This document shows positions 1 to 64,000 of a stretch of 64,000 nucleotides of DNA, piece after piece. The position numbers were made by a program, and so were the translations under genes. Origin of the DNA: Prevotella melaninogenica (GTDB lineage Bacteria; Bacteroidota; Bacteroidia; Bacteroidales; Bacteroidaceae). The stretch is taken from contig NZ_AP018049.1 of assembly GCF_003609775.1 (NCBI RefSeq), forward strand, positions 372,001 to 436,000, in the 5' to 3' direction. Each line of letters starts with the position of its first letter. Position 1 is the stretch's first letter. The notes beneath the pieces are model-generated. The model had not been told where the DNA came from. It made no database searches and saw only the letters and a list, made by a program, of their open reading frames with translations.

Positions 1-124
1 GATAATAAAAGAACATATTAATGGATGCTATTGCAGCTTTATACATAATCTTATCTTTTTTACTGAAGTTTGTTTGGAGTTACAAGATTATAGTTTAGGT
101 CTTTTCTTTGTTTCAGGTATATTA

Positions 125-1369
125 TTACTTATACCCTCCATTTTTGTTGTAGAGGTCGTCAAGATGGTTATAGAAGCAGTATTTTTGCCACTGCTCATTT
201 AGTTGTTCATACGTTGGGTTTTGTTTTATGGAATGGATGGTACTATCTGACTTAAATGTTTCTTCAAGGATATATATACTTTTAGTATAGTTCCAAATAA
301 GTTTAGAGTAAAGGATAAATTCATTGTCGATATATTGATACATCTTCCATGTATAACAGTTTTGGTTATCATCACTTTGTTGAGTTACAAGAAATTTTAA
401 GTTTGGAACAATAATGGGATAGCTATTAATACTATCAGACTTTGCTTTTATGTATTTACCTTGCTTGGTAGACCATAAATAGATAATTGGTTTAGATTCT
501 TGCTGTGGATAGAAACAGATGTCACGTTGTCCGTCAAAGTTGTAATCATCTTGTTCAATTGTGTATATTTGCGCCTTTGTAAGCTGTACTGATTGGAGAT
601 ACTTATGATTGATATATATGTTAGCAAAGTTATTTTCTTTCTTTGTACTTATTTGCCAAGTAACTAATTTTTCCTTATTTATTTTCCACCATTCCCGTTG
701 CTCTTCAGCAGTAGCTCTCTGATAGTTTTTATTATTTAGAGTCATTACGTTCATATAGGAATCCCATCCAAGATGTTGTTTGGAAGGCTCAACCATAAAC
801 TCACTACTGCCAACATCTAATCCATTGTCGTTAGGGATGCGCCCAATACCAAAATTTGCTTTTTGTATGTTATTAGTTTTATATGATTTCCACACTCCTT
901 CATACTGATTATTATAATAGCCATCCACTCCACTATATATTTCATCCATGTAGACAGAGTCTTTATATATGAAGAAGTCAGACTCTAAACGGCCTGAGAA
1001 GACTCCAGTATCATATTGTGTGGAATCTTCTTTAAATTCATACTTTGCAATAATTTTGTATCGATTGATAGGATAGTATTCTGCATCGAGCTGTTTAAAT
1101 TTGCTGATGTGAATATTACCTGTAAAGCAAGTGATGTTATTTTTGACGCGGCTTTTGCCAATAACATGATAAATCTCAGCCTTCACTTTGTCTTTATAGA
1201 TGGTGTCAAAATGTATATATAGTCGTTGTCCGTTACCAATATAGCCGAGTATATTATTATTCATTAGTATACGGCTATAATCGTATTTCAGACAGTTGTC
1301 ACTTTCTGCGTAACTTACTTGCAATGTGGCTGTAGTTATAAAGATGAGGATAATGTTTTTTTTTAGCAT
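125..1369 (-). CDS. Secreted protein of unknown function
   Basis: 414-residue protein that I do not recognise. It begins with a short basic stretch and a hydrophobic segment ending near VSYAES, a plausible signal peptidase I signal of about 21 residues, so it is probably exported to the periplasm or the surface. The rest is rich in Tyr, Asn and Lys with no obvious catalytic motif or membrane segment. A CAAATATA at 1398-1405 reads TATATTTG on the coding strand and is a plausible -7 promoter element just upstream of the start. The neighbouring fimbrillin-like gene is on the same strand but separated by a strong terminator, so this is probably its own transcription unit. Export is inferred; function is unknown. 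Confidence 0.75.
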   Translation of the reverse strand: MLKKNIILIFITTATLQVSYAESDNCLKYDYSRILMNNNILGYIGNGQRLYIHFDTIYKDKVKAEIYHVIGKSRVKNNITCFTGNIHISKFKQLDAEYYPINRYKIIAKYEFKEDSTQYDTGVFSGRLESDFFIYKDSVYMDEIYSGVDGYYNNQYEGVWKSYKTNNIQKANFGIGRIPNDNGLDVGSSEFMVEPSKQHLGWDSYMNVMTLNNKNYQRATAEEQREWWKINKEKLVTWQISTKKENNFANIYINHKYLQSVQLTKAQIYTIEQDDYNFDGQRDICFYPQQESKPIIYLWSTKQGKYIKAKSDSINSYPIIVPNLKFLVTQQSDDNQNCYTWKMYQYIDNEFILYSKLIWNYTKSIYILEETFKSDSTIHSIKQNPTYEQLNEQWQKYCFYNHLDDLYNKNGGYK

Positions 1370-1548
1370 AGTATGAGTTTATCAATAGTTTATTATGCAA
1401 ATATAGTATTTATTTTTTATTCCAGTTTTATTAGTGCTAAGTTTTTTACTACTTGTAGATATTTATATAATGACAGATGTCTTTTTAATATCTTACATTA
1501 TTACGTTTCTATCTTCTTTGTCAATCTCTTAACAACTTATAAAAAAAC

Positions 1549-1586
1549 AAAGCAGCAACATCCCGAAAGAATGTTACTGCTTTTTG
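1549..1586 (-). terminator. Rho-independent terminator of the fimbrillin-like gene
   Basis: Inverted repeat AAAGCAGCAACAT (1549-1561) and ATGTTACTGCTTT (1571-1583) with one mismatch. Seven A bases at 1541-1547 form a U-run on the minus-strand transcript. It lies just beyond the stop of the 893-aa fimbrillin-like gene. A T-run on the other side makes it potentially bidirectional. Confidence 0.75.
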
Positions 1587-1624
1587 TTTATAGTATTATT
1601 TCTCTGATTATTACAGAGGATTTA

Positions 1625-4306
1625 TTATTCTGCTACAGGACGGACACAGCCACCAGCAGCACGTGTAATATCCATAAGAGGTCTTACGTCATTTTCCTCA
1701 ATTGTAAAACATCTTCCAGTTCTAGTACCATTAGCGATACCATTCCAATAAATACCTTTACCACCGACTCTGAACAAATCACCTGTGCTAAAGGAGCGTG
1801 AACCGATAGCTGGGAAGTAGACTGTAGATGGTGACGATGCATCTTTGGTATAGAAGTGATAACCCTGATCCCAGTTGCCAAGTGCATTTATTTTCCCAGG
1901 CTGAAAGATTACATTTTCACCAGTTGTTGTTACACCTGTAAAAGCGTTATATGGAGGCATGTGGAAACCAACTGGACATGGGTCGTAAATTGTTTTTACG
2001 AGAGCATTTGTTGGATCTTTTAGCACTGTAGTTTCCATTGACCATAAGTTATATTGATTATAATTATTAGCCCAAGAAACATCACCTATATAGAATTTCT
2101 CAGGATTCTGGATTGAATTTTTAATAGACATGTCGTCACCTGCATTTTCAATAATAGTGCCGCCATAGAGTTTATCTACATCTACACCAGGGAAAGCATC
2201 CTTACGTCCAAACTGATAGAATGTTGTAGAATATATTCTTTCAGCGTATGGAGTTTGTGTAATAGTTATGTATGCAGTTTTCTTCTCACCATTGCCTACT
2301 TCCTGTTCAATCTTCATACGTGCAACACGTGCTGCCTCATAAGATGTAGCTTGCCATTTATATAATGTATAGCCAAGGATATTCTTTGTAAATTTAAACT
2401 TAGCACCATCATGGTTCGTAGACTCAATTGTACTCAACGCATCACTATGATCGAACCAAAGGTGCCAGCTCCACATAATAGTACCATCAGCACTCTTAAT
2501 AGCGATAACAGCATTACCATTCTTAATATTTGCTGCAGACACATGGAAGTTAACAAATGACTTGTCACCATTGTTCGTAACACTCAAACCGTCAACAAGA
2601 TCCTTCTGGTCCATCCAAACGATAGATGCTTGTGTTGCTGGGTTAGTCGTATTCTGTACGTTAATGTAAGGAGTTGTAATGTCATTTCCTAAATGATCCT
2701 TGAAATTACTCAAAACATTAGCACCAGTGTGAGTAGTCTTATATGAACTTTCATTTGTAGCACCACCCTTAACAGCGTTACCATATACCAATGGGATGCG
2801 ATAGTAACCAGGAGCAGAAATCAAGTAGCTGTTAGCAGTGTTCTGGATAGCATCACCGCCATTAGTATTTGACAAGTTATAAGGATTGCTTGCAGAGCCC
2901 TTAGCGGTAGCATCCTGCAGAACCTTATTGTATTCTGTGAGGCGGTCTTTTAAGTCAGCTTTTGTGATGGTTGCTTTTCCAGACTCTGCAGTAGCACCAC
3001 CATTACCACTCTCCTTAGACATTGCTGTCAACCAAGAAGGTTTGTTGGTACCCAAGTTAGTCCAGCTGTCAGTTGCACGGTCATACTCCTCGTAGCCAAC
3101 AGCCTTCCACTTTACAGGCTGCTTTGTTCCATCAGGAGCATTTCTGTAACTTGTAACAAAATAGTCGTTTGACTTGTCCTGATTGTATGCTACGCTTGCT
3201 GGGTTTGTTGTTTCAAGTGTATATTCCCATGTTGAGTTCTTCTCGCTGAGTTTATAAGTTTTGGTAGTACCAGCCAACCATGAACCCTTTAGTGTACTTT
3301 CAATTTTAGAACCATCAGTGAACTCAACATATACAGTAATATTCTTACCTGTAAGCTCCTGAGGAATCATATAGAAGGTATAATTGTCACCATCATTACC
3401 AGTAAGCACAGCGTTAGGGTTCTGATTAGTGCTAACAGCAAGCCCTTCAAGCTTAAATGTCTTTGCGTCACTTAAGTTCTCCCATTTAGCACCAGTACCA
3501 TCAAACTTGTCAGAAAGTGTATATTTACCTTTGCTCAAAGCATTGCGGATCTCAACCTTACTTATAGTCTTGTTGATAGAAAGGTTTTGACCAACAGCAA
3601 ACTTGATAGCAGTCAGTGCGTGACGGAAATCTAAGTCAGTTCTTGGAGCAGTACCCTGAACAGAATAGTGTACATGACCAGAACAAGCAGTCATCAAGTC
3701 CTTCTGGTTTGTTACATCTGTTTCAGCCTCAAACTCAATATAAGGGCTACCCTCATAAGACTCTGGAGAAAGCTTAATCTTAGTATACTCATCCTTAACC
3801 TGTGGGAATACAGCATAAAAACGAGCGTGAGGAATTGCCCAACTCCATTTTCTTGGTGTAACAAGCTTACCATTACTCAAGGTTGGCTCATTGTAGAACC
3901 ATTCAGGCTTAGTTGTGATATTAGCTTCAGTAGTACCACGATGACCAGAAGCAGAGAAGTTCTCTGTAATGTTTTTAATAACATTAGCACGTGTCTGAAC
4001 ATCTGCCTGAACAGGATTAACACCCTCTACAGTTGTCTCAATAATGCAGAGTTTTTCAGCGTCAGCGCCCTTAACATCCAATTTCTGTGGTGCAAGATCT
4101 TCTGATGAAAGATAAGGATTAATTGCTCCACGTGTCAAACTTCCACCGCTTACAGCAATAGCACGTGTTTGAACATCGTTCACACCAAATGAAACAAATG
4201 CGTCATTATCTCCGTTGTTCTCATTCAAATTGTCATTATCGACACAAGAAAATATTGTCAAAGTAGCTACACCAGCCAACAACAATGTTGATAATTTATT
4301 TTTCAT
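1625..4306 (-). CDS. Fimbrillin-like cell-surface lipoprotein
   Basis: 893-residue lipoprotein. The signal sequence ends in a lipobox-like IFSC, with Cys near residue 21, followed by an Asp/Asn-rich tether. The next part has the style of Bacteroidales fimbrillin/FimB/Mfa2 proteins: early TRA motifs (QTRAIAVSGG, QTRANVIKN), then a middle part with DLDFRHALTAIKFAVG, a signature of fimbrillin-like N-terminal domains. The C-terminus has YDPCPVGFHMPPYNAF and ends in CVRPVAE, a motif pair common in large Bacteroidales surface lipoproteins. It probably acts as an adhesin or fimbrial tip/anchor component; which one cannot be read from sequence. A 61-residue gene ends 48 bases upstream on the same strand and is probably cotranscribed. 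A terminator follows at 1549-1586. Confidence 0.8.
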   Translation of the reverse strand: MKNKLSTLLLAGVATLTIFSCVDNDNLNENNGDNDAFVSFGVNDVQTRAIAVSGGSLTRGAINPYLSSEDLAPQKLDVKGADAEKLCIIETTVEGVNPVQADVQTRANVIKNITENFSASGHRGTTEANITTKPEWFYNEPTLSNGKLVTPRKWSWAIPHARFYAVFPQVKDEYTKIKLSPESYEGSPYIEFEAETDVTNQKDLMTACSGHVHYSVQGTAPRTDLDFRHALTAIKFAVGQNLSINKTISKVEIRNALSKGKYTLSDKFDGTGAKWENLSDAKTFKLEGLAVSTNQNPNAVLTGNDGDNYTFYMIPQELTGKNITVYVEFTDGSKIESTLKGSWLAGTTKTYKLSEKNSTWEYTLETTNPASVAYNQDKSNDYFVTSYRNAPDGTKQPVKWKAVGYEEYDRATDSWTNLGTNKPSWLTAMSKESGNGGATAESGKATITKADLKDRLTEYNKVLQDATAKGSASNPYNLSNTNGGDAIQNTANSYLISAPGYYRIPLVYGNAVKGGATNESSYKTTHTGANVLSNFKDHLGNDITTPYINVQNTTNPATQASIVWMDQKDLVDGLSVTNNGDKSFVNFHVSAANIKNGNAVIAIKSADGTIMWSWHLWFDHSDALSTIESTNHDGAKFKFTKNILGYTLYKWQATSYEAARVARMKIEQEVGNGEKKTAYITITQTPYAERIYSTTFYQFGRKDAFPGVDVDKLYGGTIIENAGDDMSIKNSIQNPEKFYIGDVSWANNYNQYNLWSMETTVLKDPTNALVKTIYDPCPVGFHMPPYNAFTGVTTTGENVIFQPGKINALGNWDQGYHFYTKDASSPSTVYFPAIGSRSFSTGDLFRVGGKGIYWNGIANGTRTGRCFTIEENDVRPLMDITRAAGGCVRPVAE

Positions 4307-4354
4307 ACTTCGTTTAATTTGAAATATTTTAAGTTTTTACTATGTGTGGATGAC

Positions 4355-4540
4355 TTAACCTTCAATATCAGTGTCTTCGTCATCTACTGTTTGTTCTATC
4401 ACTCTTATGTTGCCTCCTGCATCACCTCCAGGGCGTACATTAGGGCTTGTTGCCATAATAAAACTCTTTTCAGCCAATTCAAAAACCTTGGCACAAGGCT
4501 TGACATAAGCCTCTTTCACAAGTTGTCGTTCTGTTTTCAT
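4355..4540 (-). CDS. Small companion protein of the fimbrillin-like gene
   Basis: 61-residue protein without a signal peptide. The N-terminal half is basic (KTERQLVKEAYVKPCAKVFE) and the C-terminal half is Gly/Asp-rich and acidic (RPGGDAGG, then DDEDTDIEG). Short Bacteroidales proteins with an AYVKP...FELA...S.... Gly-rich layout are common next to surface-protein genes, but no function is established to my knowledge. It is 48 bases upstream of the fimbrillin-like gene on the same strand and so is probably the first gene of that operon. It could be a small secreted or leader-type peptide. The reading frame is convincing because of its position and composition; the role is unknown. Confidence 0.6.
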   Translation of the reverse strand: MKTERQLVKEAYVKPCAKVFELAEKSFIMATSPNVRPGGDAGGNIRVIEQTVDDEDTDIEG

Positions 4541-4931
4541 TTGTAGAATGTGATTTTTTACTATATTATTTACTTGAGAATACAGTGTTGTAGACTCTGT
4601 GGTTATTAAAGATAGTAGAATGAAAATTTACCTGATTATCCTGTCAGATAGAAAAATCGTTCTGTTTTTGTATTACTAATATATAGTAGCTTTTTCTTTA
4701 AAAAGCGGTGCAAAGGTATAAAGCTTTTGCGACTTATTAGCATTTTTTGGAAGAAATGTGTATAATAATTTGATGTTTAATATAATTTTATAGATAAAAC
4801 TGTTAATTGTTTATGTGTAAAGGGCTATGTTTGTTAAGATTGAGTGAAAAGTTCTAAGATCATGGTTTTTGCATCTATTCTTTCTCTAATAAGGAAAAAA
4901 CTATTAACTTTGTCAACCACATTAATTCATT
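4541..4931. promoter_or_regulatory. Divergent intergenic region with -7 elements in both directions
   Basis: About 390 bp between divergent genes. On the minus strand CAAAGGTA at 4711-4718 reads TACCTTTG, a perfect Bacteroidetes -7 box, about 170 bases upstream of the small fimbrillin companion gene, so the leader would be long. On the plus strand TAACTTTG at 4905-4912 precedes the methyltransferase-like gene by about 20 bases. I see no convincing -33 TTTG at the right spacing for either, and no clear gene in the gap. Confidence 0.5.
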
Positions 4932-5540
4932 ATGTTATACTTCATTAGGCGATTTATAGTTTGGTTAAGACGTGCGCGCTATTCCAGAGGGTTTGGCGTA
5001 CAGTCACCTTGGGCATACCGCTTTATTCGTTATGTGGTGAATGAGCATTATCCTTATTATAAGTATGAGCAACTTGATAAACAGGTAAATGGAATTGATA
5101 GGAGAACTCGCAAATTATGTAAACTTTATTTTCGTTTAGCCAATTATCAGCAACCTCATGTGTTTGTTGATTGTTACCCAGCATCTTCGTGTTATAAAAC
5201 TTACGTAACTGCAGGTTGTCAAAAGGCTCGATATTATAAGGTTACAAAAGAGACAACGGAAGAAAAAACACTTCAAATCTTTTCAAATGCTGGTGAGTAT
5301 AGTATAGTTCGTGTTCCGCTTATTGAGAATTATCGTTTACTTATAGATAAGGCATTAGATTATCTTTCCTCAACATGTGTTTTGGTTATAGAAAATATCA
5401 AGCGGGATAAGGAGGCAAAAGCCTATTGGGCAGAACTTGTTTCTGATACTCGTACAGGCATTAGCTTTGATTTATACTATTGTGGAGTGTTGTTTCTTAA
5501 TAGAGATATGGTAAAGCAATCATACGTGGTGAATTTCTGA
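4932..5540 (+). CDS. Methyltransferase-like protein, probably degenerate
   Basis: 202-residue cytosolic protein. Its N-terminus (RRARYSRGFGVQSPWAYRFIRYVV) matches the pattern that opens Bacteroidetes class I SAM-dependent methyltransferase-like proteins, a basic segment followed by GFG(V/I)xSP(W/F). The rest shows no clear glycine-rich SAM-binding loop (no E/DxGxGxG). A Rossmann-like alternation remains, for example CVLVIENI near residue 155 and ISFDLYYCGVLFLNRD near the end, and the latter resembles the terminal strand pair of such enzymes. It may therefore be a catalytically altered member. The -7 box TAACTTTG lies immediately upstream. The cobalamin adenosyltransferase gene starts 37 bases downstream, so the two may be cotranscribed; no functional link is established. 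Confidence 0.65.
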   Translation: MLYFIRRFIVWLRRARYSRGFGVQSPWAYRFIRYVVNEHYPYYKYEQLDKQVNGIDRRTRKLCKLYFRLANYQQPHVFVDCYPASSCYKTYVTAGCQKARYYKVTKETTEEKTLQIFSNAGEYSIVRVPLIENYRLLIDKALDYLSSTCVLVIENIKRDKEAKAYWAELVSDTRTGISFDLYYCGVLFLNRDMVKQSYVVNF

Positions 5541-5577
5541 ACGCACAAGACTTAAACTTTATAAATGTAATACTATT

Positions 5578-6144
5578 ATGAAAATATATACAAAAGCAGG
5601 TGATAATGGTACGACATCCTTATGTGATGGCAGTCGCTTATCAAAAGATGATATGCGAGTAGAAGCATACGGAACATTAGACGAACTGAATGCAAATATA
5701 GGGTTGCTTATCTCATTGTTAGAAGTAGACTCCTCTAAAGGTTTTGTTACTAAACTCATAGAGTTGTTAGTTGAAATTCAAGAAGAACTGTTTGTAATTG
5801 GAGGCGAGCTTGCCGGTGCTGAAAGAAAGGCAGAAGACCTTATTAGTACTCAAAACTTAATTAGAAAGCTTGAAGTAAATATCGATGAACTATCTTCCCA
5901 ACTCCCTGTGCAGCACCATTTTGTTTTGCCAGGGGGTATCATTCCGGCAGCTCAAAGTCATGTTTGCCGTACGATTTGTCGTCGTGCTGAGCGTCGTATC
6001 GTTGCTTTATCCCATGTGGCAACAGTTTCACCTAAAATCCTTATCTTTGTCAACAGATTATCAGATTATTTCTTCATTTTGTCACGTTATTTGAATAAAG
6101 ATAGTGGCACAAGTGAAAAAACATGGAAAAATACTTGCAGATAA
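5578..6144 (+). CDS. Cob(I)alamin adenosyltransferase, PduO type
   Basis: 188 residues, the usual length for PduO-type ATP:cob(I)alamin adenosyltransferases. These enzymes transfer adenosyl from ATP to reduced cobalamin to make coenzyme B12 in the cytosol. The ATP-binding N-terminal motif YTKAGDNGTTSLCDG is at residues 3-17, followed by the conserved VEAYGTLDELNANIG at about 29-43. The C-terminal signature LPGGIIPAAQSHVCRTICRRAER lies around 119-141, with the Arg/Glu pairs that form the active-site salt bridge. It follows the methyltransferase-like gene with a short gap. No cobalamin riboswitch is visible upstream. In this lineage the product would serve B12-dependent enzymes such as methylmalonyl-CoA mutase, which is not in this window. 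Confidence 0.9.
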   Translation: MKIYTKAGDNGTTSLCDGSRLSKDDMRVEAYGTLDELNANIGLLISLLEVDSSKGFVTKLIELLVEIQEELFVIGGELAGAERKAEDLISTQNLIRKLEVNIDELSSQLPVQHHFVLPGGIIPAAQSHVCRTICRRAERRIVALSHVATVSPKILIFVNRLSDYFFILSRYLNKDSGTSEKTWKNTCR

Positions 6145-6164
6145 GAAAATAAATGTTACTTTTG
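6134..6164 (+). promoter_or_regulatory. Bacteroidetes-type promoter of the DUF2795 gene
   Basis: CTTG at 6134-6137, 19 bases, then TACTTTTG at 6157-6164, matching TTTG-N19-TAnnTTTG except for one base in the -33 box. The gene starts about 33 bases downstream. Confidence 0.6.
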
Positions 6165-6197
6165 CACGCACTAAGAATCATGTAAAAAAATAAGAAT

Positions 6198-6419
6198 ATG
6201 TATTGGACACTTGAATTGGCCTCTAAGCTGGAGGATGCTCCATGGCCTGCAACAAAAGATGAGCTGATTGACTATGCAATGCGATCAGGTGCACCACTTG
6301 AGGTTCTTGAGAATCTTCAGGAGATTGAAGATGAAGGGGATGTCTATGATAGTATCGAGGATATTTGGCCTGACTATCCTTCAAAGGACGATTTCTTGTG
6401 GAATGAAGACGAATATTAA
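6198..6419 (+). CDS. DUF2795-type small acidic protein
   Basis: 73-residue, very acidic cytosolic protein. The core (ASKLEDAPWPATKDELIDYA...GAPLEVLENLQEIEDEG.VYDSIEDIWPDYP) has the layout of DUF2795 proteins, small helical proteins widespread in Bacteroidetes and Actinobacteria with no established biochemical function that I can state. The C-terminus DDFLWNEDEY is typical of the Bacteroidetes version. It has its own promoter at 6134-6164 and a terminator right after the stop, so it is probably monocistronic and well expressed. Family assignment is by pattern recall. Confidence 0.8.
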   Translation: MYWTLELASKLEDAPWPATKDELIDYAMRSGAPLEVLENLQEIEDEGDVYDSIEDIWPDYPSKDDFLWNEDEY

Positions 6420-6424
6420 AGAAT

Positions 6425-6464
6425 AGAAAAGAGGTTGTATCATAAAGATACAATCTCTTTTTTG
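6425..6464 (+). terminator. Terminator after the DUF2795 gene
   Basis: Inverted repeat AAAGAGGTTGTATC and GATACAATCTCTTT with a five-base loop followed by a T-run. It resembles the terminator at 36948-36982 in both stem and 5' flank (AATAGAAAAGAGG). A 28-bp dispersed repeat follows it directly. Confidence 0.85.
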
Positions 6465-6466
6465 TC

Positions 6467-6494
6467 TTAAACTCAAATCGGTCATTAGGCCGCA
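6467..6494 (+). repeat. 28-bp dispersed repeat, copy 1
   Basis: TTAAACTC, then AATCGGTCATTAGGCCGCA; about 25 of 28 positions match a second copy at 37243-37270. Both lie in intergenic DNA close to a terminator. Confidence 0.6.
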
Positions 6495-6718
6495 CTAAAC
6501 ATATATACGATCAGTTGATAGTATTTATAATAAGGTGTATGTAGCCTTTAAAATCTTAGATTTTAATTCTGTATAGATGGGAAATACATAATAGCTTGCT
6601 TGGAAAATTTATGACAAAATTATGGGCTTTATCGTTGGCTCCTTGTTGAAAAACAGCTATTTCCGGCTCTTTTGTAACTGCCATGAAGTCAAGAAGTTAT
6701 AAGATTGGTTTGTAAGAG

Positions 6719-6812
6719 GTGCTTAATTGGACTTCAAAAGGGCGTTAGTAAGGTCTGAAAAGGGCATCTTTTGCAAGCCAATTGGGCGTCTTTTCAAAGC
6801 TAAAAGAGCATC
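6719..6812 (-). repeat. 22-bp-period array A (five units), upstream of porP
   Basis: Five units with hexamers GTGCTT, GGCGTT, GGCATC, GGCGTC and AGCATC at 6719, 6741, 6763, 6785 and 6807, exactly 22 bp apart. Read on the minus strand these are RAYGCY-like (GATGCT, GACGCC, GATGCC, AACGCC, AAGCAC). The whole array, including the 16-bp spacers, is homologous to arrays B and C but in the opposite orientation to them. It lies in the 526-bp gap between the DUF2795 gene and porP, which otherwise holds a terminator and no clear gene. Confidence 0.8.
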
Positions 6813-6945
6813 TTTAAAAATGCAGTATGCGAAATTTATTTACAACTACCACTTATGTGTATATGTCTTCTTTTGGCAAGTAGGATGTAGAAAGACAGAT
6901 ATGTGTTTGCTCTTTCTTATCAGAGAGTTTTCTTTCTATATATCC

Positions 6946-7947
6946 ATGCGCTTTTTAATATTTATACGTAAGAAAGCAATAATTCAACCAGGCATACGTT
7001 ATAGAAACGTGTTTAAACGTTTAATACTCATATTTTCACTCACTTGTCTGATAGGGAACTCTGTCAAGGCACAGTACGATCCGTCTTATAGTCACTATTG
7101 GGCGATGGAGCCATCGTTCAATCCTGCTACGGTTGGAAAGGACAATAAGCTGAATGTTGTGGGTGCATACGCCCTCGACTTTGCTGGCTATGAACACAAT
7201 CCGAATACTTTCTATGTAGGAGCAGATATGCCAGTTTATTTCATGAAGCAATATCATGGAGTGGGAGTTTCTATTCTGAATGATAAGTTAGGAGCCTTTG
7301 TTCATCAGCGTGTTGCAGGACAATATGCCTTTCGTAAGGACCTTTGGGGCGGAATGCTTTCTGCAGGTGTTCAGGTGGGTATGCTTTTTGAAAAGTTGGA
7401 TGGCTCTAAGTTAGACCCAGAGGAGGGTAGTGATCCAGCTTTAGCACAAGGAGAAGTTAATGGACACGGACTTGATTTAGGTGCAGGACTCTATTATACG
7501 CACAAGGATTGGTATGTTGGAGTATCCGTTCAGCATCTCAATGCTCCCTTAGTAGATTTGGGTGAGACCAATGAGTTACAGATAAATCGTACATATTATT
7601 TGACGGGTGGATACAATATTAAATTGCGAAATCCGTTTCTTACTATACCGACTTTTGTTCTGGCACGTTATGATGGTGTGAACTATCGGGCTGATATCAC
7701 TGCCCGACTGGTCTATACACACGAGAAAAAAGTACTTTACGGAGGCGTTTCTTATAGTCCAACAAACTCTGTTACAGCCATGATTGGTGGAACATTCCAC
7801 GGAATTAATTTGGGTTATAGCTATGAGATGTACACGGGTACGACGGCTTTCAAGAATGGTAGTCATGGGCTATTCGTTAGCTATCAAACCGATATAAACC
7901 TGCAGAAGAAAGGCAGGAACAAACATAAAAGCGTAAGATTTCTATAG
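6946..7947 (+). CDS. porP: Type IX secretion outer-membrane protein PorP/SprF family
   Basis: 333 residues from the ATG at 6946. The frame stays open further upstream (another ATG at 6901), but 6946 gives a coherent signal peptide ending ...NSVKAQ. The mature protein opens with YDPSYSHYWAMEPSFNPATVG, the N-terminal hallmark of the PorP/SprF family (Q..P..S.Y....NPA..G). The rest is a predicted beta-barrel with many aromatic-Gly strands, including GVGVSILNDKLGAF and FRKDLWGGMLSAGVQVG. PorP is an outer-membrane component of the type IX secretion system that associates with the PorK/PorN ring. It is the first gene of a compact porP-K-L-M-N operon, with porK starting 9 bases after its stop. Repeat array A lies upstream and may contribute to its regulation. 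Confidence 0.9.
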   Translation: MRFLIFIRKKAIIQPGIRYRNVFKRLILIFSLTCLIGNSVKAQYDPSYSHYWAMEPSFNPATVGKDNKLNVVGAYALDFAGYEHNPNTFYVGADMPVYFMKQYHGVGVSILNDKLGAFVHQRVAGQYAFRKDLWGGMLSAGVQVGMLFEKLDGSKLDPEEGSDPALAQGEVNGHGLDLGAGLYYTHKDWYVGVSVQHLNAPLVDLGETNELQINRTYYLTGGYNIKLRNPFLTIPTFVLARYDGVNYRADITARLVYTHEKKVLYGGVSYSPTNSVTAMIGGTFHGINLGYSYEMYTGTTAFKNGSHGLFVSYQTDINLQKKGRNKHKSVRFL

Positions 7948-7956
7948 AAAGATATA

Positions 7957-9438
7957 ATGAAAATGAAGAAAAGTATAGTTGCCATTTGTCTTGGTGCACT
8001 CGTCTTGGGAACATTGACAGGCTGTTTCGCTGGTAAGTCAACCGCTTCGTCAGGTCGTGGCGGAGAGGTCACTGGCGTTGGTGGAGGGCGTACCTTCCGC
8101 GAGCCAGCCCCTTACGGCATGACACTTGTCAAGCGTGGCTGGTTGAGAATGGGTTTGGAAAAGCAGGACTCCCTATGGGGTAAGAAGACTCCTGTAAAGG
8201 ACATCTCTGTTGATGGTTTCTGGATGGATGAAACAGAGGTGACCAATTCCGAGTACAAGCAGTTTGTTGAGTGGGTTCGTGATTCTATTATTCGTACCCG
8301 TTTGGCTGATCCTGCATACGGTGGTGATGAAAGCTATATGATCACAGAAGACAAGAACGGTGATCCTATTACCCCTCGTCTGGACTGGAACAAGCGTCTG
8401 CCTCGTAAGCCTAATGAGGATGAACAGCGTGCTTTTGAGAGCCTTTATGTAACCAATCCTGTAACAGGTGAGAAGAGCATTGATGGTAGACAGTTGAACT
8501 ATCGTTTTGAGATTTACGATTATACATCAGCTGCTCTGCGTCGCAACCGTTTGAATCCACAAGAGCGTAATTTGAATACTGATATCACTGTTGACCCTAA
8601 TGAGGTTGTGATGATATCAAAGGATACAGCTTATGTCGATGAAAACGGCGTTATTCATAACGAGACAATCAATCGCCCATTGACGGGTCCTTGGGACTTC
8701 CTCAATACTTATATTGTCAATATCTATCCAGATACGACTTGTTGGGTGAATGACTTCCGTAATTCAGATAACGAGATTTATCTCCGTAATTACTTTAGTA
8801 ATCCAACTTATAACAACTATCCTGTAGTAGGTGTAACATGGGAACAGGCTAATGCCTTCTGTGCTTGGCGTACGGACTATCTACTTAAAGGCTTAGGAAA
8901 AGAGGCACGCTACGTACAGCGTTATCGCCTACCGACTGAGGCTGAGTGGGAGTATGCTGCTCGCGGAAAGAATCAGGACGAGTTCCCTTGGGATAATCAA
9001 AACGTTAAGAGTGGTAATGGTTGTTTCTTTGCTAACTTTAAGCCAGACCGTGGAAACTATACGAAAGACGGTAACTTGATTACAAGTAAGGTAGGAATCT
9101 ATGGTGCAAACTCTAATGGGTTGTACGATATGGCAGGTAATGTTGCCGAGTGGACAAGTACCATTTATACAGAGGCAGGTGTTGATGCGATGAATGACCT
9201 CAACCCACAGTTGGACTATAAAGCAGCCAAGGAAGACCCTTATCGCTTGAAGAAAAAGAGTGTTCGTGGTGGTAGCTGGAAAGACCCAGAAAGTTATATC
9301 CGTAGTGCTTGGCGTACTTGGGAGTATCAGAACCAACCACGTAGTTACATCGGTTTCCGTTGTGTTCGCAGTCTTGCAAGTTCATCAAGTGAGGCAGCAA
9401 AAGAGAATAAGAAAAGCAGTAAGAAAAAGAGAAGATAA
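7957..9438 (+). CDS. porK: Type IX secretion ring lipoprotein PorK/GldK
   Basis: 493-residue lipoprotein. Signal sequence ends in LTGC, with Cys at residue 23, for outer-membrane anchoring on the periplasmic side. After a Gly-rich stretch comes a formylglycine-generating-enzyme/sulfatase-modifying (SUMF1-like) fold: GMTLVKRGWLRMG, then VDGFWMDETEVTNSEYKQFV, YRLPTEAEWEYAARG near residue 330, GLYDMAGNVAEWTS near 390 and VRGGSWKDPESYIRSAWR near 435, ending IGFRCVRS. GldK/PorK uses this fold structurally, with PorN, to build the periplasmic ring of the type IX secretion machine rather than as an enzyme. The C-terminus is a basic Lys/Ser tail. It lies between porP and porL; its stop codon abuts the porL start. 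Confidence 0.95.
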   Translation: MKMKKSIVAICLGALVLGTLTGCFAGKSTASSGRGGEVTGVGGGRTFREPAPYGMTLVKRGWLRMGLEKQDSLWGKKTPVKDISVDGFWMDETEVTNSEYKQFVEWVRDSIIRTRLADPAYGGDESYMITEDKNGDPITPRLDWNKRLPRKPNEDEQRAFESLYVTNPVTGEKSIDGRQLNYRFEIYDYTSAALRRNRLNPQERNLNTDITVDPNEVVMISKDTAYVDENGVIHNETINRPLTGPWDFLNTYIVNIYPDTTCWVNDFRNSDNEIYLRNYFSNPTYNNYPVVGVTWEQANAFCAWRTDYLLKGLGKEARYVQRYRLPTEAEWEYAARGKNQDEFPWDNQNVKSGNGCFFANFKPDRGNYTKDGNLITSKVGIYGANSNGLYDMAGNVAEWTSTIYTEAGVDAMNDLNPQLDYKAAKEDPYRLKKKSVRGGSWKDPESYIRSAWRTWEYQNQPRSYIGFRCVRSLASSSSEAAKENKKSSKKKRR

Positions 9439-10236
9439 ATGACACAGTACAGTAAATACAATATCATTTACCATCTGCAGAAGTGGATGGATAGTGTTCC
9501 TGGACAAACGTTCCTAAACTATGGTTATAGTTGGGGAGCTTCGGTTGTAATTCTTGGAGCTTTGTTTAAGTTGACCCACTTGCCGGGAGCTAATATTATG
9601 CTTTACTTCGGTATGGGTACTGAGGTTATCGTGTTCTTCCTCTCTGCGTTCGACCGTCCGTTTGATAAGACAGATGACGGTCGCGAACTCCCAACACATG
9701 TTACAGAGGAGTATCTTGAGGACAAAGAGAATGCAGTAGAACGTCCAGCTGCTGCTCAACAGCCACAATATGCTGCTGCGGAGAATATTGCACAGAGTGT
9801 TCAGCAGGCTATGCCTTCAGCTAATGATATTGCTGCAGCCGTTGTTGGTCAGCAGAGTAAGGCTATCGCTGATGCGCAACAGCAGACGCCTGAGATGGTA
9901 GAAGCACAGACAAACTATGTTGCTGCTTTACAGAATCTGACAGAGATGTTAGGTAAGGTGAACGACCAGAGTCAGCGTCTGACACGTGATAGCGAAGAGA
10001 TGGAGAATCTTAATCGTACTCTCACAGGTATTGCTAAGGTTTATGAGATGCAACTTAAGAGTGCCAGCCAGCAGATTGGTACCATTGATCAGATCAATGA
10101 CCAGACTCGTAAGATGGCACAGCAGATTGAGCAACTCAATAGTATCTACGCTCGAATGATTGAGGCAATGACTGTTAATATGCGTGTGGCAGCACCGGGT
10201 GCAGCTCCTCAGCAGTCTGCTCCAGAAAGCTTGTAA
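9439..10236 (+). CDS. porL: Type IX secretion motor protein PorL/GldL
   Basis: 265-residue inner-membrane protein. The N-terminus (WMDSVPGQTFLNYGYSWGASVVILGALFKLTHLPGANIMLYFGMGTEVIVFFLSAFDRP) is the GldL signature: two transmembrane helices at about residues 28-45 and 50-70, with a membrane-embedded acidic residue (GTEVI) used in proton flow. The remainder is a long cytoplasmic Gln/Ala-rich coiled coil. With PorM it forms the proton-motive-force-driven motor of type IX secretion. The start codon directly follows the porK stop, consistent with translational coupling. Length and topology are normal. Confidence 0.95.
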   Translation: MTQYSKYNIIYHLQKWMDSVPGQTFLNYGYSWGASVVILGALFKLTHLPGANIMLYFGMGTEVIVFFLSAFDRPFDKTDDGRELPTHVTEEYLEDKENAVERPAAAQQPQYAAAENIAQSVQQAMPSANDIAAAVVGQQSKAIADAQQQTPEMVEAQTNYVAALQNLTEMLGKVNDQSQRLTRDSEEMENLNRTLTGIAKVYEMQLKSASQQIGTIDQINDQTRKMAQQIEQLNSIYARMIEAMTVNMRVAAPGAAPQQSAPESL

Positions 10237-10300
10237 TGATGAAATATGGTAGGGAAGGCGTCTGTTCTCAGTGGTCTTCCCACTACAAATAATAGAATTA

Positions 10301-11890
10301 ATGGCTATTAAGAAGAGAAAGATTTCCCCTCGCCAGAAGATGATTAACCTTATGTATATCGTCCTCATGGCAATGTTGGCATTGAATATCTCCACAGAGG
10401 TACTCAATGGCTTCTCTGTTGTTGAAGAGAGCTTGAACCGCACAACGGGAAATTCATCCAAGGAAAATGAAGCTATTTTTGGCGAACTTGACCAAATGAT
10501 GCGTAAGAACCCACAGAAGGTGAAACAGTGGTTTGTGATGGCATCGACGGTCAGAGAGATGAGTGATTCTCTCTATAACTATGCACAATCGCTGAAAGTA
10601 GCCATCGTTCGTGAGGCTGATGGTGAGAAGGGTGACCCTTTGAATATCGAAGGAAAGGATAATATTGAGGCTGCCAGCTATATTATGTTGAACCCAGCTA
10701 ATGGGCAAGGACATAAACTTTACGAGGCTATCAATAATTATCGAGCACGTATTCTGCAGTTTGTAACAGACCCTCGACAGAAGAAACTTATTGCAAGTAA
10801 CCTTTCTACAGAGGTTCCTAATCATTCAATGGGTAAGAACTGGGAAGAGTATATGTTCGAGAATATGCCTGTTGCTGCAGCGGTAACGCTTCTCTCGAAG
10901 TTGCAGAGCGATGTTCGCTATGCAGAAGGTGAAGTGTTGCATACTTTGGTGGCTAATGTTGGTCTGAAAGACTTACGTGTTAACAAGTTGCAGGCATTCG
11001 TTGTGCCAAGTCAGACACGCCTTTATCCGGGTGAGACAATGACGGCACAGATGTTTATGGGTGCTGTTGATTCTACACAGCAGCCACAGGTCTTTGTAAA
11101 TGGACAGCTTATTAAGGGCAATCAGATAACCGTTAAGGCTGGTGCTCCAGGTAAACATAATTTGAGTGGATACATTCTAATCAAGGACTTGTCGGGTAAT
11201 GTTTTGCGTAGAAACTTCTCGCAAGACTATTGGGTTACGGGTGGTCCACAGCCAAAAGAGTATATCAGTCCACAAGGAATGCAGAAGGTTCCACCTTTCG
11301 ATGGAATGGCTACTATTGCTGCAGACTTGATGAATGTACTCTATGCAGGCTTTGATAACCCAATCACGATTAGTATTCCTAACACTTCTCAGAGCGACGT
11401 ACAGGCTACTATGTCTGGTGGTTCACTTGTTTCAAGGGGTGGTGGTCATTTTATCGCACGTCCTTCGGCGGTCGGTCAGCCTGTAACTATCTCTGTATCT
11501 GCAAAGGGTCGTAAGATTGGAGAGTATCAGTTCCGTGTGAGAAAATTGCCAGATCCATCGCCATATATCGCTATGGGTGCTGATAGATTTAAGAGTGGAA
11601 CACTTTCTAAGGCTGCCCTTATGTCTGCATCGGGCATTCAAGCTGCTATTGATGACGGTCTGCTTGATATTCCTTTCAACGTAACAAGCTTCCGTGTTGT
11701 CTTCTTTGATAATATGGGTAACGCTGTGCCGCTGGCAAGTAATGGTGCTTCGTTTTCTCCACAACAAAGGGAACAGTTCCGTGAGTTAAGCCGCAACAAG
11801 CGATTCTACATCACTAATGTTGTCGTTCATGGACCTGATGGTACAACCCGAACGCTTAATGGAAGAAATATGGAGGTAATTGTAAGGTGA
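10301..11890 (+). CDS. porM: Type IX secretion motor protein PorM/GldM
   Basis: 529 residues from the ATG at 10301. A GTG 30 bases earlier is in frame but would add an atypical hydrophobic extension before MAIKKRKISPRQKMINLMY, the family's standard N-terminus. One transmembrane helix (about residues 15-35, YIVLMAMLALNIS) is followed by a large periplasmic part whose domains contact the PorK/PorN ring. Motifs include LNGFSVVEESLNRT and, near the middle, RVNKLQAFVVPSQTRLYPGETMTAQMF. PorM is the elongated transducer of the L/M motor. The 64-base gap from porL contains a small GGGAAG/CTTCCC inverted repeat. Confidence 0.95.
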   Translation: MAIKKRKISPRQKMINLMYIVLMAMLALNISTEVLNGFSVVEESLNRTTGNSSKENEAIFGELDQMMRKNPQKVKQWFVMASTVREMSDSLYNYAQSLKVAIVREADGEKGDPLNIEGKDNIEAASYIMLNPANGQGHKLYEAINNYRARILQFVTDPRQKKLIASNLSTEVPNHSMGKNWEEYMFENMPVAAAVTLLSKLQSDVRYAEGEVLHTLVANVGLKDLRVNKLQAFVVPSQTRLYPGETMTAQMFMGAVDSTQQPQVFVNGQLIKGNQITVKAGAPGKHNLSGYILIKDLSGNVLRRNFSQDYWVTGGPQPKEYISPQGMQKVPPFDGMATIAADLMNVLYAGFDNPITISIPNTSQSDVQATMSGGSLVSRGGGHFIARPSAVGQPVTISVSAKGRKIGEYQFRVRKLPDPSPYIAMGADRFKSGTLSKAALMSASGIQAAIDDGLLDIPFNVTSFRVVFFDNMGNAVPLASNGASFSPQQREQFRELSRNKRFYITNVVVHGPDGTTRTLNGRNMEVIVR

Positions 11891-11940
11891 TAGTTGACGA
11901 GTAGACAAGTTTACAGGTTGACAAGTTGATAGATCGTATT
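11889..11940 (-). repeat. Short tandem repeat of TTGACAAG-type units between porM and porN
   Basis: On the minus strand this reads as imperfect units CAACTTGT, CAACCTGT, AAACTTGT, ACTCGT, CAACTAT. A closely similar series is at 37407-37446 in the opposite orientation, near the malate dehydrogenase gene. Both are intergenic. Confidence 0.55.
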
Positions 11941-12008
11941 GATACTATTTCAACTCATAAAACACGATATCACAGTATCTCTTTTAGAAAAGAACAAACA
12001 AAACAATA

Positions 12009-13052
12009 ATGAAAAAGATATTTCTCATAGTCTGCACAGCCTGCTTGGCACTTACTGTAAGTGCACAGCCTGCTGCACGTCGTAACCAACAACAGCGCCA
12101 GTCGCCTGCTAATTCGATTACTACACGTGCGCAGATATCCTTCCCAACAACTGCTCCTTTGGAGGAAGATGTTGTTTGGCGACGTGATATCTATCGTGAA
12201 CTCAAACTTACCGAGGATGCTAATGCGGGTTTGTACTATCCTACAGAGCCTGTAGGTTCACAGATGAATCTCTTTACGTACATCTTCAAGTTGATGATGA
12301 GTGGTCCTAATCGAGGTGGTATTGCTGCGTATAACTACCGTATGGATGGCAATGAGATTTTTACTGATTCAGCTCGTATTAAGCCTTTGCAGTTCCTTGA
12401 TAACTATCACATATTCTACGAACGTACTGACCATGGTATCCGCCTTGACAATAGTGATATCCCTTCAGGGGAGGTGAAAGGCTACTATCTTAAAGAGAGT
12501 GCCTATTATGATCAGGGAACAGCAACCTTCCATCGTAAGGTTGTAGCCCTCTGTCCGATTATGTATCGTGAAGATGATTTCGGAGATGGTGAAGTGAAAT
12601 ACCCTCTTTTCTGGGTTCGTTATGATGATTTGGCTCCTTTCCTTGCTAAGCAAACAATCATGACCAGCAATCTAAACAATGCTGCAACGATGAGTGTTGA
12701 CGATTATTTCACGATGAATCTCTATAAGGGAAAGATTTATAAGACAACGAATATGTTAGGTAAGACTCTCGCACAATACTGTCCTACAGATTCTGCAATG
12801 GCTGCAGAGCAGAAGAAGATTGAGCGTGAGTTGGTTGCTTTTGAGAAGACAATCTATGGCGATCCAGCTCGTCGAGATAGTTTGGATAGCATCTCTGCTG
12901 CTAAAGAAGCTGAGAAGGCACCAAGAAAGGTAGGACGTACTCGTCGCGCAAGTACTCCATCAAGCACAGTTAGTCGCTCACGTCGCCCATCTAATAGTGG
13001 CGGTGGAGGAGTATCTCCTGCACGTGTTACCGTTCGCCGCGAGCGTCATTAA
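12009..13052 (+). CDS. porN: Type IX secretion ring protein PorN/GldN
   Basis: 347-residue periplasmic protein with a signal peptide ending ...LTVSAQ. The core carries the GldN-family pattern: DVVWRRDIYRELKLTEDANAGLYYP at about residues 55-80, then LFTYIFKLMMSGP, and later CPIMYREDDFGDGEVKYPLFWVRYDDLAP. PorN pairs with the lipoprotein PorK to form the ring under the outer membrane. The C-terminal ~50 residues are low-complexity and basic (Ser/Arg/Gly, ending SPARVTVRRERH), probably disordered. It is the last gene of the operon and is followed by a very strong terminator. Confidence 0.95.
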   Translation: MKKIFLIVCTACLALTVSAQPAARRNQQQRQSPANSITTRAQISFPTTAPLEEDVVWRRDIYRELKLTEDANAGLYYPTEPVGSQMNLFTYIFKLMMSGPNRGGIAAYNYRMDGNEIFTDSARIKPLQFLDNYHIFYERTDHGIRLDNSDIPSGEVKGYYLKESAYYDQGTATFHRKVVALCPIMYREDDFGDGEVKYPLFWVRYDDLAPFLAKQTIMTSNLNNAATMSVDDYFTMNLYKGKIYKTTNMLGKTLAQYCPTDSAMAAEQKKIERELVAFEKTIYGDPARRDSLDSISAAKEAEKAPRKVGRTRRASTPSSTVSRSRRPSNSGGGGVSPARVTVRRERH

Positions 13053-13112
13053 TATTTTTTTGAGTCTTCAGTAATTTTGTGTGGTAGTCTAAAGCTATTA
13101 CATATATAAGGC

Positions 13113-13169
13113 ACACAGAGCAACTCTAAGTTTGTAGTAAGAAACTTGGAGTTGCTCTGTGTTTTTTTT
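13113..13169 (+). terminator. Strong terminator of the por operon
   Basis: Near-perfect 21-bp stem: ACACAGAGCAACTCTAAGTT at 13113 pairs with AACTTGGAGTTGCTCTGTGT ending at 13162, followed by eight T bases. It closes the type IX secretion operon. Confidence 0.95.
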
Positions 13170-13260
13170 CTTAAAAGTCTAAATGCAAAAAGCAAACCTT
13201 ATCACTCAAAATTGCGGAACTCTTCTTTTGTCCTAATTTTTCATATATTGATTTTGTAAA

Positions 13261-13354
13261 GACCACCAAACGGCTTGCAAATAACGCCCACTTGGCTTGC
13301 AAAAGATGCCCTTTTGAGCTCTTAGTAACGCCCTTTTGAAGCCTTGTTAAGCAT
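13261..13354 (+). repeat. 22-bp-period array B
   Basis: Hexamers AACGCC (13283), GATGCC (13305), AACGCC (13327) and AAGCAT (13349), with a weak GACCAC at 13261, are spaced exactly 22 bp apart. The intervening 16-bp spacers match arrays A (reverse complement) and C. Located downstream of the por operon. Confidence 0.8.
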
Positions 13355-13603
13355 CTTTTGAAATCGTACTTTGCAACTATTTGATAACAAATCACTTACA
13401 CAGACGCTAAAATAATTAACTTTTAAGCTGTTTTCCTATCCTTTTTTAAAATATTTTGTCAATATATTTCCTTGCCTTTTGGGTTAAAGAGATGTAGCGC
13501 ACGGAGGTACTTCTGTGTATTGCTTTTAGCTTTGTTGCTTCTGCTTTTCATGTGAAGTATTATGTAATAGGTTTACTTTATCACTTCATATTCTGGGAGA
13601 ATC

Positions 13604-13712
13604 TAAATTTTCTTAAGGATGGTTTTATAGATTCCACGATGGAATCTTCCTTTAATGAAAGATAGATAAAATTTCATTAAAGGAATTTTATAGAACCAAC
13701 CTTAATTAATTT
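13604..13712. repeat. Nested palindrome / possible structured RNA
   Basis: Outer imperfect arms: AAGGATGGTTTTATA near 13614-13628 and TATAGAACCAACCTTAAT near 13689-13706. Inside are two hairpins: GATTCC ACGAT GGAATC (13630-13646) and a perfect 14-bp stem TTCCTTTAATGAAA (13647-13660) with TTTCATTAAAGGAA (13672-13685). The layout suits a three-way junction or a small palindromic element. It lies about 150 bases upstream of the beta-barrel gene start. Confidence 0.65.
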
Positions 13713-13863
13713 TAATTGGGCAATAATTGCCTTACGGATGTGGTTAATGTATAGAGACACTCGAATAGTATTCCTATTTTGAGTCAACTTTCATTCATGT
13801 GGACCTTTTGTGTTCATAATGTAGGAAGTGGTTTCAGTTCTTTTATCATTAACACTTACGGTT

Positions 13864-14493
13864 ATGAAGAAAATTGTTTCATTGGCTTTATTAGCCCTAT
13901 CATTCCTTATTTCAGCTCCTGCCTATGCAGATGAACCATTAAAGTTCGGTGTAAAGGCTGGATTGAATGTGAGTGATTTTCGCTTTAATAGTGACGTGTT
14001 TGACAAATCTAATCAGGTTGGTTGGTTCATTGGTCCTACAGTAAAATTTACCTTACCAGTAGTAGGTTTAGGCATGGATGCTTCTGTTCTCTATGACTAT
14101 CGTTCGGCAAAGCTTGATTATGCTACTATGACGCAGACGGTAAAGCAGCAAGAACTTGCGATACCAGTGAATGTTCGCTATTCTATTGGCTTAGGTAGTT
14201 TGGCAAGTGTCTTTGTCTTTGGTGGTCCTCAAATTGCTTTTAATATAGGCGAAAAGGAATATCAGTGGAATATGAAGAGTACTTATTCTTTGAAGAATAG
14301 TAACTTTAGTGTCAATCTTGGCTTTGGTGTAACGGCCTTCAAACATTTGCAGGTAAGTGCTAACTATAACATTGCTTGTGGTAAAACAGGTGATGCAACT
14401 TGGAAAACAGCAACAGATGCTGCAACGTCTGTTTTCGAAAAGAAGGGTAGTCGTAACAGTTCATGGCAGTTAGGTTTAGCTTATTTCTTTTAA
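13864..14493 (+). CDS. Outer-membrane beta-barrel protein (porin-like)
   Basis: 209 residues from the ATG at 13864. An upstream in-frame start at 13828 would put 12 extra hydrophobic residues before the normal MKK signal start. The signal peptide ends ...SAPAYA. The mature part reads as an eight-stranded barrel: FGVKAGLNVSDFRF at the start, VGWFIGPTVKFTLP, LGMDASVLYDYRSA, LAIPVNVRYSIG, and a terminal strand SWQLGLAYFF ending in aromatic Phe, as outer-membrane proteins do. This matches the Bacteroidetes outer-membrane beta-barrel (PorT-like) family. The ligand is unknown. It is monocistronic with a terminator directly after it; the structured element at 13604-13712 lies in its upstream region. 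Confidence 0.85.
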   Translation: MKKIVSLALLALSFLISAPAYADEPLKFGVKAGLNVSDFRFNSDVFDKSNQVGWFIGPTVKFTLPVVGLGMDASVLYDYRSAKLDYATMTQTVKQQELAIPVNVRYSIGLGSLASVFVFGGPQIAFNIGEKEYQWNMKSTYSLKNSNFSVNLGFGVTAFKHLQVSANYNIACGKTGDATWKTATDAATSVFEKKGSRNSSWQLGLAYFF

Positions 14494-14524
14494 GTACAAA
14501 ATATTAAGTAACATATAAAAACGT

Positions 14525-14556
14525 CCCATTTCATCGAGAGTGAAATGGGTTTTTTT
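14525..14556 (+). terminator. Terminator after the beta-barrel gene
   Basis: Perfect stem CCCATTTCA (14525-14533) with TGAAATGGG (14541-14549), seven-base loop, then seven T bases. Confidence 0.95.
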
Positions 14557-14620
14557 ATGTGATAAAACGTTACGTTAAGTCTGTTTCTGTGATAGGAGGG
14601 TATTAATGATTCGTTCCATC

Positions 14621-14652
14621 TTTGTGTATTTGCATCTTTCTTTGTAACTTTG
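14621..14652 (+). promoter_or_regulatory. Promoter of priA
   Basis: TTTG at 14621-14624, 20 bases, then TAACTTTG at 14645-14652: a full match to the Bacteroidetes -33/-7 consensus, about 65 bases upstream of the chosen priA start. It supports starting the protein at 14718 rather than at the earlier in-frame codon. Confidence 0.8.
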
Positions 14653-14717
14653 TATTCAAACCAATGTCTGGTTTATTGTACAGTTTGCAGTGGCTGATAG
14701 GTAACAAACAATTTATA

Positions 14718-17024
14718 ATGACTTACGCTAATATTATTTTACCCCTTCCTCTTGAAGGCTATTTCACGTATGGTGTGCCCGATACTTTGATATCTCGGGT
14801 AACAGCTGGTGTACGTGTGTCTGTCCCTTTGGGAAAGAGTAAGACTTACGTGGGCATTATTGCGGAATATCCTGTAAATATACCGAATCCATCGGAGAAT
14901 GTTACAGCAGAAGGGAAAAAGATTATCTATAAGAATATCATAGATGTATTGGATAACACTCCTGTACTTCTCCCACAACAACTGAAGCTTTGGCATTGGA
15001 TATCTGATTACTATATGTCGCCTATTGGTGATGTTTATAAAGCAGCACTACCATCGGGACTGAAAGAGGAGTATGGTTATCGTCCTCGAACAGAACTTTA
15101 TATCCGATTAGCTGATAACCTACGCCATGAACGTACACTCACACTTATGATAGATTCCATGAAGCGTGCAACGAAACAAGTGGAAGTTCTTATGGCTTAT
15201 TTACAATTGGCTGGTGTCGATGAAATGGTGGAAATTACATCAGAAACAGTACTGCGAGAGGTGACCAGAGAGGAGTTGATGAACGTTACCCATGCCTCTG
15301 TTGGCGTTATTCGTGCTTTACAAGATAGGAAAATCCTTGTTACATACGAGAAGGAAGTCGGTAGGTTGAATCGTGGAAACCCACCACATCCAGAGAATAT
15401 AAAACCTCTGAACGAGGCACAGGCGGAGGCTTACAATCAGATTCTCTTGCAGATGATGGCGCATAGAGTGACACTACTGCATGGAGTGACCTCTTCTGGA
15501 AAGACGGAAATATATATTCATCTTATTCAGAAAGCACTTAATGAACATAAGCAGGTGTTGTATCTGTTACCCGAGATAGCACTAACGGTTCAGATTACAG
15601 AACGCTTAAAAGCCGTGTTTGGTGATAGACTCGGAATATATCACAGTAAATACAGTGATGCTGAGCGTGTGGAGATATGGCATAAGCAGTTGTCTGATTC
15701 GCCATACGATGTAATTTTAGGTGCAAGAAGTGCTATTTTTCTCCCATTTCATCGATTAGGTCTGGTTATTATAGATGAAGAACATGAGCAGAGTTTTAAG
15801 CAGCAAGACCCTGCTCCTCGTTATCATGCTCGCTCAGCTGCGATTGTGTTGGCACAGATGTATCCTGATGCAAAGACACTTTTGGGAACGGCTACGCCTT
15901 CAATGGAAAGCTATTACAATGCTAAGCAAGGCAAGTATGGTCTTGTTGAGTTGACACGCCGTTATAAAGATATCCAACTTCCTGAAATAGAAATTGTAGA
16001 TATCAAGGATCTTTATCGTAGAAAGATGATGACTGGAGCCTTCTCTCCACGTCTTCTCTCTGCTGTTCGTGAGGCATTGGGGCGTGGCGAACAAGCAATA
16101 TTGTTTCAGAATCGGCGTGGCTTTGCGCCGATGGTGGAGTGTAGACAGTGCGGATGGGTTCCAAAGTGTCCAGACTGTGATGTGTCATTAACGCACCATA
16201 AGAATATGAACTACCTTTCTTGCCACTACTGCGGCTATACGATGAAGGTGCCAGATGTATGCCCTTGTTGTGAAAGTGAGGATATCCGTGGGCGAGGGTA
16301 TGGAACAGAGAAGGTAGAAGATGAAATCCGTTATATATTCCCTGAGGCTCGTATTGCGCGAATGGACCTTGATACAACCCGCACACGTAATGCTTATGAA
16401 CGTTTGATTAATGACTTTTCTACGGGGAAGAGCAATCTTCTGATAGGTACGCAGATGATTTCAAAGGGGCTCGACTTTGATAAGGTTTCGGTCGTGGGAA
16501 TCCTCAATGCAGACTCAATGTTGAATTATCCTGACTTCCGTGCATACGAGCAAGCGTTTATGATGATGAGTCAGGTGAGTGGACGAGCAGGAAGAAAAGG
16601 AAGGCAGGGGTTGGTAATTCTTCAGACAAAGAGCCCAGAGTTGCCGGTTATTCAGCAGGTAGTGCGAAATGATTATCAGTCGTTTTATTCCGACTTGCTG
16701 ATAGAGAGACGTGACTTCCATTATCCCCCATTTTATCGACTTGTCTATGTCTATTTGAAACATAGGGATGAGAATACAGTGAACTCAGCAGGTTTAGAGT
16801 TGGGTAGTAGACTCCGTGAAATCTTTGGTGAGCGCGTACTCGGTCCAGATAAACCAGCAGTAGCTCGTGTGAAGACGTTAAGTATCAGAAAAATAATGCT
16901 TAAGTTGGAGAATGGAATTGACTATCCACGTGTTCGCCAGTATCTTCGTGGAGCCTTAGATGCCATGTTGAAGGATAAGAGATATGGTGCTCTTCAAGTG
17001 TATTATGACGTTGATCCGCTATAG
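14718..17024 (+). CDS. priA: Primosomal protein N' (replication restart helicase PriA)
   Basis: 768 residues from the ATG at 14718; the frame extends upstream, but the promoter at 14621-14652 would lie inside a longer version. The N-terminal DNA-binding domain starts YANIILPLPLEGYFTYGVP. The helicase part has Walker A GVTSSGKTEIY near residue 262, the DEEH box IIDEEHEQSFKQQ near 355, LGTATPSMES near 395, and GTQMISKGLDFDKVSVVGILNADS near 580. Between the lobes is the family's eight-cysteine zinc region (CRQCGWVPKCPDCD, then CHYCGY and CPCCES). PriA recognises stalled forks and reloads the replicative helicase. All key motifs are intact. It is monocistronic. Confidence 0.97.
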   Translation: MTYANIILPLPLEGYFTYGVPDTLISRVTAGVRVSVPLGKSKTYVGIIAEYPVNIPNPSENVTAEGKKIIYKNIIDVLDNTPVLLPQQLKLWHWISDYYMSPIGDVYKAALPSGLKEEYGYRPRTELYIRLADNLRHERTLTLMIDSMKRATKQVEVLMAYLQLAGVDEMVEITSETVLREVTREELMNVTHASVGVIRALQDRKILVTYEKEVGRLNRGNPPHPENIKPLNEAQAEAYNQILLQMMAHRVTLLHGVTSSGKTEIYIHLIQKALNEHKQVLYLLPEIALTVQITERLKAVFGDRLGIYHSKYSDAERVEIWHKQLSDSPYDVILGARSAIFLPFHRLGLVIIDEEHEQSFKQQDPAPRYHARSAAIVLAQMYPDAKTLLGTATPSMESYYNAKQGKYGLVELTRRYKDIQLPEIEIVDIKDLYRRKMMTGAFSPRLLSAVREALGRGEQAILFQNRRGFAPMVECRQCGWVPKCPDCDVSLTHHKNMNYLSCHYCGYTMKVPDVCPCCESEDIRGRGYGTEKVEDEIRYIFPEARIARMDLDTTRTRNAYERLINDFSTGKSNLLIGTQMISKGLDFDKVSVVGILNADSMLNYPDFRAYEQAFMMMSQVSGRAGRKGRQGLVILQTKSPELPVIQQVVRNDYQSFYSDLLIERRDFHYPPFYRLVYVYLKHRDENTVNSAGLELGSRLREIFGERVLGPDKPAVARVKTLSIRKIMLKLENGIDYPRVRQYLRGALDAMLKDKRYGALQVYYDVDPL

Positions 17025-17071
17025 TTTTAGTTACTTATCTCTTTTCTAAAGTCTTGTTTCCCAAATTATTT

Positions 17072-17144
17072 TCATGAAGAAAAATATTTTTTATCGTGAA
17101 AATAAATATTTCTTTTCATGAAAATAATTCCTTTTGTTCATGAA
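17072..17144. repeat. 22-bp-period array F (TCRTGAA units)
   Basis: TCATGAA, TCGTGAA, TCATGAA and TCATGAA at 17072, 17094, 17116 and 17138, exactly 22 bp apart, each followed by an AT-rich spacer (mostly AATAA). The sequence differs from arrays A-E but the period is the same. It sits in the 273-bp gap between convergent priA and the 177-aa gene. Confidence 0.75.
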
Positions 17145-17297
17145 AATAAATGAATGGAGTTGGTTGTTAGGGTAGGTTGGAAATTGTATTAGTGCTTTCT
17201 AAAGCGATGTTTGACGACTTTTACAGCATATCTTTCAAATACGATCAGGTATGAAAAGCACCTTTTATTTCATGTGTTAATAGGCTTAAGGAGGATG

Positions 17298-17831
17298 TTA
17301 GTCAAAGTAGGGGTATAGTTCTTTGAAGCCATCAACGATGTCATTGATGAGGTTGGGATTATCTTTTAATTGCTGTTTACATATTATCAGATACGCACTC
17401 TTCATGAGGTTATAATGATGTTCAAACTCTTCTGAGTTAAAGTAAGTCTGCATATACCTACTGTATACTCGGAATCTTTTTGTTTCAAGTTCAGACTCTC
17501 CAATAGAGTTAGCACCAATAAAACCGAAAGAAGCTTTATCGTCTTTCCCAGCAACCTCTTTCATAATGGCCATGCAAGTCTGTATACATTCTCTGGGCTC
17601 GTTGAGTCCCGTCAGGATATTATATTTCTTGTCACTATCTCTATGTGCTTTTAGATGGAACTTGACGGCATAAAAATGTTGTGAATAGACCTCTACCCAC
17701 ACCCAATAAGTCTGATGACTTTTATTAGACTTAAACGAATACAAAAGTTTATAAAGTAAAAAGCCTTGAGGTCCATCCCAAGGCTCATCTATTTTCTTCA
17801 CAAATCTGTAAGGATAATAACTCAGGCTCAT
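17298..17831 (-). CDS. Conserved-looking protein of unknown function
   Basis: 177-residue cytosolic protein; no signal peptide or membrane segment. It has a compact alpha/beta composition with beta-rich stretches (TYWVWVEVYSQHFYAVKFHLKAH) and a middle segment ILTGLNEPRECIQTCMAIMKEVAGKDDKASFGFIGANSIGE. I am not certain of the family; it may belong to one of the Bacteroidetes domains of unknown function that pair a small helical protein with a larger one. The 67-aa gene lies 12 bases upstream on the same strand, so the two form a two-gene unit reminiscent of toxin-antitoxin layouts. That reading is inference only. Confidence 0.6.
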   Translation of the reverse strand: MSLSYYPYRFVKKIDEPWDGPQGFLLYKLLYSFKSNKSHQTYWVWVEVYSQHFYAVKFHLKAHRDSDKKYNILTGLNEPRECIQTCMAIMKEVAGKDDKASFGFIGANSIGESELETKRFRVYSRYMQTYFNSEEFEHHYNLMKSAYLIICKQQLKDNPNLINDIVDGFKELYPYFD

Positions 17832-17843
17832 TTTTGTAGATAT

Positions 17844-18047
17844 TTAAGTGTTGAGGTAAGCATCAATCTTCATTCTCTCGGCTTCCTCTTTTGGTACACG
17901 TACAAAACCATTCCCACTGAAGAGAACCTCTCTCTCTTCGGCAGATAAGTATCTTGCAATCCTTTGCAAGCTTTCTAATTTCTTTTTCTCTTGGTATGCC
18001 TGTTTACAAGCAATCCTTGAGGCAAGTGTTGATATTGTTGTTCCCAT
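17844..18047 (-). CDS. Small helical protein upstream of the 177-aa gene
   Basis: 67 residues from the ATG at 18047 (MGTTISTLASRIACKQAYQ...). The frame stays open upstream to 18098, but the 17 extra residues are hydrophobic and unlike the rest. AGGAATAAG lies just upstream of the 18047 start as a possible ribosome-binding site. The protein is mostly helical and charged (KKKLESLQRIARYLSAEEREVLFSG), ending GFVRVPKEEAERMKIDAYLNT. It resembles small antitoxin-like or regulatory proteins in size and charge. Twelve bases separate its stop from the next gene, implying cotranscription. Function unknown. Confidence 0.55.
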   Translation of the reverse strand: MGTTISTLASRIACKQAYQEKKKLESLQRIARYLSAEEREVLFSGNGFVRVPKEEAERMKIDAYLNT

Positions 18048-18112
18048 AAACTTATTCCTTTCTGCTGCAAATATATAAATATTAGTTGAAAACGACAAGT
18101 AATTAGTGATGA

Positions 18113-18157
18113 TTTTATAAAAGTGTAGAGGCAGCCAGAATCACTCTGACTGCCTCT
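18113..18157 (-). terminator. Terminator of the FadL-like porin gene
   Basis: Stem AGAGGCAG...CAGA (18127-18139) with TCTG...CTGCCTCT (18145-18157), followed on the minus strand by a T-rich stretch. It ends the minus-strand gene that stops at 18199. Confidence 0.75.
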
Positions 18158-18198
18158 TAGTGGTATTAGTTGTGGAAAACGGTAGATTTATTAGTGGC

Positions 18199-19884
18199 TT
18201 AGAAATCAATATCAAGTCCAACACCGAGTACCTTATTGGTACGAGTAAAGATATCGGTGTTCTTAGTTGCGAGGGTCTTAGGCTGCATTGTTACAGAACC
18301 ATCTGGCTGTGTTACCTCATCCTTACCCACTTCGATAGCACCAGTGTACTCCTTTTTGAAGTTTGAATAGTTGGTAAAGAAATAAGCAACATTGAGGTGA
18401 GCATTCTTTGCAACCTTAATCTTTGCACCGAAACCGAAGCTATAACTGCTTGTTACGAAGCTAAGGTCGGTCAAGTATTTGCCATCGCCAAGACCGTAGA
18501 GCGTACGCTGACCACCTGCACTGACTGTCACTGATGGGTTGATATCCCACTCAACACCAGCAAGGAACTCCTGTGTGTTATGCTTAAGGAAGCGCTGCTT
18601 GTCATTGTCCATGCGTGCATCCTTATCGAAATAGTGGTTATATCCTGCCATAACACGGAGGTTCTTCAGTACTTCATATTGTGTACCAAGTGCAAGAATA
18701 CCAGGGATATCGTTTGGAGTGTTCACGCCATTCTCATACTTTTTGGTGTCATCACGCTTTGTGTTGTTCTCAATATTGAACTTTGTGGTAAACTCATAGC
18801 GTGCAGCAAAGTTCCACTTGCCTGTACGGTAGTCAATACCGAGGATTGGAGTGATACCCCATCCGCGCTGAGAAACCTCTAAATAGCGGTCTTTTACATT
18901 TTCTTTGCTACTGTCCAACTTGTCTGCACCTGCACGAATGAGCTTTGCACCTGCAGTAGCCTTCTGTGCGCCAGCTGCATATTGGGCTGCTGCTGCTTGC
19001 AACTGAGCCTTTGCAGTAGGGTCGGTAGCTTTATCTGCTTGTGCCTGATATGCTGCCGCCTGAGTTTGTGCAGCGACAGCCTGTGCCTGCAATGCGCTTG
19101 CCTTTTCGTTCAAAGCCTTAACCTTTGAATCGAAGTAGTCGTATAGATTCTGGTTATTTCCACCTACATTTGCAGAAATATTGGTGATACTACCTTCGTA
19201 TTTGTTATAGATATAATTGAAACGAGCACCACCAAATACAGAGAGATTCTCGTTAATCTTATAAGCAACACCGAGTTGGAGACCGAAGTTATACTGCTGA
19301 CCGCTCATGTAGCTTTGAAGGCTATAGCTGGTAGCAGGCGTCTCCTGCTGTCCGAGAAGTGCCGCAAAGGTAGGCAACTGCTGATTGATAAGTGCAGGGA
19401 GGAGTGATACTGGACGTTCAAATGTAGGAAGACCGTCGTTGAAAGCAGCCTTACCACCGCCACCAGTCAAACCAAAACCAGCTTGGAAACTCCATTTGTC
19501 TTTATTATATGCCACCTGGAAAGATGGGAGGATAGGCACAGAAGCCTTACCTTGATAGAACTTACTGCCATCTGTAGTATTACCACCATTCAGCTTGAAA
19601 GGATACTCATAAGGAGTATTAGCGAATGCAGGAACACTGAAAGTAGATGTTATCTCACGTGTCTGATATATGTTTTGGAAGTTAAGAGAGAGATGAAAAC
19701 CTTGGTCAAGGAAAGCTACACCAGCAGGGTTAAAGTAAACACCGTCAATACCAATTGCGCCTACACGTGCGAAGTTACGGTTAAATGCGATGTTCTGATT
19801 GGTGTTTGTAAGCAAACCTCCGGCTTGTGTTGTTGTTGCCATTGCGAGCAAAGCAGCTGCAAGGACAGTCTTCTGATACTTCAT
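18199..19884 (-). CDS. FadL/OmpP1-family outer-membrane transporter with Ala/Gln-rich insertion
   Basis: 561 residues from the ATG at 19884; an upstream in-frame start is ruled out by the promoter at 19927-19958. The signal peptide ends ...ATTTQA. The mature N-terminus GGLLTNTNQNIAFNRNFARVG and the following GVYFNPAGVAFL are FadL/OmpP1 hallmarks (NPAG loop), from the family that moves hydrophobic compounds across the outer membrane. The barrel ends with GVGLDIDF, a terminal aromatic. Unusual: residues about 246-330 form an Ala/Gln-rich, coiled-coil-like insertion (QAQAVAAQTQAAAYQAQADK and similar) between barrel strands, making the protein longer than the ~430-480 residues usual for this family. 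It is monocistronic. Confidence 0.88.
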   Translation of the reverse strand: MKYQKTVLAAALLAMATTTQAGGLLTNTNQNIAFNRNFARVGAIGIDGVYFNPAGVAFLDQGFHLSLNFQNIYQTREITSTFSVPAFANTPYEYPFKLNGGNTTDGSKFYQGKASVPILPSFQVAYNKDKWSFQAGFGLTGGGGKAAFNDGLPTFERPVSLLPALINQQLPTFAALLGQQETPATSYSLQSYMSGQQYNFGLQLGVAYKINENLSVFGGARFNYIYNKYEGSITNISANVGGNNQNLYDYFDSKVKALNEKASALQAQAVAAQTQAAAYQAQADKATDPTAKAQLQAAAAQYAAGAQKATAGAKLIRAGADKLDSSKENVKDRYLEVSQRGWGITPILGIDYRTGKWNFAARYEFTTKFNIENNTKRDDTKKYENGVNTPNDIPGILALGTQYEVLKNLRVMAGYNHYFDKDARMDNDKQRFLKHNTQEFLAGVEWDINPSVTVSAGGQRTLYGLGDGKYLTDLSFVTSSYSFGFGAKIKVAKNAHLNVAYFFTNYSNFKKEYTGAIEVGKDEVTQPDGSVTMQPKTLATKNTDIFTRTNKVLGVGLDIDF

Positions 19885-19926
19885 TTTTGATTTGTAAGTG
19901 TATATAAAACTTATAGAATTTGGTTG

Positions 19927-19958
19927 CAAAGTTATGAATATTGTTCTAAACTTCCAAA
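19927..19958 (-). promoter_or_regulatory. Promoter of the FadL-like gene
   Basis: On the minus strand TTTG (19955-19958), 20 bases, then TAACTTTG (19927-19934): a complete Bacteroidetes promoter about 40 bases upstream of the start codon. Confidence 0.8.
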
Positions 19959-20237
19959 TTTTCACTTGTTTTTTCTCACTTTTAGTTAAAATGTGCATCG
20001 TTGCTTAGGAAGCAAAAAGGGTAGTAATAAGGCTCTTCCGTTAAATGTATAGATTGTGAATAGAATAAAGGCTTATAGATTTGCATGGTATTATTATTTC
20101 TAATTAGATAATCTTAAAAACGAGGAAAACTAAAAGATAAAATGCAAATTGATACCATATCTATCTGTCTTCTACAAATAAGGCATTCTCATATTACTGA
20201 TGTTTGTAAATAATTTTTATAAGGCTTAAACCCTATA

Positions 20238-20331
20238 TATGCTCTTTTGGCTTCTAAAAGACGCCCAATTGACTTGCAAAAGATGCCCTTTAGAGCTCTT
20301 GTTAACGCCCTTTTGAAGTCTTATAAGGCAC
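20238..20331 (+). repeat. 22-bp-period array C (five units)
   Basis: Hexamers TATGCT, GACGCC, GATGCC, AACGCC and AGGCAC at 20238, 20260, 20282, 20304 and 20326, exactly 22 bp apart. Order and spacers match array A (reversed) and array B, so the three are copies of one element. Confidence 0.8.
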
Positions 20332-20636
20332 CTTTTGAAATGCAGTTTTATAAATACTTGATAGCGAATAATTTACGAAGGTGTTGTTAGTGCTTGTTTT
20401 TAGCCTTGTTCTCTGCCTATTTTGTGACTCATTTTGTAAATAAAATTCTAACGACTTAAGTGCTAATGTGTCAATGAGAATAGGTTAATAACCTCTGTTT
20501 TCTCTACACACTGACAGTGCTTTTGCGCCTTTTATCGCTTTTTATAATCCTCAGTGTTCTTCTTTTCTCTGTGTGGCATTAAGTCAAAGTTCTAAATTTA
20601 AATGTAAACTTTATCATTTTAAATGACTGAAGCCTC

Positions 20637-20687
20637 TAAAAAGAAACCCCACTACGTTACTATTGTTGTAACTTAGTGAGGTTTCTT
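20637..20687 (-). terminator. Terminator of the 7TM-HD gene
   Basis: Stem AAGAAACCCCACTACGTTAC (20641-20660) with GTAACTTAGTGAGGTTTCTT (20668-20687), two mismatches, and A bases at 20637-20641 that give a U-run on the minus-strand transcript. Confidence 0.85.
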
Positions 20688-20756
20688 AGTATTTATGCAC
20701 CTCCCTTTTGGAGGAAGATAGGAAGGGAGTCTATATTGTGATTGACCTCAACCTTT

Positions 20757-22808
20757 CTATGTTTTCAGCTGTGGATACTGAATACGAGTATGATACATCG
20801 CTTTGAGACGTTCGATAAGAACGGTTTTGGCAGCGGTGATATCACGGAATGTGATAGGACAATCGGTGAAGTTACCATCAGCGACTTGTCCGTCAATAAG
20901 GCGATTTACCAATCCGCTGATGCTTTCTTCTGTGTATTCTTGCAGCGAGCGTGAAGCAGCCTCAACGGTATCGCTCATCATAAGAATAGCCTGTTCGCGG
21001 GTGAAAGGATTTGGTCCAGGGTAGCGGAACAAGTCTTCGTTAACCTCCTCATCAGGATGCTCATTCTTGTAATGTATATAGAAATACTTTGCAAGTCCAG
21101 CCCCATGGTGTGTGGTAATAAACTCCTTAATCTCGCGTGGAAGGTTATACTTTTCTGCAAGTTTCAGACCTTCCGTTACATGGCTAATGATGATACGTGC
21201 GCTCTCAAGGTCGTTTAGTTTGTCATGTGGGTTGATACCCGCCTGATTCTCGGTAAAGAACGCAGGATTGAGCATCTTACCAATGTCATGATAGAGCGCG
21301 CCAGTACGTACCAATTGGCTCTTTGCACCAATTCTGCTGGCTATTTCTGTGGCCAGGTTACCAACAGTGATAGAGTGCTGGAAGGTACCAGGAGCAACTT
21401 CGCTGAGTCGACGTAGCAGTTCATTATTTGTATTCGACAACTCAAACATTGTTACTGTAGAAACGAAACCGAAAGTTTTCTCGATGACCAACATCAATGG
21501 ATAGGTAAAGAGAAGGAAGAAGCCGTTGACTGCAAAATGGTAATACATACTGCGGTCGAGCTTTGAAAGGTCGTCTGCCTGTATGAGTTGGATAGAGAAA
21601 TACACCGCTGCTGAAGTAATTGTTACAAGGAGTGCGGTAAGGAAAATTTGACTTCTCTTTGATAATTCACGTAGGGAATAAATCGCGACAAGTCCTGCTA
21701 CAAACTGTATGATAATAAATTCGTATTGATATTTGACCGCGACTGCACTGATGAGTACCATCGTTAAGTGTCCGATGAAGGCTGTTCGTGAGTCCATAAA
21801 CACACGGAAGAATATCGGTGCCATGCTGAATGGCAGGATGTACACACTCAGAATGTTATGCTCCATCATCAAAGATGTGAGAATAGGGTAGATGACTATC
21901 ATCACATAGAGAAGTGAGATAGCACGTGGCTTATTGAAGTAATCTTTTCGGAAAAGTGCCAAGTAAAGTGTGAAAAGGCAGATGAAAATCAGTACGTAGA
22001 TGGTCTGTCCGATGAAAGTTGAGGTAATCTCGTCCTCGGAAGCTTTACGTTTCTCCATCGCTTGTTCGAAGGAATTCAATACACGGAATGTCTTAGCATC
22101 AACGATGTCACCTCGGTCAATGATACGCTGTCCCTCCAATACCATTCCCGAAGCTTGTGGAATAAGACTGAGCATGTCGTTCATTTCCGTTTCACTACGG
22201 TCTTTATCATAGACAAGGTTTGCCTCAATATATTCATTCAGGTTACACTGCTGCAGCACAGAACGCTTTGGCCCCAGTAATGGGTCCATGAAAAGCTGCT
22301 CGTAAGCACCAAGGGTTGAGTAGGTCTTGTTGATAGGTACGCTCACAGCCTGTTTGCCCGTAACGACACGGATGAGGTGATTACTATCCTTGGCAAGTGT
22401 AGAGTATTGTTGTGGGTCAATGACTCCCGCTTCATAGATTTCGTGCAATCGGTGTGCAATTGCGTCAACATAGTCTTGGGATAAGCCTGGTATACCATCT
22501 TTATATGCCTGCTTAAACTGTTCAATCTTCTTCTGCTCAACAGCTTGATTGATGTTATAATAAGGCTGGAAATGCTTTGTGATAGAGTCTTTTTCAATCT
22601 TCAAAGCAGCATCAGTCTTAAAGATAGGGAAGTCAAACTTCGCTATCAGCTGTCCATACATCCATGGTTTACCCTCGTCGTAGTGGAAAAGTTTACCTTT
22701 TGTACGGGGTAGAAAAAGTACGATTAGAACTACAGCCACAATGACCAATATGACTCTTGAAATCATATTTCGCCAATAGGGGTTGCTGATGTTTTTGAAT
22801 CTTATCAT
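20757..22808 (-). CDS. 7TM-HD family phosphohydrolase (PgpH/YqfF-like)
   Basis: 683-residue inner-membrane protein. One N-terminal transmembrane helix (about residues 15-33, VILVIVAVVLIVLF) is followed by a ~240-residue extracytoplasmic domain. A block of about seven hydrophobic helices (about 265-450) leads to a C-terminal cytosolic HD domain with TFQHSITVGNLATEIA, GALYHDIGKM near 505, IISHVTEGLKLAEKYNLP, and EFITTHHGAGLAKYFY. These His and Asp residues are the metal ligands of HD hydrolases. Characterised relatives (Listeria PgpH) degrade cyclic di-AMP; whether this one does is inference. It is divergent from gltX, with about 140 bp between. Confidence 0.88.
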   Translation of the reverse strand: MIRFKNISNPYWRNMISRVILVIVAVVLIVLFLPRTKGKLFHYDEGKPWMYGQLIAKFDFPIFKTDAALKIEKDSITKHFQPYYNINQAVEQKKIEQFKQAYKDGIPGLSQDYVDAIAHRLHEIYEAGVIDPQQYSTLAKDSNHLIRVVTGKQAVSVPINKTYSTLGAYEQLFMDPLLGPKRSVLQQCNLNEYIEANLVYDKDRSETEMNDMLSLIPQASGMVLEGQRIIDRGDIVDAKTFRVLNSFEQAMEKRKASEDEITSTFIGQTIYVLIFICLFTLYLALFRKDYFNKPRAISLLYVMIVIYPILTSLMMEHNILSVYILPFSMAPIFFRVFMDSRTAFIGHLTMVLISAVAVKYQYEFIIIQFVAGLVAIYSLRELSKRSQIFLTALLVTITSAAVYFSIQLIQADDLSKLDRSMYYHFAVNGFFLLFTYPLMLVIEKTFGFVSTVTMFELSNTNNELLRRLSEVAPGTFQHSITVGNLATEIASRIGAKSQLVRTGALYHDIGKMLNPAFFTENQAGINPHDKLNDLESARIIISHVTEGLKLAEKYNLPREIKEFITTHHGAGLAKYFYIHYKNEHPDEEVNEDLFRYPGPNPFTREQAILMMSDTVEAASRSLQEYTEESISGLVNRLIDGQVADGNFTDCPITFRDITAAKTVLIERLKAMYHTRIQYPQLKT

Positions 22809-22918
22809 CTTATATCTTATTTCGTAAATGTTATAATAACTTGTTGTATCTTGTTGCGTTAATCCTCTAACAACTTGCGAAAATACTAAAAATATAGCGT
22901 ATAGTCAAAAAAAAACAT

Positions 22919-22926
22919 TAATTTTG
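22919..22926 (+). promoter_or_regulatory. -7 element upstream of gltX
   Basis: TAATTTTG at 22919-22926 fits TAnnTTTG, 25 bases before the gltX start. No clear -33 TTTG at the right spacing. Confidence 0.5.
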
Positions 22927-22950
22927 CAGGAAAATATAATATTTAAGACA

Positions 22951-24468
22951 ATGGCAGAAAGAAATGTGAGAGTGCGTTTTGCCCCAAGTCCAACAGGTGC
23001 TTTGCATATTGGTGGCGTACGTACTGCTTTGTATAACTACCTTTTCGCCCGTCAGCATGGCGGCAAACTTATCTTCCGTATTGAGGATACAGACTCTAAC
23101 CGTTTTGTTCCTGGAGCAGAGGAGTATATCCTTGACTCTTTTGATTGGTTAGGTATTAAGTTTGACGAGGGTGTTAGCTTTGGTGGAGAGCATGGTCCTT
23201 ACCGTCAGAGCGAGCGTCGTGATATTTATAAAAAGTACGTCAATCAGCTTTTAGAGGCTGGTAAGGCATACATTGCTTTTGATACACCAGAGGAGTTAGA
23301 TGCGAAGCGTCAGGAGATTGAAAACTTCCAGTATGATGCGCACACTCGTCTGCAGATGCGTAACTCCTTGACAATGTCGAAGGAGGAAGTTGAAAGTCTG
23401 ATAGAGGATGGACAGCAGTATGTTGTTCGTTTCAAGATAGAACCTGGTGAGGAAGTTCATATCAACGATATGATTCGTGGTGATGTTTGCATCAAGACAG
23501 ATATCCTTGATGATAAAGTTTTGTTTAAGAGTGCAGACGAATTGCCAACTTATCACCTTGCAAATATCGTTGATGACCACTTGATGGAAATCTCTCACGT
23601 TATTCGAGGTGAGGAGTGGTTGCCAAGTGCGCCATTGCATGTGTTGCTTTATCGTGCTTTTGGCTGGGAAGATAGTATGCCACGCTTTGCCCATCTGCCA
23701 CTGTTGTTGAAACCAGAGGGCAAGGGTAAGCTCAGTAAACGTGATGGTGATCGTCTCGGTTTCCCAGTATTCCCATTGGAGTGGCACGACCCTAAGACTG
23801 GTGAAATAAGTTCGGGCTATCGTGAAAGTGGCTATTTCCCAGAGGCAGTAGTCAACTTCTTGGCACTCTTGGGCTGGAATCCAGGTACAGAGCAGGAACT
23901 CTTCTCTCTTGAGGAACTTGTAGAAGCATTTGATATCACGAAGTGTTCAAAGAGTGGAGCTAAGTTTGACTATCAGAAGGGTATGTGGTTTAACCACGAA
24001 TACATCCTCCGTAAGTCAGATGATGAGATAGCACAACTCTTTGCTCCAATCGTAGCTAACAATGGTGTTGAGGCTACTATGGAACAGGTGACACAGGTTG
24101 TACACATGATGAAAGACCGTGTTAGCTTCGTGAAGGAACTTTGGGACCTCTGCTCTTTCTTCTTCATTGCACCAACAAGCTACGATGAGAAGACCGTCAA
24201 GAAGCGTTGGAAGGAGTATTCTGCACAGCAGATGAGCGAGCTTGCTGAGGTATTGGAAGGAATTGAAGACTTCAGTGTCGAAGGTCAGGAGCCTATCGTT
24301 TTGAAATGGGTAGAGGATAAGGGCTATAAGCTTGGTGATATTATGAATGCATTCCGCCTCACCCTCGTTGGTATTGGTAAGGGTCCTGGAATGTTCGATA
24401 TATCTGCCTTCCTTGGCAAAGAGGAAACCTTGAAGCGTATGCACAAGGCTATCGAGGTATTAGGATAA
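22951..24468 (+). CDS. gltX: Glutamate--tRNA ligase
   Basis: 505 residues from the ATG at 22951; an upstream TTG overlaps the promoter -7 box and is rejected. Class I synthetase signatures: [20 protein letters not shown], the HIGH motif, at about residues 9-28, and the KMSKS equivalent GKLSKRDGD near 255. The catalytic Rossmann core includes [11 protein letters not shown]. The C-terminal helical anticodon-binding domain is full length. It charges tRNA-Glu in the cytosol and may also supply Glu-tRNA for the transamidation route if this organism uses it. It is followed 33 bases later by waaA on the same strand, beginning a run of gltX, waaA, a zinc-ribbon gene and trpS that may be cotranscribed. 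Confidence 0.97.
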
Positions 24469-24501
24469 GCACCTCGAAAGGCTAAATTAATTGAGCCGAG
24501 T

Positions 24502-25737
24502 ATGTATAATATAATAATGTATGCCATCCAATTTGGCATCGCTGTGGGTAGTCTTTTCAATGAAAAGCTACGCAAGATGTGGCGAGGCGAACAGGAGGCA
24601 GTGCGGATCTTACGTGAGAAGGTGGAACCAAACGCTCAATACGTTTGGTTTCATGCTGCTTCATTGGGCGAGTTCGAACAAGGTCGCCCTTTGATAGAGC
24701 AGATACGGAAGGACTATCCACAATACAAGATTCTGCTTACTTTCTTTTCTCCTTCTGGTTATGAGGTGAGGAAGAATTATGAGGGAGCAGACATCATTAC
24801 CTATCTTCCTATTGACACGGTGGGCAATGCGCGTAGATTCTTACGTGCAGTTCGTCCTGTTATGGCATTCTTTATTAAGTATGAATTTTGGTATAACTAT
24901 CTGCATGTTTTGCAGCATCGTAACATACCTGTCTATAGTGTGTCAAGCATTTTCCGCCCTGATCAAGTCTTCTTTAAGTGGTATGGACGTGGTTATGGAC
25001 GTGTTTTGAAATGCTTCAGCCGTTTCTTTGTTCAGAATGAGGAGAGTAAGGAACTCTTGAGTAAGATTGGAATTTCAGATGCGGTAGTAGTGGGTGATAC
25101 TCGTTTCGACCGTGTTTTGCAAATTAAGGAGGCAAGTAAGAAACTACCATTGGTAGAGAAGTTTGTCAATATAGATGCTACTGCCAGAAAGAAAGTCTTT
25201 GTAGCTGGTTCATCATGGCAGCCTGATGAGGAAATCTTTATCAAATACTTTAATGAGCATAAAGACTGGAAACTAATCATTGCACCGCATGTTATTGGAG
25301 AAGATCATCTAAAGACAATCCTCTCACTGATTAAGGATAAGAAGGTAATACGCTACACACAGGCAACCGAAGAGAATGTTGCTGAGGCAGATGTGTTGAT
25401 TATCGACTGTTTCGGCTTGTTGTCATCTATCTATCATTATGGTGATGTAGCCTACGTAGGTGGTGGCTTCGGAGTTGGAATCCACAATGTTCTTGAGGCA
25501 GCTGTATGGGATATGCCAGTTCTCTTTGGTCCCAACAACAAGCATTTTGCAGAAGCACAAGGACTCTTGCGTGATGGTGGTGGCTTTGAAGTCTTCGACC
25601 TTGAGAGTTTCAGTCTATTAATGAATCGCTTTGCCGAAGACGAAGAGTATCGCACTGCTTGTGGCAGCTTGGCTGGTGCTTATGTTGAGAGTCTGGCAGG
25701 TGCAACAAATAAAGTTCTAAGCAACGTAAAGTTATGA
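24502..25737 (+). CDS. waaA: 3-deoxy-D-manno-octulosonic acid (Kdo) transferase
   Basis: 411-residue GT-B glycosyltransferase of the WaaA/KdtA family, which adds Kdo to lipid A precursor at the inner face of the cytoplasmic membrane. The hydrophobic N-terminus (MYNIIMYAIQFGIAVGSLF) is the membrane anchor. Family motifs: VWFHAASLGEFEQGRPLIE near residue 50, with the catalytic base Glu; FFSPSGYEVRKNY; FIKYEFWYNYL near 125; GDTRFDRV near 198; and the C-terminal nucleotide-binding part GGGFGVGIHNVLEAAVWDMPVLFGPNNKHF near 315. Length is typical. The stop overlaps the next start (ATGA at 25734), a sign of translational coupling. Confidence 0.95.
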   Translation: MYNIIMYAIQFGIAVGSLFNEKLRKMWRGEQEAVRILREKVEPNAQYVWFHAASLGEFEQGRPLIEQIRKDYPQYKILLTFFSPSGYEVRKNYEGADIITYLPIDTVGNARRFLRAVRPVMAFFIKYEFWYNYLHVLQHRNIPVYSVSSIFRPDQVFFKWYGRGYGRVLKCFSRFFVQNEESKELLSKIGISDAVVVGDTRFDRVLQIKEASKKLPLVEKFVNIDATARKKVFVAGSSWQPDEEIFIKYFNEHKDWKLIIAPHVIGEDHLKTILSLIKDKKVIRYTQATEENVAEADVLIIDCFGLLSSIYHYGDVAYVGGGFGVGIHNVLEAAVWDMPVLFGPNNKHFAEAQGLLRDGGGFEVFDLESFSLLMNRFAEDEEYRTACGSLAGAYVESLAGATNKVLSNVKL

Positions 25738-26222
25738 AATATCAGATAACATGTGATAACTGTGGCACACAGTTTATTGTCGAGGCTGAAGAAGGACAGA
25801 CCATCGAGTGCACTTGTCCTCATTGTCAAGGCATCATGGAGGTGACCTTACCTTTGGTAAGTGCTGGTCAGCAATATGAACAACCATCTGGTTTTACTCC
25901 ACAGTCGCAGCAGATGCAGGCAGAAACACCAAAGAAAGATAGTAATGCTATCCTTTGGGGTGTCCTTATTGGTCTACTCTTACTGGCAGGTGGTGTGGGT
26001 GCTTATTTTATGTTTGGCTCGTCTTCGCCAGAAACTCCAGTAACTGATTCTATTCCTAACGATACGATTCCGTACGAAACTCCTATTCAGGTAGAAGAGG
26101 CTCCATCTGTTGATACTGTGGCAACAGCCCCAGTAATGCCAGAGCATAAGGAAGAAGAGCAAGTTGAAGAACAGCCAGAAGAAGGCACAGATACTATTGC
26201 TACATTCGGACACGATGAGTAA
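25734..26222 (+). CDS. Zinc-ribbon, single-pass membrane protein
   Basis: 162 residues. The N-terminus has a zinc ribbon with two CxxC-type knuckles (ITCDNCGTQF and CTCPHCQG, residues about 4-34), as in MJ0042/zinc-ribbon proteins. A Pro/Gln-rich linker leads to a transmembrane helix (LWGVLIGLLLLAGGVGAYFMFG, about residues 73-94). A Pro/Glu-rich, acidic low-complexity tail follows. The topology suggests a cytosolic zinc ribbon and an exported disordered tail. The gene overlaps waaA by four bases and precedes trpS by 40 bases. Function unknown; similar ribbon-plus-helix proteins are widespread in Bacteroidetes. Confidence 0.8.
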   Translation: MKYQITCDNCGTQFIVEAEEGQTIECTCPHCQGIMEVTLPLVSAGQQYEQPSGFTPQSQQMQAETPKKDSNAILWGVLIGLLLLAGGVGAYFMFGSSSPETPVTDSIPNDTIPYETPIQVEEAPSVDTVATAPVMPEHKEEEQVEEQPEEGTDTIATFGHDE

Positions 26223-26262
26223 CTTCAACGATACACATAACGAATAAAATAGAAATATATAC

Positions 26263-27351
26263 ATGGGAAAGATTATTTTAACAGGTGACCGCCCTACAGG
26301 TAAACTTCATTTGGGTCACTACGTGGGTTCTCTCCGCCGTCGTGTGGAACTTCAGAACCTCGGAGACTACGATAAGATGTTTGTCTTCATGGCAGACGTA
26401 CAGGCGTTGACAGACAATGCTGATAATCCAGAGAAGATTCGTCAGAACATTATTGAGGTGGCGTTGGATTACCTTTCTGCTGGCTTGAGTCCAGAGAAAT
26501 GTACACTCTACATACAGAGTCAGATTCCTGAAATTGCAGAGCTAACCACTTTCTTGATGAACCTCGTTAGCGTAAGCCGTGTTCAGCGTAACCCAACAGT
26601 GAAGACTGAGATTAAGATGCGCAATTTTGAAGCTAACATTCCAATGGGCTTTTTTGCTTATCCAGTGTCTCAGGCTGCTGATATCGCTGCTTTCAAAGCT
26701 ACTACTGTGCCTGCAGGTGAAGATCAGGAGCCAATGTTAGAGTTGACACGCGAACTCGTACGTCGCTTCAATCAGACTTATGCACCAGTACTTGTTGAGC
26801 CAGAAATCATGTTGCCAGAGAACGCAACAGCACGTCGTCTGCCAGGTACTGATGGTAAAGAAAAGATGAGTAAGAGTCTTGGTAACTGTATCTATCTCTC
26901 TGATGATGCTGATACCGTATGGAAGAAGGTGAAGACAATGTACACAGACCCAACTCACTTGAATGTTTCTGATCCTGGTCATGTTGAGGGTAACGCAGTG
27001 TTTACTTACCTCGACGCCTTCTCAACAGATGAGGACTTTGCTGAGTTCTGGCCTGAGTTCCAGAATCTTGATGAGTTGAAAGCTGCTTACACAGCCGGTG
27101 GTATCGGTGATATGAAGTGTAAGAAGTTGCTCAATAGTGTGTTGAACAAGATGCTGGATCCAATCCGTGCACGTCGTCGTGAGTACGAACAGGATATTCC
27201 AGAGATTTATAACATCCTCAAGAAGGGCTCATTGGAAGCGCGTGAGGCTGCTGCTCAGACAATGGATGAGGTGCGTGCAGCTATGCAGATTAACTACTTT
27301 GAGGATACTGAGTTGATTCAAAGTCAGGCTGAGCGTTTCAGACAGAAGTAA
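26263..27351 (+). CDS. trpS: Tryptophan--tRNA ligase
   Basis: 362 residues. Class I synthetase signatures: [16 protein letters not shown], the HIGH motif, at about residues 7-22, and KMSKSLGN near 205, within the sequence [26 protein letters not shown] and [11 protein letters not shown] match conserved TrpRS segments that bind tryptophanyl-adenylate. It charges tRNA-Trp; the only tRNA-Trp gene in this window is at 44020. It ends the gltX-waaA-ribbon-trpS run and is followed by a terminator. Confidence 0.96.
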
Positions 27352-27381
27352 GTTTTTAGCCCTACTTTAAATTTATATAAT

Positions 27382-27424
27382 AGTCTTATTCCATCTTTCT
27401 ATAGAAGGAATAAGACTGTTTTTT
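27382..27424 (+). terminator. Terminator of trpS
   Basis: Perfect 11-bp stem AGTCTTATTCC (27382-27392) with GGAATAAGACT (27407-27417), then GTTTTTTG. Confidence 0.95.
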
Positions 27425-27489
27425 GTGTCTAATAGTCTTGCAGTTAGTACTTTAAATTAAGTTTTCTCACCTATTCTAATATGTGTGCG

Positions 27490-27561
27490 AACGCCCCGCA
27501 CGTATGGTGCGGACGCCTAACACCATTGGTGCGGATGCTTAGCACGATGCAAAATGATGAA
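27490..27561 (+). repeat. 22-bp-period array D
   Basis: Hexamers AACGCC (27490), GACGCC (27512), GATGCT (27534) and a weak GATGAA (27556), each 22 bp apart. The spacers differ from arrays A-C and contain GGTGCG and CACC-type palindromic arms (for example GGTGC...GCAC). Core and period are shared with A-C; spacers are shared with array E. Confidence 0.75.
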
Positions 27562-27751
27562 GGTTTTTGAGCATTTAGATGTCAATAAAGAGTTCTGTTG
27601 CAGAAGGTAAACAGTTCTTTATAGCCTAAACTCTTTTTTGTACCAGTATAACGTGGATAGAAAAAGAGAGGCTTTTTGTCTGATTGTCAGTATATTTCCT
27701 TTTTTGCTTGACTAAAATTAATAATTATTTAGGAATTATTCCTTAGTATAA

Positions 27752-27783
27752 TTTGTGTCAACTAAAAAAAGTCCCTACATTTG
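27752..27783 (+). promoter_or_regulatory. Promoter of the SusC/SusD-like operon
   Basis: TTTG at 27752-27755, 20 bases, then TACATTTG at 27776-27783. A 7-bp inverted repeat TTGCCTA (27781-27787) / TAGGCAA (27810-27816) overlaps the likely start of transcription and could be an operator or the base of an early hairpin. The leader to the start codon is about 200 nt and includes the long-range pair GGATATAA (27835-27842) / TTATATCC (27903-27910). Confidence 0.65.
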
Positions 27784-27991
27784 CCTAACCCAACCTAAAC
27801 AATATAACATAGGCAAATAGTATTCTGCGGCGAGGGATATAATCCTATCTTCCGTGATGAGCTATTAATATCGTGAACATAAATAGAATTTCATTAATAA
27901 TTTTATATCCTTCCGTGCTGCTTTAGGCATGACTCTCTTTGCCCATTGCTTTGCGGAGGACACTAAACAATCTTTATCTATTAAAAGTTAG

Positions 27992-30900
27992 ATGCGTATG
28001 ATTTTACACATCAAACCAATTGGTTTTACGTTATGCATGGGTGTATCTTTCTTGATGCCTACGCAAGGATTTGCAGTTTCAAAACTGCCTGTTCAGAGCG
28101 TACAGCAATCAGGGAAGTGCACAGGTATTATTCTTGACGAGCAAGGTGAACCTATCGTAGGTGCTACTGTTCAAGTGAAAGGTACAAGTAATGGAGCTGC
28201 TACTGATTTAGACGGTCGCTTCACTCTGTCGAATATCTCTCCTGGTAGCATTATTGTTATCAGTTACATTGGTATGGACACTAAGGAAGTGAAATGGGAT
28301 GGTCAGGAAATTAAAGTAAAGTTAAAGGAGGAGCAGCATGCCCTTAACGAACTTATCGTGACGGGTTATGGTGGTCAGCAGAAGCGTGCTACGTTGACAA
28401 CTGCTATCTCTAAGATGGATAATAAGGTATTAGATGCGGCAGCTTTCTCAAATGTCGGTAGTGCATTGCAGGGTAGTGTGACAGGTCTTCAGGTTGTCAA
28501 TAGCTCTGGTCAGCCTGGTACAGCACCTTCTATCACCTTGCGTGGTGGTGCTTCAATTACGGGAAGTGCTCCGGCATTGATTATCGTCGATGGTGTTGAG
28601 CGTACTTTGTCAGAGATTAACCCATCTGATATCGAGTCAATAGAAGTTTTGAAGGATGCGGCTTCAACAGCTATTTATGGTGCGAGAGCAAATGGTGGTG
28701 TAATCCTTGTTACAACAAAACGTGCTCAGGCTGGCAATTCCAGCATCAACTATCGTTTGAAGGTGGGTGCAAACTTTAAGCGTAATGATTATAATTTCAT
28801 GAACGCTCGCAACTATCTTTACTATAATCGAATGGGTTTCAAGCGTTATGCTGACGCTATGGAAGGACACGGAAGGGCTGCTAACGTAGATGCACAGAAT
28901 GGTTATTCTGGTCGCGGATATACTGATTACACTCCACGTACGGATGTTATGTATTACGATGCAACCAATGCTGAGCACCAAAGACTGCTAACTGAAGAAG
29001 GATGGGAAGTTATGGACGACCCTTACTATGGCTCAATAAATGGTGCAAAGCTTATCTTTAAGGATTATGGTGGCCTCTTAGAGGATGCAATCTACCATAA
29101 TCAGACCCTTACACAGGACCATTATCTGAGCTTTAGCGGTGGTAATAACATGGGTTCTTTTGTAGCTTCATTAGGTTACTATGATGAAAATGGTGTTGTA
29201 CGCAATACTTCTTTCCGCCGTTTTACTGGTAGTGTGAAGGGTGATTATCAGATTAAGCCTTGGTTGAAGGTACGTGCTGGTGCGCAGTACACATGGTTTA
29301 CGAAGCCAGATAGTTATTTCGGATCATGGAGTTCTTTGTTCTATCGTACTCGTTCACAGCGTCCTACATGGAATCCTTACCTTGCTGATGGTTCTCCAGC
29401 ACCTGGTTGGAGCAGTTCAGATGGTAACTATATGTATTGGAATGATAAGCTCACGATGGAGAATAGCTCACGTTCAGAGACTTTCAATATAGGCTTTGAC
29501 TTGACATTAATACCTAAGCATTTGAAGTTGTCAGCTAATGGTTCTATCTATCATGTGCTCAATCAGAATGAAAGCTTCAATAAGGCTTACTATACACAGA
29601 GCAATCCTAATAACATCAATACGACACGTCGTTCATACGCTTATATGATGAAGGATACACAGATACAGCTTAATACGATATTAAACTACTTCGATACGTT
29701 TGCTGAGCATCATAATGTAGACTTCATGGTGGGTGCTGAGTATTATGATTATAACTACTTCTGGATGAATGCTTCTACAAAGAATTCGCCTACAGATGAT
29801 ATCCCTACGCTCAATGCTGGTGCTGATAAGGATAGTAATCCTAAGTCAGAGAAGTCTGGTAATCGTATTGAGTCTCTCTTCGGACGTTTCAACTATGATT
29901 ACAAACAGAAGTATTTGCTTAGCTTCACTTTCCGTTATGATGGTAATTCTAAGCTGAAGGATAATCGTTGGGGCTTCTTCCCTGGTATCTCTTTGGGTTG
30001 GAACATGATGGAAGAGGATTTCTGGAAAGAGTCAAAACTGTCAAACTTTGTTAGCAATATCAAACCACGTATCAGTTATGGTAGCAATGGTAATGTGAGC
30101 GGTATTGGTGATTTCTATATCTATGGAATCTATGACCAGCTTACAAACTATCGTGGTAACACTGCTTTCTATGACCGTTCGCTTGTGAATACAGCCTTAA
30201 AATGGGAGCAGAGTCATACATTTGAGGCTGGTCTTGACCTTGGTTTCTTCAAGAATCGTTTGTCATTAATTCTCGACTACTACGTACGTAATACAAGTAA
30301 TCTGCTTCAGAGCGTGAACCTTCCTTCGTATTTAGGTTTCACATCTATCCAAACCAACTTGGGTAAGTTACGTAATCAAGGATTTGAAATGGAGGTACGT
30401 GCTACTCCTGTTCACCTGAAGAACAGCTTCCGTTGGGACCTCTCTTTCAACCTCTCAACTGTAAAGAATACGATTGTTCAGCTTCCTAAGAGTGACCGTC
30501 CATTCAATCAACTTCAAGGAGTAGAGGTTGCTGCGGGCAAGGTTGGTGCTGATGGCAAGACTCCAACTAAGTGGATTGGTGGTTATCGTGAGGGTGGAAC
30601 ACTCGGAGAACTCTATGGTTATAGCCAAGATCATATCTTCAGAGACTGGGATGATGTAAAGGCTAATGCTAACAAGCGTATTGATAACATTGCAAAGTTG
30701 TATGGTCCAGGTCTTGCAGATGAGGTAAACCCACAGACAGGAGTGCTTTATAAGAACTCAACAGGCTGGAAGGCTATTGAACCTGGTGATGTTTGCTGGG
30801 AGGATATCAATGAAGATGGTATTATCAACTCACTCGATCGTAAGGTATTGGGTAATTCAAGACCTTCTGTTACAGGTGGTTGGACAAGTACGTTAAGCTA

Positions 30901-31354
30901 TAAGAATCTCTCGTTATTTGCTCGTTTTGACTATGCTTTAGGTCACATGATTTACAATGACCTCAAGGCTCGCTCTATGGGACAGTATCAAGGACAGTTT
31001 AACCTTATAGAGAATGTACAGGATATGTGGACGGAAACTAATCCAGGTGCAAGCTATCCAGCATTTAGCTATGCAGACCAGTTGAATAAGCAGAATATCT
31101 GGCGTGAAGGCTCTAAGTTCTTTGAGAAGGCTGGTTACATGGCATTGCGTGAGATTACATTGAGCTATAACTTGCCAAGAACATGGATTAAAGCGATGAA
31201 GATGGCGAATGCCAATGTTTATGTGACAGGCCAGAACCTCTTCTATCTCACCCCATACGATGGTGCTTCTCCTGAAGCAATCTTGGAGGGATATGACTAC
31301 GGTCGTTATCCAACTCCTCGCACACTTATCTTTGGATTAAACGTTACATTTTAA
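27992..31354 (+). CDS. SusC/RagA-family TonB-dependent outer-membrane transporter
   Basis: 1120 residues. The signal-like N-terminus is followed by a carboxypeptidase-regulatory-like domain (CTGIILDEQGEPIVGATVQVKG, residues about 44-120) typical of SusC proteins. Next is the TonB-box-like ALNELIVTGYG and the plug (TTAISKMDNKVLDAAAFSNVGSALQGSVTGLQV..., ending EVLKDAASTAIYGARANGGVILVTTK). The remaining ~900 residues form the 22-strand barrel, ending TLIFGLNVTF. It imports a substrate, probably a glycan or peptide, captured with the SusD-like lipoprotein encoded next. No hydrolases are adjacent, so the substrate cannot be inferred. The long leader upstream may carry regulation. No SusR-like or anti-sigma gene is in view. 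Confidence 0.93.
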   Translation: MRMILHIKPIGFTLCMGVSFLMPTQGFAVSKLPVQSVQQSGKCTGIILDEQGEPIVGATVQVKGTSNGAATDLDGRFTLSNISPGSIIVISYIGMDTKEVKWDGQEIKVKLKEEQHALNELIVTGYGGQQKRATLTTAISKMDNKVLDAAAFSNVGSALQGSVTGLQVVNSSGQPGTAPSITLRGGASITGSAPALIIVDGVERTLSEINPSDIESIEVLKDAASTAIYGARANGGVILVTTKRAQAGNSSINYRLKVGANFKRNDYNFMNARNYLYYNRMGFKRYADAMEGHGRAANVDAQNGYSGRGYTDYTPRTDVMYYDATNAEHQRLLTEEGWEVMDDPYYGSINGAKLIFKDYGGLLEDAIYHNQTLTQDHYLSFSGGNNMGSFVASLGYYDENGVVRNTSFRRFTGSVKGDYQIKPWLKVRAGAQYTWFTKPDSYFGSWSSLFYRTRSQRPTWNPYLADGSPAPGWSSSDGNYMYWNDKLTMENSSRSETFNIGFDLTLIPKHLKLSANGSIYHVLNQNESFNKAYYTQSNPNNINTTRRSYAYMMKDTQIQLNTILNYFDTFAEHHNVDFMVGAEYYDYNYFWMNASTKNSPTDDIPTLNAGADKDSNPKSEKSGNRIESLFGRFNYDYKQKYLLSFTFRYDGNSKLKDNRWGFFPGISLGWNMMEEDFWKESKLSNFVSNIKPRISYGSNGNVSGIGDFYIYGIYDQLTNYRGNTAFYDRSLVNTALKWEQSHTFEAGLDLGFFKNRLSLILDYYVRNTSNLLQSVNLPSYLGFTSIQTNLGKLRNQGFEMEVRATPVHLKNSFRWDLSFNLSTVKNTIVQLPKSDRPFNQLQGVEVAAGKVGADGKTPTKWIGGYREGGTLGELYGYSQDHIFRDWDDVKANANKRIDNIAKLYGPGLADEVNPQTGVLYKNSTGWKAIEPGDVCWEDINEDGIINSLDRKVLGNSRPSVTGGWTSTLSYKNLSLFARFDYALGHMIYNDLKARSMGQYQGQFNLIENVQDMWTETNPGASYPAFSYADQLNKQNIWREGSKFFEKAGYMALREITLSYNLPRTWIKAMKMANANVYVTGQNLFYLTPYDGASPEAILEGYDYGRYPTPRTLIFGLNVTF

Positions 31355-31373
31355 CTAAGCAATGTTACTTACA

Positions 31374-32963
31374 ATGAAAAAGTTACTATCCTATATAACA
31401 GCTGCAGCCCTCAGCCTTTCGCTGACAGGCTGTATGGACATCGAGCCAGTTAGTACTATTACCGATGCAAACTATTGGAAGAATCCTGATCAAGTTCAGG
31501 CTTTCAATCAAGGACTGAGTTCTTGGATGCGAAGCTATGCCGATAAGTATATCGTCTGGGGTGAGATGCGCAGTAATATCTATAGCGGTACTTCCTTTAG
31601 TGGTGAGGCTCCACAGGGGTATGACCGTCTATGGAATAACACCCTTGAGAAGAGTAATGCGGTGGTGGGCAACTATGGAGGTCTTTATACTGGTATCAAC
31701 CAAATCAACTTGATGATAGATAAGGTGAGCGAAGCCGGATATCTGACAGATGCGGAGAAGACTAACTACCTTGCTGGTGCTTATGGTATGCGTGCCTTCT
31801 TATATTTCCAGTTGCTTCGTACCTATGGTGATGTAATTGTTTACTTACAGCATACAGAAGGTAAGACTATCAATTTGGATAAGGTTGCCCGTAAGCAGGA
31901 TGCTGCTGCTGACGTAATGAAACAGATAAAGGCAGATATTTTGGCTTCTGAGACGGCTTATAACAATAACTATAAGTTCACCAACGGACGTACCTATTGG
32001 TCGCTTGCTGCAACGAAGATGCTCAAGGGTGAAGTCTATCTGTGGAGTGGAAAGCAGATGGGTGGTGGTACTGCAGACTATCAGACAGCTCTTACTGCTT
32101 ATCAGGATGTGCAGAACAATGCTGATGTAAGTCTACTTGATAATTTTGAGGACGTCTTCGCTTATGATAATAAGGAGAATAAAGAGATTATCTATGCTCT
32201 CCATAATCGTGAGAACGAAACTTCTTTGTGGGGAGGTCTTTATACCTCACTCGTAATGAATAAGCAGAATGTGGGTGCTTATCGTCTACATAACGATGCA
32301 GGTCAGGCGATTCAGTTCAGTGAGTCACCGAATCTAAACTTGCGTTTAGGTAGTGGTGTAATGCGTTTCCCACTTGACAAACGTTTGTGGACGAAGCTCT
32401 ATACAAATGATAATGACAAGCGTAAGAAGGCTTCTTTGGCGGATGTTTATCAGGCTTCAGATGGTTCATACGTTGGTAATATCTGTAATAAGTTCCGCGG
32501 AACATTGATAGCTGGTAGCGCAGCTACATCATGGTATGATGACCAGCCTATCTATCGTTTTGCAGAGTGTTTGCTTGGTATTGCTGAGGCTAAGGCTTTC
32601 TTAGGTCAGGACCCATCAACAGAAATCAATCAAGTTCGTCGTCGTGCATACGGTGCAACCTACTTCAATGCTCATACAGAGGTGCAATATCCAAATGATG
32701 TAAGTACTGGAGGAAGTACCGCACTGACCAACTTCTATACCGATAACCCATTTGTTGGTGGTGATGAGGACCCAATAGAAGCTATCCTTAAAGAGCGTAT
32801 GCGTGAGTTCTTGTTTGAAGGAAAGCGTTGGCATGATATCCGTTTGGTTGATAAGGCTACAAAGTATTCAACTGCAAGTGCCGACCGCTTGTTATGGCCT
32901 ATTGATGAAACAACGAAGTCAACCAATGCAGAGTTGAAACAGACTCCAGGCTACGAAGATTAA
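31374..32963 (+). CDS. SusD/RagB-family nutrient-binding lipoprotein
   Basis: 529 residues from the ATG at 31374; an ATG 12 bases earlier would add only MLLT before the standard MKKLL lipoprotein signal. The lipobox is LTGC at about residue 17. The SusD fold shows TPR-like helices (AYGMRAFLYFQLLRTYGDV near 130) and the C-terminal RagB/SusD domain, with EAILKERMREFLFEGKRWHDIRLVD near 470 and LLWPIDETT...NPGY-like end (ELKQTPGYED). It works as the surface lid of the SusC transporter. The gene follows susC by 19 bases and is closed by a terminator, so the operon is just these two genes. Confidence 0.95.
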   Translation: MKKLLSYITAAALSLSLTGCMDIEPVSTITDANYWKNPDQVQAFNQGLSSWMRSYADKYIVWGEMRSNIYSGTSFSGEAPQGYDRLWNNTLEKSNAVVGNYGGLYTGINQINLMIDKVSEAGYLTDAEKTNYLAGAYGMRAFLYFQLLRTYGDVIVYLQHTEGKTINLDKVARKQDAAADVMKQIKADILASETAYNNNYKFTNGRTYWSLAATKMLKGEVYLWSGKQMGGGTADYQTALTAYQDVQNNADVSLLDNFEDVFAYDNKENKEIIYALHNRENETSLWGGLYTSLVMNKQNVGAYRLHNDAGQAIQFSESPNLNLRLGSGVMRFPLDKRLWTKLYTNDNDKRKKASLADVYQASDGSYVGNICNKFRGTLIAGSAATSWYDDQPIYRFAECLLGIAEAKAFLGQDPSTEINQVRRRAYGATYFNAHTEVQYPNDVSTGGSTALTNFYTDNPFVGGDEDPIEAILKERMREFLFEGKRWHDIRLVDKATKYSTASADRLLWPIDETTKSTNAELKQTPGYED

Positions 32964-32993
32964 TTCAAAAGACCATTAAGTTTTATTTTCATA

Positions 32994-33036
32994 GGGGAAA
33001 GTACGGGAAAGTGTTCTCGTCTTTCCCCCTTTCTTT
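32994..33036 (+). terminator. Terminator of the SusC/D operon
   Basis: Stem GGGGAAAG (32994-33001) with CTTTCCCC (33021-33028), followed by a T-rich tract. Confidence 0.75.
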
Positions 33037-33165
33037 TGCAGGTAATTAACAAGACGCTCTGTTTTCGATTTGTAAAATGTGATATTTATCTCTCATACAA
33101 GTTATGTGTTTGTGCCTTACTATCCGTTATAATGACTCTTATATGTCATCTTTAAGAGACGTGCT

Positions 33166-33215
33166 GATGCTTAGCACATGTGGTGCTCATGCTTAACACC
33201 AATGGTGCTGAGTAC
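33166..33215 (+). repeat. 22-bp-period array E
   Basis: Hexamers GATGCT (33166), CATGCT (33188) and GAGTAC (33210), 22 bp apart. The spacers (TAGCAC...GGTGCT, TAACACC...GGTGCT) match array D closely. It is in the 435-bp gap between the SusD-like gene and the next TonB-dependent receptor, which otherwise holds a terminator, a promoter and a leader hairpin. Confidence 0.75.
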
Positions 33216-33291
33216 TAAATAATCTGTACACTTGCCTCATTCTTCTAATAGTAGACTTGCTTATTGTCAGTTGGTTTACTAATTTTTAGGT

Positions 33292-33323
33292 ATTGTACCA
33301 CGCTCTATTATTTTCTACCTTTG
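33292..33323 (+). promoter_or_regulatory. Promoter of the second TonB-dependent receptor
   Basis: ATTG at 33292-33295 (one mismatch to TTTG), 20 bases, then TACCTTTG at 33316-33323. The start codon is about 75 bases downstream. Confidence 0.7.
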
Positions 33324-33351
33324 TATCGATAATTGAATACATGTTTTTTAC

Positions 33352-33386
33352 TTAAGACTCTATTCGTAATAACACGGAGTCTTTAA
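33352..33386 (+). promoter_or_regulatory. Leader hairpin before the TonB-dependent receptor
   Basis: AAGACTC (33354-33360) pairs with GAGTCTT (33377-33383). The hairpin lies between the promoter and the start codon and ends about 15 bases before the start, where it could affect translation. No known riboswitch is recognised. Confidence 0.5.
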
Positions 33387-33398
33387 ACTACAAGTTAG

Positions 33399-35573
33399 AT
33401 GAAAAATAACAGAAAAACATTTATCTGCAAAGGGGTGTATAATACTTATTCGTCATATAGAAAGGCGATTTGTCTAACACTTTTTTCATGTTTTCTCATG
33501 CTTAGAGGAAACGCACAAGAGATGAATAAGCGTGATACAACTGTTGAGATGAAAGAAGTTATGGTGACAGCACGTAGCGAGATTAGGAAACTGAAGGAAT
33601 CGGCTATGCCAATATCTGTTATAGGACAGCGTCAGTTACAAGGTACGGCGACAAATATTAATGACGTACTTGCGCGTACAGTTGGAGTTACCGTGCGAAA
33701 TACAGGAGGTTTAGGTAGTGCCTCTCGCATTTCACTTCGTGGCTTAGAAGGTAAGCGTATGGGAATGTATGTGGATGAAGTTCCGATGTCACAGTTGAGT
33801 AACTTTGTTGCCTTAAACGATATTCCAACGAATATGATAGAGCGTATTGAGGTTTATAAAGGTATTGTTCCTTATAAGTTTGGTGGTTCAGCCTTAGGAG
33901 GAGCAGTTAATGTAGTAACAAAGGAATACCCACCTGTTTATTTTGACTTCTCATACGAACTGGGTTCGTTTAACACACATCAAGTATCAACGGTGTTTAA
34001 ACGTACCAATCATAAAACTGGTCTACAATTTGGTATTGGCGGAGCCTTCTCGTTTTCAAAGAACAATTACAAAATGACATTGGCTAATTTGGACAATAGA
34101 ATTGTGGAAAGAGATCATGATAAGTTCAATAAAGTCATGGCTGGAATGTCTGTAAAGGCTACGAAATGGTGGTTTGATGAAATGAAGTGGGAACTTATTT
34201 TCCTTAGGACACGTCAGGAAATACAAGGAATCGACCTCGATGTGCGTGAGGCTTATAACCATTCTGTTAGTGGATTGACGGCATTAACACTAAAGCGTAA
34301 GAATTTCTTTTTGGATGGTCTCGATTTTGATTTTGATATAGGGTATATCATTGGTAGGTATGGTTTAAATGATAAGGCATCAAATCGTTATGATTGGGAT
34401 GGGAACAAGTTGCCTGCGGTCTCTCCATACGGAGGAGAGCAGAATAACTTCCCTTCAGATGGAAGAAACCGGTCGAACGAGTTGACGTCGAAGCTTAATT
34501 TGGGATATACCATAGATAAGCATCATGGGATTAATCTGAATGTTTACTTTGATAGAAACTCACTTCATCCAAATGATTCCTTAATGGATAAGGCTTTGGG
34601 CTTTCAATCAAATTTCCCCAGTAAGATGAAAACCTTAACAACGGGCTTGTCATACGATTTGACTCTCTTTGATGGTCGTTTTCAGAATGCTTTTACTTTA
34701 AAGAACTTTATTTTCTCATCTCATTCCCGTAGCATAGATGTTTATTCGGTACGTTCGCCAGAGCCCGTAAAAGTGTCTAAATCTTATTTTGGTTTTAGTG
34801 ATGCTTTTCGTTATAAGTTTACAGACGACTTGATGCTAAAGGCCTCTTTTAATTCAGAGGTGCGAATACCTACAAGTGAGGAGTTAATAGGTAATGGATA
34901 TTCTATCCTCGCATCCCCAGCTTTGAAGCCTGAACGTACATCTGGTGTCAATCTTGGTATGCTTTATCGTCACTTAAAACAAGATGGTGGACTTGTTGAG
35001 ATAGAGTTGAATGGTTTTTATAATCAGTTGAAAGACATGATAAGGTTTACGCCTGATATGATTCCTACGATGGCTCGCTATCGTAACTTTGGTAGTGTAC
35101 GTACGAGAGGTATTGAACTTGATGTTAAGGGAGATGTCTGTCCAGTACTTTATCTTTATGCGAATGGTACTTATCAAGACCTTCGTGATGTGAGAAAACT
35201 AACTCCAGGTACTACTGTCGAAAATCCTACCTATATGAAACGTATCCCAAACGTACCTTATCTATTAGCAAACTTTGGTGCAGAGTTCCATAAAGAAAAC
35301 CTCTTTGGAGGAAAGGAACAGAACACACGTTTCCTCTTTGATGCTTCATACGTGCATACATATTACTATGATTTTGAAGTAAGTCGGTATCAAGATAAGA
35401 AGATTCCTTCTGCTTTGACGATGGATGCAGCAGTAGAACATAGTTTCAAGAATGACCAATGGGTTTTAACGTTTAAGGTAAAGAATCTTATGGATCGCCA
35501 TGTTGTATCAGAGTTTAATCGTCCTCTGCCAGGAAGATATATAGGAGTAAAAGTTAGATATCTTCTGAAGTAA
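33399..35573 (+). CDS. TonB-dependent outer-membrane receptor (siderophore/iron type)
   Basis: 724 residues, the size of classical iron-type TonB receptors rather than SusC proteins, and lacking the carboxypeptidase-regulatory domain. The signal peptide ends ...RGNAQ. A TonB-box-like region MKEVMVTARSEIRKL is followed by the plug (SAMPISVIGQRQLQGTATNINDVLARTVGVTVR..., SLRGLEGKRMGMYVDEVP, IERIEVYKGIVPYKFGGSALGGAVNVVTKE). The barrel ends IGVKVRYLLK. The VDEVP...KGIVPYKFGGSALGG pattern is seen in siderophore and metal receptors. The next gene encodes a beta-propeller-like lipoprotein, and the pair resembles Bacteroides XusA-XusB. The ligand is inferred, not proven. Confidence 0.88.
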   Translation: MKNNRKTFICKGVYNTYSSYRKAICLTLFSCFLMLRGNAQEMNKRDTTVEMKEVMVTARSEIRKLKESAMPISVIGQRQLQGTATNINDVLARTVGVTVRNTGGLGSASRISLRGLEGKRMGMYVDEVPMSQLSNFVALNDIPTNMIERIEVYKGIVPYKFGGSALGGAVNVVTKEYPPVYFDFSYELGSFNTHQVSTVFKRTNHKTGLQFGIGGAFSFSKNNYKMTLANLDNRIVERDHDKFNKVMAGMSVKATKWWFDEMKWELIFLRTRQEIQGIDLDVREAYNHSVSGLTALTLKRKNFFLDGLDFDFDIGYIIGRYGLNDKASNRYDWDGNKLPAVSPYGGEQNNFPSDGRNRSNELTSKLNLGYTIDKHHGINLNVYFDRNSLHPNDSLMDKALGFQSNFPSKMKTLTTGLSYDLTLFDGRFQNAFTLKNFIFSSHSRSIDVYSVRSPEPVKVSKSYFGFSDAFRYKFTDDLMLKASFNSEVRIPTSEELIGNGYSILASPALKPERTSGVNLGMLYRHLKQDGGLVEIELNGFYNQLKDMIRFTPDMIPTMARYRNFGSVRTRGIELDVKGDVCPVLYLYANGTYQDLRDVRKLTPGTTVENPTYMKRIPNVPYLLANFGAEFHKENLFGGKEQNTRFLFDASYVHTYYYDFEVSRYQDKKIPSALTMDAAVEHSFKNDQWVLTFKVKNLMDRHVVSEFNRPLPGRYIGVKVRYLLK

Positions 35574-35680
35574 GAGGCAATAAGACTTTATTTGCAATAT
35601 GAAAGAATAAAGTATGATTCATAAAGAAAGGGCATCTTGTGTGTCTATAGTGATAATATTAATATTAAATAAAGAGAACA

Positions 35681-36928
35681 ATGAAAAAGCTTAAATCAAT
35701 TCTTTCAGCCATTGTTGTGATGGCTATGTTTACCGCTTGTGGAAACAATGGTGACGACCCAACACCGGGTCCTAATCCTACTCCTGGTAATAAGGACTTT
35801 CATGGAGTTGTCTTTGCAACGGGAATTACCAATCCAGAGGGTAATAGTGGTAATGTATATTTGCAAGCATTGCCAAGTTTCTTACCAGGAACATACGACA
35901 ATAAGAACGGTATTCCTTGCGGTTTTGGTTCTACGCCAATTGTAACAGAGTCGGGCAATGTCTACTCATTCCCTGATTATATGGGTAACACGAAGGCGGA
36001 GATAAATCGCTATAGAATTATGAACGATGGTACATGGAAGAAAGAAGGTGCATTGTCTATTCCTGCTGGTGCTGCAGCATGTAACATCGTAGAAGCAAGT
36101 AGTGAGAAGGCATACGTCAGTTTACAAGGTATTGGTTTTGTGATGGTATTCAACCCAACAACTATGACAAAGATTGCAGATATTGACCTTAATAATCTGA
36201 AACAGTCAGATACGAGGGTTGCACCAGCTGCAATGATTATTCGTGATGGTAAACTCTTTGTTGGACTGAACCAAATGAATGCTCAGTATATGCCAACACG
36301 TAATAACATTGAACTGGCTATGATTGATGTGAAGACTGATAAGGTTGAAAAGCATATCGTTAACACTACCTTGGGACTGTGCTTTGCCACACGCCCGATA
36401 GACCCGGGTTCCATTTTCATGGATGAGAACAAAGACATATATATCAACTGTATCGGTTCATTCGGTTTCATCCCAGGGCTCAATGGTGGTATTGTACGCA
36501 TAAAGAACGGTTCGACAGACATCGATCCTGACTACTATATCCGGCTTGACAAAACAGAGGTTGTAGGTCTGATGACTAAGTATGCCAACTTCCTGTCAAC
36601 GATATTCTACGCCGACAACGGGAAGGCTTACGCATATGCTAACTCATTTGGTCTTGATCCTAACGGACTGAAGAATCCTTATGTCAGCCTTACCAATATT
36701 CCAGTTGTTATCGACCTAAAGCAGAAGACGGTGGCTGTCATAAAGGGAATGGAAATTTCCAACCCGCAAGGAATAGCCATCGGCAGGCATAAAAACCTGA
36801 TTGTCTTTGGAAGTGCCAATAAGAAAGCGAATGGATTTTACACATATAACCCTGACACGAAAGAAGTGGCTGGTCCAGTCGTACAGGTGAAAGGAAATCC
36901 AAGCTTCTTCCATAGTTTTGCGAAGTAA
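35681..36928 (+). CDS. Beta-propeller-like surface lipoprotein (XusB/DUF4374-like)
   Basis: 415-residue lipoprotein. The lipobox FTAC is at about residue 20, followed by a Pro-rich tether (DPTPGPNPTPGN). The body reads as a repeated beta-propeller: GVVFATGITNPEGNSGNVYLQAL, TPIVTESGNVYSFPDYMGN, AYVSLQGIGFVMVFNP, KLFVGLNQM, IELAMIDVKTDKVEKH, NPQGIAIGRHKNLIVFGSANKKANGFYTYNPDTKEV. It lies 107 bases after the TonB receptor gene on the same strand. This arrangement and fold resemble XusB, the siderophore-binding lipoprotein of Bacteroides thetaiotaomicron (DUF4374 type). Odd: the last ~550 bases have higher GC and different codon choice (CGG, GGG, CCG) than the first part. The family call is by pattern, moderately sure. 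Confidence 0.7.
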   Translation: MKKLKSILSAIVVMAMFTACGNNGDDPTPGPNPTPGNKDFHGVVFATGITNPEGNSGNVYLQALPSFLPGTYDNKNGIPCGFGSTPIVTESGNVYSFPDYMGNTKAEINRYRIMNDGTWKKEGALSIPAGAAACNIVEASSEKAYVSLQGIGFVMVFNPTTMTKIADIDLNNLKQSDTRVAPAAMIIRDGKLFVGLNQMNAQYMPTRNNIELAMIDVKTDKVEKHIVNTTLGLCFATRPIDPGSIFMDENKDIYINCIGSFGFIPGLNGGIVRIKNGSTDIDPDYYIRLDKTEVVGLMTKYANFLSTIFYADNGKAYAYANSFGLDPNGLKNPYVSLTNIPVVIDLKQKTVAVIKGMEISNPQGIAIGRHKNLIVFGSANKKANGFYTYNPDTKEVAGPVVQVKGNPSFFHSFAK

Positions 36929-36933
36929 TTTAT

Positions 36934-37006
36934 CTTTGTACAATAGAAAAGAGGGTGTGTCAAAATTGATACATCCTCTTTTTATTTTGCTTTGTAATCA
37001 GATAAC
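36934..37006 (+). terminator. Terminator module, copy 1
   Basis: Left flank CTTTGTACAATAGAAAAGAGG; stem AAAGAGGGTGTGTCAA with TTGATACATCCTCTTT (36948-36982); right flank TATTTTGCTTTGTAATCAG... (36983-37006). The flanks recur around the stem at 37357-37387. Confidence 0.8.
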
Positions 37007-37242
37007 GGGACAGTAGATATTTAGTGTGGATACACATTTAGTTTGTGGAGCTACTTGGACATTTGTCGAAATTCAATTTGCTGTCACTGCTGTCATTTGT
37101 TGTATATGCTTAACTTGTTAGTTTACAGAGGAATAAACAAAGTGTTAAAAGTGACAGGAAATTGAAACAAAAATATTCTTGTAAGATATGTGTATGTACG
37201 ATGAAGTTAAGAATAGCACTATAATAAAATCTTTCCTGTCCG

Positions 37243-37270
37243 TTAAACTCCAATCGGTCATTAGACCACA
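37243..37270 (+). repeat. 28-bp dispersed repeat, copy 2
   Basis: TTAAACTC, then CAATCGGTCATTAGACCACA; matches the copy at 6467-6494 at about 25 of 28 positions. Confidence 0.6.
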
Positions 37271-37343
37271 ATATGTATCATTCTTATTACTCTGGTATTA
37301 GATCCTAAACATAGATAACTTGTTAATTCGTCAACTAACTTAG

Positions 37344-37412
37344 CCTTGTACAATAAAAAGGCAACCAACAAAAAGTTGATTGCCTTTATATTTTGCTTTG
37401 TAATCAGATAAC
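37344..37412 (-). terminator. Terminator module, copy 2 (mdh)
   Basis: Stem AAAGGCAACCAAC (37357-37369) with GTTGATTGCCTTT (37375-37387). Flanks CCTTGTACAATA on the left and TATTTTGCTTTGTAATCAG... (37389-37412) on the right are near-identical to copy 1, while the stem sequence is different. It can serve the minus-strand mdh gene. Confidence 0.75.
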
Positions 37413-37446
37413 TCGTCAACTTGTCAACTTGTTAACTCGTCAACTA
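37407..37446 (+). repeat. AACTCGT/AACTTGT short tandem repeat
   Basis: Units AACTCGTC, AACTTGTC, AACTTGTT, AACTCGTC, AACTATC run in tandem just beyond the mdh stop. Similar to the reverse complement of 11889-11940. Confidence 0.55.
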
Positions 37447-37448
37447 TC

Positions 37449-38441
37449 TTACAAATTCGCGTTGTCGTTCTTCCATTCAGCAACAGCTGGGATGATGTCG
37501 AGACCAATGATCTCGTCACGCATCTTGCAGAGGTGCTCGTAAGAAGCCTGAAGAGAAGCCATCTCCTCTGGAGTACCTGTTGGCTCAGTGTAGTGAACAC
37601 CAGTCGCGTCGATAGTAGTAGGCATAGCCATCATAACGTTCTTGAAACCGAGCTTCTCGTCGTTAACGTAGCAACCTGCTGGCAAGGTGAACTTCTCACC
37701 GCCCATAGCAGCCTCAATCATCTTAACAGCATTGTAAGCTGGACTCTGGAAGGAGCTACGGCCACGAAGCTTGATAATGTTTGAACCACCCTGTACTGTG
37801 TGGTGCTTAATCTCTTCCCAACGCTCTGCAGAAAGACCCATCTCAGACAATGGCTTGCCATCAATCTTAACCTTAGAAGCGAATACAGCCATCTGCTCAC
37901 CATGACCACCGTAGGTGTGTGCACCAGTAACCTTATCCTGCTGTACGCCAAACTCGTGAGCCAATGCCTGCTGCAAACGAGTAGAGTCAAGAGCAGCGAG
38001 TGATGTGAGCTGGTTAGCCTTCAAACCAGAGTGGATGAGAGCTGTCAATGCTGTAACGTCAGCTGGGTTGAAGATAACAACAACGTGCTTAACGTCTGGG
38101 CAGTACTTCTTGATGTTCTCACCGAAGTCAGCTGCAATCTGGCAGTTACCCTTCAACAAGTCCTCACGTGTCATACCTTCCTTACGTGGAGCACCACCAG
38201 AAGAGATGATGTACTTAGCACCAGTGAATGCCTCTGCTGCGTCAACGGTGTAAGAGAGGTTAGCACCTGGGAAAGCACACTGCTCCATTTCGTCGAATAC
38301 ACCATGTACACCTGGCTCATAGATATCGTACAGACAGATGTTAGGAGTAAGACCGAGTGTGAGAACGGTCTGAACCATGTTAGAACCAATCATACCGCCT
38401 GCACCGACGATAACGAGCTTTTCGTTTGTTAAATAATTCAT
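37449..38441 (-). CDS. mdh: Malate dehydrogenase (NAD-dependent)
   Basis: 330 residues from the ATG at 38441. The frame extends 19 codons upstream, but the LDH/MDH fold starts properly at MNYLTNEKLVIVGAGGMIG. NAD-binding Rossmann motif GAGGMIGSNMVQT at about residues 12-24; IISSGGAPRKEGMTREDLLKGN near 80 carries the substrate-loop arginines; the active-site His lies in GAHTYGGHGEQMAVF near 180. The C-terminal half is the catalytic domain. It interconverts malate and oxaloacetate; in anaerobic Bacteroidales this feeds the succinate pathway. The minus-strand -7 element at 38488-38495 reads TATCTTTG. It is monocistronic, with terminator module copy 2 downstream. Confidence 0.93.
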   Translation of the reverse strand: MNYLTNEKLVIVGAGGMIGSNMVQTVLTLGLTPNICLYDIYEPGVHGVFDEMEQCAFPGANLSYTVDAAEAFTGAKYIISSGGAPRKEGMTREDLLKGNCQIAADFGENIKKYCPDVKHVVVIFNPADVTALTALIHSGLKANQLTSLAALDSTRLQQALAHEFGVQQDKVTGAHTYGGHGEQMAVFASKVKIDGKPLSEMGLSAERWEEIKHHTVQGGSNIIKLRGRSSFQSPAYNAVKMIEAAMGGEKFTLPAGCYVNDEKLGFKNVMMAMPTTIDATGVHYTEPTGTPEEMASLQASYEHLCKMRDEIIGLDIIPAVAEWKNDNANL

Positions 38442-38741
38442 AATAGATATATAATTAAAAGTTAAATTCCCTTTTTTATCGATACGGCAAAGATACAAAA
38501 AAAATGACCATGCGAGAAAGATATTTTAGAATAAATGTGTTATTTATTATAAAAAGTAGAGGCTTTGCAAAGTCTGTCTATCAAATCGATTAATTCTTAG
38601 TCGGCTTGTCTTGGCGGTTCTGATTTATTTGTTTAACTTAGCAGCGAAAACGAAGGAACTTTTACAAAGGATAGGAGGTTTTGTAGAAGATAGTCGTAAT
38701 GTAGATAAACTTTCTTATCATTGAACCTTAAAAACAACGAT
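38442..38741. promoter_or_regulatory. Divergent mdh / aminopeptidase P region
   Basis: CAAAGATA at 38488-38495 is TATCTTTG on the minus strand, the -7 box for mdh about 47 bases upstream of its start. No matching -33 is clear. The rest of the 300 bp shows no gene or strong structure. Confidence 0.5.
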
Positions 38742-40529
38742 ATGATACATACAATTAATGAGCGTGTTGCAAAATTACGCTCGTGGATGAAAGAGAATGG
38801 GTTTACTGCTTTTGTTTTCCCAAGTAGTGATCCCCATAATAGTGAATATGTAGCTGATTATTGGAAGAGTCGTGAATGGATTTCAGGCTTCAGTGGTTCT
38901 GCGGGAACAGCAGTTGTTACGTTAGAGCATGCTGCGCTATGGACAGATTCACGTTATTTTATTGCAGCTGAGAAGGAGTTGAACGGTACTGGCTTTCAGC
39001 TAATGAAGCTTCGTGTGGAGGGAACTCCGTCTGTGTCAGAATGGCTTGCAAGTGAACTGTCTACTTATGAAAAGGCTGTGGTTGGACTGGATGGGAATGT
39101 AAACTCTTTTGCAGAGGTTGCTGCGATGGAACAAGAGTTGGCGACAAAAGGGAACATTACTGTGCGAACAGATGCCGACCCTATGGCTGAACTTTGGACG
39201 GACAGACCTGTAATCCCTGATAATGAGGTACAGCTTCATCCGTTAGAATATTCTGGAGAGTTAACGTCAAGTAAGATAAGTAGGGTTCGTAAGTACCTTT
39301 CAGAATATGGTGCTGATGGATTATTGGTAACTGCACTCGATGAAATAGCATGGGTTTTAAACTTGCGTGGAAGTGATGTACATTGTAATCCTGTTTTTGT
39401 ATCTTACCTCTTGATTTCTCCTGAGAAAGTTACCTTATATATAAATAATGTAAAACTTTCGGCAGAGGTTAATGCTTACCTTGCTTCAGAAAAGATAGAT
39501 GTTGAGGCATACGAAGCAGTCGTGGAGGGACTTCGTTCTTATACGGGTAAATCGCTGTTAGTAGATATGACTTCTACAAACTATTCATTGGCTACAGCGG
39601 TACCTTTCGAGAAAGTATGCTCAGGGGTTTCACCAATTGTTAGTATGAAGGCTGTAAAGAATAAAGTAGAACAAGACGGCTTTCGTGCTGCAATGTTGCG
39701 TGATGGTGTAGCAGTGGTAAAATTCCTTGCTTGGCTGAAATCTGCTGTTGAGGCTGGGGGACAGACGGAAATCTCACTTGATGAGCGTTTGACGGCTCTA
39801 CGTGCTGAACAACCAAAGTTTAAGGGTATTTCTTTTGATACAATAGTGGGCTATGAAGCACATGGAGCTATTGTTCATTATGAAGCTACGCCAGAGACGG
39901 ATATTCCTGTTGAACCTCATGGTTTAGTTCTCATAGATAGTGGTGCGCAATATTTAGACGGTACAACAGATATTACACGAACCATTGCTTTAGGCGAACT
40001 GACAGAGGAACAGCGTCGAGTTTATACTTTGGTGTTGAAGGGACATATTCAACTTGATATATGCCGTTTCCCTGCAGGTGCGTGTGGCTCACAGATTGAC
40101 GCTCTTGCACGTGCACCGATGTGGCGTGAAGGTTATAATTATATGCATGGAACAGGACATGGAGTAGGGAGCTATCTAAATGTACATGAAGGTCCTCATC
40201 AGATTCGTATGGAATGGCGTTCTGCGCCACTTCAAGCAGGAATGACAGTTACTAATGAGCCGGGTATTTATTTGGAAGGAAAGTTTGGAGTGCGTATAGA
40301 AAATACATTGTTGATAGTTCCTGCTGAAACAACAGCCTTTGGTGATTTTCTCAAGTTTGAAACACTTACGCTTGCTCCGATAGATACAACTCCGATTGTA
40401 TTTGAAATGTTGAGTGCTGAGGAGCGTGAATGGCTCAATAGATACCATCAACGTGTTTATGAAAGCCTATCGCCTCATTTGACAGAGGGTGAAAAAGAGT
40501 GGCTAAGAGTGGAAACGTTACCAATTTAA
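38742..40529 (+). CDS. pepP: Aminopeptidase P family (Xaa-Pro aminopeptidase)
   Basis: 595 residues from the ATG at 38742; a TTG 21 bases earlier is in frame but weak. Three-domain aminopeptidase P of the long (about 600-residue) type: two creatinase-like N-terminal domains (TAFVFPSSDPHNSEYVADYWKSREWISGFSGSAGTAVV at the start) and a C-terminal pita-bread metallopeptidase. Metal ligands are visible: Asp in LIDSGAQYLDGTTDITRT (near 400), His in MHGTGHGVGSYLNVHEGPHQIR (near 470), Glu in TNEPGIYLEGKFGVRIENTLL (near 510). It removes N-terminal residues preceding proline in the cytosol, useful in a peptide-fermenting organism. It is monocistronic. Confidence 0.94.
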   Translation: MIHTINERVAKLRSWMKENGFTAFVFPSSDPHNSEYVADYWKSREWISGFSGSAGTAVVTLEHAALWTDSRYFIAAEKELNGTGFQLMKLRVEGTPSVSEWLASELSTYEKAVVGLDGNVNSFAEVAAMEQELATKGNITVRTDADPMAELWTDRPVIPDNEVQLHPLEYSGELTSSKISRVRKYLSEYGADGLLVTALDEIAWVLNLRGSDVHCNPVFVSYLLISPEKVTLYINNVKLSAEVNAYLASEKIDVEAYEAVVEGLRSYTGKSLLVDMTSTNYSLATAVPFEKVCSGVSPIVSMKAVKNKVEQDGFRAAMLRDGVAVVKFLAWLKSAVEAGGQTEISLDERLTALRAEQPKFKGISFDTIVGYEAHGAIVHYEATPETDIPVEPHGLVLIDSGAQYLDGTTDITRTIALGELTEEQRRVYTLVLKGHIQLDICRFPAGACGSQIDALARAPMWREGYNYMHGTGHGVGSYLNVHEGPHQIRMEWRSAPLQAGMTVTNEPGIYLEGKFGVRIENTLLIVPAETTAFGDFLKFETLTLAPIDTTPIVFEMLSAEEREWLNRYHQRVYESLSPHLTEGEKEWLRVETLPI

Positions 40530-40555
40530 CGCTTGTGTAATATCGCTTAGGGCAT

Positions 40556-40627
40556 GATGTTAAGCAACCTTTGAAAAGAAGCGTGAAGGCTCTAAACAGC
40601 ATGTTCTGAGCTGTAATAATGTCTTTT
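40556..40627. repeat. Candidate degenerate 22-bp-period array G
   Basis: GATGTT (40556), GAAGCG (40578), CATGTT (40600) and TCTTTT (40622) fall at exactly 22-bp steps, with TTGAAAA and GAAGGCTC-like spacer text. The match to arrays A-E is weak, so this is a candidate only. It is in the gap between pepP and rpsU. Confidence 0.35.
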
Positions 40628-40674
40628 CTAAAAGCCTTTTTAATCGATAAGAAAGTAGGAAAAAACCACAAATG

Positions 40675-40706
40675 TTTGGAAGTTAGGAGAATAAAGTGTA
40701 ACTTTG
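40675..40706 (+). promoter_or_regulatory. Promoter of rpsU
   Basis: TTTG at 40675-40678, 20 bases, then TAACTTTG at 40699-40706: full consensus, about 68 bases upstream of rpsU. Confidence 0.85.
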
Positions 40707-40773
40707 CAGGCGCAAAAGTGGTGTCATGCCCTTTCGCATACGTTTAATTAATAAATAATTTAAAACAAAAAGC

Positions 40774-40965
40774 ATGATTATTGTACCAGTAAAGGACGGT
40801 GAGAACATCGAGCGCGCGCTCAAGAAGTTCAAGAGAAAGTTTGAGAAGACAGGTGTTGTTAAGGAGCTCCGTGCTCGTCAGCAGTTTGATAAGCCATCTG
40901 TTAAGAAGCGCCTGAAGATGGAACGTGCCGTTTACGTACAGCAGCTTCGCGACGCAGAAGAGTAA
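40774..40965 (+). CDS. rpsU: Small ribosomal subunit protein bS21
   Basis: 63 residues, very basic. The N-terminus MIIVPVKDGENIERALKKFKRKFEKTG matches S21, followed by RARQQFDKPSVKKRLKMERAVYVQQLRDAEE. bS21 binds the platform of the 30S subunit near the anti-Shine-Dalgarno region and takes part in initiation. In Bacteroidetes, whose ribosomes hide the anti-Shine-Dalgarno sequence, S21 is reported to be part of that occlusion. It has its own consensus promoter; xerC follows 77 bases later. Confidence 0.97.
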   Translation: MIIVPVKDGENIERALKKFKRKFEKTGVVKELRARQQFDKPSVKKRLKMERAVYVQQLRDAEE

Positions 40966-41042
40966 AATCTTCTTTAAAAATTTGGCGGTTTGGATTAATT
41001 TCCGTAAATTCGTTGCCATATAAATGATTTGACAATGTGCCG

Positions 41043-41921
41043 ATGATAGAGAAGTTCTTAGATTACATAAAGTTTGAAAGGAATTATTCCCCGATGACGG
41101 TAATCAACTATCGAAAGGACTTGATAGAGTTCGAACGGTTTTATAAAGAACTTGATTGTCAGCTCTCTTGGGAGTCTGTAGACTCTGATGTTGTCAGAAA
41201 CTGGATGGAGTACATGATGGACAGAGGTAACTCTGCTTCATCAGTCAATAGAAGACTCAGTGCGCTGAGATCTTTTTATAGATTTGCACTCCGCCGTAAA
41301 CTTATTGAGAAAGACCCTGCTCATGGTCTTCAAGGTCCTAAAAAGCAAAAGCCGCTTCCTCAATTCCTTAAGGAGTCGGAGATGGAAAGTTTGCTGGATT
41401 CGAAGATGTGGGGAGATAGTTATAAGGATGTGCTTGAACGTACAATAATTATAACGTTCTACGTAACGGGTATTCGTTTGTCAGAATTGATAGGTCTTGA
41501 TGATAAAGATATTGACAATATCACTTGTGAAATTAAAGTAACAGGTAAGAGAAATAAGCAACGAATTATTCCCTTTGGTAAGGAACTCGCTAATGTGTTT
41601 GCTCAGTACCTGCAGGTACGTAACACAACAGTAAAAGGTGATTCCACACCCTTCTTTCAAACAAAGAAAGGCAAAAGGATGACAACTACACAGGTAAGAA
41701 ATTTGGTAAAGAAGAATCTGTCAAAAGTGTCAACGTTAAAAAAACGTTCACCGCACGTTCTTCGCCATACGTTTGCCACGGCAATGCTCAATCATGAGGC
41801 AGGACTGGAAAGTGTAAAAAAACTGCTTGGTCATGAGAGTCTGTCAACGACAGAGATTTATACTCATACGACCTTTGAACAGTTGAAGAAAGTCTATAAA
41901 AATGCCCATCCAAGGGCTTAA
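41043..41921 (+). CDS. xerC: Tyrosine recombinase XerC/XerD-like
   Basis: 292 residues from the ATG at 41043 (MIEKFLDYIKFERNYS); a GTG six bases earlier is in frame. N-terminal SAM-like core-binding domain (residues about 1-90: SPMTVINYRKDLIEFERFY, SASSVNRRLSALRSFYRFA), then the catalytic domain with Arg in YVTGIRLSELIGL near 147, His-x-x-Arg in SPHVLRHTFATAMLNHEAG near 240, His in LLGHESLSTTEIYTH near 262 and the nucleophile Tyr in IYTHTTFEQLKKVY. All catalytic residues are present. Length and position in a housekeeping block fit chromosome-dimer resolution at dif rather than an integrase. XerC and XerD cannot be separated from sequence alone. Confidence 0.92.
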   Translation: MIEKFLDYIKFERNYSPMTVINYRKDLIEFERFYKELDCQLSWESVDSDVVRNWMEYMMDRGNSASSVNRRLSALRSFYRFALRRKLIEKDPAHGLQGPKKQKPLPQFLKESEMESLLDSKMWGDSYKDVLERTIIITFYVTGIRLSELIGLDDKDIDNITCEIKVTGKRNKQRIIPFGKELANVFAQYLQVRNTTVKGDSTPFFQTKKGKRMTTTQVRNLVKKNLSKVSTLKKRSPHVLRHTFATAMLNHEAGLESVKKLLGHESLSTTEIYTHTTFEQLKKVYKNAHPRA

Positions 41922-41943
41922 CCTTTTAAAAACGGAGGTACCT

Positions 41944-42243
41944 ATGGAAATTAAGATCCAGTCGATACATTTCGACACAACCGAGAAGTTACAGGCCTTT
42001 ATTACCAAGAAGGCTGAAAAATTAGAAAAGTCTTACGAAGACATTCAGAAAGTAGAGGTGCAATTGAAGGTTGAGAAGCCTGCTACAGCATTAAATAAAA
42101 CCACAAGTTTATCAGTAGTAGTTCCTGGTAATACTTTGTATGTGGAAAAAACATGCGATACTTTTGAAGAAGGTATTGATCAGTGTTTAGATGCAATGAA
42201 GGTTCAGCTCACCAAGTTTAAGGAAAAACAAAGAAAGCATTAA
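41944..42243 (+). CDS. hpf: Ribosome hibernation-promoting factor HPF/RaiA
   Basis: 99 residues from the ATG at 41944, preceded by a clear GGAGGT (41934-41939), which is notable because strong Shine-Dalgarno sites are rare here. The beta-alpha-beta-beta-beta-alpha fold of short HPF is visible: IKIQSIHFDTTEKLQAFITKKAEKLEK, VEVQLKVEKPATALNKTTSLSVVVPGNTLYVEKTCDTFEEGIDQCLDAMKVQL. It binds the 30S decoding region and inactivates ribosomes in stationary phase. It lies between xerC and the tRNA cluster, 22 bases after xerC, so the two are probably cotranscribed. Confidence 0.9.
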   Translation: MEIKIQSIHFDTTEKLQAFITKKAEKLEKSYEDIQKVEVQLKVEKPATALNKTTSLSVVVPGNTLYVEKTCDTFEEGIDQCLDAMKVQLTKFKEKQRKH

Positions 42244-42259
42244 AAAATCTCTGAAATAT

Positions 42260-42290
42260 TTTGGAGATTAAAATAAAAGTCTTACCTTTG
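42260..42290 (+). promoter_or_regulatory. Promoter of the tRNA-tuf transcription unit
   Basis: TTTG at 42260-42263, exactly 19 bases, then TACCTTTG at 42283-42290: a perfect consensus promoter about 40 bases upstream of the first tRNA. It probably drives all four tRNAs and tuf. Confidence 0.85.
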
Positions 42291-42330
42291 CAGCCGTTTT
42301 ACGACAAGTAGCCTTCGGCTGCAAAGTAAT

Positions 42331-42404
42331 GCCTCTTTAGCTCAGTTGGCCAGAGCACGTGATTTGTAATCTCGGGGTCGTTGGTTCGAATCCGACAAGA
42401 GGCT
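42331..42404 (+). tRNA. tRNA-Thr (UGU)
   Basis: Cloverleaf with acceptor stem GCCTCTT / AAGAGGC. D-arm GCTCAGTTGGCCAGAGC, anticodon loop with TGT, and T-arm with GGTTCGAATCC. CCA is not encoded. First tRNA of a cluster of four upstream of tuf. Confidence 0.95.
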
Positions 42405-42433
42405 CTCCTTGAAAGGGGGATACATTTGCTGAC

Positions 42434-42515
42434 GGGTAGTTTCCAGAGTGGCCAAATGGGGCAGACTGTAAATCTGCTGCTTCTAGCTTCGGTGGTTCGA
42501 ATCCATCACTACCCA
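42434..42515 (+). tRNA. tRNA-Tyr (GUA)
   Basis: Acceptor stem GGGTAGT / ACTACCC, anticodon GTA in GACTGTAAATC, a long variable arm (GCTTCTAGCTTC) as expected for a class II tRNA-Tyr, and T-loop GGTTCGAATCC. Confidence 0.95.
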
Positions 42516-42533
42516 CTTCAGAAAATGTAATTT

Positions 42534-42606
42534 GCGGAAATAGCTCAGTTGATAGAGCACTAGCCTTCCAAGCTGGGGGTCGCGGGTTTGAGCCCCGTTT
42601 TCCGCT
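42534..42606 (+). tRNA. tRNA-Gly (UCC)
   Basis: Acceptor stem GCGGAAA / TTTCCGC, D-arm GCTCAGTTGATAGAGC, anticodon TCC in CTTCCAA, and T-arm CGGGTTTGAGCCCCG. Confidence 0.95.
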
Positions 42607-42618
42607 CTCTATGGTTTT

Positions 42619-42690
<72 letters not shown>

Positions 42691-42762
42691 CTGCTATTAT
42701 TGTTATTAATTAGTGTAACTAAAAGCACAGATTATTCATTTAATATTAAATAAGAAAAAGCT

Positions 42763-43959
42763 ATGGCTAAAGAAGAATTCGTGCGCACCAAACCGCATGT
42801 AAACATTGGTACTATCGGTCACGTTGACCACGGTAAGACCACTCTTACTGCAGCAATCTCAAAGGTTCTTCATGAGAAGGGCTTCGGTTCAGAGGAAGTT
42901 AAGTCTTTCGATCAGATTGATAATGCTCCTGAGGAGAAAGAGCGTGGTATTACCATTAACTCTGCACACATCGAGTACGAAACAGCTAACCGTCACTACG
43001 CACACGTAGACTGTCCTGGTCACGCCGACTATGTAAAGAACATGGTAACTGGTGCTGCTCAGATGGATGGTGCTATCTTGGTTGTAGCTGCTACTGATGG
43101 TCCTATGCCTCAGACTCGTGAGCACGTTTTGCTCGCTCGTCAGGTAAACGTACCACGCTTGGTTGTATTCTTGAACAAGTGTGATATGGTTGATGATGCT
43201 GAGATGCTTGATCTCGTTGAGATGGAGGTTCGTGAGATCCTCGAGCAGTACGGTTATGAGGAGGATACTCCTATCATTCGTGGTTCTGCACTCGGTGCTT
43301 TGAACGGTGTTGAGAAGTGGGTAGACTCTGTAATGGAACTCATGGATACTGTTGATACTTGGATTGAAGAGCCAGAGCGTGAGATTGACAAGCCATTCTT
43401 GATGCCTGTTGAGGACGTATTCTCTATTACAGGTCGTGGTACTGTAGCTACTGGTCGTATCGAGACTGGTATCTGTAAGGTAGGTGATGAGGTTCAGTTG
43501 CTCGGTCTCGGTGAGGACAAGAAGTCTGTTATCACTGGTGTTGAGATGTTCCGTAAGAACCTTCCAACAGGTCAGGCTGGTGACAATGTAGGTCTCCTCC
43601 TCCGTGGTATCGATAAGGCTGAGGTTAAGCGTGGTATGGTAGTTGTGCACCCAGGTGCTATTACTCCTCACGATCACTTCAAGGCATCTATCTATGTATT
43701 GAAGAAGGAAGAGGGTGGTCGTCATACTCCATTCGGTAACAAGTATCGTCCACAGTTCTACCTCCGTACAATGGACTGTACAGGTGAAATTCACCTCCCA
43801 GAGGGCGTTGAGATGGTTATGCCAGGTGACAACGTTGAGATTGAGGTTGAGTTGATTTACAAGGTTGCTCTGAACGAGGGTCTTCGTTTCGCTATCCGTG
43901 AGGGTGGTCGTACAGTAGGTTCTGGTCAGATCACAGAGATCCTTGAGGACGTTAAGTAA
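42763..43959 (+). CDS. tuf: Elongation factor Tu
   Basis: 398 residues, standard length. GTP-binding motifs: [10 protein letters not shown] at about residues 19-28, DCPGHADY near 82 and NKCDM near 137. The effector region [14 protein letters not shown] is present. Domains II and III are full length ([13 protein letters not shown], then [12 protein letters not shown]). EF-Tu carries aminoacyl-tRNA to the ribosome and is very highly expressed. It is transcribed after four tRNA genes from the consensus promoter at 42260-42290, a common bacterial arrangement, and tRNA-Trp, secE and nusG follow. Confidence 0.99.
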
Positions 43960-43982
43960 TCGATAATTAAGATTACACTATA

Positions 43983-44016
43983 TTAGTTCCCGATTCTTTC
44001 GGGAGTCGGGAACTAA
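43983..44016 (+). terminator. Hairpin between tuf and tRNA-Trp
   Basis: Perfect 11-bp stem TTAGTTCCCGA (43983-43993) with TCGGGAACTAA (44006-44016), loop including a nested TTTCGGG. There is no T-run before the tRNA, so it may be an attenuator or processing site rather than a full terminator. Confidence 0.6.
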
Positions 44017-44019
44017 CTT

Positions 44020-44092
44020 ACGGGTTTAGCTCAGTTGGTAGAGCACTGGTCTCCAAAACCAGGTGTCGAGGGTTCGAGCCCTTCAACCCGTG
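44020..44092 (+). tRNA. tRNA-Trp (CCA)
   Basis: Acceptor stem ACGGGTT / AACCCGT, D-arm GCTCAGTTGGTAGAGC, anticodon stem CTGGT / ACCAG with CCA anticodon, T-loop GGTTCGAGCCC. Seventeen bases before secE, the usual Bacteroidetes arrangement. Confidence 0.96.
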
Positions 44093-44109
44093 CAAAAAGA
44101 GAAGATTTT

Positions 44110-44301
44110 ATGTTTAATAAGATAGTTAATTATTGCAAGGCTTGCTACGATGAACTTGCGCATAAAACTACATGGCCATCACGTGCCCAGCTAACACATA
44201 GTGCAATGGTAGTTATTTCTGCTTCCGTTATCATTGCGTTGGTAGTGTTTGCTATGGACTCTTTGTTCCAGCGCGTAATGGAATTTGTATATCCAAGATA
44301 A
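44110..44301 (+). CDS. secE: Preprotein translocase subunit SecE
   Basis: 63 residues from the ATG at 44110; the frame runs upstream through tRNA-Trp, so earlier starts are rejected. Short single-helix SecE type: an amphipathic N-terminal segment with the conserved KTTWPSRAQL (residues about 20-29), then one transmembrane helix (MVVISASVIIALVVFAMDSLFQ). SecE clamps SecY in the inner-membrane translocon. It lies between tRNA-Trp and nusG, 11 bases before nusG, as in most bacteria. Confidence 0.95.
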   Translation: MFNKIVNYCKACYDELAHKTTWPSRAQLTHSAMVVISASVIIALVVFAMDSLFQRVMEFVYPR

Positions 44302-44312
44302 TTCATTAGGAA

Positions 44313-44861
44313 ATGGCAGATACAGAAAAGAAATGGTATGTTCTTCGTGCTGTCAGCGGTAAAGAGGCAAAGGTAAAAGAATATATCGATGCTCAATTAC
44401 GTCTGAACGAAAAACTTGCTGAGCGTGTTTTTGAGGTTTTATTACCTATGGAAAAACACGCAACTGTGCGTAAAGATGGGAAGCGTATTGTTAAGGAGAA
44501 ATTAAGTCTTCCTGGTTATGTGCTTGTCCAGGCCAATATGACGGCTGACGTAGCTTCTACGTTGCGCTTCATGCCTAATGTTTTAGGATTCCTCGGAGGT
44601 ATGTCTGACCCTTCACCTGTCCGTCAAGCAGATATTAATCGTCTGTTAGGTAATGTGGAAGATACTGAACTTGAAGAAGTTCAGAATATACCATATATGG
44701 TTGGTGAAACAGTTCAGGTTACTGATGGTCCTTTCAGCGGTTTCCATGGTATTATCGAAGAGGTGAATGCCGAGAAGCATAAGTTGAAGGTGATGGTAAT
44801 GATCTTTGGTCGCCAGAATCCATTGGAGCTAAGTTTTATGCAAGTCGCAAAAGAAGAATAG
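44313..44861 (+). CDS. nusG: Transcription termination/antitermination factor NusG
   Basis: 182 residues. NGN domain ([20 protein letters not shown] at the start, [29 protein letters not shown] near 65-95) and a C-terminal KOW domain ([49 protein letters not shown]). It binds RNA polymerase and links transcription to translation and Rho. It is 54 bases upstream of rplK in the conserved secE-nusG-rplKAJL-rpoBC cluster. Confidence 0.98.
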
Positions 44862-44915
44862 TGTTGTTACGGATACTATTCTACTATAGTTTAATTTTTA
44901 ATATTAACAAAAGAA

Positions 44916-45356
44916 ATGGCTAAAGAAGTAGCTGGATTAATCAAATTACAGATTAAAGGTGGCGCTGCAAATCCTTCCCCTCCAGTAGGCCCTGCATTGG
45001 GTTCTAAGGGTATTAATATTATGGGATTTTGCAAGGAGTTCAACGCCCGTACCCAGGACAAGGCTGGTAAAGTTCTTCCAGTCGTAATTACCTACTACAA
45101 CGATAAGTCTTTCAGCTTCATCATTAAGACTCCTCCTGCAGCTGTACAGCTCATGGAAGTGGCTAAGGTGAAAGGCGGATCTGGAGAGCCAAACCGCAAG
45201 AAGGTTGCATCCGTAACTTGGGAGCAGGTAAGGGCTATCGCAGAAGACAAAATGCCAGACCTCAACTGTTTCACAGTAGAGAGTGCAATGAAGCTTATTG
45301 CTGGTACTGCTCGTAGTATAGGTATCACTGTAAAAGGGGACTTCCCTGGTAAATAA
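44916..45356 (+). CDS. rplK: Large ribosomal subunit protein uL11
   Basis: 146 residues. [37 protein letters not shown] is the uL11 N-terminal signature; FIIKTPPAA and the terminal [13 protein letters not shown] complete it. uL11 forms the GTPase-associated stalk base with bL12. First ribosomal gene of the rplKAJL group; rplA follows 21 bases later. Confidence 0.98.
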
Positions 45357-45377
45357 TTTTAAACTTCAAAAGTAAAA

Positions 45378-46070
45378 ATGAGTAAACTGACAAAAAATCA
45401 GAAATCAGTAGCTGAGAAGGTTGAAGCAGGGAAGGCATATACACTGGAAGAGGCAGCACAGTTGGTAAAGGAAATTACCACTACCAAGTTTGATGCTTCT
45501 GTAGATGTTGATGTGCGTCTCGGTGTTGACCCACGTAAGGCTAACCAGATGGTTCGTGGCGTTGTGTCACTTCCACATGGTACTGGTAAAGTCACACGTG
45601 TGCTCTGTCTCTGTACACCTGATCAGGAGGCTGCCGCTAAGGAAGCTGGTGCTGATTACGTTGGTCTCGACGAATACGTTGAAAAGATCAAGGGCGGATG
45701 GACTGATATTGATGTTATCATCACTATGCCATCATGCATGGGTAAGTTAGGTCCTTTGGGTCGTGTACTCGGTCCTCGTGGCTTGATGCCAAACCCAAAG
45801 AGCGGTACTGTGACTATGGATGTTGCTAAGGCAGTAAAGGACGTTAAGCAGGGTAAGATTGACTTTAAGGTTGATAAGGCTGGTATTATCCACACTTCAA
45901 TCGGTAAGGTTAGTATGTCTGCTGAGCAGATTTGTGGTAACGCTAAGGAGTTTATCTCTACTGTTATCAAGCTGAAGCCTGCTGCTGCTAAAGGTACATA
46001 TATCAAGAGTATCTTTATTTCTAGCACAATGAGTAAGGGTGTCAAGATTGATCCTAAATCAGCTGAATAA
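45378..46070 (+). CDS. rplA: Large ribosomal subunit protein uL1
   Basis: 230 residues. Conserved segments [25 protein letters not shown] (near 35-58), [26 protein letters not shown] (near 121-146) and the C-terminal [21 protein letters not shown]. uL1 builds the L1 stalk and can repress its own operon by binding an mRNA leader; no such site is examined here. rplJ starts 18 bases after the stop. Confidence 0.98.
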
Positions 46071-46088
46071 CTCTAAAAGTTTTGTACA

Positions 46089-46607
46089 ATGAAGAAAGAA
46101 GTAAAAGATACAATTATCGCTGAACTCGGTGAGAAGTTAAAGAACTATCCTCATTTCTATTTGGTTGACGTAACTGGATTGAACGCAGAGGCTACAAGTT
46201 CTCTTCGCCGTAAGTGTTTCAAGAGCGAAATCAATATGGTTGTTGTGAAGAATAACCTTCTTCATAAGGCTTTTGAAGCTTCAGATGTAGATTTTGAACC
46301 ACTGTATGGTTCTTTGAAGGGTAATACAGCAGTTATGTTCACTCAGACTGCTAATGTACCAGCAAAGTTGTTGAAGGAGTATAAGAAGGAAGGTATTCCT
46401 GCTCTTAAGGCAGCTTATGTAGAGGAATCTCTATTTGTTGGTGCTGACAAACTCGAAGAACTTGCGGCTCTCAAGAGCAAGAACGAACTCATCGCAGATG
46501 TTGTGGCATTGCTGCAGTCTCCTGCAAAGAACGTTGTTTCTGCTCTCCAGTCAGGCGCTGGCACTATCCACGGTGTGCTTAAGACTTTAGGCGAGCGTCC
46601 TGAGTAA
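46089..46607 (+). CDS. rplJ: Large ribosomal subunit protein uL10
   Basis: 172 residues. N-terminal KKEVKDTIIAELGEKLKNYPHFYLVDVTGLNAEATSSLRRKCF and VVVKNNLLHKAFE match uL10. The C-terminal helix that binds bL12 dimers is present (ALLQSPAKNVVSALQSGAGTIHGVLKTL). It anchors the L12 stalk to the 50S subunit. rplL follows 64 bases downstream. Confidence 0.97.
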   Translation: MKKEVKDTIIAELGEKLKNYPHFYLVDVTGLNAEATSSLRRKCFKSEINMVVVKNNLLHKAFEASDVDFEPLYGSLKGNTAVMFTQTANVPAKLLKEYKKEGIPALKAAYVEESLFVGADKLEELAALKSKNELIADVVALLQSPAKNVVSALQSGAGTIHGVLKTLGERPE

Positions 46608-46671
46608 AAAATCTAATAAAGTCAAAAAGGTATATTATTTTTAGAACAAAAAATTAAAAATTTAGAATAAA

Positions 46672-47049
46672 ATGGCAGACGTAAAAGCTATTGCAGAAGA
46701 GTTAGTAAATCTTACTGTTAAGGAAGTAAATGAGTTGGCAACTGTCCTCAAGGACGAGTATGGTATTGAGCCTGCAGCTGCAGCTGTTGCTGTTGCTGGT
46801 CCTGCTGCAGCTGCTGCAGGTGGCGCAGCTGAGGAGAAGTCAGATTTCGACGTAGTTCTCGTTGACGCTGGTGCTAACAAGCTCAAGGTTGTTAAGGCTG
46901 TTAAGGAGGCTTGTGGTCTCGGTTTGAAGGAAGCTAAGGACCTCGTAGACGGTGCACCTTCTACTTTGAAGGAGGGTATGGCTAAGGCTGAGGCTGAGAA
47001 CCTGAAGGCTGCTATCGAGGCTGAGGGTGCTAAGGTAGAGTTGAAGTAA
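46672..47049 (+). CDS. rplL: Large ribosomal subunit protein bL12
   Basis: 125 residues. N-terminal dimerisation domain ([27 protein letters not shown]), an Ala-rich hinge ([19 protein letters not shown]), and the C-terminal factor-binding domain ([45 protein letters not shown]). It recruits GTPases such as EF-Tu to the ribosome. An attenuator-like hairpin follows before rpoB. Confidence 0.98.
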
Positions 47050-47082
47050 TTTTACTTCTTCCTTACATAAATAAAAAAACAT

Positions 47083-47120
47083 GGTTAGGATTTACCAAGT
47101 AGGTGAGTCCTAACCTTTTT
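47083..47120 (+). terminator. Attenuator-like hairpin between rplL and rpoB
   Basis: Stem GGTTAGGA (47083-47090) with TCCTAACC (47108-47115), then TTTTT. Its place between rplL and rpoB matches the partial terminators known there in other bacteria, which lower rpoBC expression relative to the ribosomal genes. Confidence 0.75.
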
Positions 47121-47201
47121 GTGTCTTTTGACATATATGGGGAATTTCTCCCTTTTTAGTCCGCCGCTGGACTTTAAACATTTGAATATTTAATTTCAGT
47201 T

Positions 47202-50200
47202 ATGGCATTAGAAAATAAACCCAGAGTAAATTTCGCCAGCGTTAAGAATCCGTATCCATATCCGGATTTCCTCGATGTGCAGTTGAAGTCTTTCCGTGAC
47301 TTCCTACAGCTGGATACTCCGCCTGAGGAACGCAAGAATGACGGTTTGTATAAGGTGTTCGCAGAGAACTTCCCTATCACCGATACGCGTAATAATTTTG
47401 TCCTTGAGTTCCTGGATTACTATGTTGACCCACCAAGATATTCTATTGACGAGTGCTTGGAGCGTGGTTTGACATATAGTGTACCTTTGAAGGCTAAAAT
47501 GAAGCTGTATTGTACTGACCCAGATCATGAGGATTTCGGTACATTTATTCAGGATGTATTCTTGGGAACTATTCCTTACATGACAAGTAATGGTACTTTT
47601 GTTATCAATGGTGCTGAGCGTGTTGTAGTTTCTCAGTTGCATCGCTCTCCGGGTGTGTTCTTTGGCCAGGGTGTCCATGCAAATGGTACTGTTCTTTATA
47701 GTGCACGTATCATTCCATTCAAGGGTTCATGGATTGAGTTTGCTACTGACATTAACAATGTCATGTATGCTTATATTGACCGTAAGAAGAAGTTGCCTGT
47801 AACTACAATGCTTCGTGCTATTGGTTACGAGTCTGATCGTGATATTCTTCAGATCTTTGATCTCTGTGAGGAGGTTAAGGTAAATAAGAAGAATATGAAG
47901 GCAGCTATTGGTCGTAAGATTGCTGGTAACGTAATGAAGTCTTGGGCTGAAGATTTCGTTGATGAGGATACAGGCGAGGTTGTATCTATTGAGCGCAATG
48001 AGGTTGTTGTTGAGCGTGAGACTATCATCACAGATGAGATTGTAGATGACATTCTTGACAGTTCTGTATCAACAATCTTGTTACATAAGGATGAGGATGC
48101 TGCAAGTAAGTATTCTATCATTTTCAATACACTTGCTAAGGATCCGAGCCACTCGGAGATTGAGGCAGTAAACTATATTTATCGTCAGTTGCGTAATGCT
48201 GATGCTGCTGATGATGCAAGTGCACGTGAGGTGTTCCAGAACCTTTTCTTCTCTGACAAGCGTTATGACTTGGGAGAGGTAGGTCGTTACCGTATCAACA
48301 AGAAGTTGAATTTGGAAACGGATATGGATGTACGTGTACTGACAAAGGATGATATCATTGAGATTATTAAGTATCTTATTAGCTTGATTAACTCAAACGC
48401 TACTGTTGATGATATTGACCACTTGTCAAATCGTCGTGTTCGTACCGTAGGTGAGCAGCTGGCTAACCAGTTCTCTATCGGTCTTGCACGTATGAATCGT
48501 ACTATCCGTGAGCGCATGAACGTTCGTGACAGCGAAGTGTTCCAGCCAACGGATTTGATTAATGCAAAGACTATCTCAAGTGTCATCAACTCATTCTTTG
48601 GTACTAACCCATTGAGTCAGTTTATGGACCAGACCAATCCATTGGCAGAGGTAACTCATAAGCGTCGTCTCTCGGCTCTTGGTCCTGGTGGTCTGTCACG
48701 TGAGCGTGCAGGTTTCGAGGTACGTGACGTTCACTATACTCACTATGGTCGTCTTTGTCCTATTGAGTCTCCTGAAGGTCCTAACATCGGTTTGATTTCA
48801 TCACTCTGTATGTATGCAAAGATTAATGATCTTGGCTTTATCGTTACACCATATCGTCGTGTTGAAGATGCTAAGGTGGATATGGATAATAAGGATGTAC
48901 TCTTCTTGACTGCAGAGGAAGAGGAAGATCAGATTATTGGACAGGGTAATGCACCATTGAATGCTGATGGTACATTTATTCGTGACTTTGTTAAGTGTCG
49001 TCAGGATGCTGACTACCCTGTTGTAGATCCAAATTCTGTTGCTCTTATCGACGTGTCTCCACAGCAAATTGCTTCTGTTTCTGCAGGTCTGATTCCATTC
49101 TTGGAGCATGATGACGGTCACCGTGCATTGATGGGATGTAACATGATGCGCCAGGCAGTTCCATTGCTTCATAATGATGCACCTATCGTTGGTACAGGTC
49201 TTGAGAAGCAGGTTTGTGAGGATTCACGTACAATGGTTACAGCGGAAGGTGATGGTGTTATTGAGTACGTTGATGCTACAACTATCCGTATCCTCTATGA
49301 TCGTACAGATGATGAGGAGTTTGTAAGCTTTGAGCCAGCTTTGAAGGAGTATCGTATTCCTAAGTTCCGTCGTACTAACCAGAACATGGTTGTAGACCTT
49401 CGTCCTATTTGTGATAAGGGTCAGCGTGTGAAGAAGGGTGATATCCTTACTGAGGGTTATGCTACAGAGAACGGAGAGTTGGCATTGGGTCGTAACCTTG
49501 TTGTGGCTTACATGCCTTGGAAGGGTTACAACTATGAGGACGCTATCGTTATTTCTGAACGTATGGTTCGTGAAGACGTATTGACCTCTGTTCATGTTGA
49601 CGAGTATTCTCTTGAAGTTCGTGAAACTAAGCGTGGTGTAGAGGAATTTACAGCTGATATTCCTAACGTAAGTGAGGAAGCTACTAAGGATCTTGACGAT
49701 AATGGTATTATCCGTATCGGTGCTCGTGTTGAGCCAGGTGATATCATGATTGGTAAGATTTCTCCTAAGGGTGAAAGTGATCCTTCTCCAGAAGAGAAAC
49801 TTCTCCGTGCTATCTTTGGTGATAAAGCTGGTGATGTAAAGGATTCTTCATTGAAGGCTAACCCATCATTAAGTGGTGTCGTTATTGATAAAAAACTTTT
49901 CAGTCGTGCTATTAAGACACGTGAGAGCAAGCGTCAAGATAAGAATATTCTTGCTAAGATTGACGAGGAGCAGGAGGCAAAGATCAATGATTTGAAGGAT
50001 CTCTTGGTTGATAAGTTGCTTGAACTGACTGAAGATAAGGTTTCAGAGGGTGTTAAGGACTACTCTGATGCTGAGATTATCACTAAGGGAAGCAAGTTCA
50101 CTGTTGCTGCATTGAAGAACCTTGATTATGAGGGAATCCAATCAAATGGCTGGACTGATGATGAGCATATCAACCTTCTGATCCAAAAGTTGATTATGAA

Positions 50201-51011
50201 CTTCATCCGTAAGTACAAGCAGATGGATGCTGAGATGAAGCGTAAGAAGTTTGCTATCACTATCGGTGATGAACTTCCTTCTGGTGTTCTTCAGATGGCT
50301 AAGGTTTACATCGCTAAGAAGCGTAAGATTCAGGTAGGTGATAAGCTTGCTGGTCGTCACGGTAACAAGGGTATCGTATCTAAGGTTGTACGTACAGAAG
50401 ATATGCCATTCCTCGAGGATGGTAGTCCTGTAGACTTGGTATTGAACCCAATGGGTGTGCCTTCACGTATGAACCTTGGACAGATTTTCGAAGCTATCCT
50501 CGGTGCTGCAGGTCGTAAGTTGGGTGTTAAGTTTGCTACTCCTATCTTCGATGGTGCTAAGCTCTCTGATTTGAAGGAGTGGACAGATAAGGCAGGTTTA
50601 CCAAATCTCTGTTCAACCTATATCTATGATGGTGAGACTGGTGAGAAGTTCGACCAGCCAGCTACAGTGGGTATCACTTACTTCTTGAAGCTGGGTCACA
50701 TGGTTGAGGATAAGATGCATGCTCGTAGTATCGGTCCATACTCATTGATTACACAGCAGCCACTTGGTGGTAAGGCACAGTTTGGTGGTCAGCGTTTCGG
50801 AGAGATGGAGGTCTGGGCTATTGAGGCCTTTGGTGCATCTCATGTTCTCCAGGAAATCTTGACAATCAAGTCTGATGATGTTGTTGGTCGTTCAAAGGCT
50901 TACGAGGCTATCGTTAAGGGTGAACCAATGCCAACTCCAGGTATTCCAGAGTCACTGAACGTGTTGTTGCACGAGCTTCGTGGTCTCGGTCTCAGTGTCA
51001 AACTTGATTAA
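47202..51011 (+). CDS. rpoB: RNA polymerase beta subunit
   Basis: 1269 residues, normal for Bacteroidetes. Conserved segments: the rifampicin-region pattern [68 protein letters not shown] (near 465-535), [18 protein letters not shown] (near 770), [17 protein letters not shown] (near 1045), and the C-terminal [28 protein letters not shown]. It forms half of the catalytic cleft. The rifampicin-binding residues look wild-type as far as can be judged by eye. rpoC starts 28 bases after the stop. Confidence 0.99.
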
Positions 51012-51039
51012 TACGTACACCCCATAATAGAAGTAAAAC

Positions 51040-54000
51040 ATGGCTTTTAAGAAAGATAATAAAGTAAAGAGTAATTTCAGCAAGATTACTATCGGACTGG
51101 CTTCACCTGAGGAGATTCTTGAAAACTCTTTTGGTGAGGTAACCAAGCCAGAGACTATCAACTATCGTACCTATAAACCAGAACGCGATGGTTTGTTCTG
51201 CGAGCGTATCTTCGGTCCTACCAAGGATTACGAGTGTGCCTGCGGTAAGTACAAGCGCATCCGTTATAAGGGTATTGTCTGCGATCGTTGTGGTGTTGAG
51301 GTAACAGAAAAGAAGGTACGTCGTGAACGTGCTGGACATATTGAATTGGTTGTTCCTGTTGCTCATATCTGGTATTTCCGTAGTCTTCCTAACAAGATTG
51401 GTTACCTTCTCGGTATGCCAACTAAGAAACTTGATGCTGTTATTTACTATGAGAAATATGTTGTCATCCAGCCGGGTGTCGTAGAGGGTATGAAGAATGC
51501 CGATACTGAAGAGGATTTGAATGGTTCTCATAAGTTCGACCTTCTTTCAGAGGACGAGTATCTCGATATCCTTGATAATAAACTCCCTGAGGGTAATGAC
51601 CGTTTGGATGATTCTGATCCAAGCAAGTTCATTGCTAAGATGGGTGCAGAGGCTATTTATGACCTTCTCACAGGTATTGACTTGGATCGTTTGGCTGGTG
51701 AGTTGCGTGACCGCGCAACAACTGACTCAAGTCAACAGCGTAAGACAGATGCTTTGAAGCGTTTGCAGGTTGTTGAGGGCTTCCGTCAGTCTATCGGTGT
51801 GAACAACCCAGAGTGGATGATCATGAAGATTATCCCTGTTACTCCACCAGAACTTCGTCCATTGGTTCCATTGGATGGTGGTCGCTTTGCAACATCTGAC
51901 CTTAATGACCTCTATCGTCGCGTTATCATCCGTAACAACCGTTTGAAGCGTTTGATGGAGATTAAGGCTCCTGAGGTTATTCTCCGAAATGAGAAACGTA
52001 TGCTTCAGGAAGCTGTAGACTCACTCTTCGATAACAGTCGTAAGTCATCTGCTGTTAAGAGCGAGAGCAACCGTCCTTTGAAGTCACTCTCTGATTCTTT
52101 GAAGGGTAAGCAGGGACGTTTCCGTCAGAACCTCCTCGGTAAGCGTGTTGACTATTCTGCGCGTTCAGTTATTGTTGTAGGTCCAGAGTTGAAGATGGGT
52201 GAGTGCGGTCTGCCTAAGTTGATGGCAGCAGAGCTTTATAAGCCATTCATTATCCGCAAACTTATCGAGCGCGGTATCGTGAAGACTGTAAAGAGTGCTA
52301 AGAAGATTGTAGACCGCCGTGAGCCAGTTATTTGGGATATCCTTGAGAATGTAATGAAGGGTCACCCAGTATTGTTGAACCGTGCTCCGACACTTCACCG
52401 TCTTGGTATTCAGGCTTTCCAGCCTAAGCTTATTGAGGGTAAGGCTATTCAGTTGCACCCATTGGCATGTACAGCGTTCAACGCTGACTTCGATGGTGAC
52501 CAGATGGCTGTTCACCTTCCATTGAGCAATGAAGCTGTATTGGAGACTCAGGTTTTGATGCTCCAGAGCCATAACATTCTTAATCCTGCTAATGGTGCAC
52601 CTATCACCGTTCCTTCACAGGATATGGTGCTTGGTCTCTATTATATCACAAAGATTCGTCCAGGTGCTAAGGGCGAAGGTCTTACATTCTACGGCTCAGA
52701 GGAAGCTATCATTGCTTACAATGAGAAGAAGTGTGACCTCCACGCACAGGTGAAGGTAATCGTTGATGACCTCGTTGATGGTAAACTTCAGAAGCGTATG
52801 GTTGAGACATCAGTTGGTCGTGTAATTGTTAATCAGATTATTCCAACTGAGGTTGGTTTCTTCAATGGTATTATCTCAAAGAAGTCACTTCGTGGTCTTA
52901 TTGCTGACGTTATTAAGGCTGTCGGTATGGCGCGTGCTTGTGAGTTCCTCGATGGTATCAAGAACCTCGGTTATCGTATGGCTTACGTTGCTGGTCTTTC
53001 GTTCAACCTCGATGATATCATCGTGCCAGATGAGAAGACTGATCTCGTAGGCAAGGGACAGAATGAAGTTGACCAGGTGAAAGCTAACTACGAAATGGGT
53101 TTCATCACTGATAAGGAGCGTTATAATCAGGTAATTGATGCGTGGACACACGTAAATAACAACCTTAAGCAGGCTGTTATGAAGCACATGACAGAGGCTG
53201 ACCAAGGTTTCAATGCCGTATATATGATGCTTGATTCTGGTGCCCGTGGTTCTGCTGATCAGATTGCACAGCTTGCTGGTATGCGTGGTCTTATGGCTAA
53301 GCCACAGAAGGCTGGTGCTGAAGGTGCTCAGATTATTGAGAACCCAATTATCTCTAACTTTAAGGAGGGTATGTCTGTGTTGGAGTACTTTATTGCTTCT
53401 CACGGTGCTCGTAAGGGTCTTGCCGATACGGCTATGAAGACTGCCGATGCTGGATACCTGACACGTCGTCTCGTTGACGTTTCTCATGATGTTATTATCA
53501 ATGAGGAGGATTGTGGTTCGCTCCGTGGTCTTGAGTGTCGTGCCTTGAAGAATGGTGATGAGACTATTGCAAGCCTTTATGAGCGTATCTTGGGTCGTGT
53601 GTCTGTTCATGATGTAATTAATCCTACTACAGGTGATATTATCGTTGCTGCAGGTGAGGAAATCACTGAAACAAAGGCACAGGCTATTGAGAACTCACCA
53701 ATTGAGATGGTTGAAATTCGTTCTGTACTCACTTGTGAGAGTAAGAAGGGTGTATGTAAGAAGTGTTACGGCCGTAACCTCGCTTCTGCACGTATGGTAC
53801 AGATGGGTGAGGCTGTTGGTGTCATCGCTGCACAGGCTATTGGTGAGCCAGGTACACAGCTTACTCTTCGTACGTTCCACGCTGGTGGTGTAGCTGGTAA
53901 TGCTGCAGCTAATGCAACAATTACAGCTAAGAATGATGCTAAGATTGAGTTCGATGAGCTTCGTACAGTACCATTCGTTGACGATGAGGAGAAGGAGTGT

Positions 54001-55410
54001 CAGATGGTTGTAAGCCGTTTGGCTGAAATCCGTTTCGTTGACCCTAACACAGGTATTGTACTCCTTACAGATAACGTTCCTTATGGTAGTTCTCTTTACT
54101 TCAAGTCAGGCGACACTGTTAAGAAGGGCGATCTGATTTGTAAGTGGGACCCATTCAACGCCGTTATTGTTAGTGAGTATGCTGGTATTCTCCGTCTGCA
54201 CGATGTTATAGAGGGTGTTACCTATAAGGCAGAAACCGATGATGCTACAGGTCTTACAGAGCGTATCATTATCGATTCACGTGATAAGACAAAACTTCCT
54301 ACGGTTGACATCGTTAAGGTAGGTGCTAAGAAGGGTGAAGATGGTCTTTATGCAGCATCTGATATCCTCGGTACATATAACCTTCCTGTAGGTGGTCACT
54401 TGGAGCAGATACTTCTTGATGGGGCTGAAATTAAGACGGGTATGACACTCGTTAAGATTCCTCGTTCTGTTGGCGGTGCTGGTGATATCACTGGTGGTCT
54501 TCCACGTGTAACTGAGCTCTTCGAGGCTCGTAACCCATCTAATCCAGCTGTCGTATCTGAAATCGATGGTGAGATTACTATGGGTAAGGTGAAGCGTGGT
54601 AACCGCGAGATTATTGTGACTTCTAAGACAGGTGAGCAGCGTAAGTATCTTGTAAGTTTGTCTAAGCAGATTCTTGTACAGGAGCATGATGCTGTTCGTG
54701 CTGGTACTCCATTGTCTGATGGTATTATTACTCCAGCTGATATCTTGTCTATCATGGGTCCAACAGCCGTTCAGGAGTATATCGTTAATGAGGTTCAGGA
54801 TGTATATCGTTTGCAGGGTGTGAAGATTAATGACAAGCACTTTGAGATTATCGTTCGCCAGATGATGCGTAAGGTACGTATCGACGACCCAGGAGATACA
54901 ATATTCCTCGAGCAGGAACTTATTGATAAGCTCGACTTTGCTGAGGAGAACGATCGTATCTGGGGTAAGAAGGTTGTTACCGATCCGGGTGATTCTGAGA
55001 ACTGCTATAAGGGTCAGATTCTCTCTGTACGCAAGTTGCGTGATGAGAACTCAAGTCTTAAGCGTCGTGACCTCAAACTCGTTCAGGTACGTGATGCCGT
55101 TCAGGCAACTGCTACTCAGATTCTCCAGGGTATCACACGTGCTGCCCTCGGTACGAAGAGCTTCATGAGTGCTGCTTCCTTCCAGGAAACAACTAAGGTG
55201 CTCAACGAGGCTGCTCTCCGTGGTAAGAGCGATAACCTTGAAGGCATGAAGGAGAATGTTATCTGTGGTCACCTCATTCCTGCTGGTACTGGTCTTCGCC
55301 AGTGGCAGAAGCTCGTTGTTGGTTCACAAGAAGAACACGAGCGCATGGAGGCTAACAAGAAGAATGTTCTCGACTTCGCTAAGCAAGAGGCAGAGGCTAC
55401 ACAGGAGTAA
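51040..55410 (+). CDS. rpoC: RNA polymerase beta' subunit
   Basis: 1456 residues. N-terminal zinc-binding [20 protein letters not shown] (near 67-86); the Mg-binding catalytic motif [18 protein letters not shown] near 480; the clamp, bridge helix and trigger loop ([22 protein letters not shown] near 735); a second zinc site ([15 protein letters not shown], near 905); and a C-terminal region ending in an acidic tail. It is the catalytic largest subunit of RNA polymerase. Last gene of the secE-rpoC block, closed by a strong terminator. Confidence 0.99.
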
Positions 55411-55435
55411 TCCTAAGTCTCTCATACATAAGATT

Positions 55436-55471
55436 AAAAGGGACTTGCAGTATTACTGTAAGTCCCTTTTT
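55436..55471 (+). terminator. Terminator of rpoC
   Basis: AAAAGGGACTTGCAGTA pairs with TACTGTAAGTCCCTTTT (one mismatch), then a T-run: a very strong terminator. Confidence 0.95.
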
Positions 55472-55476
55472 GTTTG

Positions 55477-55576
55477 GGTACTGTCTATAAAAAAAAAGTG
55501 TGTAAATCCATATTTTCTTATCTTTGTATTTGTAACATTAAAATAAAGAAACTTACACACTTTTAAGGACTGTACC
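55477..55576. mobile_element. 100-bp MITE-like element
   Basis: Imperfect terminal inverted repeats: GGTACTGTC, an A-rich run, then GTGTGTAA on the left (from 55477); the right end is the reverse complement GGTACAGTCC, A-rich, GTGTGTAA (ending 55576). There is no transposase inside. End sequences of this type recall insertion sequences common in Bacteroidetes, so this is probably a non-autonomous derivative. It lies directly after the rpoC terminator. Confidence 0.65.
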
Positions 55577-55916
55577 AATATGACTTTATGATAAAGCTTT
55601 ATACTAAGCATTGTTGTAGATACAATCTCGATTTACCACCCAAGTTAAGCGTTGCTTGTATTAAAACTTAAATATCTGTTATATATTGTTTTTAAATTTG
55701 TTGTAATGAAATTATATTTCTATTTTTGTCATTGTTAAAAGACAACAGATTGTGAATCTTCCTCTTCTTTCCAAGAGCAAGACTGTTTAACAGCCGTACA
55801 GAGGGGACTTCAAGAAGTTGTTGAGGTTTTCTCTTTTTTATTTCCCTATAATATTAGGAGATAATAAGGGTGCCTTATTAATCATTTTTTTTCTAACAAC
55901 TTAAAACTTTTCAATT

Positions 55917-56315
55917 ATGAGTTCATTTAGAGCAACTTTGGAATTAGGTGGTAAGGAGTATGATGTACTCTTTTCTAACTACGAGTTCAGCCGTACAACT
56001 GACAAGAAGGGTCAGCCTGCATCAAGCATCTCTGGCGGTCGCATCAGTGTAACTATCGAGTCTACTGATGACACTTCTACCATCGAGGCTATGCTTAACA
56101 GCCAGTTCAAGCCTGTTGAGGGTAAGATTATCTACAAGAAGAGCGAAGAAGATGCTAAGATGAAGGAGATTTCTTTCAAGAATGCATACATCGTTCACTA
56201 CAAGGAGACACTCGACGTTAACAACGAGGCTCCTATGACCATCGCTATGACTTTCTCTGCTGAGAATATCACAGTAGGTAATGCAGAGCTCGACAACCGT
56301 TGGCCTCGCACATAA
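55917..56315 (+). CDS. hcp: Type VI secretion tube protein Hcp/TssD (Bacteroidetes type)
   Basis: 132 residues. Matches the Bacteroidetes TssD pattern: SSFRATLELGGKEYDVLFSNYEFSRTTDKKGQPASSISGGRISVTIEST, then KIIYKKSEEDAKMKEISFKNAYIVHYKETLDVNN, PMTIAMTFSAENITVGNAELDNRWP. Six copies form a ring that stacks into the tube of the type VI secretion system; this is the subtype iii system of Bacteroidetes. Codon use is strongly biased, as for a highly expressed gene. No sheath, baseplate or membrane genes are visible in this window. An attenuator-like hairpin separates it from vgrG. Confidence 0.92.
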   Translation: MSSFRATLELGGKEYDVLFSNYEFSRTTDKKGQPASSISGGRISVTIESTDDTSTIEAMLNSQFKPVEGKIIYKKSEEDAKMKEISFKNAYIVHYKETLDVNNEAPMTIAMTFSAENITVGNAELDNRWPRT

Positions 56316-56328
56316 GCTTAGGAAACAT

Positions 56329-56369
56329 AAGGACTATGCAGAGCAAACTATGCTCGGCATAGTCCTTTT
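56329..56369 (+). terminator. Hairpin between hcp and vgrG
   Basis: Perfect stem AAGGACTATGC (56329-56339) with GCATAGTCCTT (56357-56367), then TTTTC. It probably terminates most hcp transcripts, consistent with much higher Hcp than VgrG expression. Confidence 0.8.
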
Positions 56370-56478
56370 CGCTTTCCACAATTAAAGGGGATTTAAGTCA
56401 ACTTTAATCTCCTTAAACTGGAAATATAATACCCTAACACACGCCTATTAGCTTTATTTTATCTCAAAACAAACAACC

Positions 56479-58338
56479 ATGTCAATTCCTTTCAACCCCA
56501 TTACTATCAGCGTAGGAAAGAAGTCTCTTTCTTCTTTTATTTCTCTACAAATCGAACAAAATATAGGTAAACATCACCGATTCCAAATGTCGGTTGAACT
56601 TGAATCTGGTGGCAATAGATATGTGCACAACATCAGCGAGAACAGTAAAAAGTGGCTGGGTGAAAGCATCGTGGTGAAAGCTGCTGGAACACCGATTTTC
56701 GTGGGTGTGGTGACAAACATACAGTTACACAGAGAGGGAAGTGACTTTGGGTGTATCATCGTTTCTGGTTATTCTGCTACTTACAGAATGGAGACTGCAC
56801 ATAGCTGCTTTTCATGGAATGACACAACCATTGGGGATGTGGTTAAGAAGCTATGCGAACAAGCTAAGGTGCAATTAGAGTTAAATCCAGAATTCAAAGA
56901 GAACAAGGACTATATCTGTCAATATGAAGAGTCCGACTTCGACTTTGTCCGTCGTCTTGCTCATCAGTATCAAGAGTGGATGTATTACGATGGAACTAAA
57001 CTAATCTTCGGAAAACCAAAGAAATTGGCTGATCCAATTAGGTTGGAATACGGAACGACGCTATCGTCACTTGATATTGGTTTGCAGACTCTCGCACGTT
57101 CAGAGCAGGTGTTCTCTTACCACTCTGGTTCGGACCGTGAGATGGAGAGAATGACACCAGACCAAGCTATTGGACATGATAAACTATCGGGCGATGCCTT
57201 TCGTGCATCACTCGGGTTATTCTCCAAGCCAGCAAGACAGCGTGCATTGCCACGTATAAGCGATGAGTCAGAACTCATTGGATACATGGGTCGTAAGCAG
57301 GCGGCTGAGACGGCTGAGACACATTATATCACAGCAGAGAGTCAGGTGCCAACCCTACGTGTAGGTTCTGTTGTAAGTCTTTACAGCTCATTCTTAGAGC
57401 GTATAGGAAACATATCAAAAGAGAGTTTGGGTAACTTTATCATTATCGAGATAACCCATGAGGTAAGTCAAGGCAGCTACTACAAGAACCGCTTCAAGGC
57501 TATCCCTGCAACAATAAAAGCACTGCCAAGTCCAAAGGTGCGTATGCCATTGGCAGAGACACAGATGGCAACCGTGCTTAGCAATGCTGACCCACAGGGC
57601 AAGGGTCGTGTTCGTGTGCGTATGAATTGGCAGACGAATGGTATGCAGACAGGTTGGGTGCGTGTGATGACACCAGATGGTGGTAGCAGTGACGATGTAA
57701 AGAGCAACCGCGGTTTTGTATTCATCCCAGAGGTAGGCGACCAAGTCCTCCTCGGTTTCCGCCATGGAGATCCAGCAAGACCATACGTTTTGGGTAGCCT
57801 CTTTAATGGAACAACTGGTGGTGGTGGTGGCCAGGGCAATAACTGCAAGAGCCTCACCACACGAAGCGGTAGCTCCCTTAAGCTTGATGACTCTGCAGGT
57901 AGCGTAACACTGCACGACAAAGGCGGTGTAAGCATGAACTTTGATGGTGGAGGTAATGCGACGACGAATGCGAAATCATCTAATTTTGTCAATGCAGGAA
58001 CTAATAACGTTATCAATGTTGGTAATGGCAGTTCCGTTATATCTTCAGACTCAGATGGTAATATAACGTTAAAAGGAAACACTGCAATTACTTTGGTTGT
58101 AGGAGAAAATCAAATAAAGGTTTGCACGAGCGGTATCTTTATTAATGGTAAACAGCAGATTACCATCGGAACGGATGAAATGATGTCGTTACAAGCCAAG
58201 CAGGATATGACGATGTCAAGCCAAACCAATCTAAATATGTCTGGTAAAACAACTGCCACTCTTGGTAGCAAAGATATTTCAATTACAGGTGGAAGTAAGG
58301 TTGTTGTAGATGGTCCAGATGTCAATGTTAACAGCTAA
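56479..58338 (+). CDS. vgrG: Type VI secretion spike protein VgrG/TssI
   Basis: 619 residues. N-terminal gp27-like part (FQMSVELESGG, YSATYRMETAHSCFSWNDTTIGDVVKKLCEQ, YEESDFDFVRRLAHQYQEWMYYDGTKL) is followed by the gp5 OB-fold (MATVLSNADPQGKGRVRVRMNWQTNGMQTGWVRVMTPDGGSS, near 365-410) with the family hallmark GDPARPYVLGSLFNG near 435. The C-terminus is a Thr/Asn/Gly-rich beta-helix ending VVVDGPDVNVNS. It forms the trimeric spike on the Hcp tube and carries the PAAR-like tip and effectors. The next gene starts 16 bases after its stop. Confidence 0.95.
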   Translation: MSIPFNPITISVGKKSLSSFISLQIEQNIGKHHRFQMSVELESGGNRYVHNISENSKKWLGESIVVKAAGTPIFVGVVTNIQLHREGSDFGCIIVSGYSATYRMETAHSCFSWNDTTIGDVVKKLCEQAKVQLELNPEFKENKDYICQYEESDFDFVRRLAHQYQEWMYYDGTKLIFGKPKKLADPIRLEYGTTLSSLDIGLQTLARSEQVFSYHSGSDREMERMTPDQAIGHDKLSGDAFRASLGLFSKPARQRALPRISDESELIGYMGRKQAAETAETHYITAESQVPTLRVGSVVSLYSSFLERIGNISKESLGNFIIIEITHEVSQGSYYKNRFKAIPATIKALPSPKVRMPLAETQMATVLSNADPQGKGRVRVRMNWQTNGMQTGWVRVMTPDGGSSDDVKSNRGFVFIPEVGDQVLLGFRHGDPARPYVLGSLFNGTTGGGGGQGNNCKSLTTRSGSSLKLDDSAGSVTLHDKGGVSMNFDGGGNATTNAKSSNFVNAGTNNVINVGNGSSVISSDSDGNITLKGNTAITLVVGENQIKVCTSGIFINGKQQITIGTDEMMSLQAKQDMTMSSQTNLNMSGKTTATLGSKDISITGGSKVVVDGPDVNVNS

Positions 58339-58354
58339 AGGATAACAGATTTTT

Positions 58355-59197
58355 ATGGAAATCAACGAAGAAGAGTATTTCAGAAGATATAAAGAAGGAG
58401 AGACATTTGTCTATGACCTTACCGCAGAAGGACATTCCAAGGCTATGGTTATAGACAGTGATTTCAAGATGGTGAGCCGCCATGAACTTACGTTTCTTGA
58501 AGTAGACAAGGAACAGCAATGTTGGCGTTTCCGCCTGCGTGAGTTATCAAATAAATTAGTAAAATATGATGACGCTACAGTTGCTCAGATTATTGAAGCA
58601 ACTAATGAGATTAGTGCCATATATGACGAATTGGACTTCTGGGTCAGCGACCACGGAATTCTCCGCAAGATTAATAATAGGGAGCAAGTATATTCCAAAT
58701 GGGAGAAAGTTCGTGAGTATCTTACCTACAAGTACCCCATGAGTTCGTATGAGATTATCCTTGCAAAGGAGAAGGAACTTGCCAATGAGTCACTGTTTGT
58801 GAACAATATTCGCTATATGCACTTCATGTATGCTTATTTCCTTCAGTTTGGAAAATATATGCGTGAAGAACGCTTTAAGTATCGTGACATTGACCGCTTC
58901 GGTTCATGCGTTCCTATAGAACTTGCTTGTACGTACAAAACAAGTAAAGGTGTCATGTTTGATGGCAAGACCGATCGACATTTTAAGGGCGACATGATCT
59001 ACGATGGAGAGTCTGTTGATAAGATTCTTAAGAACGTTGATGCAAAAGGCTCGAATATGGAGTATCAGATGCGTGCAGACTTTCATAATGACGGCGAGAT
59101 ATTGGAAGAAGCTAATCTCAGCCTGAGTGAGACAGTCGGCAAGGATTATTCGTTGTACACCCACCTACATCTAAAACTTCACGAAGATGGCGAATGA
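58355..59197 (+). CDS. Unknown protein between VgrG and the PAAR effector, possible adaptor
   Basis: 280-residue cytosolic protein without signal peptide or membrane helix, which I do not recognise. It is acidic and mixed alpha/beta. Segments include YRRYKEG-like FRRYKEGETFVYDLTAEGHSKAMVID, DELDFWVSDHGILRKINNREQVYSKWEKV and GVMFDGKTDRHFKGDMIYDGESVDKILKN. Its position between vgrG and the PAAR-effector gene, with a short gap on one side and an 11-base overlap with the effector gene on the other, is where effector-loading adaptors or chaperones sit. An adaptor role is inferred from context only. Confidence 0.65.
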   Translation: MEINEEEYFRRYKEGETFVYDLTAEGHSKAMVIDSDFKMVSRHELTFLEVDKEQQCWRFRLRELSNKLVKYDDATVAQIIEATNEISAIYDELDFWVSDHGILRKINNREQVYSKWEKVREYLTYKYPMSSYEIILAKEKELANESLFVNNIRYMHFMYAYFLQFGKYMREERFKYRDIDRFGSCVPIELACTYKTSKGVMFDGKTDRHFKGDMIYDGESVDKILKNVDAKGSNMEYQMRADFHNDGEILEEANLSLSETVGKDYSLYTHLHLKLHEDGE

Positions 59198-60725
59198 ACA
59201 ATATCTTACAGAAGCTCATTATCTGACTTGCTCCAAGGGGGCAAAGCCTGTACGTGTGAGTGTAGACAGCCAGAAGAGTATTAAGTTCAGCGGCTCCCTG
59301 GCAGCAACAAGTAAGGATCTTCAGACGAAGTCTAACTTTATCTGTGCTGGTAGCGTAGCTTTTGCAGCTGGTGCCATTGCAGGTGTTGCAACCTTTGCCG
59401 TTGGAGCCTGTATGTGTGTTCCTGGTCCCGGGTGGCTTATGGCGGCCATCATTGCAGCCGTTGTCGTAGCAGCCTTAGTTTTTGCAGGTTGTAAATGTGC
59501 CAGTGCAGCAGCAACACGTTCATGGCTTCCTGCCACGACATCACAGCATTCCAAACTGAATGGGGCACCATTGCTGACACTTTCTTCACAGATGACCTGC
59601 CCAGCAGAAGGTGGAATCATCACGGCACAAGAAACATTCTGGGAGGCATGGGGTACACAGGCTCTGACTAACCTCGGTCATATTGCAAACTTTGCCTTTG
59701 GTTTCCTTGTCGGTCGAGGTGGAGCCTCAATGGTGGCAGAAGCTGGTACTGCTGCAGCAGGTGCTTCATCAGCAGGACAGGCTGCAACAACGTTTGCTCG
59801 CACGTTTGGTAAGACTTTCCTTAATACAGCCAAGGAGAACTTCGTTCAGCAGTTCACTGGATGGAATCAGGGAGGACTTTTCTGCCGATTTATGAAAGGC
59901 TTCGGTCTTTATGGTCAAGCCAAAGAACACTATGACATCTGGACAGATGATGAAAAGAGCACTTGGGAGAAAATCAAGGCAAGTGGTATGTCACTCATCC
60001 TTGACGTCTTTGCAGCTAAAGGTGCTACAACAGTCTGTTTCCCTGCAGGCACGAAGGTGCATACGCAGTGGGGACTGGCGGATATAGAGAAGCTGGAAGT
60101 CGGCGTACCTATTTTAACTTACAATGAGGAAACAGGTGAGCAAGAGTACAAGAAGGTAAAGAAGGTTATGCGTCGTATGACACGCCGTATGTGCGCCTTG
60201 GAGCTTTCCAATGGTACGACAATTGAAGTAACACCCGAACACCGCTTCTTCAGCAATGGCGAATGGACACCAATAGAGGAACTAAATGTTAATGACACTC
60301 TTCAACTGAAAGATAATTCTATCGTTGTCATTGACAATAAGATAATTTTCCCTACCTTTGTAGAGGTCTATAATCTGGAGATTGAGGACAATGAAAACTA
60401 TTATGTCACAGAAGAGGGTGTGCTGGTGCATAATGGGTATATAAGTGATAGGAAAGGAAAAACCATCAATAGGGACGAATTAAACAAGCCAACTAAAAGA
60501 GGTAATGCGCCAACCTTTAAAAGTGATGGAACGTCCGTAGAAATCCATCATCGAGGACAAAACCCAGAAGGACCATTTGATGAAATGCATTGGAAGGAGC
60601 ATAGGGGTGCAGGAAATGATGCTATAAACCATCCAAACAAGGGTAGTGCTAGCAAGATAGATAGAAAAGCTTTTAAAGCTCAAAAGCTAGAATATTGGAA
60701 AGAAGTCTTCGATGATTGGGATTAA
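59187..60725 (+). CDS. PAAR-like T6SS effector with Hint domain and HNH-type (LHH-like) nuclease tip
   Basis: 512 residues. Residues about 1-155 are a PAAR-like (DUF4280-type) segment: TEAHYLTCSKGAKPVRV and TLSSQMTCPAEGGIIT flank two hydrophobic helices (about 53-73 and 80-100) that may cross the target membrane. A linker (about 155-283) leads to a Hint autoprotease domain (284-418): Cys284 in CFPAGTKVHTQWG, VTPEHRFFSNGEW, and GVLVHNGY at the end. The final ~94 residues are the toxin: EIHHRGQNPEGPFDEMHWKEHRG...NHP, matching the LHH-type HNH/endonuclease VII pattern. The frame overlaps the upstream gene by 11 bases. A cognate SMI1-like immunity gene follows 22 bases later. Nuclease activity is inferred from motifs. 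Confidence 0.85.
   Translation: MANEQYLTEAHYLTCSKGAKPVRVSVDSQKSIKFSGSLAATSKDLQTKSNFICAGSVAFAAGAIAGVATFAVGACMCVPGPGWLMAAIIAAVVVAALVFAGCKCASAAATRSWLPATTSQHSKLNGAPLLTLSSQMTCPAEGGIITAQETFWEAWGTQALTNLGHIANFAFGFLVGRGGASMVAEAGTAAAGASSAGQAATTFARTFGKTFLNTAKENFVQQFTGWNQGGLFCRFMKGFGLYGQAKEHYDIWTDDEKSTWEKIKASGMSLILDVFAAKGATTVCFPAGTKVHTQWGLADIEKLEVGVPILTYNEETGEQEYKKVKKVMRRMTRRMCALELSNGTTIEVTPEHRFFSNGEWTPIEELNVNDTLQLKDNSIVVIDNKIIFPTFVEVYNLEIEDNENYYVTEEGVLVHNGYISDRKGKTINRDELNKPTKRGNAPTFKSDGTSVEIHHRGQNPEGPFDEMHWKEHRGAGNDAINHPNKGSASKIDRKAFKAQKLEYWKEVFDDWD
59655..60440 (+). repeat. Hint/linker direct repeat, copy 1 (full)
   Basis: About 786 bp encoding the linker and Hint domain. Copy 2 is at 61426-62211, offset 1771 bp, near-identical through the Hint part and more diverged in the first ~170 bp. 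A third, shorter copy is at 63240-63380. Homology ends abruptly at the codons for HNGY, where toxin tips diverge. Confidence 0.9.
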
Positions 60726-60747
60726 TTAACAATTAAATATTATAGTT

Positions 60748-61221
60748 ATGACTGTTAAAGAGTTGATAAAAAGGATTCAAACATTTAAAGAAGAGTATGT
60801 AAGTTATTTTAAACCTCTAGAAGAAGCTGATATCCATCTTTATAAAAATCAATTGCCATTTAGATTGCCAGAAGATTATTTAAGTTTTTTAAAATTTTCT
60901 AATGGTATAATAATATCAGGAGATGAATTGTTTGGAATAAGCAATAAACAATTTGATATTATTAAGGCATATGATATAGAACATAATGAGGTGAAATACC
61001 CAATGCCTAAGTTTATTGTTCCTTTCGCACCAGATGGAGGGGGAAGTTACTATTGCTTTGATACTTCTGATAACAATAAAATAGTTTTTTGGACTTCTAA
61101 TTATAAATACTCAGACACTGATAGGCCAGAAATAGTAAACCAAGACTTTTGTGAATGGTTTAATGAAGTTATGTTGGACTGGAGCATAGATATTATTGGC
61201 GACAGTATTTTCAAACCTTAA
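60748..61221 (+). CDS. SMI1/KNR4-type immunity protein (cassette 1)
   Basis: 157-residue cytosolic protein. The pattern ADIHLYKNQLPFRLPEDYLSFLKFSNGIIISGDELFGI, followed by KFIVPFAPDGGGSYYCFDTSDNNKIVFW and a C-terminal FCEWFNEVML, fits the SMI1/KNR4 (SUKH) superfamily, the commonest immunity fold in bacterial toxin systems. It starts 22 bases after the LHH-type nuclease effector and probably neutralises it. Codon use is AT-rich compared with the VgrG region, as is typical of exchangeable tip-immunity pairs. Confidence 0.8.
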   Translation: MTVKELIKRIQTFKEEYVSYFKPLEEADIHLYKNQLPFRLPEDYLSFLKFSNGIIISGDELFGISNKQFDIIKAYDIEHNEVKYPMPKFIVPFAPDGGGSYYCFDTSDNNKIVFWTSNYKYSDTDRPEIVNQDFCEWFNEVMLDWSIDIIGDSIFKP

Positions 61222-61371
61222 AATTGCAGATATACTTGTATTTTATTCTTAATGGGGTAGATATAAAATTTATGATTTAGAAGGAAATATCTGAGGAAAG
61301 GCTAAATGGGGCATATTGTGCTATAGAAAGGTTATAAAGATATTGATATATATTCTTTATAATGACTTGTC
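61222..61371. other. Gap before the second Hint segment
   Basis: 150 bp with no supportable gene. Reading frames here are short and broken; the DNA may be a relic of an earlier tip, but no clear homology is visible. Confidence 0.4.
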
Positions 61372-62583
61372 TTGCATTGGAACAGGAACATTATTACCAA
61401 GTCCACATTTTGGTCTTTTTATGACACATATACCCTGACGAATCTTGGTCATGTATCGAACTTTGCTTTTGGATTCCTTGTTGGTAAAGGCTGTGCAAAT
61501 ATGGCTATCGGAGCTGGTAGTGCTGCAGCAGGTGCATCAACAGCAGGAGAGGCTGTGACGACATTTGGAAAGACTTTTGCCAAGGACTTCGCTATGACAG
61601 CCAAGGATAACTTCCTTCAGCAGTTTACTAGCTGGAATCAGGGAGGACTTTTCTGCCGTTTCATGAAAGACTTCGGTCTTTATGGTCAAGCCAAAGAACA
61701 CTATGACATTTGGACAGATGATGAAAAGAGCACTTGGGAGAAAATCAAGGCAAGTGGTATGTCACTCATCCTTGACGTCTTTGCAGCTAAAGGTGCTACA
61801 ACAGTCTGTTTTCCTGCAGGCACAAAAGTTCACACGCAGTGGGGACTGGCAGATATAGAGAAACTGGAAGTTGGCGTGCCTGTGCTCACATACAATGAGG
61901 AAACGGGTGAACAGGAGTACAAGAAGGTAAAGAAGGTCATGCGTCGTATGACACGCCGTATGTGTGTTTTGGAACTTTCTAATGGTTCAACAATTGAAGT
62001 AACACCAGAGCACCGTTTCTTCAGCAATGGCGAATGGACACCGATTGAGGAACTAAATGTTAATGACACCCTACAACTGAAAGATAATTCTATCGTTGTC
62101 ATTGAGAATAAGATTATTTTCCCTACCTTTGTCGAGGTCTATAATCTGGAGATTGAGGACAATGAGAACTATTATGTCACAGAAGAAGGAGTGCTGGTGC
62201 ATAATGGGTATGCTGATGCAAATGAATTAAAGAAAATAGAGGAAAGAGGCTTTCATGACGTTAAAGCTACGAAAAATGGAGGACTTGATTATGCCGATAG
62301 TGATGCTTTATATCCTATAAAGGAAGGACAAAAAAATATTATATCAATAGAGTACTCTGGGGTATATAGTACAGATTTTGAAAATGCAAGTCTATCAGCA
62401 CTTGGCCAGAAAAGTACACCTAAGGGATATGTATGGCATCATTTGGATGATTATGATCCTAAAACAAATAGAGGAACTATGCAGTTAGTCAAACAAGAAG
62501 CACATTCTGGCATTTCTCATATTGGTGGTTGCAGCCAATACAAACAAGCAACAGGAAAATCTTATATTTTTAAAACTTGGTAA
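61372..62583 (+). CDS. Orphan Hint-WHH nuclease cassette lacking the PAAR part
   Basis: 403 residues as an open frame from a TTG at 61372. The PAAR-like N-terminus is missing: homology to the first effector starts only at about residue 19 (TLTNLGHVSNFAFGFLVGKG). No ribosome-binding site or ATG precedes it; the first in-frame ATG is at 61501. The Hint domain (146-280, CFPAGTKVHTQWG to GVLVHNGY) is almost identical to copy 1. The tip (281-403) is different: GYVWHHLDDYDPKTNRGTMQLVKQEAHSGISHIGGCSQYK fits the WHH-type HNH/endonuclease VII nucleases, with WHH and the conserved MQLV...H..HIGG. It is probably a silent donor cassette that becomes functional by recombination with the PAAR gene. An immunity-like gene starts 2 bases after the stop. 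Confidence 0.7.
   Translation: MHWNRNIITKSTFWSFYDTYTLTNLGHVSNFAFGFLVGKGCANMAIGAGSAAAGASTAGEAVTTFGKTFAKDFAMTAKDNFLQQFTSWNQGGLFCRFMKDFGLYGQAKEHYDIWTDDEKSTWEKIKASGMSLILDVFAAKGATTVCFPAGTKVHTQWGLADIEKLEVGVPVLTYNEETGEQEYKKVKKVMRRMTRRMCVLELSNGSTIEVTPEHRFFSNGEWTPIEELNVNDTLQLKDNSIVVIENKIIFPTFVEVYNLEIEDNENYYVTEEGVLVHNGYADANELKKIEERGFHDVKATKNGGLDYADSDALYPIKEGQKNIISIEYSGVYSTDFENASLSALGQKSTPKGYVWHHLDDYDPKTNRGTMQLVKQEAHSGISHIGGCSQYKQATGKSYIFKTW
61426..62211 (+). repeat. Hint/linker direct repeat, copy 2
   Basis: Second copy of the linker-Hint repeat, offset 1771 bp from copy 1. It lacks the PAAR-encoding DNA and is joined to a WHH-type tip. Confidence 0.9.
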
Positions 62584-62584
62584 T

Positions 62585-63001
62585 ATGGAATTTGAACAAT
62601 CAGAACAACAGTTGATAATCACAGAGTTAATTACTTTTGAAAAGTCTTTTAGTAGAAATATCCCGATAGATTTCAAAGAGCATTATCTTAAATATAACGG
62701 AGGATATCCTCCATACGAAAATGTGAAAGGGTTACAGAATATTTTCACAATAAACGGATTCTATCCTATTAAATATGGTCGTCTTCCCATTGAGAAAATA
62801 ATTAAAGATTATAAAAACAGTGGTATTGATTTTATCGATAAGATACCCTTTGCTTATGACAATGGTGGGAATATCTACCTTATATCAATAGAAACAAATA
62901 CATACGGATATATATACATTTTAGAGGTGGACTTCTTAGAAGAAAAGAATTACATATTAGTGTCAAAGTCTTTTTCGGATTTTCTTAATTCATTTTATTA
63001 A
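62585..63001 (+). CDS. SMI1/KNR4-type immunity protein (cassette 2)
   Basis: 138 residues from the ATG at 62585; the frame runs upstream into the toxin gene, but that region codes for the toxin in another frame. Pattern ITELITFEKSFSRNIPIDFKEHYLKYNGGYPPYENVKG, then IPFAYDNGGNIYLISIETNTYGYIYILE and a C-terminal SFSDFLNSFY, fits SMI1/KNR4 (SUKH) proteins. It starts 2 bases after the WHH-type tip and is the expected antidote to it. It needs to be expressed for the cassette to be safe, but no promoter is obvious. Confidence 0.8.
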   Translation: MEFEQSEQQLIITELITFEKSFSRNIPIDFKEHYLKYNGGYPPYENVKGLQNIFTINGFYPIKYGRLPIEKIIKDYKNSGIDFIDKIPFAYDNGGNIYLISIETNTYGYIYILEVDFLEEKNYILVSKSFSDFLNSFY

Positions 63002-63227
63002 TTTTCCATATCAGAGTTTACATTCGATTAGATATTTATTTTTATATCTATTATAATATATTACTGTTTGGTAAAACATAATTCACATAGAAATCCTTGT
63101 GGGATTGCCTTTATATAGGTAATCCTACATTGTTTTTAAACCATGCTTTCTGAGCAAATATGACAAAAAACTCTTACCATCAAATAACAAAGATTATCAG
63201 AGGGACAACCATTCAAAAACAATTTGA
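63002..63227. other. Gap before the third Hint fragment
   Basis: About 225 bp of AT-rich DNA. No supportable gene, promoter or repeat seen. The stop at 63225-63227 closes the frame of the following fragment upstream. Confidence 0.4.
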
Positions 63228-63749
63228 TCGAATGCAATTTTACAACTGAAAGATAATTCTATTGTTGTCATTGAGAATAAGATTATTTTTCCTACCTTTG
63301 TCGAAGTCTATAATTTGGAGATTGAGGACAATGAGAACTATTATGTCACGGAAGAGGGAGTGCTGGTGCATAATGGGTACAAAAAGGGAAGTACTCCTAT
63401 AAAAGAGAATGAGGTTACTACGTATCAAGATTTTTTTGACCGTTCTGTTGTCGGTGATGGATTGGAGGGTCATGAAGTATTACAAAATTCTTGGTTAAAA
63501 AAACATGGAGTTATTTCAGGTCCAAGATTGGCTGAAGAAGCTTCTAAGAAAAATCCAGTTATTGCCTTACCACATGATGTTCATGTCTCTGTAAACCAGG
63601 CACAACGTAGTTTAGACGTCACAAGTCAAACCGCCCTAGAAAATGTCAATAGTAATATAAAAATATTAAAGGAACAAGGAATTCCACAAGGTACATTAGA
63701 CACCTTAAAAGAGCAAGCTATAAAACATATACAAGATTTAGGAATATAA
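63228..63749 (+). pseudogene. Third Hint fragment fused to a different toxin tip
   Basis: The frame opens after a stop at 63225-63227 and has no ATG before the Hint remnant. A possible TTG is at 63315. Only the last ~46 residues of Hint remain (LQLKDNSIVVIENKIIFPTF to GVLVHNGY, homology from 63240). A different tip of about 122 residues follows: DGLEGHEVLQNSWLKKHGVISGPRLAEEASKKNPVIALPHDVHVSVNQAQRSLDV, then a helical end. GHE and the later DVH are reminiscent of HNH/endonuclease VII-type toxins, but I am not sure of the family. It looks like a silent cassette that could replace the active tip by recombination. Confidence 0.65.
63240..63380 (+). repeat. Hint direct repeat, copy 3 (3' end only)
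   Basis: 141 bp near-identical to 62071-62211 (offset 1169 bp) and the matching part of copy 1. The left edge is abrupt at 63240, so enough homology remains for recombination into the tip junction. Confidence 0.85.
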
Positions 63750-63761
63750 AAACAAATACCA

Positions 63762-64000
63762 ATGGACAAAATTTTAGAATTAAAAAAAGAATTAGAGCTT
63801 ATTGAAACTGTCGATGACTCTAATTGTATTCGTTTAGATTCGTTATGCGAAGATATAATTAAAATAAATAAGGAAGGTTTAGATACATCTATACTTATAG
63901 AATCATTATTTAGAATTCTCGAAAACAATTCGGAATATGATTTTGGTATGCCTGGTGAAATAGTACATGCACTAGAAACATATTATAAAAAAGGGCTTGA
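63762..64000 (+). CDS. Immunity-like protein of cassette 3 (runs off the window)
   Basis: Starts with ATG at 63762, 12 bases after the third tip, and is still open at the end of the window (79 residues visible). It is acidic and helical: MDKILELKKELELIETVDDSN near the start, and ESLFRILENNSEYDFGMPGEIVHALETYYKKG near the visible end. The last part has the DFG.PG.(L/I)VH.LE pattern that I associate with a small family of toxin immunity proteins, although I cannot name it with certainty. Position after a toxin tip supports immunity to cassette 3. Confidence 0.6.
   Translation, partial: MDKILELKKELELIETVDDSNCIRLDSLCEDIIKINKEGLDTSILIESLFRILENNSEYDFGMPGEIVHALETYYKKGL

Follow-up and report, generated by a model that had tools for sequence, protein, structure and literature searches.

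Intergenic dyad arrays with a 22-bp pitch in Prevotella melaninogenica and related genomes as candidate protein docking rows

The genome of Prevotella melaninogenica contains a family of at least 150 short arrays, and its relatives have other palindrome-like sites at the same 22-bp pitch; it is on these two grounds that we regard the arrays as likely protein docking rows. With moderate confidence, we propose that they are bound, between genes, by dimeric DNA-binding proteins stacked along one face of the helix. A preliminary description of the window, the 64-kb stretch of P. melaninogenica DNA analyzed here, had suggested a binding array whose cores share one side of the helix, and this reading is the best fit to our sequence analysis given the two-turn pitch, the dyad units in relatives, the adjacent IHF-type site, and the lack of any sign of RNA folding.

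A High-Copy Array Family

Three arrays lie in the window at the positions first reported for them: array A (6719–6812, minus strand; lag-scan z of 6.9), array B (13261–13354, plus strand; z of 7.9), and array C (20238–20331, plus strand; z of 7.4). All are copies of one 94-bp array. Arrays A and C have five units at a 22-bp pitch and array B has four clear units at that pitch plus a weak one, its first, as had been noted before. A lag scan of the 64 kb over lags 13–40 yields six stretches that reach a z of 5.5, five of them at lag 22, including A, B, and C, and the sixth at lag 19, where it overlaps one of those five. Over lags 13–60 and at z of at least 6, all four matches in the window are at lag 22, and a single block-shuffled control window gave no lag-scan matches. 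The positions of the arrays stand, but the extent first assigned to the element was too narrow, since a conserved tail and an IHF-type box continue beyond the array; full-length copies are elements with a mode of 586 bp that end in terminal inverted repeats (TIRs).

A search of the P. melaninogenica genome places the family at no fewer than 150 copies, hence well beyond A, B, and C; confinement to these three would, by the preliminary description, have refuted a functional array. This count is a lower bound, in that the best 150 of 1820 first-look candidates (E ≤ 1) were scored; all 150 pass, the worst listed at 4.3e-15. Similarly, AACGCCCTTTTGAAG with up to two mismatches occurs at 182 genomic places, versus three for a reversed-pattern control. 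The period, whose failure elsewhere the same description had named as the other refuting outcome, also holds in other copies: of the 92 copies examined, 91 retain the full array, judged by net length, in which compensating indels would go unseen, and the remaining copy is short by exactly 22 bp. The adjacent 95-bp tail differs in length in 16 of the 92, and mean column identity falls from 0.867 in the array to 0.815 in the box and 0.644 in the tail. Part of this regularity is inheritance because the P. melaninogenica copies share descent. Eighty-eight of the 92 overlap no called open reading frame (ORF) by more than half and are thus counted as intergenic.

An IHF-Type Site Beside the Arrays

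An exact IHF-type site is found within 80 bp on one side of 70 of the 92 copies, at the same offset in 66, compared with 1/92 on the opposite side, 1/92 in a control window, and 1.5% for a shuffled motif. In the window, the sites adjoining array B (13374–13386, minus strand) and array C (20351–20363, minus strand) match the consensus exactly; the one adjoining array A (6687–6699, plus strand) has one mismatch to WATCARNNNNTTR and was read by eye, outside the exact-match set. R is accepted for A at position 6 of the IHF consensus. The consensus that we scanned comes from an outside source (PMC10380432) and was used one letter looser than printed. Across the P. melaninogenica copies, the letters that vary in the site are the free ones of the motif (N columns 0.49–0.85 identical, fixed columns 0.87–1.0).

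Among 61 arrays from 11 other genomes, an exact site lies within 60 bp in 23, versus 3 control windows, and with one mismatch allowed these counts become 41 and 18. None of 18 arrays sampled from genomes G425, G162, G225, G440, and G626 has an exact site within 60 bp; the IHF-type site is therefore not part of every array. The box TTGATNATCAA matched at 13 or more of its 18 positions beside 14/39 arrays and 0/39 control windows, in a test that is partly circular because the box was derived from loci that were then scored.

Other Dyad Families and Related Genomes

The preliminary description had overlooked the IHF-type site, the MITE that carries part of the copies, and other dyad families at 22 bp, two of which occur within the window. 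The second family is represented by array D (17069–17151, no strand assigned), in which Tandem Repeats Finder and the lag scan detect 3.8 units of the dyad TTTTCATGAAAA at a 22-bp pitch; G233, a genus member, has arrays with a similar spacer and the dyad center TTTACACGTAAA. Array D sits between the convergent ORFs 14622–17024 (plus strand) and 17298–17831 (minus strand). The third family consists of GTGC-N9-GCAC-like dyads and includes array E (27485–27545, no strand assigned; three 22-bp units by eye, lag-scan z of 6.0) and array F (33161–33221, no strand assigned), in which, by eye, two units at a 22-bp pitch are clear and a third is partial, and which Tandem Repeats Finder calls at 33161–33209.

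Across the genus, 299 genomes were sampled, and in 61 of them (hand count) arrays of AAAG-N5-CTTT dyads with a 22-bp pitch are well above control. The control is the AAAG pattern read backwards, which is low in most genomes, not in all, and which, we would guess, may itself catch other dyad families: the pattern gives 36 against 16 in the P. melaninogenica genome, where it is not clean, and 4 against 47 in G389. Array cores vary among the sampled species and the pitch is constant. A symmetric core is absent in most genomes sampled, and we reject a symmetric dyad core as a general rule. In G233, units with at most one mismatch form 60 pairs at distance 22, with 0.37 expected, and 0, 1, 0, and 0 pairs at distances 20, 21, 23, and 24. 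A lag scan of 284 kb from a second species places 39 of 51 strong signals at lag 22; in G225, the same type of scan gives 7 matches at 22 and 11 at 41, so that 22 is not the sole period. The exact three-unit pattern occurs in three stretches of two viral contigs. When array positions were compared across species, one site in P. jejuni was seen close to a copy of its own, truncated by the end of the locus.

A Mobile Carrier for Part of the Copies

ISL3-like MITE ends are present in 36 of the 92 copies, with both TIRs in 17 (503–785 bp, mode 586) and one in 19. Nine of the 17 two-ended copies have flanking 8-mers with at least six matches at the exact place, against a background of 0.7%; 8-bp duplications with such end repeats are what we take to be the ISL3 style. 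The genome has six PF01610 matches, a 414-aa protein scores 320 bits against NF033550 (cut-off 180) and has its end at the start of the element, and ISL3-family transposase genes abut or neighbor the element, which is without coding capacity in that the longest stop-to-stop frame of one 587-bp copy is 58 codons. Part of the copies thus appear to be ISL3-type MITEs, with TIRs and target duplication, a related transposase, and no coding content. In the window, the carrier of array C has a left TIR at 20031–20047 (plus strand; one mismatch to GGTTCTTCCGTTAAATG), a search for its right end found none, and arrays A and B have no TIR at four or fewer mismatches. A phage or plasmid origin is rejected: none of 72,556 plasmid and 50,697 phage records matches a 631-bp stretch that contains one MITE copy.

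Given MITE ends in 36 of 92 copies, spread alone could explain the copy number, and the arrays may be selfish passengers, minisatellites born by slippage that were trapped and spread by MITEs and have no host role. Such an origin has been put forward for the repeat trapped inside the BrickBuilt element of Porphyromonas gingivalis, and the end repeats, matching flanks, nearby transposase genes, and the copy that is short by exactly one unit length all agree with it. However, the 56 copies with no detectable MITE end still keep the array above the tail (identity of 0.844 versus 0.582), 9 of 11 other genomes sampled have inter-unit spacers that are almost all distinct, which recent slippage would not produce, and several dyad families of differing sequence have a common pitch. 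We consider passengers a possible, if doubtful, account.

RNA Elements, DNA Curvature, and CRISPR

The repeated RNA motif that the preliminary description offered as its alternative would take the form of transcribed hairpin rows that end or stabilize the transcripts of converging genes. The units are near-palindromic, and in G233, where 10 of 32 arrays fall outside the gene gaps as drawn by a simple ORF caller, gaps of at least 200 bp hold an array in 9/16 convergent, 9/52 co-directional, and 3/17 divergent cases (Fisher p of 0.0027, convergent versus rest). Yet covariation is weak, with a two-sided compensated change in 1 of 18 predicted pairs across 32 P. melaninogenica copies, and block-shuffled arrays fold equally well (mean z of −0.06 for 45 arrays from nine other genomes, a set apart from P. 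melaninogenica's own family). Hairpins would not need base-exact spacing, and the interval that separates array B from its upstream gene already has a strong terminator (13114–13161). A terminator role is unsupported in the window, by a weak scan of 5900–21000 (13 found versus 10.1 in shuffles) that placed none inside A, B, or C. Known RNA families are rejected as well, five tRNAs being the sole Rfam matches of the window at the gathering threshold. An RNA-level role is therefore disfavored, and we judge it unlikely.

We hold it to be very improbable that the arrays are intrinsically curved DNA, serving as a bent spacer independent of any specific protein. A- and T-tracts do alternate at 11-bp intervals within AAAAG-N5-CTTTT-N7 units; however, the conserved G and C and the species-specific cores would be unnecessary for curvature, and the GTGC-N9-GCAC family has this pitch but lacks the tracts. 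Nor is a step of 11 bp ideal for A-tract curvature. CRISPRs are rejected, in agreement with the preliminary description, because unit order and spacers are conserved among 32 aligned copies instead of unique.

A Model of Protein-Bound Arrays

Returning to the protein-binding reading, we posit that each dyad would be read by one protein dimer and that 22 bp would equal two helical turns in the cell. A bend made by IHF or HU at the neighboring site could close a compact nucleoprotein complex, which may mark or insulate gene ends, in line with a suggestion made for the RIB/BIME repeats of Escherichia coli; the enrichment of arrays in the convergent gaps of G233 counts in favor of this reading. 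Copying of the module to other parts of the genome would then be the work of mobile elements, and the arrays would help to organize the spaces between genes. More tentatively, we speculate that Prevotella chromosomes carry a helical code, in which fast-changing dimeric proteins, each with a species-specific dyad, coat intergenic arrays on a common two-turn pitch, often anchored by IHF or HU bends and spread with the aid of mobile elements, as an unrecognized layer of chromosome organization. Repeats that sequence comparison separates, probably including PINSR, would be united by one rule of geometry, dyads every 22 bp, which makes their function testable. If proteins read the arrays, a common human-associated genus would have a chromosome-organizing layer whose specificities shift by species.

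Comparison with Known Systems

PINSR and the P. gingivalis repeats are the sole related prior descriptions that we recognized in the literature, the accessible part of PMC5771137 containing nothing relevant. The earlier statement that no described system matches the arrays was too broad: PINSR is a 188-bp intergenic repeat of Prevotella intermedia/nigrescens with 177 copies in one strain and 184 in another (PMC4755523, as available in part), and it resembles the window family in being intergenic, in exceeding 100 copies, and in its genus. The same portion of that paper describes PINSR without TIRs and mentions no period for it, whereas the window family has MITE ends in part of its copies. In the two-contig genome G233, the element beside tnaA has a five-unit, 22-bp build like that of the window arrays and is probably PINSR, as judged by place and copy number only. 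Against this locus, used as a proxy for the printed consensus, the window family matches in short pieces only (best 31 bp, E of 0.008). By this proxy and by its TIRs, the window family appears distinct from PINSR.

Boccard and Prentki reportedly placed RIBs, in 1993, at the 3' end of transcription units. The BIME/RIB repeats of E. coli are, like the arrays, high-copy extragenic palindromes with links to transposases, and BIME-1 interacts with IHF (PMC2817692, in the part available), which we compare with an IHF-type site recognized here by consensus only. No 22-bp pitch is given in that part of PMC2817692. Unlike BIME/REP, the nearby transposase in P. melaninogenica is ISL3, and only 4 of the 92 arrays contain GTAG when both strands are counted, so that the units are not GTAG-tagged REPs. 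By analogy, the arrays are likely comparable to the IHF-binding repeats of E. coli. The Correia/NEMIS element of Neisseria is a MITE with an IHF site, and its IHF-bearing form is almost exclusively intergenic; unlike for the window arrays, no dyad array is described for it in the available portion of PMC2229807. The BrickBuilt MITE of P. gingivalis resembles the arrays in having tandem units of about two turns within an intergenic MITE. As far as the accessible text of PMC4596501 extends, its repeats are imperfect and 23 nt long, it occupies 19 places in ATCC 33277 with 0–6% indels inside elements, its end repeats have been compared with IS5 elements, and its hosts are P. gingivalis and P. gulae.

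Periodic arrays in the window

The intergenic arrays A (6719–6812, minus strand), B (13261–13354, plus strand), and C (20238–20331, plus strand) are 94 bp long and consist of five 22-bp units; the period and common unit order noted in the preliminary description are borne out by alignment and by a lag scan for periodic stretches (z ≥ 6). At this threshold, with lags of 13–60, lag 22 was the period of all four stretches that the scan identified in the 64 kb, namely A, B, C, and one at 17064 whose sequence is quite unlike theirs. With z ≥ 5.5 and lags of 13–40, an additional lag-22 stretch was detected at 27450, together with a lag-19 stretch overlapping the one at 17064. Tandem Repeats Finder, which is independent of the lag scan, gave period 22 in 4 of 12 rows (6758–6815, 17069–17151, 20285–20339, and 33161–33209). 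The arrays are real rather than chance occurrences, and they are broader than first noted.

The array at 17069–17151, a second 22-bp family with unit TTTTCATGAAAATAAATATTTC, lies between convergent ORFs; in a relative, G233, one of the five further dyad families described below, TTTACACGTAAATAAATATTTC, has a similar spacer around a different dyad centre, with TTTACACGTAAA dyads. A third dyad family (GTGC-N9-GCAC-like) has two copies, 27485–27545 and 33161–33221, both between ORFs. Array A precedes and array B follows type IX secretion genes (6991–13052), a run that by Pfam encodes PorP_SprF, an FGE-sulfatase domain protein that is probably GldK-like given its place, GldL_N, GldM, and GldN. The window also contains a 39-nt inverted pair (11889–11927 and 37410–37448; 87% complementary) of period-8 sequence AACTCGTC.

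Copy number and constraint

A first DNA search of this genome scored the best 40 of 170 candidates. With a profile built from 32 aligned rows, all 150 scored candidates matched (the best 150 of 1820), giving at least 150 copies, present on both large contigs and far beyond A, B, and C. Exact matches to a 34-base pattern with three degenerate letters occur in records named P. jejuni, P. histicola, P. multiformis, and P. veroralis, and across 151 genomes sampled family-wide the 15-base core is found at more than two places only in G000, G056, and G092.

We examined 92 copies scoring above 50 (89 fetched loci and the three of the window), leaving out lower-scoring partial matches. Judged by net length, the period holds in these copies: the array keeps its length in 91, and the exception is shorter by exactly 22 bp. 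The 95-bp conserved tail adjoining the array differs in length in 16 of the 92. Mean identity is 0.867 for the array, 0.815 for the conserved box beside it, and 0.644 for the tail, a ranking unchanged (0.844, 0.762, and 0.582) in the 56 copies that lack the terminal inverted repeats of the carrier element described below.

Mobile vehicle

Complete copies are elements with a modal length of 586 bp and ends GGTTCTTCCGTTAAATG and its complement. Within four mismatches, 17 of the 92 copies have both ends, 19 have one, and 56 have none; shuffled ends matched 4 (left) and 8 (right) times in 920 trials each. Flanking 8-mers agree at six or more places in 9 of the 17 two-ended copies. At L179, a 414-aa ISL3 transposase gene stops at the start of an element, on its array side; at L182, a further such gene, containing a stop codon, is ~100 bp away from another element; and at a third place (L183/L184), transposase fragments adjoin the element's other end. 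Given these ends, flanks, and neighboring genes, transposition accounts for part of the copy number, probably by ISL3.

In another genome, G371, four of eight array loci (L062, L063, L065, and L066) place the array within another type of element, which has GTGAAACA at one side of the array and TGTTTCAC 259 bp further on, ends unlike those of this genome; neither was found within the 501 bp examined at the remaining four. These ends resemble half a parS site.

Arrays in relatives

Of 299 genomes of the genus, 41 gave profile matches, a good number of them weak, and these matches pointed to arrays of different sequence and unchanged pitch. The unit common among relatives is AAAG-N5-CTTT followed by nine spacer bases. 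A three-unit pattern allowing three mismatches, by which one array may yield several places, matched in 123 of the 299 genomes; counted by hand, 61 genomes reach ten or more places and five times the control. G233 ranks first (402 places vs. 0 in the control), and this genome is poor in the pattern (36 vs. 16). Beyond the genus the pattern is rare, matching in 8 of 295 genomes of the order. Setting this genome aside, the matches look real only for G626 (7 places), which belongs to a different family, and perhaps for G002; two of six genomes in the genus of G626 match. The commonest cores are AGCCG and CGTAG in G233, CAGCC in G440, ATCAC/ATAAC/ATGAC in G160, and TCTAA in G626. Since G162 has both CAGCC, as in G440, and CATAG, as in G225, cores are not unique to one species.

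G233 consists of two contigs (1.97 and 0.71 Mb), and the stretch adjoining its tnaA gene contains five 22-bp units; a profile built from it found 32 arrays in 300 kb sampled, 16 kb of which was masked. The report on PINSR, an intergenic repeat of P. intermedia/nigrescens, gives 177 and 184 copies and a site downstream of tnaA (PMC4755523), in agreement with the G233 arrays in place and copy number. On position and copy number only, we place PINSR in the 22-bp array class; the arrays, for which no described system had been recognized, are to that extent partly known.

The 284 kb of unmasked G233 sequence contain 51 periodic stretches at z ≥ 6, and 39 of these have lag 22; at z ≥ 7.5 the share is 29 of 32. 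Ten of the 39 do not belong to PINSR-like arrays and were sorted by eye into five further dyad families. Lag 22 was found in 7 of 10 periodic stretches in G210, with AATTTCGCCCAAATT-like dyads and zero matches to the AAAG three-unit pattern, in 7 of 23 in G225 (11 being at lag 41), in 3 of 10 in G440, and in 3 of 13 at eleven loci chosen for tnaA rather than for arrays. Lag 22 is therefore common in the genus, yet other periods occur too. The same scan of 50 kb of E. coli gave one periodic stretch, at lag 21.

Arrays with a 41–42-bp period, about four helical turns, are present in G225 (L189–L194) and G440 (L198 and L200); the 464/PgRS elements of P. gingivalis are also described as having 41-nt repeats (PMC4596501). 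Two tnaA loci carry 22-bp arrays of other units (L049:3249, AGATAATCTCTGACCTGCTCGT; L057:1143, AAAACAAGTTGTTTT).

IHF-type site and gene context

From its sequence, the box adjoining the arrays is a candidate IHF site: each position has an allowed letter in 87–100% of copies, and the most variable columns are those that the consensus leaves free. In this genome, an exact consensus match follows the array within 80 bp in 70 of 92 copies, 66 of which share one offset; a match precedes the array in 1 of 92, and the control gave 1 of 92. Of 61 arrays taken from 11 further genomes, 23 lie within 60 bp of an exact match, vs. 3 in controls; with one mismatch allowed, the counts are 41 vs. 18. The exact matches come from G233 (11/22), G371 (7/8), G160 (2/6), G202 (1/3), G227 (1/2), and G311 (1/2), and none was found within 60 bp of the 18 arrays of G425, G162, G225, G440, and G626. 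Offsets past the last unit found are 2, 13–15, and 24–26 bp, i.e., steps of ~11 bp.

By simple ORF calls, the 88 arrays of this genome clear of ORFs lie in convergent (34), co-directional (22 and 18), divergent (13), and undetermined (one) contexts, counts that come without a background for comparison. Among G233 gaps of at least 200 bp, 9 of 16 convergent ones hold an array vs. 12 of 69 others (p = 0.0027), the 10 of 32 arrays outside called gaps being excluded.

Possible function and comparison with known systems

The repeated RNA motif raised in the preliminary description gains no support from folding controls. Cooperative dimers side by side on one DNA face would need the geometry seen here, a dyad with half-sites about one turn apart that recurs every two turns and keeps its length; the helical repeat in E. 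coli in vivo is reportedly near 11 bp, from looping work. The function proposed here is inferred. With a putative IHF-type bend and a preference for gene ends, the arrays would be work-alikes of the E. coli RIB/BIME repeats, although they are not themselves RIB/BIME repeats.
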